From: Polytrichum commune
Lineage: Eukaryota; Streptophyta; Polytrichopsida; Polytrichales; Polytrichaceae
Direction of reading: 5' to 3'
Length of the DNA: 64,000 bases
Assembly (NCBI GenBank): GCA_950295325.1
Contig: OX485803.1
Span: forward strand, 682,001 to 746,000
Shown: piece after piece, positions 1-64,000 of the stretch
Layout: each line of letters begins with the position of its first letter
How positions within the stretch are numbered: the first letter of the stretch is position 1
Translations under genes and position numbers: made by a program
The notes under the pieces: model-generated
The model's input: the letters and a program-made list of their open reading frames with translations, nothing else
Database searches by the model: none
What the model was told of the DNA's origin: nothing

Positions 1-1270
1 CCACCATACAAACAAGCGCCGCGGAATCCCACATATACGACCAAAATGGACAATTCATCGACACCATTACCAAGGAAAGACTAGAATGGCTATGGGCACG
101 CTTCTCCCAAAACACCCTAACCCGCCTAACCAACTCCCTACATCCTCCAATACAAACTTTGAAACAGAAATACTATGGCTCATACAAAGATACATTACCA
201 TACTCCCCAAGAAAAAACCTAAACACATACTACCCAACAATCAACATCATACAATACACCCGGAAATCACCAAATTACTTATAGACTCCTTCAAAATCAC
301 ACACTCATACTATTCCTCCCCACTGACGTGTCCCACACAACTCACACAATACCACTCCCCACACACCCGCGACATGCTATTCGGATCCCTAGGACATGCA
401 CAATCGTCCAAATGGAGTGGTAGGGGCCTAGCATTCCCAACAGACTATAGTACAACCCTACAAGCCATACATTGGGCCCGAATGGCCGCCAAAGAAGATA
501 CACAAACAAACACAATCCTCATAATTAACCACCAAGATTGGACACCACAAAAATTAACCCTCACCAAAGGAGCAGATATCCACGTCATCTCTACCATACC
601 ACCTCATACCATACAATATAAACCCACGCCAGAATGGCCACAATATTACCAATATACGGAACCATCACTTACATCCATCATATACATACACAACCAGCTA
701 ACCCCAACACTGCACCAACAATTCCCAAACAACCTAAATAGAGTCCTAAAAAGAATTACCAACACCCACATAGACATCCATCCCATTCAACCCACTCCCA
801 ACAATTATCACATTAAATTTTCCAAAACATGGAAAACCGCTCCCACAAACCACACCATCCCCCCCAACAACAACATAACACTACCCCTACCCCCCGCATA
901 CAACCACATACACCCCCTCAAATACCACCCACAACAATGCATATATACGGACGTATCCTTCATCCCACCTTCCAAAAATTCCGAGGGACAAATAGTCGGC
1001 AATATCGCGGGCTCAGGGGTATACAGTCCCAACAACAATACCCAAATAGCCGAAAGATTACCGGGATATCCCAATATTCTAAGAGTTGAGCTCAATGCCA
1101 TACTTATAGCCATAAAAACTATACAAACCACCCAAATAGACACACATATATTCACTGACAGCCTCAATAGCATCTACCTAATAAACAACCACATCCAACA
1201 CCCAACATCTCAACACCACCACCCTGATAAATTACTTATCGCAGCCATCGTTCACCAAATATTATCTTGG
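1..1270 (+). pseudogene. LINE 3' fragment: linker and RNase H domain
   Basis: This is the downstream part of a non-LTR retrotransposon ORF2, entering from outside the window. The reading frame changes near position 160, then stays open from 86 onward. A block reading AIHWARMAAKED (about 465-500) matches the large minus-strand LINE (AIHWARLAARND near 49.76 kb), so the two belong to related families. RNase H residues are visible: the first Asp in YTDVSF (about 942-960, with Gly replaced by Val), the Glu in RVELNAIL (about 1085) and an Asp in FTDSLNSI (about 1153). The match stops near 1,265, before the His and final Asp of RNase H, so the domain is truncated. The sense strand is strongly A/C-rich and G-poor, as in the large LINE. 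It is dead through frameshift and truncation. Confidence 0.85.
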
Positions 1271-3384
1271 TGTGTAGTTAGTTTTTTCATCCAGGGTTCC
1301 AGCTCAAAAAACACCCAGGGAAGACTAAATGAGTGTCAGATGTATCTTTAGTTTGTCACGATAAGGTCGATTGATAGATCAAAAGGGTGAGGGAATGAGT
1401 TTGACACTTAATTATCACAATTAATCCATTCTCATGTGACTTGACTTGTCACACACTTATCATAAATAAATTTATTCATTACTCAAACAATGACACATTT
1501 CTATACTTGTAAAAATTAGGACTTAGGGAATTTTGATAAAAGTCTAGTTACAAGTGACAGAAACCACGAACCGGGAACGAAGAGAGAAACGTCTGAAGCG
1601 GACCGGGCCAGAACAGTAACAGTCTAGTGTCAAGTCACAAGTAAACGTCTAGTCACAAGTATCCAGAGAAACGTCTAGTAACAGTGCCCAGTAACTAGTA
1701 ACCAGTAGCGAGTAACAGTCTTAGTGTCATAGAGAATCGTCTAGTCACATTAGCGTAAGAGAAGGGACGGGCTTTATACCTGCCCTGGATGGAACTCCCA
1801 ATCATTATGGGATAAAGGGGCGCTCAGCTCCCGCGCTCGCACAGCTTCTTCCTCTTGACTCCGCGCTCGCACACTACTCCTTCTCCTTTTCTGCGTGCAA
1901 CAGTGATTGCTCCCTCTTCCTCTGACAATTGCTTCACTTTCTCTCTCACTAAACTCAAAGCTCACAGGATTCTGTTGCTACTTTGTTGACTCAATCTCAT
2001 CCATAAATTCTACACATAATGCAATTACACCCCTTTCGCTGCGTTTCTTTGTTTCCATAGGACTTCGTGTACTGCTACAACACTAAATTCGATTAACTCC
2101 ATCCCTCTTTCTCTAACTTCCTATGTTCCCCGGGTAGAAAATTATGCTGACACAATTACGAATGGTCCGACAATCGGCTCGCTGCACCGATTTGGATACT
2201 CTACGCTCAGGCAAGATAGTTGGTTGAATTCTGCATTCCAGGGAATGTAATTTCGAACCCCCAGGATTCATCACATTAAATTCTACCCTCACTTGCTGTC
2301 CGTCACCTAAGTCAGGTTCAAGGTGATCTCCCAGTCATTATCCGAAAGTGAGAGGTACCAGAAGAATAGATAGAGTTCACACACTGAATTATTATAAGGC
2401 TTTCGTCGACTCAAATGGACATTCCCAACATGAGGCCATACCGTTATGGTCCATATATTAACTTGAAACAATCGAAAGTCTCGATTCAGCGCAACTGGTA
2501 ATATATTTTCTTTCACATAATTATATACTATTCTTTCTCTTACTTTGCACCATCTACATAGAGTCAGGCTGGGTAAAAGTAACTCCCTTCTCATGAGATT
2601 CACACTCCAACGAAAGCTTGAGGTTCTTTTCTCTCACTTAGTGGAGAAAGCTTCTCTCATTTAAAGACAATAATTTCATGGTCAAGCTCCGAACTGAACG
2701 TCTAATTCCCTTTCACAGGAAATTCCCAAAGGCCCCGGATTTCTCATCCGTAGAACTCAATTAGTATTGGGGTACCCAAATAATAATTATGCCTCTTAAT
2801 CAACGAATAGTTACCCCTCTCTCTGAGGATTGAGTCGAAGATTATTTCTTACATACTTATGGCGGGAACTCATATCCTTTTACACCGAGAATTCCAACAT
2901 TCCTCATGAAGTAACACTGGAAATAACCATCACACTTTGAGCCTATGGTAATTTCTGGATTAAGAAGCTTGACTTTCATACACACAGACACTTTTCATTT
3001 GATTCCACAAGAATTCACATCAGGACACACACTTACATAAAGCAAGTTACAATTAGGGAGTTACAGTTGGACTGAGTCATCCAGTGAATTATCTTCCCAA
3101 GGATTAAACTCACACCTCAAATAACTTACTCCCGTCACAGGAATAAGGTAACACACTTCCTCACTGGATTCTTCCCGAACTAGAGGAGATACAATTTGTC
3201 TTAATTAATTCACCACACACATCCACACAACAACTTCGTTTTTAGAATTCAGAACCTTAAGAGACTGTCCAAGAAATTTCTGTACGAGTCTGACTTCAAC
3301 ACATACATGAAATTTACACTTCTCCCATTCAAGAGTTTCACACTCCTGAATCGAATTCTACATGAGCAACAAGGTAATCAATTT
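1271..3384. other. Unassigned AT-rich region
   Basis: No reading frame here resembles a known protein. It begins where LINE homology stops. Apart from the short interspersed repeats at 1,538-1,745, I see only pyrimidine-rich stretches and a TATA-like string near 1,773. It could be internal sequence or an LTR of an old element, but no matching termini were found. Confidence 0.4.
1538..1745. repeat. Degenerate short tandem repeats (GTCTAGT-type)
   Basis: The string GTCTAGTNACAAGT and variants recur about eight times (for example near 1,540, 1,622, 1,647, 1,672 and 1,738), interleaved with AGTAACAGT and AGAGAAACG. Unit length varies between about 20 and 30 bases, so this is an imperfect minisatellite. 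Confidence 0.6.
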
Positions 3385-3870
3385 CCACTTGCACAAACAA
3401 CGTGTACAAAATATATATAGCTGAATTTACAATCTGATATATTCAAAAAGTATGATTTACAATGGAGCTTAAGGGTTTCACACCCAGTGATTGGGAGAGA
3501 CTACAAAATCACTCTCTTCACGAGAGGAAGGTCTAACACACAAAAAAATCTCTCTCCCCTCTCCTCTTCCTCCTCCTTCTTATCTTCCTGTCCCGAAAGG
3601 TGGTGACTGCCTCTAGCTAGGATACCAAGTGCTTCTTTTAATTGTCACATGTGAATTTCATGACTCCTGATATCTTCTATACTACGGGCGGCTAAGTAAT
3701 ATTCTACCACACCTGCCTGTTTCCATTCCTGAGTGACTAATCACCTAGTTTATCACTGTTTTGTGAGTCTTGAGTGTAATTTGTCACTCACCTACCCTTC
3801 AAAGTCAAAAATCACCTATCCTATCCAAAAAATGATATCACATGGTGCAACATAGACCATGGATTCCTCC
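3385..3870. repeat. Diverged direct repeat, copy 1
   Basis: This block resembles 4,230-4,720 in order: a TTCACACCCAGT motif (3,477), CTCTCTTCACGAGAGG (about 3,512), a CCTAGTTT...CATTGTTT-like stretch, and AATCCAAAAAATG before ATCACATGGT (about 3,815-3,845). The offset between copies is about 845 bases. No protein was recognised in either copy. Confidence 0.6.
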
Positions 3871-4229
3871 CAAGTCTCTCGACCAATCAGGCTTCACACC
3901 CGACATTCACACTCGTATCAGAATTGTCAAGCAATTAATTCTCATAGCAATTACACTTTCTTCTTTCAGAATTAGCAACAAGATTCACACGCACGCACAC
4001 AGATAACCCCCCTGCTTCAACGAAATGTACACGAGGTATATTAATAGAGCCTGGCTTCACACCCTGTGCTCACTTTTATTTATCAACGACCGAGTCCCTT
4101 ACAACAACGTTCTCTCTTCTCCAGAAGACTGTTGAGAAACCCTGATCAATGAACCTCTTGAATTTACTTCGAGATTTGCTAGAACATGACCAACTCTATC
4201 TTTGGTTTACTTCATTCACTGGGAGCATC

Positions 4230-4720
4230 AATACCAAGACTTTCGTTCATGTAATCATATCAAATGAAATAGAATTCACAATATTGTATCATGGAAATGC
4301 ACTTTTACATCACATAGGGCTTCACACCCAGTAATTATATTAGACTATGGTCTCCTTGACCAACAAGGGGAGAGCTACTCTCTTCACGAGAGGTAGGTGT
4401 TAATGATTTCTCCCTCCTCCATTCGCCTATGGTCTTTGCTGAGTCAAAAAACTTCCCTTCTCAACTGATGTGCATGCCCATAGCCAGATTCATAAGTCCT
4501 GCCCAATTAAGCACATGACTATGGTCTTTCACATACGACTCTCTTGCTCTAGACTACGGTTAGTGGAGTGAGAAGGAACACTTTCACAACATTTCCACTA
4601 AATAATCATTAATTGCCTAGTTTTTCATTGTTTCAAAGTTCTTACTCTAACTCTAACCCTAAATTGCCTAAAAAAAATGAACTTGTTCAATCCAAAAAAT
4701 TGTATCACATGGTTCCTTGT
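4230..4720. repeat. Diverged direct repeat, copy 2
   Basis: Second copy of the block at 3,385-3,870, with the same order of landmarks (TTCACACCCAGT at 4,321, CTCTCTTCACGAGAGG at about 4,378, CCAAAAAATTGTATCACATGG at about 4,695). Related GGCTTCACACCC strings also occur singly between the copies near 3,889 and 4,049. Confidence 0.6.
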
Positions 4721-6324
4721 CCAACCAAAACTTAACTTTGGCTCATTCCATATACCACTTTACATCAACATTCACTTGCAATTGGACTACACTTGATGAA
4801 GAGCAAGTTACTAACACCATATGTGGCCAGGTCTAGTTGGCTACCAAACTTTGGACCATTGTAGAGACCACCCCTAGATCTCTTTATGTAGATAGAGCCA
4901 ATACAAATACACGTATGATGTTAAACCGCTAATTAATGCTATGTTGGCTATGTGGTGTGTGTTGATGTTACCTATGCATGTCCCATAAAAACTAGAAACT
5001 TATAGAAACTTATAGAAACTTAGGATAAATGATTGGGAAGCCAAGAAAATGTTAGGTGTTTTACCGAATTGATATAATAAGCTTAGGCATCAACCCAATC
5101 AGCATGGACAACCACCGAATGATATGCGGAAAGAGGGGTAAAAATCCGAGTCAACCCATAAACTCCCCGTTCACTGGTACTGAGCTTGGTGTGCTCCTCT
5201 ATGGTCAATTTTGTTGCCCATTAGAGGTGTGCCACACGCTCTGTTTGAACGCATGAAATCCGAGAAAAACTACAACAAGGATGCAATTTTGGAAGAGTAT
5301 ATCTGGTCCTTTTGTACTGTTGCAAACATCCTTATTACCTCCCAACACGAAGTCATGTTCACATTTACAAGCAAAACATATGGTAGGTGCAACTATTTCA
5401 GGTTTGTGACGTACCTATTGTGGGCACCTAAAATCAAGGGTAAAGTAGACATGAAGCATATGTATTTTTTTTATTTTTATGTGTGTGTTTGTGGGGGGGG
5501 GGGGGGAGTATATTTGAAGTACATTTGCTAACCCCCATGATTTTTTTGGTTTTTAATGTACTCACTATGTCTACCTAAATGTGGAAAATGTCCTAGGGTA
5601 TCGCTTTAAGGACCTTCTAACTTAAGGGCTACATGACACACAAACCAAGGGATGTGACCCTATAGTTGTGTGAGCCATCCAAACCACTCACGGTTTGAAT
5701 TAAGGCTCATGATCTAGTAAGAAAGGAAGTTAGTTGTTACGAATTAGATCAATATGGATTGGTTAGCATTGTTAAGACAATGAGACAAAACACGAAGACC
5801 CGGCACAACATCGAGCAGATGAAGGCATGAGTGGACAACATATACCTACAACACGGTTATGAGCTTGACCGTGTTGTTGAACACAAATAGGGATGCTAGT
5901 ATAGTGCTCATTTTAATGTTTCAAATGTGAGATGATGCCATTAATCATTTCTAATCTCATTTGGTTGCACATAACAAATGTTTTCAGTTATTACAAAAGG
6001 ATTCAACACTTGAATGATTTAATATTCTAATAGTCCATGGTTATAGACACCCTTATGTTCTCAAATTTCTAAAATGTTAGTACTATGCAATTTGAATAAA
6101 AATAATAAATACAGTACCAAATATAAGTCATGACCCCTATAGTCATGGGAATTTACTATATGTGACTTTATTACTCACATGATACTGCATATTGCTCATG
6201 TGTTATTGCTTAGCGCTCATCACTCATGTCTTCGTTTCCCTCCAACGAAACATTACTACTCTAAATATTGTATTTATTGTCACCAATTCTATTTGTCTTG
6301 CTCAACACTAATTCTAATCTTTTT

Positions 6325-6640
6325 GTGTAGTGTCACGAACACTAAATGTAAACCTAGCATTACTTGTCATTTCCTTCAACAGAAATTCGGGTATTATAGA
6401 TTAACAATGTTGCAATTATTGTCACTTACTAAGTGGATTTCATCCAAATGTCAATCATCCATGACAATACTTTGATACAAAAATGTTAGGATGCCTAATA
6501 TACCGAAATTTGTAAGTATCTCATTATAAGAATGTAAGTTAAGATGAAAATACTTAGAGACTTGCTATACATAGTGTCATTGAAAAAAATATCACAACGA
6601 CATATAATATCATATGACACAAAATACAATAGTTAGTGCA
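6325..6640 (+). repeat. Dispersed repeat, about 0.32 kb, copy 1
   Basis: This segment aligns in the same orientation with 18,047-18,370. Shared landmarks include TAGTGTCACSAACACTAAATG at the start, CATCCATGACAATA in the middle and ATCATATGACACAAAATACAAT-like sequence at the end. Many substitutions and small gaps separate the copies, so it is old. No terminal repeats or target duplication could be fixed, and no coding potential is visible. Confidence 0.7.
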
Positions 6641-9264
6641 AGTGTTACACCCAATGTTACATTTGGTGGGAGCGTATCTATTATTACATGGGGTGACGCC
6701 TTTGTTGCTTATATTTATTTTGAACATAGGAGGCACGTGGCCACCTAACCAACTTTTTCATCAAACAGAGAGAAGATTTTACAGTCGAAAATCGAACTAC
6801 CAACCACTCCATTCAATTTTGAGTATTTCTCCACTATCATGTGATAGTTCAAGGGCATTTTGGACCTAATAACATATTTGTTCTCAAGATGATCTGGATG
6901 GACATGTACTAACAAGCTTGTTTATGGATAATCTCTTTGCTAACCACAATGGAAAAGTATGATAGGGCATAAACCCCGAAATCGTATCCAATTTTTATCA
7001 CATTTTTAACCATAAGTCTTCACTCCTCTACCCGTGTCCCAATGAACTAAAGCGATGGCATTAGACTCAGATACCTTAGATCCTCCGATATTGGCCTTCT
7101 CTTTCTTAACTTCCGACATATAAAAGCAGCTTCACATGGACTCGAAAGCTCAATGTATTGTTCACACAATTTTGTTCCAGATAATCTTCAAACTTTACCG
7201 AACAAAGGGTGGACATATTTCAATGAGGATTACAGCTATGTAGATATGGTAGATATGATAGCAGGATCGTTGTTGAAGAAAGCACCAATTAGTTCTAAGT
7301 GTTGAAATATCGTTGACTGTATAAACCTTCAAGGAAAGGAAGCTTTGGATTCGCCTTCAAACTTCCAATTTACTTTGGAAGCGAACATTGTCATCTTCGA
7401 ATTACATGTGTGTCGCAAAGCCATGGCCCCACCATGGACAAAGAACTATGTTAAAAACATGTCCTTAGATCTCAAAGACTAAGTTGGTGTCATTGGTGAT
7501 ATATCAAGGGTCATATCCATTGTAAATAAATTGATATGATTTCAAGTTCTAAGAGATTTCATAAGATGAGTTTACATGGATGTTGTGAAGTTGTAGCCAA
7601 AGTTTGTCCAAATTATGGGGTTTGACTCATATTATGAGAATAGTATGTTGTCATGCAGTAGGGAGACAAATCACATGCAATACATACTCGCTTAGCAATA
7701 TGTTTGGTAACAATGACAATGGTTATTATTTCTACGTTTACAATGTAAGCTTATTAATGTTAAATGGATGAGCATGAGTCATACTTACTGCATTAATTTA
7801 GTTTACAAGTTGAATATTGAGGGACCCAATGAATGTAAGTAATCAAGAGGCATTTTGATGTCAAGGGCAAGACCTTTTTTCCTTGCCCACAATTTTTGTT
7901 CTGAACCTGTTTTTTCAAACGTTTATGGACCCCACATGTGAGTCATGTCAAGTCTTAGCAATCACAACTTATAGAGAACCGACAACTGATCCTCGTTGAA
8001 AATGATATGTATGAAGATGTGTTGGATTCTAAAAATGTCCTAGAGATTGAAGAACCAACTTAGTGGAGATACAAATAAATAGCATTATTTGATTACAACA
8101 ATAATCTTGTGATCTCAATTTTAGCCCCCACATAGTATTAAACAAGGTATGTAGGCTTCATGTGGTCACTCTTCTTAATTGAACTCCTATGTTGAAGTGG
8201 TGTGAGGCAAGTCTTGTAAATGAGAAATAGATCTAAAGGATCTATGATTTACAATGACATTCAACTATATGCTCAAAACATATTAGACATTTGAAGTTCA
8301 ATAGTGGACATAAATGAGAGGGTGCCTACGATCACGTAAAGCGAGAAAGAAGATTTTGATTATAGCTTTTGATAAGTTTTGTATTTGAACTCGAGTTATC
8401 AACTTGAAATGGAAGTCTTTGCAGTTCACAAAAGTTGACAACTAACCATGTGAGTTGTAGTTTTGATTTTGGATAAGACAAAACCTAGAGAAACACTCAA
8501 GGAAGACTTAAAAAGGTGAATCTTTTATCATTTAATAGTGTCTTAGGCAAGCATAATCATGATGAATGTAGGTTGTTTCTGGTTATTTGGGGTTTAGACC
8601 AACAATTCACACAATTATTCAAAATTGAGGGGTTTATCATCTCTCAACAACAATACATGAAATTGTGGTTGTCACACACCTCACGTTATTTACCCAATAA
8701 ATACTATGGCAACGAGTCCATATTGATTGGACCTTGTGAATTGCTCAAGCATACGCACAACCACTCGGGGAGGGGAGGGGGGTCACTCCCTTTTGTTTAG
8801 TGGGAACATGTGAGAACACAAGGTATTTTTAGGAGGTGATATATTGGAGAAGGTAAATTTTGTGGATCCTATTATTATGTAATTTTCTAGCATTCACTAT
8901 TTTTTTGAGGACCCTATAGGTAAACTTGGTATTCTTCTATTTTCACATGGGCATATAGTAGTTATAAATGATAGGTTTAAATTTGCTAATGTCATGTAAA
9001 ATCTAACACTTACATAGACAAGATCAAGATCAAGATCAAGATCATAATTCGCACATCAACAAAGCTTGCACACAATTTAGCTTCCTAGTATGCACTCTAT
9101 TGATTTCAAGACACCCTCACGGAAATGGTGGTAAAATGCTTGTGTTAAAAAAACACATGCAAATGCTCCAAAATTTGTGTTTAAAAACACAATTGCATAA
9201 ATATATGTGGTAAGATTTGCTCCATCATGATGTGTCTCCATTCAAAGCCCAAATCGGAGTTTCT

Positions 9265-9265
<1 letters not shown>

Positions 9266-9296
<31 letters not shown>
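9266..9296. repeat. (AG)n microsatellite
   Basis: An uninterrupted AG dinucleotide run of about 31 bases. Confidence 0.95.
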
Positions 9297-9299
<3 letters not shown>

Positions 9300-9608
9300 T
9301 GGAAGTTTATGTTACTCTCGCATTGGCAACCATCCAACTCTTAAATGATAATGTGTCATAGAGAAGTGGTAGAAAGAATGCATATGAATGATTGCAAATT
9401 CTAAATAAGGCCTTAACAACTCTAAGATCAGTTCTTTGTGATGCTTATGCATGTATATGTTGGTACTTCTCATACTCTCAAGATGTTTCAAGCCACATGG
9501 ATTTCATTATTGGTTATGTTCATGGTTTGTGCAAATTTATTGACCTCTCAACATTTAATTGATAGGTGCCTCCATTCATGCTTGTAGATGTAGTGGCCAC
9601 CATGTCCC

Positions 9609-10561
9609 GCACCTCTCCATGAGGAGTGCCCAAAACACCATGGGCACAAGGGGGACCCTGGAGTGACACCCGGGACTTGTGGTGCCATTGGTGAGTGGGC
9701 CCAAGTCATCCTAGTGTGGGTGAGGGCCCCAGGCGTTGGGAACACCTCCCACCCACGGAGATTAGGAGGCACAAGGGTAAGGCCATAAGCTATGCGTAGC
9801 TTATAGCGTGTAGATTCTAGAATGCTCAAGAACACCTCAATCGGAGGTGTGAGCTAGGAGTTATGGCAATTTGAGTGGAGCGCTGTCTCGGGACAGCGTC
9901 CTAGGACAGCAGTGGCCTGGGAGTGGCTCCCAGGACTGCCAAGGTTTAAACATGCATAACTTCCTCAATACTTGCCCAAATGGGGCAAGTGAAGGAGTCC
10001 ATCGACATCCACGTGAAGCGTACATGAATATGGAGTGGTCGTTTGTTAGCATCAAGAATCACATAAGGAAGTTATGATGGTCTGAAGTTGTTGGGGTTTC
10101 TAGGGCCAGCGGCTAAGAGAAAATGTCTACTTGGTCCCAACTTTTGGTAGAGAGGCAAAAGGTTTCTTGACGGTGCTGTAGGGGCCCCGTCTAGAGTCCT
10201 AGAGGCTTATATGGGTGAGGTGGTATGGCCTCACCCACCCGAGCCCGAACGGCACGGCCTCCATGAGCTTTGGCCCAATGTGAGGGTATAGTTGCCTAGT
10301 ATGCTTCGGGTTGTTGTAGTGTTGCTCCGGCAACGCGATGATCAACATAAGATTGAACTTTCATGGATGGAAGTCCACATCTAAGAGTTGGTTACCGATC
10401 AAGGAATGAGTCCCGAAAGCAAAGTAGGAGGATTGGTTCCCCTCCTATGAGCTATAAGGTCCGGGGTAGGAGGAGCTTACCATTAATATGGCGGAATGCG
10501 AAGGGTTAGCGCTCGTGACGCTTGCTAGAAATGAAAATTGGCAAGATTGTAAAGGGGCTAG
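9609..10561 (+). repeat. Repeat X, copy X1 (interrupted by LTR A)
   Basis: Non-coding repeat of unknown class. It aligns with three separated pieces that together form copy X3 (42,903-42,585 reversed, 40,944-40,813 reversed, and 12,709-13,210) and, in part, with X4 (13,215-13,700, reversed). Landmarks are CCATGGGCACAAGGGGGACC (about 9,637), GAGCTAGGAGTTATGGCAAT (about 9,851), TTGCCCAAATGGGGCAAG (about 9,973) and GTTAGCGCTCGTGACGCTTG (about 10,504). The copy is cut at its right end by LTR A; its few remaining bases lie next to LTR B at 39,313. Confidence 0.75.
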
Positions 10562-11262
10562 TGTGAGCCCAAAAGGGTGCCCACATTTAGTCTTAGACCC
10601 TTGAAACGTTAGTTGATGCACTTTGAAGTAGCATGTTACTTCACAAAAATATAAAAAGAGTGAAATGTTAGTCTTAGAAGTACCATGTTGTAAGAGGCTA
10701 GGATGTGAGTTGTTATTGTGTTTTTACCTTCGGAAGGATTTGAGTGAATGAGGATAGGTAAGGAGAACTTGGATTGAGTAGTTAGTGAGTAGGCTAGTAC
10801 AAATGGATGGAGACAACCAAAGTGACTCAAGAGGCAAGTGCATTCGAATTGGGATGAATGGAGGATCACATGGAGCGCACAAGTGGACCACCTCATCATG
10901 GCCACTTAATGGGGAAGGCCCAAGGAAGAATGCAAGGTGGAGGATAAGCAAATTCTCAAAGCACCAATCAAATCACGAGTTAAGCATCGTGGTTTGAATT
11001 AAGTGGTGAGCGACGATTTGGGAAAGTAAGGGGAGAAAGTTATGGCGGCGGAAAGCGAAGGAGGCTAAGTTTGGGTTGAAGCATCCCAAGTTTGGTAAAG
11101 TGTGGTAGGTAGAAAGCCAAGGCTAGTTAAATGTTCGAATTAGGATCCTTGTTGATCATTTGAGGGAGGAAGGCTTAGAAGATAGGATTGGCGCCTACTA
11201 AGTAGGAGGAAATCTCAAGGGCTTATCGTGAGCCTTGAGGGTGCTCACCCCCTCAAGCTTAC

Positions 11263-11270
11263 TATATAAT
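11263..11270 (+). promoter_or_regulatory. TATA box of LTR A
   Basis: TATATAAT lies at the same relative place as ATTATATA (reverse strand) in LTRs B (40,104-40,111) and D (16,998-17,005). Just upstream is a potential hairpin, CTCAAGG...CCTTGAG (11,214-11,238). The downstream pyrimidine-rich leader fits an RNA polymerase II start. Confidence 0.65.
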
Positions 11271-11779
11271 CCCTCATTCTTCCCTCACTCATCCTCTCTT
11301 TCCTTTGTGCTCCAAGGCACCCCACGAGTTATAAGTGTGGGTGTGGGAAGCCATATTGGAGCACATGTGTGTGCTTAGTTTTTAGTTTGAGAGCCAAGGC
11401 TTGTTAGCCTTGAAGAGGGCTTGACCTCTTGGTAGAATTAGTGTTGACGTGAAGGATTTTAAAGTTAATTCATGATTCCAATTTGTGGTACTTTAAGTTC
11501 ATGTTTTGAATACACGTGGTTGCAAGTTCCATGTTTAAGAGTTGAGCACTTGATGTTGTGATGAGTGCAAAAATATACTTGTGTGGATTAGTTAGTCTTA
11601 GTGAAGTTAGGAAATTCTCTCTCCCCCTCTCCTCTCTAGGATTTTAGGATTTTAGGATTAGAGAAGAATTGTGTGATTAGAAAGGGGTTGTTAGTAGAAT
11701 TAGGGAAATTAGGTAGGAAGATTAGTTAAGGGCTTGAATAATTAGTGAGGTAGTTGGGGATTACAACTACAAAGTTGTG

Positions 11780-12016
11780 GGTTTATGAAGGAGCTGGGTT
11801 TATGAAGGAGCTGGGTTTGTTTAGTTAGAAAGTAAAGAGCTGGGTTTATGAAGGAGCTGGGTTTGTTTAGTTAGAAAGTAAAGAGCTGGGTTTATGAAGG
11901 ACCTGGGTTTGTTTAGTTAGAAGCTAAGAAGCTGGGTTTATGAAGGAGCTGGGTTTATGAAGGAGCTAGGTTTATGTAATTAGAAAGTAAAGAGATGGGT
12001 TCATGAAGGAGCTTAG
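11780..12016 (+). repeat. Minisatellite in LTR A
   Basis: GAGCTGGGTTTATGAAG repeats, alternating with GTTTGTTTAGTTAGAAAGTAAA, about seven times. LTR B retains a shorter version (about 39,450-39,600). Confidence 0.85.
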
Positions 12017-12292
12017 TAGATAGCCTACCTAATTAGCTCATAGACAAGTGGTTAGTTACATTATGCTAGTTAGTGTTATGTGTGGCTTTCACAAATAAAT
12101 GTATTTGAGATTGACTATAGAAGATAGTGTTTTTTTAACACTTGCATCCTCTCTTTAAAAATAAACCACGTGCACAACTTAATGGAGAATGTGGAGCACT
12201 CTCGCGATGGCAAGACAAAGGAAGCAAAGACCAAAGGTGCGAGGGAGAGATTGACATAAGTCACATAAGTATTTCGTAATACTTAAAGGCTT

Positions 12293-12505
12293 ATGTACGG
12301 TATGGAGACACCAAGTGAGACCTCTTATAGTAGCGATACGGAATACACAAGTGATAGTTCAAGTGGTAGTATAGAGTCAACGGCACGGACTCCATTTAGG
12401 AGAGGGATATCCTTAAGGGCTTGTGTAGCTAAAGCAGCCGGATGGACGTTAGAAGCAAACAAAGACAAAATAGCACCCGAGCATAAGGAGGTTAAAATAA
12501 CATAG
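12293..12505 (+). CDS. Small LTR-embedded ORF (70 aa)
   Basis: The ORF encodes a Ser/Thr-rich N-terminal half followed by RGISLRACVAKAAGWTLE (about residues 38-55) and a charged tail. The same core is encoded at the same relative place in LTR C (42,298-42,462) and, with two substitutions, in LTR D (15,819-15,986 minus). In A and D the residues before the core also match (ESTA...TRF/TPF). The location is about 1 kb downstream of the TATA box and 200 bases before the LTR end, so it would lie in the 5' leader of a full-length transcript. I do not recognise the protein. A second short frame starts at 12,183 (MENV...) and matches the N terminus of the LTR C version. It may be a real leader peptide or the remnant of a captured exon. 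Confidence 0.5.
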   Translation: MYGMETPSETSYSSDTEYTSDSSSGSIESTARTPFRRGISLRACVAKAAGWTLEANKDKIAPEHKEVKIT

Positions 12506-12708
12506 TTAACTTGTGCATTCTCCACATACGTATTGAAATCGTACATTGAGTTGTTAAAAGTGAAATTCCAGTTAAATCCAAGACCACTTGAAGGGTGAAC
12601 CTTGTACTATGGACTCATCCAAGTCCAAATCCAATACCGCGGAGGAATGTGAGCCCAAACCCACTACTCGGACTACGGACGCTCAAGGGTGGGGGGTTTG
12701 GCCTCACA

Positions 12709-13210
12709 ATGGGCGCTTGATAGAATCCTAGATCATACAACGAAGTTATGAATGCTTGAAGTTGCTAGGGGTTTCTAGTCCCACTGGCTAAGGGAAAATT
12801 ATCTATTTGGCCCCAACCCTTAGGACAGAGACAAAATGTTACTTGATGATGGGGTAGGGGCCCTGCCCAAAATCCTAGAGGCTTATATGGGTAAGACGGT
12901 GTTGTTGAGCAACCCCACCCCAAATATACTTGGCAACTATACTCCAGGTTGTTATAATGTTGCTCTGGCAATGTGATGATCAACTCAAACTTGGATTTTT
13001 ATGGATGGAAGTCCACATTTAACCATTAGCTATCTACTAAGGGGAGAGTCCCGAATGCATGCATAAGAGGGTTGGTTAGCAAGCTATAAGCTTGGAGGTC
13101 CGCAGTATGGGGAGTTAATCATGTATGTGTGTGGGATGTGCAAGTTAGCGCTCATGACACTTAAAAGAGTTACTAAGCAGTCAAAATAACTTAAGGGGCG
13201 CTAGCAAGAA
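12709..13210 (+). repeat. Repeat X, distal part of copy X3
   Basis: This aligns with 10,030-10,575 of X1 (AAGTTGCTAGGGGTTTCTAG at about 12,751; GGATGGAAGTCCACAT at about 13,002; GTTAGCGCTCATGACACTT at about 13,144). It begins exactly at the end of LTR A with ATGGG. The sequence that should precede it in repeat X is found at 40,813-40,944, reversed, next to LTR B. It runs to an uninterrupted GCTAGCAAGAATTGCAAC (about 13,200), the same site that is split by LTR A in X1. Confidence 0.8.
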
Positions 13211-13214
13211 TTGC

Positions 13215-13700
13215 AACAAGACCTTCATAACTTCGTCATTTGATCTCTGTTTCCATTGAGCGACCAATCCATCATCATTTATTCTTCACACTAATGTCAA
13301 TCAACTTACTACCTCCATGCGGATTAACATTCATGAAGTTATGGATGTTCTAGCCGTGGCAATCTTTCAAGCCATTACTAGGTCACTATTGTCCCATCAT
13401 AAGTCCCTTGGAATGTTGGGCGATGTCCCTATGTAGCCCCCGCCCTCAAATTACCATATCTCCTAGCTCATATCTCCGATTGGGGAGTTATGAAGCATTC
13501 TAGAATCCGGACACCATAATCTACTCAATGCTCATGGCCTTATCTTCGCAAGTCCTACTCTCCATGGGTGGAAGGTGTTTTTCAATGCCCCGGGCCCCCA
13601 TCCACACTAGGATCACTTGGCCCCTCTCACCTATAGTGCCGCAAGTAACGAGCGTCACTCCGGGGTCCCCCTTGTGCCCATGATATTGCAGGCATTCCTT
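13215..13700 (-). repeat. Repeat X, copy X4 (partial)
   Basis: This aligns in reverse with 9,610-10,070 of X1 and with 42,590-42,903. It lies head to head with the end of X3 and abuts the LINE fragment that begins about 13,705. Confidence 0.75.
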
Positions 13701-13704
13701 ATAA

Positions 13705-15410
13705 AAAGATGTGCAACAAGCATAGAGTGTGGTTTTGATACTATTTGGTGAGGTATTAAAATGGTATCCTAGTTGATCTTTCTCTAGCCATGTAAGCAGG
13801 GGTTTTAAGATTATGATGAATAGATATGGGCTTAAGGTGCTTTCTTGGATGGTGCCCTGGCTAATTTGGATGGTCGTTGTTGTTGTGAAGTGTGCACCCA
13901 ATAATGAGGTGGTCGGTTTTGCATAGATATTATAGACTAGTTTGATGGTGTCTAGTGGTTTTCAAGGTCTTCCATTATGGACAATAATCGAGGGTGATCT
14001 ATGGGGCCATATGCGTCCTGAAAGTATATGTAGGTAATGTAAATATCTTTGGCTATAAATTTGGCGTATTCTAAAGCGGCGATGATTGCCTGGATTTGTT
14101 TAGCCATATTTCTCATAGGTTTAAAGCCATCCTAATTGTGGTAAAGGATTGTATGTTTTTTCACTTAATGTAATGAGGAGGGAGGTTAACATGCTTGTAA
14201 AGAGCTCGTAGATGGTGCATATGAGGGCTATGGGTCTGTAGTTTGTGATAATTGTAGGGTTCTTTATTATGGAGGAGTATGGTGTTGCTATGCTTCCATT
14301 CATTGGGTTTTGTTTTTTGGTGATAACATTGTAAGAAAAATTGGTACGTCATGTCCTGAAAGTTATTTGGTAGTGCTTTTAGGCATCACATGGGATACCA
14401 TCCAGTTCGAGGGGTTTGCCTTTGAATAGGTTGTCTTGTCTAGGCATGTAGGTTAGATGATTGTAGTGAATGATGTGGTTAGTAAAGGAAGTTTGGAGGA
14501 AATTATTTTCTCTAGTATGAAACCATCTTTGGACTGCTATGGGTATAGGCGGATAACTCACATACATTCCGGCAAGTGTTTGAACATAGGGAGCTTATCT
14601 TATGAATGACTCTTTTTGTGGGAAGTGAATGACATTTGCGATGGCCTCATGATGTTTGGCTAAGTTTCCATAATTATCTAATATGAGGCAATCGAGTGGT
14701 ATGGAATTTCGATGGTTGAAAATTATTTTATGAATTATTTTTGGTTTTTTACCGAGTTAGAGATTCATAATTTGTTATTGATCTCTTACAATTTTGGGAG
14801 GTTTCTGCAGTGGTTATACTTTATGCTGCGGCCTTGGCACCCTTGGTTGTGTTTGCAATGTTGTTTAGTTAATTTTGTTTGGCATGTGAGTCATTGATGG
14901 TAGGTGGTGGAATTGTGTTGGGATGGTTCTTTACTTCTTGACTTTTAGGCTTGAGGTACTAATTCTATGGAACTGGGAAACTAGTAGACATGATGGCATT
15001 TTTTATTAGGTGATAGGAGTTGAGACATTTTTTCATTGTTTTTGGAGTTTGCGAGAGGTTATGTTTTTTGCATATGTCTCTTTGTCTTGATTGATGTGGT
15101 CCCTTGTGTTGATTGTGTTGAATTCTCATCCATCTTGTCGTGTTTTGTATGGCTATGGCTTCATCAATTGATATTGTAACTGGAACAAGCATTTATGGGT
15201 TTTGCACGTCACTGTGGTGGCCATTAGTTGTTGTTCGCATACTCCATGTGTTTGTATATTTATGCAGCTACAAAATATATAGACTATCTTGTGTAGGGCA
15301 TGTGGGAACTTTGTAATTGTGACTTTTAGACATGTATTGATAGCCTTGAAGCATGACATTAAGGCCTCTAAGTATTCCATAATTTTGAAACCCTTAAATT
15401 GTGTCAATAA
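13705..15410 (-). pseudogene. Decayed LINE reverse transcriptase fragment
   Basis: Reading the minus strand, successive reverse-transcriptase blocks appear in different frames. There is an NYRPIALICTIYELFTSMLTSLL block (14,250-14,180), FQDAYGPIDHPRLLSIMEDL with the first catalytic Asp (about 14,015-13,955), and QGTIQESTLSPYLF (about 13,855-13,815) followed by LTWLEKDQLGYHF. Homology ends at TLYA, just before the catalytic Asp pair, where repeat X4 begins. Upstream frames to about 15,400 are A-rich and may be ORF2 linker or ORF1. Stops and frameshifts are frequent. It is a relative of the large LINE and retains the QG...LSP block that the large LINE has lost. Confidence 0.7.
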
Positions 15411-15818
15411 ACATAAATTTTATATTCTTGTATTTTTAATTATTTGTATGACATAAACATGCAATTCATTGTTGTTGTTAATATATTACTATGTTTCTTT
15501 TGTACTAGACATGATTATGATTTCAAACCATAAACCCTGATCCTTTAGAGAATGTTTTTTCTCCTTGTTTTCTACATGTACTTCTTGTGAGGCTTGTCAT
15601 CAATAATACACTTTAAGGACTTTGGGAATTGGGATATTATTTACATAAAAGCAATATAAGGTAGCATTAACTATATGTCACCAAAAAGCCTCCACCCTTC
15701 AATTTCGTCCTAGCCCGAATGGAGAAGTTTATAATGACATGTAGAGATTTCTCTCTTTGTAACACAATGTATGATTCCAATCTATCGTTGGAATATATAC
15801 AACTTAACCAAGTCTATA

Positions 15819-15986
15819 CTATGTTTTCTTACACTCCTTAATCTCGGGTAATGTCACATCCTTGTACTTCTCTAAAGTCCACCCGGCCGCTTTGGCCACG
15901 CATGCCTTCAAAGATATCCTTCTTGTGAAGCGAGTCATTGCCGTCGACTCCACACTACTACATGAGTTCTCGTTTATTGATTCCAT
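15819..15986 (-). CDS. Small LTR-embedded ORF (55 aa) in LTR D
   Basis: From ATG at 15,986 the frame reads through RRISLKACVAKAAGWTLE to a stop at 15,819. It matches the LTR A and LTR C ORFs in the core and shares ESTA before it with the LTR A ORF. The function is unknown. The open frame and the conserved core, in copies whose surrounding LTR sequence has diverged strongly, suggest past selection, but chance retention is not excluded. Confidence 0.5.
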   Translation of the reverse strand: MESINENSCSSVESTAMTRFTRRISLKACVAKAAGWTLEKYKDVTLPEIKECKKT

Positions 15987-16129
15987 GAATTACACAAGTT
16001 TAAGTATTGATAAATATTTGTCACTTATTGTAGTTTTCTCCTCACGCTTGAACCACTATATTGGTTTAATGAACTAATGGTTATCCCTAATGGAACCAAG
16101 CAAACTTCCTTTGTTCCCCTAGACTTTAC

Positions 16130-16800
16130 TAGCTAATAGTATAACTTTCCCATTACTTCTCGGAATGTCCTGAAATTTTATCTGTAACTAGGGAGACAAA
16201 GCAAAAAACATCTCACCAATTTGTGAGCCTATCCCATTTTCTGTCCGACAGTTATGACCATTTTAGTGTGTCAGTCTACCCAGATTTCAGAATGTCATAA
16301 CTTCCTCTCACAGGCTCCAAAGAACTTCAAATTTTGGGAGCAATCACAAAAACTAATTGTTTATGACCCCCTGAAACTTCAAACTATTTTCATTTTCTGC
16401 CAAAACGTTATGGCCTTTTTAGTCTGCAATTCTTGAAAACACTTCAGAATGATATATCTCCTTCTCATCTATTTGGAATGACTTGAAATTTGTACCACAA
16501 CTAGGAAACCTAAGAACAAAGCATCCCTAAAAATTTCATACGTTTCCAAGCCTCTATCTAGAAGTTATGCCCATTTCAGCTCGAAAATGTAGGCGAAGTT
16601 CAGAATGTCATAACTGCTGCTCTAGTACTCCAAACATCCTCAGATTTTGACCATGTTCATATAAACAAGTTTTTTACTAACCCTCTAGTTTTCACCGAAG
16701 TATCTTCTTCTGCTCGGAAGTTATGTCCCTTACAACCTAGACTACTCAAGAAATACCCAAGAAATATGAACTCAAGTACTACAACTTGAAGCCATAAAAT
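16130..16800 (-). repeat. Diverged ~165-bp repeats in LTR D
   Basis: CAGAATGTCATAACT or a variant recurs near 16,289, 16,444 and 16,610, each followed by a GCTCCAAA/ACTTCAAATTTT-like stretch and a GTTATG...CATTT stretch. A fourth, weaker unit starts near 16,150. Confidence 0.6.
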
Positions 16801-17354
16801 ATCATAAAATTATTCACACCAAAACTAATTCTAACAAGAGGTCAAGCCCTCTTCAAGGCCAACTAGCCTTGGCTTTCCAACTAAAAATTAAGCACACACA
16901 TGTGCTCCAATCTGGCTTCCAACACACCCACACTTATAACACGTGGGGTGCCTTGGAGCACGAAGGGAAGAGAGGATGAGTGAGGGAAGAATGAAGGATT
17001 ATATAGTGAGTTTGAGGGGGTGAGCACCCTCAAGGCTCACGATAAGCCCTCGAGATCTCCTCCTACTTTGTAGGCTCTAATCCTATCTCCTAAGCCTTCC
17101 TCCCTCAAATGATCAACAAGGATCCTAATTCAAACATTTAACTAACATTGGCTTTCTACCTACCACACTTTACCAAGGTTTGTCCTTCTCCTACTTAAAT
17201 CCACTCCACAAAAGCCTAATGCTTCAAACTAAGCTTTCTTCAAGCTTCATTCTTTTTATATTTTTGTGAATAATCATAAATCACCAAAACACCACTTGTA
17301 ATGTTTTACAAGTGTTAACAACCAATGTGGGCATCAATTTGGCCTCACACTATA

Positions 17355-19806
17355 TCATTCAAAGATTTATAATTACCCATAAGGTGCCAATAGAAACAAC
17401 AATTTACCATTATTTTGAAATTTTGCATGCCATATAATCCATTATAATAGGTAACAATTCCCCTTCCCCCCCCCTCCAAAAAAAAACACAATGTTATTGT
17501 ATGTATATACATATTCTAAGAGGAAGTAACGTCCACGAGCCATGAGTAGATCATACTAGACCTCATTGTAGGCTCTTGATCAATCACAAAATGTCAAGAA
17601 TAGTTCATTTTTAAAGAGTCATCTTGACCAACAAGGTGACCTTGATAACTACATCCACATATTACAATAGTATCATGACGGTTTCAACGATAACTGTATT
17701 ATTTGGAGATTTGTAGAAATTTTTGAAAAACATTGTCGATAAAAAAACAACAAATTTGAAAAGGAAAAGTGAGAACCTAGTAGAATATTCCACTTGTCGA
17801 AGTGGAACCATAAGAATAAGTAAACTATTCAACAACGACCTTGGGATTAAAATAATTTGGAAATATTAGGGTTGTTTGGAGGTCCCTTCTCATCTAATCA
17901 CTGCCTTTAAGAACTTCAATAGCATCTTCAGTCCATCTGACCCCGATCGTTGTTGCAGAAGAACTGTGAGTGCATGTCAAAAACCTCAAACATGACTCCT
18001 TGTGGTAGTCCCCCTCCTCATATCTAGGTTTGGCAATGGCACCCTTGTAGTGTCACCAACACTAAATGTAAACCTAACATTAACTGTCATTTCTTGTAAA
18101 AAATTTGGGCATCATATATGTATAATGTTGCAAATACTATTGCTTACTATGTAAATTTTCATCCAAATTTGAGTCATCCAAATTTCAATCATCCATGACA
18201 ATATTTCATTACAAAAATGTAAGGATGCAAGAGATACCAAACAAAAAGTGGATGAACTAGAAATAAGTTGAGATGACAATACTTGTAAACTCATTTATAA
18301 TAAGTGTGATTAGAAAAGTTACCACAGAGACATAAAATACCATATGACACTAAATACAATGTTTACAGTAGTTCTGGAGGTTGTCAAACCTAGTAACAAG
18401 GGGGCCTGGTTTATCATTAACTTTGATTAACAATGTACAAAGAAATAACTAAAAATGTTGACATGGGTAAAAGTGTCATCAAGTTCAAGACATTGCAAGC
18501 CAATATATGCCATGTCTTTGTTGCCAACTCTTGTGTGCTTCCATAACTTAAACGTCACATCTATTCAACACATTTGTAATATTCATATTGCAAGCCTGCT
18601 ATTATTAATTTATGGCGTGTATCCACAAGAGTTGTCACATAGCAAGCACGACCTCTATCCTTCAACCTTCAAACTTGTTGGATTGTCATAAGATGTTATG
18701 AACATAAGATTGCTCCGGTCAAATAGAAAGAACCCCAACTTTGATATGAGACAAGTAGTAAGGATGTGATATAGATAGTTAATTTTACGGTTTGCACGAG
18801 AAATGTATAATATGAGGTTGCACGAGGTGAACTATTTATGTGCTTAGACTTTTCCGGCTTAGTGTATACATCCTAACCTCCTTGATGTCAACCTCCATAA
18901 TGTCACTCCCTCATATCTTGAAACCCTAGGGATTGGACATGCTCAATAGGAAATGTCCCTCTTTGTTGTCACATTTTCTTTCCATACATCACATGTTTTG
19001 ATATTAAAATTATCCACCAAAGAATTCAAACCACATGCATCATCATTGTCAATATTATAATGTTGACTTTCTGTCATTCCTAATTGTCACATGCTACAAT
19101 GATCCTCTGTTAACACTACATGCCTCCTTCATATCCCGTGCACTTTGCTTGCCACAACCATGATATTAGGGAGGTTTGAGTGTGGTAGCATTTGAGGCTG
19201 AGGTGCTTCTAGATTCTAGAATCATGTGGGATGTGTACAATTCACCACTTGTGAGTAAAGTTTGTACAAAAGTGTCACCACATCGTTACGTCGTCGACTA
19301 ACATGCCAAATGATGACCAAATGGATACATTGTCAAACCCCTAGCAAGCCTCATCGGGTTAAAGTTATGTAGGGGATCGGTACCATGGGAGTGTGTACTT
19401 TTCATCCCCAATGTACTTTTACAATTCATATGACGATGTGTTTGTTTTTCTTTTTTCTCAATGTACATGTTAGGCTTTGTGGAAATGATTAGTGGTAGAT
19501 AAATGTGTCCCTAATGTGTTCTTACTTTCTTTTCTATGATTCTTCCAAGTGTTAAATAAGATATTTCGATTCAAACTTTCATTTAAGTTTTGAAGTCTAC
19601 TTTCATTCAATTTGGATAGGTTAGTTTTATGAAGTGGAAGATTTGCAAGCAATTTTAAAGATAGAATTCTACATTTTGCTTTTGCATCATAGAAGGGGAT
19701 GTTACATCTTTGTTGTTGTTTGGTCCCTGGTCTCAAGTGATGTGCATGGGATTTGCATCTGTCTTGTCTTACAAACTGCGCTGTCTCTCTCCAGGTGCAA
19801 GAAAGC
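17355..19806. other. Region upstream of the receptor kinase
   Basis: It contains the second copy of the dispersed 0.32-kb repeat (18,047-18,370). No other gene is recognisable, and a short minus-strand frame over 19,470-19,883 is antisense to exon 1. The promoter of the kinase should lie in the last few hundred bases, but no convincing TATA box could be singled out. Confidence 0.4.
18047..18370 (+). repeat. Dispersed repeat, about 0.32 kb, copy 2
   Basis: Partner of 6,325-6,640 in the same orientation. This copy has an extra 15-20 bases that duplicate CATCCAAATTT near 18,160-18,190. Confidence 0.7.
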
Positions 19807-34870
<15,064 letters not shown>

Positions 34871-35721
34871 GTCAATGGCTTCATGATGCCAATGTACAGA
34901 AATTCCACCTGGACGTTGGAATTTTTTGATGTGTGGAAATTTGCGTCATTCGGTTTAGGGGTTAGGGAAAATAACTCAACAACTCCATAAACTTAGGTTG
35001 TGCATGTAACTTGGACTCGAGGTTTAGGGTTTGGGCATTCCAAGAGACAATGTCTAATGTACAATACTAGCTTGAACCCGTATCATCCTAGCCTGTTGTA
35101 GTGCATCTGTGCATATAAATTATGATGTTTTAATGTGGTCCTATCATGGTCCAAGCCAACCCCCGTGGATGCCACCTTGTTGTTTCCATCCACTATTCTA
35201 GTATGAAGATGCATCATCCCAATATGTTACACCCATGCATATGAATAAATGTCTCACACCATTCATCCATTTTTAATGGTTGGCTTGTTTTGAAAGGCTC
35301 AACGCCGATGGCCTCATCACCCATGCCCCTCAAGCTTTTCAAGTTTCATGTAGTCACAATAGCTTGGGCTTGGCTTATTACAATTTTTCATATGACTAAT
35401 GAACCAGTGAGGTTTGAAGATCATTATGTTTTGCAGGTGTTTCCATACATTTATGAAGTGACATTTGTTTCACTTTTACAACAACTCTTTTGCTTTGACT
35501 CCATATGTGAAACCCATAAGTCCGTGATACATAGAATGGAGTACGATCACCCTACATTCAGGTCATATTAAGCGTCAAGTACTCATTTATGGCCCATTAA
35601 CCTCAATATTTATGGCACGTGTCAGCATGGGTTTGCCAAGATTTTCTCCAAATTGAATATAGGTAGAGAAGTGGTCAGTCAGACCTAAACAAATGGGAAT
35701 TGATAAATAATAACATATTTG
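34871..35721. other. 3' flank of the receptor kinase
   Basis: Expected 3' untranslated region. AATAAA occurs at about 35,244, but a polyadenylation site cannot be fixed. No other gene is seen; a 93-codon frame at 35,290-35,571 has no recognisable features. Confidence 0.4.
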
Positions 35722-37080
35722 AGTGAGAAGTAGGCAATTCATCAAGCAGTAGCAAAAAACAATTATAAATGCATAATTAATGAAGAATTAGAAAATTAAT
35801 ATACTCAAAATGAATAATCAAAATTTATATCAGAAACCTAACCAACTCCTATCATAGCCCCCACCTCTATATGAAGCCCATCCCCTAGAATGAATTCGTC
35901 TTAACAAAGAAACATTTAGCCTATAGAATATCTCTTTGGAAGGAAAGAAAGACAGATCCGATGTTGCCATTGGTGTGAATTGTGGTGTTGCTTCGTTTTT
36001 AGGTGAGTTAAATCTATATGTAATCTCAAAACGGGTAATAGGATAATGAGAGGGCCCCAACAATTATTGCGTCTTTCGAAAGGTGAACACCTTAAACGGG
36101 AGCGGACAAGCTGGTTGGCACCTAGCTCCCCCAGGGACAAACCCCTCGGTTCCCACATGGTTGGTTGAAAATATTTGGTTCACGCAGCTACCCCCGAGTG
36201 CTATGATTGCGTAGATCATAGGTGGTAGGGTGCACCAGAAATCAAGTGCTACGAAGGTTGCCCATCCAACTCAATACTGTTCCGGCCTTAAGCGGCTTAG
36301 TCTTGAAGTTCCCATGGGATCGAGGTTAAGGCCTTGGGTTTAAGCCGCCATACATCTCTTTGTATTTTCCATGCTTGCAATGGATGGGTCTACGTAGACA
36401 TCACAAAGCACTAGGCACAGTGCATTAGCTACATGATGTGCAAATAGTTTCTAACTTTTGTATATTAACATAAGAGACCATAAAACAAACACTAATGTCA
36501 AGAGTGGTCCAAGTCTTCTAATATGTAGCATGTCCCTCCATTTTGTATTGCAACATTGGTCCCACATTGAGGAAAATAGTCCATTATAAGCTTACGAAAA
36601 TGGACCTTATGTGACTTTAAAAAAAAATTAATCATACATTTATATGTAAGTGGTATATGGCAAGGATTGTAGTCACGAACAAACAATCGAAAGAAATATG
36701 TGGTGTTACCAAATTGTATATAGATATAGATTAGATATATTGAACATGTTATCTTCAATATATTTTCTCCCCATGCTAGGATGCCAGTAAGTTATGCATG
36801 TTTTGTGAGTATTTAGGGTAGAGGGTGCTTAAACCAAAACTTTAAGCACTTGCACATAATATGGCTATGTGCTTGATTAAAATTTTTGTATATTAGCCTT
36901 TGGGCTCAACATAGGTATAAAGAACAAAAAAAAGTCTCAAAAAAATATTTGATGAATATTTAAAGTCAAAACCATTAGATGCTTTAAAATAACCCCAGGC
37001 CCCGTGTATGACAACCTTGCATATGGTGAGGACCCCCACCTTCATTGCCTAGAAGCAACACAACATAGGTGGATATTAGA
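35722..37080 (-). mobile_element. 5S-derived dispersed repeat R, copy 1
   Basis: This aligns in reverse with 62,500-64,000 over about 1.35 kb, from GAGTGAGAAGTAGGCAATTC (35,722) to CTTCATTGCCTAGAAGCAAC (about 37,041). It contains a 5S-rRNA-like segment (36,228-36,345). An 80-codon frame ending in CGTNxAIQNGGTCYILEDLD is shared by both copies (here 36,498-36,758), but has no recognisable domain. It may be a 5S-promoter element related to Cassandra TRIMs or to 5S-derived SINEs. No duplicated LTRs were found inside it. Confidence 0.75.
36228..36345 (-). other. 5S rRNA-like promoter segment in R copy 1
   Basis: On the minus strand GATCCCATGGGAACTTCAAG is followed by CTAAGCCGCTTAAGGC, then AACAGTATTGAG and GGATGGGCAACC (36,267-36,256). 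The order and spacing match the middle of plant 5S rRNA and its internal control region (box A, intermediate element, box C). The 5' third has diverged, so it is a derived copy and not a functional 5S gene. Confidence 0.65.
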
Positions 37081-39313
37081 ACCAAGCTAGATCAAAGCCC
37101 AACTAGTAACGGTGCACAAAGCAACATGGCCACCTCCATGATCCCACTTGGTTCAGTTGCAAAAGCGTATGTGAACCATCCGAACAGTTCACGAGTCATG
37201 GTAAAAACAATTAGTACTGTATTTTGTGATTTTTTGAATATCAACCTACCACCACCACCTTCTCCATTGTACATGGATGATCCAATATTTGCACACATGA
37301 TGAAGTGGAATGCAATGTGGTTTAAGTGCATTCCACAACTACACCTTGAAGCTTTTCATAATCAAGTCCGCAAATATCATACTTAACTATGTGTAAATAT
37401 GCATGGTTACTATATTATACTTAATCAAGTAAATTGTACACACTTGGAGCAAAGGCTAAATAAGATACCTGTGAAAAAAAATCTTTGTTTTTATTGTGCC
37501 CCGCGAAAAGCTATGCTCTGTGGACGATGTCAAGAATACGTGATTGCTTGATGTCATTTTGATCCACACGGTGGTCTTCCTTCATAGCTATGTCAACATA
37601 TTACCATGGCTCATGCTCAAGGGTCGACATTGGTTTAACAAAAGAGGAAGATCCCAAGGGCCCAGGGATGTGAAGTTTGTCATGTCCGCTCAGGTTTACA
37701 ACCAAGGTTGCAACATTCCTCACATGTGAGTACGGTACCTGCATGGCCAATTGGGCACTTAAGTGCCGAATAATTATTTTAATTATTGCAAGGTCATTAT
37801 GCAGTTACAACAATATTTTAATCATTATTCGACACCCATGAACAGTATTAACGGAAAATTCGGCATTATAACTGTAGTTTGTTATTTTTGTTACATTCAT
37901 CCCTCCTCTTAACGCTTTAAGCTCAAAAATACTGTGATTTTTGTAGACAATATGTTTTCATGAAATAATTCATAGTCTGAGGATGGGGTTGTATGTATGA
38001 ACAATTTCAATGCGAAAATTTAGTATAGAGGTTTATATGTGTAGAATAGTGTGATTTCATCTATTTTGGCAATTCATCCATGAATTTCATCAACTTTGGG
38101 CAGTGAGGCTTGTATTTATCACATATTTCGGCACCTCACAAAATGACTTATTTTTTGCTGAACTGGTCATGCAGGTGCGGTAATATTTTGTTATTCAAAA
38201 GCATTGGGAACAAATGACAACATAAAACACTAAAACCTTGTAACAATGAAACATGGGAGTGCAATCATGTGAGCAATGAGCAATGAGTGGTAATTTTTGA
38301 GTGGGGAAGGAGGGAAAATATTTGTAATTACACCCAATAGTATCTTATACTTGTGGTATTTTGCCACAAATTGTAAAAATTATGTTTATACTAATATGAA
38401 TGGAAATGAATTTAAATATTTTTGTTAGTTAAACATTCAATCCTTCAAAAATTTCAAGCACATTCTAAATGTTGAGTGTCATTTAGACTATTTTTTTAGA
38501 ACTCACATAGGTTTGAGAAATGAATTGATGGCGACATAGTGGAAGTAGCAAATTCAAATTCAGGGCATATATGGAAGTGTAAGAGAAATTGCTCACTTGA
38601 ATCAATGACCATTGATTGTGGTAAATTTCAAAGGAAGCCCAAGATCCAAACATTGCTACACAATTTGAAGTTATTATCATTTTGATTTAAGAGGAATTAT
38701 CACAACAAAGTTTTTTTAACACATGGGGGAGATGGGTATAAGGCAAAAATGTCAAATACACACACAACACAATGGCCATTTTGTGATTAATGAAAATGCA
38801 AAATCAAAGTCATACCACACATACTTGCACAAACACGTCCGTAACAATAAATTGGTCATAATTAGCCTAATCGTGAAGATTAATGCACTTATCCGCCTCG
38901 TCATATATGAATGGGTGATAAACAATTTGTTGATACCTACGGTGTGAGACTAACGTTGTTAATAGTGCATCTGGAGGCTAAACCTTAAAGCTAGGAGGAA
39001 GTATCACATCAAATTCTCTACATAATGGGATTGTAAATGTTAGACTTCAAGTGGGCACTTCTTAAGCTACGGATGTCAAACAATCAAGAAGATTTGGAGA
39101 AATGGTTGTATTTAGGTGCTCAATTGATTTTTTCCTTGCCACCTTCTTAACATGCTTTTTGTTTGATTTCACTAAGACTACATAAGCCATAGTTCCATAG
39201 TTCCATTTGAACTAGGAATTAGTATTACATCATGCAATGATGATAGGATGACATCAAACAATGAAGAATCTTCCTTGTATGCGACTAGATGGTGTGTCGC
39301 AACCCTTGCTAGC
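37081..39313. other. AT-rich region without a recognisable gene
   Basis: Only short frames are present, none with motifs. The last bases before 39,314 (GTCGCAACCCTTGCTAGC, reversed) continue repeat X1 as it is seen uninterrupted at about 13,200. Confidence 0.45.
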
Positions 39314-40812
39314 TGTGAGGCCAAACCCCCCACCCTTAAGCGTCCGTAGTCCGAGTAGTGGGTTTGGGCTCACATTCCTCCGCGGTATTGGATTTGGACT
39401 TGGATGAGTCCATAGTGCAAGGTTCACCCTTCAAGTGGTCTTGGATTTAACTAGCTCCTTCATAAACTCAGGTCCTTCATAAACCCAGCTCTTTACTTTC
39501 TAACTAAACAAACCCAGCTCCTTCATAAACCCAGCTCTTTACTTTCTGACTAAACAAACCCAGCTCCTTCATAAACCCAGCTCCTTCATGAACCCACAAC
39601 TTTGTAGTTGTAATCCCCAACTACCTCACTAATTATTCAAGCCCTTAACTAATCTTCCTACCTAATTTCCCTAATTCTACTAACAACCCCTTTCTAATCA
39701 CACAATTCTTCTCTAATCCTAAAATCCTAAAATCCTAGAGAGGAGAGGGGGAGAGAGAATTTCCTAACTTCACTAAGACTAACTAATCCACACAAGTATA
39801 TTTTTGCACTCATCACAACATCAAGTGCTCAACTCTTAAACATGGAACTTGCAACCACGTGTATTCAAAACATGAACTTAAAGTACCACAAATTGGAATC
39901 ATGAATTAACTTTAAAATCCTTCACGTCAACACTAATTCTACCAAGAGGTCAAGCCCTCTTCAAGGCTAACAAGCCTTGGCTCTCAAACTAAAAACTAAG
40001 CACACACATGTGCTCCAATATGGCTTCCCACACCCACACTTATAACTCGTGGGGTGCCTTGGAGCACAAAGGAAAGAGAGGATGAGTGAGGGAAGAATGA
40101 GGGATTATATAGTAAGCTTGAGGGGGTGAGCACCCTCAAGGCTCACGATAAGCCCTTGAGATTTCCTCCTACTTAGTAGGCGCCAATCCTATCTTCTAAG
40201 CCTTCCTCCCTCAAATGATCAACAAGGATCCTAATTCGAACATTTAACTAGCCTTGGCTTTCTACCTACCACACTTTACCAAACTTGGGATGCTTCAACC
40301 CAAACTTAGCCTCCTTCGCTTTCCGCCGCCATAACTTTCTCCCCTTACTTTCCCAAATCGTCGCTCACCACTTAATTCAAACCACGATGCTTAACTCGTG
40401 ATTTGATTGGTGCTTTGAGAATTTGCTTATCCTCCACCTTGCATTCTTCCTTGGGCCTTCCCCATTAAGTGGCCATGATGAGGTGGTCCACTTGTGCGCT
40501 CCATGTGATCCTCCATTCATCCCAATTCGAATGCACTTGCCTCTTGAGTCACTTTGGTTGTCTCCATCCATTTGTACTAGCCTACTCACTAACTACTCAA
40601 TCCAAGTTCTCCTTACCTATCCTCATTCACTCAAATCCTTCCGAAGGTAAAAACACAATAACAACTCACATCCTAGCCTCTTACAACATGGTACTTCTAA
40701 GACTAACATTTCACTCTTTTTATATTTTTGTGAAGTAACATGCTACTTCAAAGTGCATCAACTAACGTTTCAAGGGTCTAAGACTAAATGTGGGCACCCT
40801 TTTGGGCTCACA
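39314..40812 (-). mobile_element. Solo LTR B (inverted partner of LTR A)
   Basis: On the minus strand it runs from TGTGAGCCCAAAAGGG at 40,812 to TTTGGCCTCACA at 39,314. It is nearly identical to LTR A: for example the 70-, 75- and 89-codon frames in 10,636-10,997 and 40,377-40,738 translate identically. It lacks about 550 bases present in A (12,020-12,575), including the small conserved ORF. On the plus strand its flanks are CTAGC (left) and CCCAT (right); they do not match each other but are the exact partners of the flanks of LTR A. Confidence 0.85.
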
Positions 40813-40944
40813 CCCATTCCATCGACATCTAATCTTGGCTTACTAAATGTCGATAGACTCCTCATTTTTCCCATTTGGGCAAATACTACGGAAGTTATGA
40901 TTGTTCTAACCTTGGCAATCTCGGGCCCCACTCTCATGTCACTG
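40813..40944 (-). repeat. Repeat X, middle part of copy X3
   Basis: Between LTRs B and C. Reversed, it matches X1 at about 9,899-10,030 (GATTGCCAAGGTT, CATAACTTCC, TTGCCCAAATGGG). Confidence 0.75.
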
Positions 40945-41649
40945 TGTGAGCCCAAAATGGTGCCCACATGTGGTGATTAACTCTTCGGAACCAAATTTAG
41001 TTTGACTTTGAGGTGTTATGATTATTTACAAAACATAAAAAGAGTGAAGTGTGGTGTGGATTTAAGTTTAGGCATTAAGTGGTGTTGTGTGATTATTTCA
41101 AGGTTGATTTCAATAAGAGGATGCCTTGATTGTGTGAGTAGGGGGTAAGGTGAGGCAAGGTGAGCTCCGCGGGTTAAATGCCCACTTTTGGATCCACTTT
41201 GTTAGTTTAGGAAGAAGGAAGCTTGGTGGATGGGGATTAGTCCCTACTTTGGAGGAGAGGGTTAAAGGATTGTGATTGGGGGATGCTAATCCTCTCACCC
41301 TATCCTCACCTCTCTCTCCCTCTCTCCCTCTCTCCCTCTTTGCTACTTAAGGTGTTTTTCTCTCATTTTCCTCTCTCTCCATCAAGCGCTCTCAAGGGAG
41401 CAAGTCCTTAAGAGCTTGAGCCACGTGTGTAGGTTATTAGTTTTAGTGAAGTTAATTAGTTAAGCTCTATCTCTCACTCTCACACTTGGGGTAAGCTATT
41501 AGGATTACACATAATGTTAGGGATTAGGTAGTTAAACATTTAGAATTAGGAGGTTGGGATTGGTTGGTTAGTTGAAAGATTATCTTGAGTTTAGTGGAAG
41601 TCTTAATTAGTGGTGTGGGGTGGCTAGTTTAATAGTTAGAGAAGCAGTT

Positions 41650-42020
41650 GGGAGCTGGTTTACCCAGATTGGGCTACATTCGGCAGCAGAGCTGCAAGCA
41701 GCTGGGAGTTGGTTTACCCCAGACTGGGCTACATTCGGCAGCAGCTGGGAGCTGGTTTACCCCAGACTGGGCTACATTCGGCAGCAGAGCTGCAAGCAAC
41801 TGGGAGTTGGTTTACCCCAGACTGGGCTACATTCGGCAGCAGAGCTGCAAGCAGCTGGGAGCTGGTTTACCCCAACTGGGCTACATTCGGCAGCAGAGCT
41901 GCAAGCAGTTGGGAGCTGGTTTACCCAGACTGGGCTACATTCGGCAGCAGAGCTGCAAGCAGCTGGGAGTTGGTTACCTAGACTGGTTACTTTCGGCAGC
42001 AGAGCTGCAAGCAGCCGGGA
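41650..42020 (+). repeat. 55-bp minisatellite in LTR C
   Basis: Seven copies of a GGGAGCTGGTTTACCCCAGA-type unit (starts near 41,650, 41,704, 41,746, 41,800, 41,855, 41,909 and 41,963; the third is short). The unit lacks stops in all three forward frames and its length is not a multiple of three, which creates three overlapping frames of 90-142 codons with the same repeating peptide. These are not treated as genes. Confidence 0.9.
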
Positions 42021-42297
42021 GGGCTTGGTTATTAACACATACACATGAAGCTACAGTGGGTAGCTAATTAGTGGAAGTAAGCAAGGTGGCATTACTCATT
42101 AACTAATGGGTGCCAGTTGTAAGTAAGATAGCCTAGTAGGTAGACAACTTAATTAGCTCATAGATAAGTAGCTAGTCACATTAGGCTTGCTTGGCATGTG
42201 TGGCCTTCACTAGCAAAGTGTACTTACTATTGGTTATAGAGAATAGCGTTTTGCAACGCTTGCATCCTCTATATTAAATAAATCAAGTGCACAAGTG

Positions 42298-42462
42298 ATG
42301 GAGAATGTTAACAACTCTAGCGATGGCCAGACAAAGGAAGTCAAGACTAAGGGTGCAAGGGGAATTTCCTTGAGGGCATGTGTGGCCAAAGCCGCGGGTT
42401 GGACTCTTGAGAAATCAAACTCTACCATAAGCCAAGAGGCTAACATTAATAAAGCACGGTGA
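42298..42462 (+). CDS. Small LTR-embedded ORF (54 aa) in LTR C
   Basis: It starts MENVNNSSDG and contains RGISLRACVAKAAGWTLE at about residues 22-39, then a short tail and stop. The core is identical in sequence to that of LTR A even though the two LTRs are well diverged. In LTR A the MENV start and the core are separated by about 110 extra bases; here they are fused in one frame. The function is unknown; its position in the LTR leader suggests a retrotransposon leader peptide or a captured host exon. Confidence 0.5.
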   Translation: MENVNNSSDGQTKEVKTKGARGISLRACVAKAAGWTLEKSNSTISQEANINKAR

Positions 42463-42584
42463 ATTAAGATGACATGAATGCCTTGGGATGTGAAGGGAGC
42501 ATTTTCAATACACAAACAATACATGTGATTCTCAAAATCATCACCCGGACTAGGACGCTTAAGGGTGGTGGGTTTGGCCTCACA

Positions 42585-42903
42585 CACTGCTATCCCACCA
42601 TAATGCCGAGCATTGTCCCTAGATAGCCCCCCTTCAAATTGCCATATCTCCTAGCTCATATTTCCAATTGGGGAGTTTTTGAGCATTTTAGAATCCGGAC
42701 GGCATAAGCTATTGAATGCTCATAGCATTCTCCTCGTGACTCCTACTCTCCGTGGGTGGAAGGCGTTCTCAGCGCCCAAGGCCCCCACCCACACTAGGAT
42801 CACTTGGATCCTTTCACCTATGATGCCCCAAGTCTTGTGTGTCACTTCGGGATCCCCCCCTGTGCCCATGGCGTTGCAGGTATTAGTCATAGAGAGGTGC
42901 ATA
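42585..42903 (-). repeat. Repeat X, proximal part of copy X3
   Basis: Reversed, it matches X1 9,609-9,900 and X4 (GAGCTAGGAGATATGGCAAT reversed at about 42,645; CCATGGGCAC reversed at about 42,866). Confidence 0.75.
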
Positions 42904-43337
42904 AGACGAACATTTTTTACTTCCTCTTTATTATGTTCAAAATTAATTAAGTTTAAAGTATTTGACTTCTTTGGTGATAACTGTTATTTTTAAGCAGAAT
43001 ACTAACTCATAAAATTGGTCAGATGTATGGACTTCTTCTAGTGCCTCCAAGTAATGATCTTCTAATTCCTATCATTGTTCAATTGCTTCACTTTCATCTG
43101 TATGTCATAATCATATGTACGTCACATTTATTCGTACATCACCTTCATCTATATATTTCATTCATCCCAAACCTATTATATCATCCCTTATGGAATCATT
43201 TTTCATCCAACCTAAAACATTATGGCTTCCTCTAAAATTCATACATCACTACCGCGATGGGGGGTTTGTTCAAGATATCTAACTTGCACTAAATTTCACA
43301 TTGGCCACCCTTGTTTGGATTGGCCAAGTAATGAGAG

Positions 43338-43400
43338 GGTTGGAGGTCAAGCCACCTTCCGAAGAATAGTATTCGGATAGGTGACCGTTTGCCACCCTCC
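43338..43400 (+). other. Possible 5S rRNA-derived segment
   Basis: GGAGGTCAAGC, then GAAGAATAGTATTC, then GGATAGGTGACC (43,375-43,386) follow the order and approximate spacing of the 5S internal control region. The flanks are unlike repeat R, so this would be an independent 5S-derived element. The match is short. Confidence 0.4.
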
Positions 43401-44065
43401 AAGCCAACACTCTAATCAAAACAAAGCTAGAGCTTTAGCTCTAGTTTTAGTCTCTTATTTAATCTCATATTTAATATCCAACTTTATATCTAATTTTATC
43501 TTCAACTACCTATCTCTACCTCATGCCTTTAAGCCGTAATTGCTGCAAAATCAGAGAAGAGTTTAAGGTTAGAAAACTAATGTGACCAAAAGATTATGTA
43601 AACAAAGACTTATATAACCAACAACGATATAACCTAGAACTGCAACTAGTTGTAGCCTTCACTTTAGTGACAACACGTCCGCATGCAGTTCACTCCAACA
43701 TGAATCCATACAACAATAGCCTAACATGGCTTAGAAATTCTTTTATTCAACATTGATATGGTTTATAACCCATTTTGTTTAGCATTCATATTATTATTTT
43801 TCTAAGAATTTAACGCATCTATCTACATGGAAAGGGGGGAAAGAGAGAGCATCCTAACCGCAAGAAAAATGAGAGTGAACCCGTGCACTAATCTTCGCGG
43901 AACTACCCCCTTCCAACCACAAAGCCTTACCGGCCATAGATCTAGCCACGCCTACATCTAACAGTTAGCCTCTACGGCTGACTTCACCTAGCTATCCTTC
44001 TCTAAACTCCTAAATCCAACGGTCTACATCCGCCACCCTTTTGATCCAACAACCTTCATTTGCCT

Positions 44066-44185
44066 TGACGTCATCCGCTTGATGATTTATTCCTTCGACG
44101 TTGTCCTCCGCTCATACCTTCATCCATGCAACGCTTCATCCACTCGACGTCATCCTCCGCTTATGCCTTCATCCGCTTAATGCCG
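44066..44185 (+). repeat. Short tandem repeat
   Basis: About three imperfect copies of a CGACGTCATCCTCCGCTTAT-type unit continued by GCCTTCATCC. Confidence 0.6.
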
Positions 44186-45789
44186 TGCAAGTCTTTATAT
44201 ATTAACTAATTGTCTCAACAAATGCTAACTAACATGTATTTGTTTAATTTCTAAGAACCAACTTCCTTTCTTACTTGATTGTGAGTTTAAATTCGAACCG
44301 CGAGCGGGTTTGGATGGCTTACAACTTCTTAGATATTGTGAGATTGTTCACATCATTTTAACTTAATAACAATCAATTACATTGCAAGTAATTGAAGACA
44401 TACTTATTATTGAAATGTTTTGGTTCTTAATTACATATCACAATATGGAATAGCTTTCTTTATGTTAAGAGACTTATGGTAATGAAAAGCAAATATGGTA
44501 AAATATGTGAGAGGGAAGCGGTAGAGTTATGATGTTTCTATAACAATTACATACTACACTCTTTCTTACTCTCTCTCTCATTATCTTCTTCTCTTCCTTT
44601 TAATGATTGCCTCCGTATCATTCGCACATGTGGTTTATTAATCTTACAAGAATCTCTCAATATCAAGGTTCCCTTCCTTGCTTTAGCAATTTTATAATCA
44701 AATTTCTCACCTTAAAGTATTTGCTTCCAATCATGCATCTATTCTCACCTCATGTGCGTATCTATAATCAATCCTTATACAATTTACTTCTCTTTCACTT
44801 ATACAAATATTCTCACCTCATGTGAGTTTCTATACATAGCACGCTTCAAGTAATAAGATGTCGCTTGATCATAACTTCTTGACTCAATAGCGTCTATGCT
44901 AACAATTACTTTGCCTCTACCTTGAGAAGCTATGGAGAAAGTTTGAGCTTGAAGCTCTTTACATTCAAAATGGTAAAGGTACAAAGGCCCTGGCTTTTGT
45001 AGCCTATCTCTCGTGAATAACGTGTGCGTACTCTAATCCTAATTCTATATCTAGTGAGAGATGGCGCCTAGCATGTGCCTCTCTCCTAAAATGCAATATC
45101 TTTTTTTCTTCTTGAAGAATGCCCACTAAAATCTCAATTTGGGAGTACATATCCTTCATCCTCAAAATATGGTAGATTGTAATCTAAAATAAACCTATGC
45201 ATTATGTAGATGTGTGGAGATTTATGGGAATTGCCAAGAATTAATTCCTTGGCCTTCATTTTCTTCCACTTCCCATTACTTTTACCTAGGTGGCCTATGA
45301 ATTATCTAAGTGGCCTGAGGATGATTAAAACAAACTAGAGCTTACTAATCCAAGTGTCTTTGAAGTGGCTCACATATCTTAATTGCTTATTAATACCGGG
45401 TGGCTCACTAATTTGAGGTGATCTTTCTAGTTTTAATTGGCTCATTAATTTTTGGGTGTGGCTCACCCACATCTAAGTCCCCCCCCCCCCCGCCCCTTAA
45501 CTAATCCTTGTCATTAATACCCGGCCTTAACCCCATGGCGGCTCTCTCATAAAGTCATGGTTTTCGTACCCTCGTGACTCAATGCCCTCTCACCCTTGGC
45601 CGCTCATGGTGTTTACTCTTTGGCGTTCTTTCTTTGTCCTAAGTCCCCGACTATGTCCTTCGGTGGTCCTTGGTTCTCCTTTTTTGTTCCAGTGTTGCCG
45701 GCTCTATCCTTGGTTATTCTTGGTGCTTCCTATCTGATTCCGTGTTGCTCCACATTATGTTGCTATTGAGTTTGTTTCTATAGCACCCT

Positions 45790-46560
45790 TTCTGTGCTTG
45801 AATCGCCTAACCCCTTTGATTGTTCTAATAATGATAAACATATTCTTCAACGGACATTTACATGTCAATATCTTCGTTTGCCTACCTACACACCGAAAAC
45901 TAGAAAAATGCACCATTCTACACCCACTCCTATCCCAACCAAGGTGGACAATACTACCACGTGTTATAATCACAGCAAGAATACGAGGCATTATCCACAC
46001 AAAAACTATTAAACACCTCCAAGACCTACACATCCCAAACTCCAAAATCCATAAACTAATGGAAACTTTTTCACAAATTGCTATAAAGTACCTAACACAT
46101 AATATTTTGAACAAAATTAAATTGGAAAAGAAACAAGCCCGGATCTCATTTGACTAAACTACCCACTAATTCTAAAACTTAAAACTAACATGAAACGCAT
46201 AGATCTGACACTAACCACACGGTTCACCTATGAAATTAGGCACTAAGCCATCCCGGCTCCCATGCCCACGTAGGCATGGGAACGAGGTGGTGAATGGACA
46301 TTACATGTCAATGAAAAAACATTGACATTCATTTTTCTTTTCTTTTTTTGGTTTTTACATTGATGAACTTGAAACAGATAGATAGATAGAAACTCCGGTC
46401 CCTGGGGTAGGGGCCGGCGTGAATAAAGTGTCCGTTCGTAATGCCAATAACCCGATGCCCACAGGACAAAGGGAAATTGGGGCTATACTACTCTCCCCTT
46501 TCGAGGATGGACACTATAGTAGTCAGAAACCGAATAAAGAAAGCTAGCTGCAGCTGGCAG
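45790..46560 (+). mobile_element. Solo LINE 3' end
   Basis: The frame at 45,798-46,157 ends in ILPRVIITARIRGIIHTKTI, then IPNSKIHKLMETFSQIAIKYL, which lines up with the C terminus of the large LINE (VDPLIVITAGARGTMHIPSM, IPENNVKNTFKAINTIAIQF near 48.0 kb). The same region is also partly readable in another frame, so it is frameshifted. After the stop comes about 400 bases of apparent 3' untranslated sequence with an inverted GCCCATGC/GCATGGG hairpin near 46,262, a TAGA run near 46,378 and a GAATAAAG string near 46,532. It is 5'-truncated, as is usual for LINE insertions. Confidence 0.7.
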
Positions 46561-46726
46561 CCGTTTACTGTTGTTTTGTTGGTGTTATAAGGTGTGATTT
46601 TGTGGCGTTGGTGTTTGCCAAGTCATGTTTCCTCGGTTGGTTGAGGGAGGATGTTATCAAAGACTATGCATCAAGTTCGTTGTTTCAAGAGCAAATTTCC
46701 TAACCACTTTGCGTTCACACTTGAAT

Positions 46727-46985
46727 GTTACTAGTTCTTGGGTGTATTTGGTTCTATCTTTGGTCCATTCTATGTTAATGTGGATGTTAACTGTAGTTAT
46801 GCGTTACTAGTTATTGGTCTATTTGGTCTTTTTTATTTTTGCTCTATTATATTTTAATGTGGATGTTAACTATAGTTATACGTTACTAGGTCTTGGTCTA
46901 TTTGGTCCTTTCAATTTTTGGTCCATTCCATTTTAATGTGGATGTTATCCATTCGAAGTTAATGTGGATGTTAACTATAGTTACA
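46727..46985 (+). repeat. ~77-bp tandem repeat
   Basis: Three and a fraction copies of a unit containing GTTACTAGTTCTTGG, TTTGGTCCATTC and TTAATGTGGATGTTAACT. Confidence 0.8.
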
Positions 46986-47435
46986 CATATATAGTTACAT
47001 ATATTATATGTATCTAGTCAAGTATGTTTGTTTCTTAAATAACTTCTTTAATCACTAGCCAATTTTAAAATTTATTATTTTTTGGGTTACGTAACTTCTT
47101 TTTACACTTTAATTACTAATTATTAGGCAGAAAATGTGTCCAAGTTGCTTGAGAGCTATATTATTGAAAATTTTAATTATATATAGTTATGAACATGTTG
47201 CGTTCAACTTTTAATTAATTATTTTAGCAAATCAAATTTAAACCACTATGGTTAAGATATTTGGAACTACCAGTTGAAAGGAATCTTGACTCATAGTTGT
47301 ATGTAATATATAAGCCCTAGGGTTGGGTGGAACATGCCTCTTCAACCTCATTATTGTGATATTCGCCTTCGCATCTTTTGCTCTTGTGTCTACTTCATTA
47401 TTGTTTTTTGCTTTTGTAATTTGTTGTAAATTACC

Positions 47436-47820
47436 TCTAAGTATGTTTTTTGCAAAAACCGCTATTTATGTAAAAACGTTTTACCTCTAAGTATGTTTTT
47501 TTCAAAAACCGCTATTTATGTAAAAACATTTTACCTCTAAATATATTTTTTGCAAAAACCGCTATTTATGTAAAAACATTTTACCTCTAAGTATGTTTTT
47601 TGCAAAAACCGCTATTTATGTAAAACATTTTACCTATAAGTATGTTTTTTGCAAAAACCGCTATTTATGTAAAAACGTTTTACCTCTAAATATGTTTTTT
47701 GCAAAAACCGCTATTTATGTAAAACATTTTACCTCTAAGTATGTTTTTTACAAAAACCGCTATTTATGTAAAAACGTTTTACCTCTGAATATGTTTTTTG
47801 CAAAAACCGCTATTTATGTC
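47436..47820. repeat. ~50-bp tandem array at the 3' end of the large LINE
   Basis: Eight copies of a 48-50 base unit with core GCAAAAACCGCTATTTATG. Each unit contains two inverted repeats, GTTTTTTGCAAAAAC and GTAAAAACGTTTTAC, so it could extrude hairpins. The array ends about 30 bases before the stop codon of the LINE, on its 3' side, and may therefore be its 3' untranslated tail. Confidence 0.85.
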
Positions 47821-47848
47821 TTTATTTGTTTTCTTTGTCTTGGCTCAT

Positions 47849-48604
47849 TTATTCTGTGGGGATTGCTTGATTGTTTTCTATAGGTCTCGTGTGTAGGAGG
47901 ATTGAGCTAGCGAATTGTATGGCAATAGTGTTTATTGCTTTGAATGTATTTTTAACATTGTTTTCGGGAATTTTTAATGTTTGTTTAAGTTGTTTCATTG
48001 ATGGGATGTGCATGGTTCCTCTAGCTCCTGCTGTTATGACTATAAGTGGGTCTACTTTCCATCCTTGTTGGGTGATGTCGTTAATTAATGGTTGGTATTT
48101 TTTGATTTTATTGTTGATTGTATCTTGTGAGAATCTATCATTAGTGTATGTAAATTCGATGGATTGTACGGTTAGGTTGGTGGTTGGGTGTGGTGGTGGA
48201 GTGCTTTGGTGCGGGAGTTCTTTTATACATAGAAGGTCAGGTTTGAGTCTAGCGTTGCAGTGACATCTTTGTTGTGTACATGTACATGTTAGAAGCCATG
48301 TTGGGACTGTATTTTCTTGTGGCTTGTTGTTAAATGTTCCTGCGTTCATGAGGGTGTAGCATCTTGACTTTTGTGATGATAGGATTAGTTTTCTTAATTC
48401 CCATACTGCTTTGTTATGTCTTTTGGTTCTTAGGGCGTGTATGTGATGTTGGTTGTATTTTAATAGTACGTGTAGTCATGTATCTGCATCTGGTGAGTTA
48501 CAGATTGGGCATGTAATGGATGGGAATCTTTCTCTGCCAAAGAATAGTTGTTTTCTAGCGTTACCCATATATTGTCCGGTACGGAATTTTAGGATACTAG
48601 TCTT
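47849..48604 (-). pseudogene. LINE ORF2 C terminus: zinc knuckle and tail domain
   Basis: After RNase H the minus strand encodes a CPICNSPDADTWLH motif (about 48,512-48,470) followed by HHIHALRTKRHNKAVWEL, which fits a Cys/His knuckle of the kind found downstream of the reverse transcriptase in LINEs. Further on, CTCTQQRCHCNARLKPDLLC is a second Cys-rich stretch. Then comes a conserved block (FSQDTINNKIKKYQPLINDI, WKVDPLIVITAGARGTMHIP) also preserved in the solo 3' end at 45.8-46.2 kb. Part of this region (48,604-48,350) is only readable in an alternative frame. The role of the last block is unknown to me. Confidence 0.65.
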
Positions 48605-50106
48605 TTATGAATCTGTTATTGTGGGGTTAGACCAGAAGTGATTAGATATTTCGTTGTCTATGTCTGGGTTTGTTGTCCATTTGTTAATGTTGGGGAATTG
48701 TATTGCCAATTTTTTTAGGTTGTTATCTCTATCGTGTTTAGTGAGGTATGTTTCAAGACATCGGACTGGGCCTTTGTCAGGTCTTTTGTTGGGTCCCGGC
48801 CATGTGTCTTTTTGGAAGTAATATGGTGTGGTATGTGCAAATTCATATGTTTTGGCAGCAAATCTATATTGTTTTTTAGTGCCTTGCTTTGCAAGTTGGT
48901 CAGTTTGTTCATTTCCGTCAATGTTTATGTGTGCTTTTACTTTATATATCGTAGTGGGTTGTGTTCGGTTTTTTAACATTTCAACCATAGATGTTAGTAT
49001 GATTTTGTCAGCATGGTTATTATGATGAGTTGGGTGTTTTATTTGTGTGTTGATTACATATAGGCAGTTTAGACAGTCTGTAAATATGTGTGCAGATTGT
49101 TCGGGTATTTGGTTGTGATTATTTTGAGGGTTTTGTATATGGCCATTAATTCGGCTCTAAAGCTGGTTTGTAGGCCGGGCAGTCTTTTTGATATACATAT
49201 GTCTATTTTCGTTGGGTTATAGATACCATATCCAGTTTTTTCTTTCTTCCAGTGCCCGTCATTAGCTTTCATGGGTGGGATAAACGAACCGTCGGTGTAA
49301 TAGCTATATTGTGGTAGGAATTTTAGTGTGTGTTGGGTTTCGTAGTTTGGTATTGGTGGTATGGGTGTAATTGATGGGTTATTATGTGGTGGGTAGAGTA
49401 GTTTGTTCCATTTACTATTCTTGTTTACGGGTGTATTGTTTGGTGTGGGTGGGGTTGTTTGTATATGGTATTGTGCTATTTGTAGGTTTTCTATTGTTGT
49501 TTTGATTGTGTCTATTTGGTTGGGAGTGCCAAAATTATTGTGTTGGTGGTGGATGCAGAGTATATGTATTGCTAATGGTTCTATTTGTGATTTATTGAGG
49601 TTTTGAGGGTTTATTGGTACGTCGTATGTAATGGTATCTGCGGCGAAATGGGCTAGGACATGTGTGTCTGGGAACGGTCCTGTATGTGGTGAGTAGTTTT
49701 GGTACCAATTTGTGTCTGGTGTGACTATTAGTGTGACGGTGTCTGGGTCATTTCTGGCTGCTAGGCGTGCCCAATGTATTGCTTGTTGAGTCATTTCTTC
49801 GTTTTGTGGGTGGGCATAGCCAATTCCGTGTCATTTGTATTGGAAAGCGGTGCCTATTGATCCAAATTTTTTATTTCTTGTGAATGGTGAGAAATATTTT
49901 GTAATATGTGTAGAGCATGTTATTGGTGAAGAGAAGTAGGAGTGTAAAATGTTAAATGCTTTTGTAATGGAGTCAAGGAGGTTCTGTGGGAGAGTGTATG
50001 GAGATGTTATAAGTGGATCTTTTTTTGGTATTTTAGAGTTATATCTTTGATATAGCCAGACTACCTCAGTTTCGAATGGTTGTGGGGGTGGTATAAGGCC
50101 GTACAT
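48605..50106 (-). pseudogene. LINE RNase H domain (frameshifted)
   Basis: The first catalytic Asp is in YYTDGSFIPP (about 49,305), the Glu in FRAELMAIYKTL (about 49,160), the next Asp in IFTDCLNCLYVIN (about 49,085, reached after a one-base frameshift), and the last His/Asp in KVKAHINIDGNEQTDQLAKQ (about 48,945-48,885). All catalytic positions can therefore be found, but across three frames. The upstream part (AIHWARLAARND) matches the fragment at 1-1,270. Confidence 0.75.
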
Positions 50107-50318
50107 CCTGTAGGTGTCTTTGTTGTATTGTTGTCATAGCCAATTTAGTCTGGTGGTTGGGATGGTTATGAGATATCTCCCTGTGTCTTCGTATATGTAT
50201 GTTATTTCGTTTTGTGTTTGTATAGTATGTTTCGTTGTATTATTAATGTCTCTTTATGGGTTGCATTCTATTATTGATATTTGGGTGTGTGGTGTTATTG
50301 TAGGTGGTGGTATGAATC

Positions 50319-50864
50319 TTAGGTCTTTGGTTTGTATGGGGTATGTATTAGTTTGTTGTAGTGGTTGTGTTGTTGTCTTGTATAATATTCTTTTAGTAGG
50401 TTTATGTTGTGTTCGATTACTGAGGGATGGTTTGGTGGGAATAATTTTTTTTGTGGCATCCATTTGTAGTATGTTGTGTTGTTTTGGAGTGACCATTGGC
50501 ATAGGTATGTGTTAAATTTTTTTGTTATTTTATATTTGTCTTTCGTTATATTTGCTTTGTGGTTTAGTATGTTGTGTATGGGGAATTTGATTGGGTTATT
50601 TGTTATGTTGGGGGGTGGGTTTGGTTGTTGGGGTTGTTGTGTTGGTGGCGGGTGTAAGGGGTTGTCCAAGATTCTGGGTAGTAATTCTCTATTATCTGAT
50701 ATGTATTTTTCTTGGAGTGTGCGGGCTTGTGGGTGTCTATTACATTGGATTGGACAGTATTGGGTACAACTTTGTTGGCAGAAAAGTTGTTCTGCTATGT
50801 GTAGTGCGGTTTTAATTAGTTTTGTCGGGGTTTTATAGTAGGTTTGAAAGTCTGTTGGTGACAT
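50319..50864 (-). pseudogene. LINE ORF2 linker with Cys cluster
   Basis: A 181-codon frame with CQQSCTQYCPIQCNRH near its start, between the reverse transcriptase and RNase H parts, followed by Pro/Asn-rich low-complexity sequence and KKLFPPNHPSVIEHNINLLK. It is in the same frame as the reverse-transcriptase C-terminal part, separated by a stop near 50,928. The function is not assigned. Confidence 0.5.
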
Positions 50865-50927
50865 TAAGTGTGTGCCATTGGGAAGGGAAATGTGTTTTAT
50901 TTTTTGTATGTTTAGTGTTAGGAGTTT

Positions 50928-52817
50928 TTATAGTAGTTTAAGAGATAGTTCTTTGTTTAGTTGTGGTAGTACGACTGTGGCCTGGGATTTCCATTCTGTT
51001 TCAAGTTCAGTTGCATGGAGCTGGAAATTTGTTTCTATGCTTTTGAGGTGAGCTCCTCCTTCTTTTTTCATAAGAAATAGTGTTCGTGTTGTAGGTGATC
51101 TTGTGCAGTCGTGGTATTTGATTCTTTGTATGTCTTCTGCGCCTCCATATTTTGCAAAGATATGTTGTATAAGTCCTTTGTAGATTATGCCAAGTCTGCC
51201 GGGATCATTAAGTGCATTTCTGAGTTGTTCGTTAATACATCTTAGGTAGGCATTTTTTAATGAGAAGGCTTCTAGTCCAAACAAGTCGTGTGGTAGTTGG
51301 ATTATTATGTTTGCTGTACATTTAGGTAGACCACATATTACTTTTTGGATTCCTATAATTTTTTTGTCTAATTTTTTGATAGCTGGCATTGAGTATGGGA
51401 CTGCATAAAAGCTATATGATATACCGGCTCTGATAACAGTGTCTACCATACTTATTTTTTGTTTGATTGTAGCTGGGCAGTGTGTTAGTAGTTTGCATTG
51501 GTTTATCATTTTGGTTGTGGTGATGTGTGTTTGGAGTTTCCATTTTAATGATGGTACTAATTGTATGCCTAAATATACGTATGGTTCGTTTTGGTGTAGG
51601 ACGGGTAGTGGTTGGTTTCTGTAGTGGATGTTTTGGGCTTGGATTTTGGTTTTGAATATTTCAGGTTTTATTTTTGATTTGTTTGGGCATCCCGTGATGG
51701 CGCATTTTAGAACTCCCAGATCCATTCCGGCCCATTCGCAGTATTTGTCTAGTTTGTGTAATTGGGTCTGTATTGATTGGAGATTGCTTGTGATGGCTGC
51801 TAGATCATCTGCGTATGCTGCAGAGCTGATTGTTAGTTTGGATATACTGAATGTGTACCCATTATTCTCTCGTTGTAGCCAAATGCGTTTTTTAAATCGA
51901 TATATAATAGATAGTTGTCTTGTTTGTAAATCTTGCGTCGTCTAGTGCTGCTATGAGGAGTTGGAGTTGTCTGGATGTGCTTCTTTCTGCTCTGAATCCT
52001 TCTTGGCTATCGTAGAGGATTTGGTATTTTTCTCCACATGCTGATAGTATGGATGTAAGGGAGCTCGTAAAGAATTTGTATATTGTGTTTGCAAGTGCGA
52101 TTTGTCTGTGGTTTGTTAATTTTGATGGGTCTCCTTTTTGTATAGTAATATTGATAGACTTATTTTCCATGAAGTTGGTATTTGTTTTCGTCTGTAACAG
52201 TGGGAGAATAATAAGAAAAGTATGTTGTGGAAGCTTTCGGGCATGTTGGGAATTTTGTCGGGGCCGGGTGTTTTGTTGTTTGCTATATTCTTTAAACACA
52301 TATCGTATGTTGTTCTTTCAAAGTATTCATGTAGTAGAGCTTTAGAATTTCGTCTTTTTTCGATGACAAATCCGTTTAGGTCGTGCCATGGGTATTGTCT
52401 AACACCACATGTGCATTTTGGTGTGTGTTCTGATTGGTGGTAGCATGTTGGTACGGTGGGTCTATTGCTAATAGATTGTTGGTTGCGTATTTCTTTGGCT
52501 ATATCTGTGGGGTTTGTAAGTACGTTGTTGTTTACGTCTGTAATGTAGTCTAATGGGGGCATTTCTTGGTTTGTGAAGACTCTTTTGTTGATTTTCTTGG
52601 GGCTTTTGTCGTATAGTAGTCTGTATTTGGATATGGCTTTTTTAATGCATTCTTGGGTGTATTTTGTGGTAATTTTTCGGGCATGTATATGTGCGGTTTT
52701 GGCCATTTGGCCTAGTGTTGCTATCCATTCAGGTTGATTAGGTTCTTGATTGGGGGGGGTGGGATGGGGGTTTGGGTATGGTTCCTTAGTTCTTCGATTA
52801 TGGGGTGTGTTTGTCAA
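50928..52817 (-). pseudogene. LINE reverse transcriptase (frameshifted, internally deleted)
   Basis: N-terminal blocks read NIANNKTPGPDKIPNMPESF and IPTSWKISLSILLYKK (frame 52,817-52,116), then LTNHRQIALANTIYKFFTSSL and SQEGFRAERSTSRQLQLLIA (frame 52,299-51,892), then YIDLKNAF with the first Asp. The sequence jumps directly to WLQRENNGYTF and SAAYADDLAAI (catalytic YADD, about 51,815-51,805). The intervening QG...LSP block, present in the related fragment at 13.7-14.0 kb, is missing (about 200 bases). The thumb and C-terminal part (YLGIQLVPSLKW, IRAGISYSFYAVPYS) runs to 50,928. No functional enzyme can be made from this copy. Confidence 0.8.
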
Positions 52818-52854
52818 TTTGGTGTGTTTTTTATCAGGTAAATTGCTTTCCTAA

Positions 52855-54924
52855 TTAGGTGGTAGGTGGAAAGATAGTTTTTCCATTTCTTGGTAGAAAG
52901 CCTCCTTGTTGTGATGTACGGTTTGTGAGGTCTGGGAGAGGTGGTGCACTGCATGTATCTTGGATTTTGTCGGAGATTTTTTGTATGATATGGTCAAATT
53001 TTGTGCATGTTGTTTGCCATTGTTCATTTGTTAGTTGGTCTTGTATTAGGGTGTTCGTGAGTTCATTTAGCTGTGGTGCATTTTCTTCAAAGAATTCTGG
53101 TTTGAATTTTTCGATGTTTATCTGTGGGATGGGGTTTAGGATCCTTGGGGGTTTGTCTGTAGTTGGTGGTGGACAGCGGGCTAGTAGTGTATTTGGTGGG
53201 ATGTGTAGTGTTTCTGGGGAGTGGTCTGAGTTGAGGTTGTGGTCATTGTTTATGGTTGATGTGTATATGTTATTATTGGATGTTTTGATGTAATATCCAT
53301 CTATTAGGCTGGTTTGGTTGTAGTTTTGGCCTCCTTGTCTAGAGTATAGGCTGTTTGTTTGGATGTATGTAAGTTGTAGATTGTCTGTGAATATGCGCCA
53401 TTCTGTGTCTTCTGCTTGTGGTGGTGTTGTGGTGTAGTCGTTTTGTCTTCCAATTAGGGCTATGTCCCTGTTAAAGTCTCCGCATAGTATGTGTATATGG
53501 TTTGGGTGGTCAATAGTTTGTTGTGTTATATTTTGTTTAATTAGCAGTATGGATCCTATGTCTTCTTCGTGTGATGGCATATACATGTGTATTATTAGCC
53601 AGGGTTGTAGAGGTTGGTTATGTATTTTTATTATTTGTAGATATGGTGATATTATAGCTGGGGTAGGTATTTTGGTGATATTACCTGGGTATGCGTATTC
53701 TTTATTTATGAGTGTAAGGAGTCCACCTCTTGCAGGTGTATATGGCCTTCTTTGTTGTATGCATCTTGTTAGTGAGTGTGCATTATTAAATATTAGTTTA
53801 CATTGTGGGAATAGATTTTGAATGGATTTCGTGGATTTGGTTGCCGTTAATTTAGTTTCTTGTATGGTAATAATTGTTGGTTTGTTTGGTGTATGGGATA
53901 TAAGTTGATGGAGGTTTGGTAGAGCTGTGTTTAATGATGAAGCGTTCCATGTGATTATGTGCGTGTTGTAGTTTGTTGTATGATTTTCTTGAGGGTGTAG
54001 GGTGGGTGTGGTGGGTGGTGGTGGGGGGTGTGAGTATTCGTGGAGCGGTTCGTTGCATTTTAGTGCTTCTGTAAGTAATTGTAGTGGTAAAAAGGAAAAT
54101 TTGTCTGACATTGTTTGTATGGTTAGTGGTGTATTACTTTGTTCAATGAAATCATATAGTTCTTTGTGGATGGTGGTGGGTGGGTTAATAATGTTTTGGT
54201 TTGTTTGGAGGAATTGTGTATATGGGTGCATGGTTATGATGTGTCTTTCCGGTGGGTTTTGGAGTGAAGCCATACGTTCTAATACTATTGTTGTCCAATC
54301 TGGTTCTGGGGTTTGTATTAATATATGGTTACATGTTTCTATTATTGGGCTAATTGTGGTAATAAGTGCGTACAATATGCGTGGGGGTGGGTGGTGTTGG
54401 TTTCTATAAATGTATCTTGATAGGTATGGGTAGGCAGTAATTGTGTCTTGGTGTTTGGGGTGTGTTAGATTTATTATAGGAGAAAATTGTTTTGCTAAGT
54501 GTTGGTATTCGGGTTGTAATTTGATGGTGCATTCCATGAAGTATATTTTGCATCTGTTTTTATGTGTGCATGGGTGTGTTTGGAGGATATTGGGCATGGG
54601 TCCCGGGTTGGTTTCAATGTCTCCACTAAGTAATATTAAGAAGTGTAAGGAGAATGCTTGGATAATGAGGGGGTTTGGTCGTTCTTTATGTCTTTGTCTC
54701 TTATTATTGTTTATTGTTTTATGGGCTTGTTTTGTTATGTGTCTTGGGTGTTTAATGGTTCTTTTTTGTGTTTGTTTAATAGGTGTGGTTTTGTGTAGAA
54801 TTCTTTGTCTTATTTTGTTTTTTTGGTTTTGGACGAGGCCGGTAGGCCGAGTCCGTTTTAGGTGGTTTTTGTGGTTTCTATGTTGTGTTTTTTTCGTTTT
54901 GTATGTTTGGAGGAGTTTGAGCAT
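52855..54924 (-). CDS. LINE ORF2 N-terminal part: 2A peptide and AP endonuclease
   Basis: This 689-codon open stretch is the longest intact piece of ORF2. Residues about 1-90 are Lys/Thr/Gln-rich and include RTRPTGLVQNQKNKIRQ. At about residues 91-110 is SLHFLILLSGDIETNPGP, a full 2A ribosome-skipping motif, followed by MPNILQTHPC. The APE-type endonuclease follows, with IITWNASSLN (Asn), IITIQETKL (catalytic Glu), IHMYMPSHEED, CGDFNRD (Asp/Asn), LIDGYYIKTS and SDHSP (His). It ends at a stop at 52,855, after which the frame shifts into the reverse transcriptase. The ATG at 54,924 is only the first one in an open frame that continues upstream without a stop to 55,431. Confidence 0.85.
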   Translation of the reverse strand: MLKLLQTYKTKKTQHRNHKNHLKRTRPTGLVQNQKNKIRQRILHKTTPIKQTQKRTIKHPRHITKQAHKTINNNKRQRHKERPNPLIIQAFSLHFLILLSGDIETNPGPMPNILQTHPCTHKNRCKIYFMECTIKLQPEYQHLAKQFSPIINLTHPKHQDTITAYPYLSRYIYRNQHHPPPRILYALITTISPIIETCNHILIQTPEPDWTTIVLERMASLQNPPERHIITMHPYTQFLQTNQNIINPPTTIHKELYDFIEQSNTPLTIQTMSDKFSFLPLQLLTEALKCNEPLHEYSHPPPPPTTPTLHPQENHTTNYNTHIITWNASSLNTALPNLHQLISHTPNKPTIITIQETKLTATKSTKSIQNLFPQCKLIFNNAHSLTRCIQQRRPYTPARGGLLTLINKEYAYPGNITKIPTPAIISPYLQIIKIHNQPLQPWLIIHMYMPSHEEDIGSILLIKQNITQQTIDHPNHIHILCGDFNRDIALIGRQNDYTTTPPQAEDTEWRIFTDNLQLTYIQTNSLYSRQGGQNYNQTSLIDGYYIKTSNNNIYTSTINNDHNLNSDHSPETLHIPPNTLLARCPPPTTDKPPRILNPIPQINIEKFKPEFFEENAPQLNELTNTLIQDQLTNEQWQTTCTKFDHIIQKISDKIQDTCSAPPLPDLTNRTSQQGGFLPRNGKTIFPPTT
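54582..54640 (-). other. 2A-type ribosome-skipping peptide (intact motif)
   Basis: The encoded SLHFLILLSGDIETNPGP has every residue of the 2A signature (Asp, x, Glu, x, Asn-Pro-Gly then Pro) and the typical leucine-rich lead-in. In this motif class the ribosome fails to form the Gly-Pro bond and continues, releasing the upstream protein. It would free the endonuclease/reverse transcriptase from the long N-terminal extension. Confidence 0.85.
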
Positions 54925-54980
54925 GGGTCCCAGGTTGGTTTCGGTGTCTTTGCTAAGTGGTATTAGAAAGTGTAGGGAGG
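54918..54980 (-). other. Second, degenerate 2A-like motif
   Basis: In the same open frame, just before the ATG at 54,924, the sequence encodes SLHFLIPLSKDTETNLGPML. It is clearly homologous to the intact motif, but Pro is Leu in the NPG step, Gly is Lys and the helix has a Pro, so skipping is not expected. Confidence 0.75.
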
Positions 54981-56701
54981 ATGTGTGGATATTGAGAGTG
55001 TTTGAGCGTTCTTCATAGGTTATATACCATTGTTTTTTATTCTTGGTATTTAATTGGTGGTCTAGGTGGGTTATGTGGTTTATGTGTTTGATGGTTCTTT
55101 TTTGTGTTTGTTTGTTATGTGCGGTTTTGTGTTGGCTTCCTTGTCTTATTTTGTTTTTTTGGTTTTGGGCGAGGCCGGTCGGCCGAGCCTGTTTTAGGTT
55201 ATTTTCATTGGTATTTTTTTTTGTGTTTTGTTGTTTTTGTGTATTGTTTGGATGGAGTGTGGCAGTATTATGGGTTGTTTGTTTTTCTGTGTGTTTTATT
55301 AAGATAGTGTAGCTTGGGCTAGGTGTATTGGTTAGTTGTTTGGTACCTTGTGTCTTATAAGGTTTTGATTTTTTATATAGAGTTTTAAGGGGGTATTTGT
55401 ATTTTTCCGTTCCTTGGGGTTTTTTGGGTTTTTATTGTTAGGATTTTTGTGTTATTTTGTGTGTTGTTTGTGTGGTTGTGTTATGAGTTGTTATTTCTTG
55501 ATTATATTTTGTGTTATCTTTTGTTTTTCTTATGTTTTTTTGGTTTTTATGTAGCTTTGTTTGGTGTTTGTTATAGTTAGGTGGGGTGTGTGTCCTTTTG
55601 TGTTTATTTGTTTGTTTTGTTTTATTGGTTGAGGTCAAGTTAGGTGTTTTAAGTATATTTGTTATGTGGTGATGGTTTATTATTTTCTTGTTATAAGTTT
55701 GTACATGTGTTGCTTTATTTGAGTTCTTATTTTGTGTATTTGCTGTTTTTGATTTGTTTGTTTGGTTTTGGGCGAGGCCGGTTAGCCGAGTCCATTTTAT
55801 TTGTTGTTTTTTTTCCACATTTTTTGGGTGTGTGTTTTGGTGTGTCGTAGTTGTCATTTTGCATTTTTTTGTATGTAATGTTGATTTTGTTATTTTGGGA
55901 AGGTTTGTTTTTTTGGTTTTGTGTGTATTATGATGTGTTATCTGTGAATGTGTTTGATTACTTTTTGGTATGTTTGGGGATTGATTTACTTTGATTGTGT
56001 AGTGATTGTGTGTTACTTTTGTAGTTTGGGCGAGGCCGGTAGGCCGAGCTCGTTTTAGGATTGTGCATGTTAATAGTTTAGGGGGATTGATGTTTTTTGG
56101 CGGTATTTTTTATTTTTGTATTTTTATTATTGTTGGGTGTGTTCTTTTGTTATGTTTGTATTTTCTTTGTTTTTGTGCGAGGCCGGTAGGCCGAGCCCGT
56201 TTTAGGTTTGTTTTGGGTATATTTTTCTTATCTTTGTTGTTTATGGTTATGCATTTTTCTTCTTTGATTGTTTGGGGTTTTATGTGGTTTATTGATTTTG
56301 TGGTTGTGGGTGTTGTTTTAGTTTTCCTTTGTGTGAGGGCATTAGAAAGTGTTGTTCGTTTTTTGTGTTTTATGTTTTTGTGTGTTTGTTTAGAGATTTT
56401 GGGGTTTTTGTTTTTTGGATTTTTGGGGTTATGTGTTGTTACTTTTTGTTTTGTTTGTGCGGCAACGTTAAGAGGTGCTATTTCTTTCTTGTTTTTTGTT
56501 TGTTCTAGGTTTGTTGGGTTTGTTTTTTGTATAGCTTTTTTGTTTTTGTGTTGTGCTTTTGTTTTATCATTGATGGTTTTACATATCCTAGGTAGGAGGT
56601 ATATCGTGTCTTTTTTGGGACGGGGTTTTATTTGTTTTTGTTGGGTGTGTTTATTTTTGTTTTTGGGTTTTATGTTATTTGGGGTTGTGTGTTGTTTGAG
56701 C

Positions 56702-56740
<39 letters not shown>

Positions 56741-57036
56741 TTTGTTTTTTGTTTTTTTGGTTTATGGGCGAGGTTGGTAGGCCGGGTTCTTTTTAGGTTT
56801 TTGTTTGTCATTATTTTTATTAGTTTTGTAAAGTTTTTTTGTTTGTTTGTTTGGGGTGGTGAGGTGTATGTCTTTATGTGTTTTGTTTTGTTGATTAGGT
56901 TCATTTTAAGTGTGGATGTTGGGTATTTTGTAGTATGATTTTGATGATTTGTTATATTTTTGGTGTTACTTTGGTTGGGTATTGTGTTTTTTGAGTTTGT
57001 TTTTTGTGTGTATTTGTTGTTGATTTGTTGTGTTCA
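54925..57036 (-). pseudogene. Long in-frame N-terminal extension of LINE ORF2
   Basis: Between ORF1 and the endonuclease frame, one minus-strand frame continuous with ORF2 runs from 57,033 to 54,925 with only three stops, all TAA (56,112-56,110; 55,440-55,438; 55,434-55,432). It codes for Lys/Asn/Thr/Gln-rich low-complexity sequence, an Asn run from a (GTT)n tract (about 56,704-56,739), and copies of a K-R-x-R-P-T-G-L-A-Q peptide. A TGA at 57,034 closes it; a one-base shift there leads into the 111-codon frame 57,287-56,952, which carries one more peptide copy. A frame this open in A-rich DNA argues that it was once translated. The plus-strand frames over the same bases (up to 310 codons) are shadows. 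Confidence 0.6.
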
Positions 57037-57240
57037 TATTTGTTTTGTTTTTGGGTGAGGCCGGTAGGCTGAGCCCATTTTATGTTATGTAAGTATTTCC
57101 TAATTTTCTTTTGATGTGTATTTTGGTGTTTTGTATTTGTTGTTTTATAGTTTTTTGTGTGTAGGTTTTGTTTTGTTGTTTTGGTTTGAGGTTGGGTTTT
57201 TCTTGTTTTTGTTTGGTTTGATATGTTTTGTTTTTGTTTA

Positions 57241-57303
57241 TTTGTGAGAGCATTTAGGAATGCTTTTTGTTTTATTTGTGAGAGCATTTAGGGATGCTTT
57301 ATT
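57241..57303. repeat. Short direct duplication near the ORF1 stop
   Basis: TTTGTGAGAGCATTTAGG is repeated 36 bases apart. Each copy contains an inverted repeat (GCATTCCTAAATGC on the minus strand). Confidence 0.75.
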
Positions 57304-57435
57304 TGTTATTTGTTTCGTTTCTTTAGCATTTCCAAATGCCATTGAGTTTTGATTTCTTGATTTCTTGATTTCTTTTTTCTTTTTTTGTGTGAATACACAT
57401 TTTTTGTAGGTGGGCTATGTGGTTGTTTTTCCAAT

Positions 57436-59577
57436 CTAGTTTTCTAATTGTGGTTGTGTTGGTGCTAGAATGGAGTCAAGCGCCTTTGTTGTCATATTAA
57501 CCGCTTGTGATGTTAGCGCTAGCTGTTTTATGATTTCCGCCAGTTGAGTTTTGACGTGTGTTGTCAAATTTCGGGTGATTCTTTCTTCACGTACATCTGC
57601 CTCTAAAGACACCTCTTTTTTGAATTCACCCATTTCTTTGTGTATTTCGGCTGTGAGCTCGGTTTTGAGCTCGATTATGAGTTGCCCATTTCTTTTATCC
57701 ATGGCCGTTTCAACCAGTGCATCTAGATCATCCCGTGTGATCACGGCACTTTTTCCTTTGTTTTGTGGTGCATTGCGAGTTGCCTCAAGTGTATCCACAA
57801 TTGCTGTGGATAAGTCACAAAAACCAAGTTTTTCTTGTTCCTCTTTGGTGGGTGGTATTGCACCTTGTAAGCTTTTTGGGTGAGGTGTAAAACTTACATG
57901 TTTGCCAAAGATTTCTACAGTCTTGCCTACCCATTGTCTATAGACAATGGCGTTGAGGCATTGTACATTGGCCAAGCCTTTGTGAAGATCACCTACTTGC
58001 CCTGGAAAGTAGAAAGATGCGACATTTAACCCACCCAATACTGCTTTGATGGACTCCTTCGTATCTTCAACTTTCTTCATTTTGTGAAGACCATATAGGC
58101 ATAGCATGGTGGCATTCTTCTTCTTGATTTCTTCTTCGGTGAGCCCTTCTCCGTGGCTCCTTCTCTCCGCTTTGGCTGCTTGTGGTGTGATTACCTGCAT
58201 GAGTTCTTGTTTGTATGGAACAAGATATTGAATGATTATGTTTGCTTGTGTTGGCGTGGTTGAGATGAGCCATCCCCATGTTTCCTCTTTGACCTTTTGC
58301 ACGCTAGCAATCTCATAGTCATATCCACGTCTGAAACTCTCAATTAGAACATCTCTCTGAAGCTCACTAGTGGAGATGAGGTGTAGTTTGGGGTTCTCAA
58401 TTTTTGTAGATAGCAAAGTGTTTCTAGCTATTGAATCACAGCACTTACAAATTTTTCCTAGAGTTTGGGTTTTGTCTAGTGTCAAGATACAGGGGCGTAG
58501 CCCCTTAAGCATGCCAATGCCATCAATTTTAGGATTTTTGAGATGAATCTTAATGGTCCCCGTCCAAAACTTGATTTTGTTATTTCTCTCTTTTTCTTTG
58601 CATGGAATGTAGATGGGTTCCGCTAGTCCTATCCCCATTTCTATGCTCATATGTGCTAGTCTAGTTGTTGCCATGGTGAGTATCTCGTTATGAGTGTAGT
58701 CTGTTGATGGTCTTTCAAAAAAGACAGCTATGTGATAATCAAAGGACAGCCTCGTACCTGGATCAACTTCTGTTTCAATGGGTAATTGGGTTAGGTTGAA
58801 ATGTTGCCCACCTTTCCCATCCGGCCTCTCTAGTGGGTAGAGTAGTTGCTTCACATGTGGGAATTCAATCTTGAAAAGTTGGCTCATCTCATCTGCTTCC
58901 TCCTCAGATATGCCCATTCCGATAAGGTCTTCCTTCTTCGTTGATGGCTTACAATCTTTGGTTTCTACCCCTTCATCGATAGCGAGCTGCTCCATGGCCA
59001 CGATCCCAAGCCAGAAGTCTCTCGGAATATCTTTCAATCCGTTTGTAAGCTCCGCATTCTTCTTCCGTTTGCTTGAGTTGTTTCCCTTCTTTGCTTCTTG
59101 TGTCCTTTTGTTTTGAGTAGTCTCTATCAACATTGTGTCTTCTGTGTCTTCCATGTTGGTGTCAATGGGGCTCCTCATGATGGCGTCATGAACTGCTTTG
59201 CCTCTGCTTGCCATCTGTTGCACACAATGATTGCTAATGTTTTGGTAAGTTTCTAGGGTAGTGCTTTTATCTCCTCCTCCTTTTTGCGCGTGCAATCGGG
59301 CTTTGTAGAGGAGATTAGAGCTTTTATTTGTTTGTTTGTAAGTAATACATATCTTATGAGTTGTTATTGGGAGGTTTGTAGATTTGTGTGCTAATTTGTT
59401 TGGGGGTATGCTATTATGTTGAGGGCAAATAAATTCCATGGTGCTCTTACTTATTGATTTGATGTGCGTGAAATGATGGTAAGGGTTAGGGAGCTTACCT
59501 GATACGCTGGTTTTGTAGTCCGATGTCGTTGTTGTAAGCTCTGCTCTAAGTGATTTGGTGCGGAATGGCCGTTGCAT
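57436..59577 (-). CDS. LINE ORF1 protein (intact, up to 713 aa)
   Basis: The only intact LINE ORF here; by analogy with other LINEs it should be an RNA-binding partner of the element's RNA. The frame is open from ATG 59,577, but the first 121 codons look non-coding-like; the likely start is ATG 59,214 (MASRGKAVHDAIM), giving 592 aa. From there it has an acidic/basic leader with KRTQEAKKGNNSSKRKKN, a globular middle (FWTGTIKIHLKNPKIDGIGM, CKCCDS, WGWLISTTPTQANIIIQYL), a segment NVASFYFPGQVGDLHKGLAN and GKTVEIFGKHVSFTPHPKSL, and a helical, probably coiled-coil, C terminus rich in Lys/Glu (about the last 110 residues). I cannot assign a named domain. Base composition is balanced, unlike the A/C-rich ORF2. 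It ends 2.5 kb before the endonuclease ATG. Confidence 0.75.
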   Translation of the reverse strand: MQRPFRTKSLRAELTTTTSDYKTSVSGKLPNPYHHFTHIKSISKSTMEFICPQHNSIPPNKLAHKSTNLPITTHKICITYKQTNKSSNLLYKARLHAQKGGGDKSTTLETYQNISNHCVQQMASRGKAVHDAIMRSPIDTNMEDTEDTMLIETTQNKRTQEAKKGNNSSKRKKNAELTNGLKDIPRDFWLGIVAMEQLAIDEGVETKDCKPSTKKEDLIGMGISEEEADEMSQLFKIEFPHVKQLLYPLERPDGKGGQHFNLTQLPIETEVDPGTRLSFDYHIAVFFERPSTDYTHNEILTMATTRLAHMSIEMGIGLAEPIYIPCKEKERNNKIKFWTGTIKIHLKNPKIDGIGMLKGLRPCILTLDKTQTLGKICKCCDSIARNTLLSTKIENPKLHLISTSELQRDVLIESFRRGYDYEIASVQKVKEETWGWLISTTPTQANIIIQYLVPYKQELMQVITPQAAKAERRSHGEGLTEEEIKKKNATMLCLYGLHKMKKVEDTKESIKAVLGGLNVASFYFPGQVGDLHKGLANVQCLNAIVYRQWVGKTVEIFGKHVSFTPHPKSLQGAIPPTKEEQEKLGFCDLSTAIVDTLEATRNAPQNKGKSAVITRDDLDALVETAMDKRNGQLIIELKTELTAEIHKEMGEFKKEVSLEADVREERITRNLTTHVKTQLAEIIKQLALTSQAVNMTTKALDSILAPTQPQLEN
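59215..59498 (-). other. Possible intron in the ORF1 leader
   Basis: On the minus strand a strong donor (TCAG|GTAAGCTC, 59,498) and an acceptor directly before the probable ORF1 ATG (TTGTGTGCAACAG|ATGG, 59,215) delimit 284 bases. Removing them would place the MASRGK ATG close to the 5' leader. Confidence 0.35.
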
Positions 59578-61135
59578 GTGCTTGGTAGAGGTGTGGAGTG
59601 TTTGGAGGAGTTGTGGTCCCTAGTGTTTACGGTGGTGAGGCGGGCTTGGCAAGATTAGTATGTTGACAGTGTGGTGCTCATTCTTTCAACCCGGTGTCAT
59701 TGCCCAACAACAAGACGAGTCCCCAGCTCTTTCAGTTTAGGACTAGGGTTTAACGAATGGGCAACTCTTACTATCGAACAGACATGGGTCTGCCTTGCTA
59801 ACTTCCCTTTCCTGGAGCCAATTAAATACGGAACAGAATCGCCCTCAACGTATGTAACCTTCCCAGTCTTGGGTCACCGGGAACTACTACGGACAGTGAG
59901 AGTATGCTTGATTGGTGTTGTTAATGCTGGGTCGGTGTTGGAACATAGAGTACGATCAGTGGCAACAGTTGGTGGTGTAGTCAGATTTGATGATGTAGCT
60001 GATGCAGACCTGCATCTACTTGAATGCAGTTGTCCGTAGTGAAGCTGATGAAGGCAAGGGTAGTGGTTCAGTCAAAGGGCGTCGGCAATGTCGGTCGACA
60101 TGCACACACATACAAGTTGCGGTCTGTGGTACGGGGACTGAACAGGGTCAGCGCAGATCTCTAGTCTGCAACCTTTCCTTGTCTGTATCAGCTTCGATCA
60201 GCCTTTAAGCTCAATGAGCTTTGATTGTAGGGGCTACAATCTGCAAATAGAGCTACAACTGCATTAGTGATGCCCGGGACCAGTTTAGACTAGCAATCTT
60301 TGATTAGCATGTTGTGGACAGCGGACTCTTCAGTCGGCGATGCCACCCTTAGTCTTCATAGTCTAACTACTTCGGTGACCTCACTGGTCACTACGATCAG
60401 AACTGCAGTTGCTTCAACCGGATCTATAGGCTGCTATGCTCAACTTCATCGATCACTTCGGCTTCCACGATCAGATCACGTAGACTGTGTTGACTAAGCT
60501 ATCAAGTGAATCCTTGCCTAGGGTGTTGCCATCTGTGACAACAGAGGAGCGACTGCAAACTTGGTCAGATATGCATACAACCAAGATTGTGAGCACTCGG
60601 ATTTGCTAGCAATCACTTTAATCTGTCGAAGCCGATCTGCAAGCACACCCTTTGACGCATACAACCAAAGCCGCACACTCTGTAAATGCCCACATGAAGC
60701 GTGCACTCTGCAGGCGCACACTCCGCAACGCACAAATCTTCCACTGGTCTACTGAGCCCAGCCTCAGATTTGTTGATCCCAGCCTCCGCCAGCTCCACGG
60801 CTAAATTTGCAAATACTTTCCTGCGAACTGCAAGCGATCTGTCAAACAGAAAACAAACAAACGGAATGGGATCACCCTATGCGCCTGTTTTCGTACAGAT
60901 CTTCCACTGATCTACTGAACCCAACCTCCGATCTGTTGATCCCAACCTCCAGCAGCTCCGCGGCCAACCCTGCAAATACTCTCCTGCGGAATGCAATCAA
61001 TCTGTCAATCAAGCGGACTAGAATCACCCTCTTCGCCTGAGAACACAAGCGATGCTTACTACGCCAGAGTTCCTCCGCGCTTCCTCACATAACTCAGAGC
61101 TCCGCTCTCACCATTTTTCCCCACATTGAACTTGA
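59578..61135 (-). other. Probable 5' leader of the large LINE
   Basis: This stretch is more GC-rich than its surroundings and lacks convincing reading frames. It lies upstream of ORF1 and contains a tandem duplication (60,738-61,010), a feature common in LINE 5' untranslated promoter regions. The true 5' end could not be fixed because the boundary with the LINE fragment starting near 61,140 shows no obvious target duplication. Confidence 0.45.
60738..61010. repeat. Tandem duplication, period ~163 bp
   Basis: CTTCCACTG(G/A)TCTACTGA and the following about 105 bases (TGTTGATCCCA, AGCTCC, TGCAAATACT, TCCTGCG) occur at about 60,738 and again at about 60,901. Confidence 0.8.
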
Positions 61136-61139
61136 AACA

Positions 61140-62390
61140 TATTTGAGCAAGATCGACGGGGATTCTTTGTATTTGTTTTAACACATTGGTTGCCATTATT
61201 CCCTATGATGAGGATGTTGTTCTACTCTCAAAGACATTTGGACAAGTTGTATGAGTTTTGCACTTCTTCTAGCCTTTAAGTCAATTTATCAAAGACCAAA
61301 ATCATGATATTTGGCCACAACAAAAAGGAAATTAAACCAAGAGAGTTTACCTAGACAAGGACCAAATGGAGATAACCCTTGAATACAAATACCTTGGGAT
61401 TGATTTTTATTCACATGGTTACTTTGAGCCATCTAGTAAAAGATGAAGAATCGTAGGTACAAAAGCCTTGATGGACATTTTAAGAAAAGAACCAATGGAA
61501 GGAGCCACATGTTGGGAACTCAAATCCCATCTATTCAAGGCTTTGGTACTTCCAACTTTCACATATGGCATTATAATTTGGGAATGCGACTTGAAAAACT
61601 CTCATTGGAAGGCTTTCGAGAAAGGCACAAAGATGCATATGATATCTCATGTCAAATTATGTTCTACGACTACCTATCATACTTTGTTGGCCAAATTTGG
61701 AAAATTCCCCATTGAATTACATGCTTTCAAGTTCACTATAGGCTTTCAACAATGGCTGGCCCACCTATCCCCCTCTTGGTTAGTCAAGAAAGCACACTCG
61801 TTTTTTTGACACCTAGCACAAATCACCAATCATGTGGGAGACATCATGACGTCTATCTCACTGGGACACCCATGACAACCCAACCACATAATTTTTTTTT
61901 TAAAAGATATCAAAGAGGTTTTCTTGCTAAAAAATGGAACTCCTTCCATCTCTTAGGGAAGAAACTAGATTACCTCCACCTCGAGGATTTTCTCAAATAT
62001 GAATGTGAATGATACTTCAAGAAACCATTGTTGCCACCAAAACGCAAGATAATTGCTGCTAATTGCACCTCGAACCATAGGCTAGCCACTAAAATTAAGC
62101 AATGGACGACTATCCCATCTCTAGAGGCACCAGACTATGCCACTTTGGCTCTTGTATTGCTGTAGTAAATGAGGCACATTTTGAGTTGGAATTTTCCCTA
62201 TATAAGCTCATTAGAGATAACTTTTCATCACTATTTGAAAATGTGGTCCTAGAGAGCCTCGAGTATTTCTTCAATTGGACCACCGAGTTGACATTAGACT
62301 CTCTCTCACACCAAGGTTGTTGCACTTTGCCGCTCTTGAGAATTAGTTGCTTAAAAACCATCTTGATATACTTTAAATCCCATTAGCCTT
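61140..62390 (+). pseudogene. Fragment of a second LINE type (reverse transcriptase C-terminal part)
   Basis: A different LINE lineage from the large one. It begins around the catalytic motif, now YDEDVVLLSK (about 61,205), then KLYEFCTSSSL, VNLSKTKIMIFGHNKK, YKYLGIDFYSHGYFEPSSK, LKSHLFKALVLPTFTYGIII, KNSHWKAFEKGTKMHM, PIELHAFKFTIGFQQWLAHL and, after frameshifts, KKWNSFHLLGKKLDYLHLEDF and a C-terminal Cys/His segment near 62,100-62,200. At least four frameshifts or stops break it. It lacks the 5' part. Confidence 0.8.
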
Positions 62391-62499
62391 TCCGACTTCT
62401 TGGACTTTAAATCAAATTCATTTCAATTCCATTCACTCTCTTTTCCAATCCTTGTAGAACCTTTCCAAACACTATAGCACTATGGTTTTTGTTCAACTT

Positions 62500-64000
62500 T
62501 GGGTCTAATACCCAACTATGTTATGTTGATTCTAGGCAATGAAGGTGGGGGTCCTCACCATATGCAAGGTTGTCATACACGGGGCCTGGGGATTATTTTA
62601 AAGCATCTCATGGTTTTGACTTTGAATATTCATCAAATATTTTCTTGAGGCTTTTTTTGTTCTCTATACCTATGTTGAGTATCAAGCACATAGTATATGC
62701 AATAGCTTAAAGTTTTGGTTTAAGCACCCTCTACCTTAAATACTCACAAAACATGCATAACTTACTGACATCCTAGCATGGGGAGAAAATATATTGAAGA
62801 TAACATGTTCATTATATCTAATCTATATCTATATACATACTTGATCTAATCCTATTGTATGGACTTCCAACTCTACATACAATTTAATAACGCAACATAT
62901 TTCTTTCGAGTGTTTGTTCTTGACTACAATCCTTGCCATATAGCACTTACATATAAATGTCCGATTTATTTTTTTAAGAAGTCACATAAGGTCCATATTC
63001 ATAAGGTTATAATGGACATTTTTCCTCAATGTGGAACCAATATTGCAATACAAAATGGAGGAACATGCTACATATTAGAAGACTTGGACCACTCTTGACA
63101 TTGGTGTTTGTTTTATGGTCTCTTATATTATACAAAAGTTAGAAAATATTTGCACATCATGTAGGTAATCCAGTGTGCCTAGTGCTTTGTGATGTCTACG
63201 TAGACCCATCCATTGCAAGCATGGAAAATGCAAAGAGGTGTTTGGTGGCTTAAACCCAAGGCCTAAATTTTGATCCCATGGGAACTTCAAGGCTAAGCCG
63301 CCTAAGGCCAGAACATGATTGAGTTGGATGGGCGACCTTCGTAGCACTTGATTTCTGGTGCACCCTACCACCTATGATCTACCCGATCATAGCACTCAGG
63401 GGTAGTTGCGTGAACCAAATATTTTCAACCAACCATGTGGGAACCGACGGGTTTGTCTCCGGGGGAGCTAGGTGCCAACTAGCTTGTCCGCTCCCGTTTA
63501 AGGTGTTCACCTTCCGAAGGACGCAATAATCGGTGGGGCCCTTCTTATTCTTCTAATGCCCGTTTTGAGATTACATATCGATTTAACTCACCTAAAAAAC
63601 GAAGCAACACCATAATTCACACCAATGGCAACATCGGAGTTGTCTTTCTTTCCTTGCAAAGAGATATTCTATAGGCTAAATGTTTCTTTGTTAAGACAAA
63701 TTCATTCTAGGGAATGGGCTCCATATAGAGGTGGGGTCTATGATAGGAGTTGGTCAGGTTTCTAATATATATTTTAATTATTCATTTTGAGTATATGAAT
63801 TTTCTAATTCTTCAATAATTATGTATTATGCATTATGCTATAAAATATAGATAATATTATATAGTATATAGTATAAAATACAGTATAATACAGTAGAAAT
63901 ACATAATATACATATTATATAATTTATATAATTTACATATATATTATATTTTTGTATTTTTTTTTGGCTAATGCTTGATGAATTGCCTACTTCTCACCTG
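62500..64000 (+). mobile_element. 5S-derived dispersed repeat R, copy 2 (runs off the window)
   Basis: Inverted partner of 35,722-37,080. Homology begins about 62,500 (CTATGTTATGTTGATTCTAG) and continues to the window edge, where GATGAATTGCCTACTTCTCA matches 35,725-35,744 reversed, so nearly the whole repeat is present. The shared frame is at 62,859-63,098. The last 150 bases contain extra TATA-rich sequence absent from copy 1. Confidence 0.75.
63248..63366 (+). other. 5S rRNA-like promoter segment in R copy 2
   Basis: GATCCCATGGGAACTTCAAG (63,272), CTAAGCCGCCTAAGGCC, a GAACATGATTGAG stretch and GGATGGGCGACC (63,326-63,337), then GTAGCACTTGATTTCTGGTG and CACCCT, follow the order of the central and 3' parts of plant 5S rRNA. 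Confidence 0.65.

Follow-up and report, generated by a model that had tools for sequence, protein, structure and literature searches.

A 26.6-kb block of the window (the whole 64,000-nucleotide stretch analysed, C1:682001-746000) has very probably been flipped through an ectopic crossover involving two very young LTRs in opposed orientation, as judged from the sequence. The genome comprises 407.8 Mb in 64 contigs, and the window sits in a cluster on contig C1 made up of duplicated units. The block spans positions 12709 to 39313 (26,605 bp) and is reversed (minus) relative to the sister units. Its left boundary is a solo LTR in plus orientation, LTR A (10562 to 12708, 2147 bp), and its right boundary a solo LTR in minus orientation, LTR B (39314 to 40812, 1499 bp), both with TG...CA ends.

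Read in LTR orientation, LTR A is flanked by GCTAG and ATGGG and LTR B by ATGGG and GCTAG, an exact exchange. On the plus strand of the window, the outer half of the site 1 target duplication (GCTAG, 10557 to 10561) precedes LTR A, which now adjoins the inner half of the site 2 duplication (ATGGG, 12709 to 12713). At the other end, the inner half of the site 1 duplication (CTAGC, that is, GCTAG in LTR orientation, 39309 to 39313) adjoins LTR B and the outer half of the site 2 duplication (CCCAT, ATGGG in LTR orientation) occupies 40813 to 40817. In the present order neither LTR has a target duplication of its own; both regain one when the block is re-inverted. The swapped flanks, the orientations, the block limits (12,709-39,313) and the missing duplications given in the preliminary description are thus borne out by the LTR ends and flanks. 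So is its claim that re-inversion gives both LTRs their duplications, the targets being single-copy in the sister units.

Sixty LTR stretches were fetched, 21 of them solo LTRs by their flanks. A perfect 5-bp duplication surrounds 18 of the 21 (16 of 19 in the main table, plus L025 and L055), and the remaining three score 4, 3 and 3 of 5; L072, which lacks a duplication, had been fetched as a suspected case and is left out of this count. Both solo LTRs (2/2) in the neighbouring units have their own duplication. Genome-wide, GCTAG precedes five LTR starts and ATGGG seven, against at least 931 starts, so that the chance of a double flank match is about 4e-5 from the genome counts and about 1e-6 for random bases. 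LTR ends with a flank fitting RYKRG, a 16-member class, were also screened (79 starts, 58 ends). Among 30 same-strand pairs within 22 kb, 27 have equal flanks, a proportion that the screen itself favours because both flanks must fall in the class; the three unequal pairs comprise A, B and a further pair with a single-base difference. At distances of up to 60 kb there are three opposite-strand pairs, two of which are the A/B swap. The third, with equal flanks at 54.74/54.78 Mb on contig C2, was rejected as a second inversion since its second LTR is of a different and older LTR group.

Between LTR A and LTR B, identity is 99.8% over 1350 bp and 98.6% over the last 139 bp; they owe their difference in length to a tandem array inside the LTR and to the sequence that follows it, and each has same-length relatives at 99% elsewhere in the genome. 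Their family is large and very young. Its 29-base start has 931 exact occurrences genome-wide and, when LTRs are paired by element spacing, six of eight pairs are identical and the other two differ at one and two bases. The high identity between A and B therefore says little, near-identity being ordinary for such a family. Full elements are marked by TAATT after the 5' LTR and AATTA before the 3' LTR. Both marks are missing from the flanks of LTR A and LTR B, which are solo LTRs on this account. Private bases, not present in the other copies sampled, number five in LTR A and two in LTR B. Elsewhere in the genome (L059, C2:13513806-13517452), two LTRs of the family, one of them slightly cut, lie tail to tail in a palindrome of about 3.6 kb with CCTCG on both sides of the whole, which looks like a single insertion of a palindromic LTR dimer.

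Restored-junction queries of 500 bases each were made by turning block 12709-39313 back and removing each LTR together with one duplication. For restored site 1, the full 500 bases align contiguously with C1:523028-523528 at 97%, free of any LTR. Of its 40 matches, 37 are copies of repeat X reaching 10 to 19 bases beyond the junction and two are self matches. Restored site 2 is uninterrupted in 38 of 42 matches, the other four being two self matches, one LTR match and one weak inverted match; its best matches, all LTR-free, are at C1:824200 (99%) and at C1:871444 and C1:587654 (95%), with another 35 at 77-81%. As a control, the present junction at A with the LTR removed was searched, and none of 48 matches crosses it; for the junction now at B, the comparison covered the window. 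The empty sites can be read directly: GCTAG is present in single copy at C1:523 kb, as is CCCAT (plus strand) at C1:824 kb. In the 588- and 871-kb copies, site 2 has GCCAT in its place. The match to uninterrupted X sequence and the colinearity of X1 and X3 that the preliminary description expected from re-inversion are indeed recovered, as seen in the unbroken matches at site 2 and the X copies passing site 1. It had also presented its three checks as independent. They do agree, but they are not fully independent because the flank swap and the site 1 X match rest on the same few bases.

For the orientation of the block interior, 11 sister stretches were fetched and hits of at least 90% were tallied. 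Of the surroundings of the kinase copies at 405, 666, 749 and 851 kb, the analysis covered the stretch at 867-875 kb. Among the 26,605 block bases, 16,694 have hits solely in reverse, 1,974 solely in forward orientation, 3 in both and 7,934 in neither. All forward-only runs fall within 15813-17350 and 29247-29798, which are insertions without counterpart in the sister units examined; outside these two insertions not one block base matches forward only. The flanks behave in the opposite way. On the left, all 1,721 bases match forward (219 of them also in reverse, via another X copy), and on the right 3,795 of 5,588 bases do so.

Individual sister units join the flanks to the block ends in the re-inverted order. 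The left outer flank (8841 to 10561, plus), which holds repeat X1, is joined to the block's right end in one unit: C1:521572-523277 corresponds to 8841-10561 forward at 95.4% and is directly continued by C1:523273-523592, which corresponds to 39313-38995 in reverse at 96.9%. Beyond 38995 this stretch descends, with further insertions, to window position 26116. The right outer flank (40813 to 45043, plus), which holds the outer part of X3 and LTR C, is joined to the block's left end in three units. C1:583001-588035 runs from 19266 down to 12708 and then from 40814 onward forward (join between C1:584944-588035 and 588031 on); C1:867447-871825 runs from 18641 down to 12708 and then forward into the right flank (join between C1:868730-871825 and 871821 on); and C1:823722-824455 runs from 13441 down to 12708, followed at 824450-827000 by 40813 onward. 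Coverage by the 11 stretches excludes block bases 19267-25841, and none of them spans both junctions. In the 824-kb unit, a cut LTR of the LTR D type (L063, C1:821231-824455) links an X copy to the sequence corresponding to window position 13441 downward; this unit seems to have undergone a further rearrangement, since the flanks of the cut LTR differ.

The two forward-matching insertions are specific to the window. One is LTR D (about 15676 to 17345, minus, flanks CTATA/CTATA), whose target is present once in both sister units examined. The other is a short element with inverted ends (29247 to 29797, unstranded), which we take to be hAT-like; it is missing in both sister units that cover the place, and its 8-bp flank repeat looks like a target duplication. 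LTR C (40944 to 42584, plus), a related older solo LTR within X3, has flanks CACTG/CACTG, is missing in three sister units and has no part in the inversion event. A 1.4-kb inverted repeat at 87% identity pairs the end of the window (62488-63827) with a segment of the block (35768-37096), and related sequence is present at unit borders in sister units. At the opposite end of the window, a long open frame at 2-1348, which matches the PCIF1 WW domain and has an RNase H match below the curated cut-off, is probably a retroelement.

The block contains an LRR receptor-kinase gene (approximately 25367 to 33277, plus, from exon-sized ORFs), and its placement inside the flipped block, already put forward in the preliminary description, is confirmed by Pfam matches: LRR_4 at 25367-25516 (plus), and PK_Tyr_Ser-Thr and Pkinase, with kinase motifs, at 31020-31241, 32188-32451 and 33026-33277 (plus), the last just below the Pfam cut-off. 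An ORF at 28582-28836 carries a P-loop motif without a Pfam match. Nine near copies of a 1.5-kb kinase piece, at 87-100%, are present on C1. The window's copy, at 713900, is the only one on the plus strand; the other eight, at 404998, 545583, 568402, 601955, 666370, 748671, 851412 and 2581659, are all on the minus strand. Eight copies, including that of the window, form a cluster of about 450 kb (C1:404998-852921), and the ninth lies at 2.58 Mb. Five ORFs of the window were set against two sister copies; they were picked as open in the window, and their openness there is no result since it was the selection criterion. The nearest sister, at C1:601 kb, carries a stop in a kinase ORF among the five, and the C1:545 kb copy aligns only partly to that same ORF. 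The LRR ORF finds no match in either of these two sister stretches. Since the breakpoints fall in repeats and the gene sits well within the block, the inversion is not expected to have damaged or affected it.

Altogether, the inverted order is the derived state, since the restored junctions, the reverse-matching block, its forward-matching flanks and the sole plus-strand kinase all set the window against its sisters. The inversion through crossover of inverted LTRs that had been proposed at the outset is supported by the LTR-free restored junctions, the reversed block interior and the minus orientation of the kinase in eight of eight other copies. We infer that a crossover inside the LTRs made the flip, and that the flip arose in the plant rather than in the assembly. 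The course of events was probably as follows. Two copies of a very young LTR-retrotransposon family would have inserted into one unit of the kinase cluster, at a distance of about 27 kb and opposed to each other, each insertion making a 5-bp duplication (GCTAG and ATGGG). Both elements would have been reduced to solo LTRs, before or after the flip. A chromatid folding back on itself would have allowed a homologous ectopic crossover between the opposed LTRs, for which near-identical family LTRs make long homology available, and this would have flipped the 26.6 kb, so that the inner halves of the target duplications changed places.

Chimeric LTRs would be an additional sign of such a crossover and were sought by comparing the alleles of 54 other LTR copies with LTR A and LTR B. 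The two show no difference in their first 1222 bases, and hence the crossover point cannot be placed. Identity over these 1222 bases also occurs in 6 of 1423 other pairs, from a sample biased toward the nearest relatives of A or B; L001, L046, L054 and L057, from this same biased sample, carry the A/B sequence over the stretch. LTR B joins a long-type array to a short-type tail, and this array-to-tail junction is unique in the genome. The array of LTR A is common (36 exact genome matches), and LTR A is not the reciprocal of LTR B.

The flip could instead be an assembly error, a wrong-way join through the near-identical, opposed LTRs, with the plant carrying the unflipped order. A false join inside the LTRs would leave identical swapped flanks and a reversed block. 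The abundance and near-identity of the family, and the duplicated units surrounding the locus, also speak for it. We consider such a false join unlikely: the repeats measure just 1.5 and 2.1 kb, 406.1 of the 407.8 Mb are carried by seven large, chromosome-sized contigs, which suggests that the reads were longer than that, and LTR A and LTR B are unequal in length, each with private bases. The window moreover has no N, and thus the block is no flipped scaffold piece.

A process without any later LTR crossover would also yield swapped 5-bp duplications, by reasoning, if two copies integrated simultaneously, one at each site, and a crosswise joining of their ends flipped the block between them. 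This is very improbable, as it requires a rare joint event and then the loss of the interior from both elements; an ordinary crossover is simpler because ordinary insertion and solo formation are common in the genome. Finally, there might have been no inversion, with two unrelated solo LTRs whose own duplications mutated away and whose flanks agree by chance. Imperfect duplications do occur in three of the 21 solo LTRs sampled, but the double match has a chance of about 4e-5 or less and sister units independently pair the same flanks. The restored junctions, the kinase strands, the block orientation and the control in which 0 of 48 matches cross the present junction contradict it as well, making coincidence a practically negligible explanation.

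An inversion by crossover between the two LTRs has a close parallel in inversion 2z3 of Drosophila buzzatii, caused by Galileo, a DNA transposon with 7-bp duplications. As described in PMC2775673, both breakpoints of 2z3 carry opposed copies of one element with exchanged target duplications, the targets are single-copy in the non-inverted arrangement, and both copies are chimeric. With 2z3 the window thus shares the opposed copies, the exchange of duplications and the single-copy state of the targets in the uninverted order (PMC2775673). They differ in that the window has solo LTRs, 5-bp duplications and a block of 26.6 kb, and in that chimeric copies are a feature of 2z3 whereas the window's LTRs are identical over their first 1222 bases; the uninverted reference consists here of sister units of the same genome, and not of non-inverted chromosomes of the species (PMC2775673). 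In plants, inversions from ectopic recombination between transposable elements have been shown, according to the portions consulted of a review (PMC7093584), and the window inversion falls in the same proposed class of mechanism. The parts of that review compared hold no LTR case with exchanged duplications. A search of the open-access literature in one wording, which is no proof of absence, found no solo-LTR inversion with swapped target duplications.

The window inversion thus belongs to a known class, inversions via ectopic recombination between opposed elements. It is conceivable, if improbable, that the opposed LTR pair still flips and the species has both orientations, with the flipped unit protected against unequal exchange with the minus-strand units next to it and one kinase copy helped to stay intact as its sisters decay. 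To our knowledge, recombination between elements is often inferred as the cause of inversions and seldom documented at the base level. In the present case a single genome suffices to read the duplications, the empty sites and the ancestral order, because nearby sister units serve as an outgroup. The locus is a young case, dated by its context, in which retrotransposon remnants reorient single genes in a receptor-kinase cluster, and it offers a template for genome scans for exchanged target duplications.
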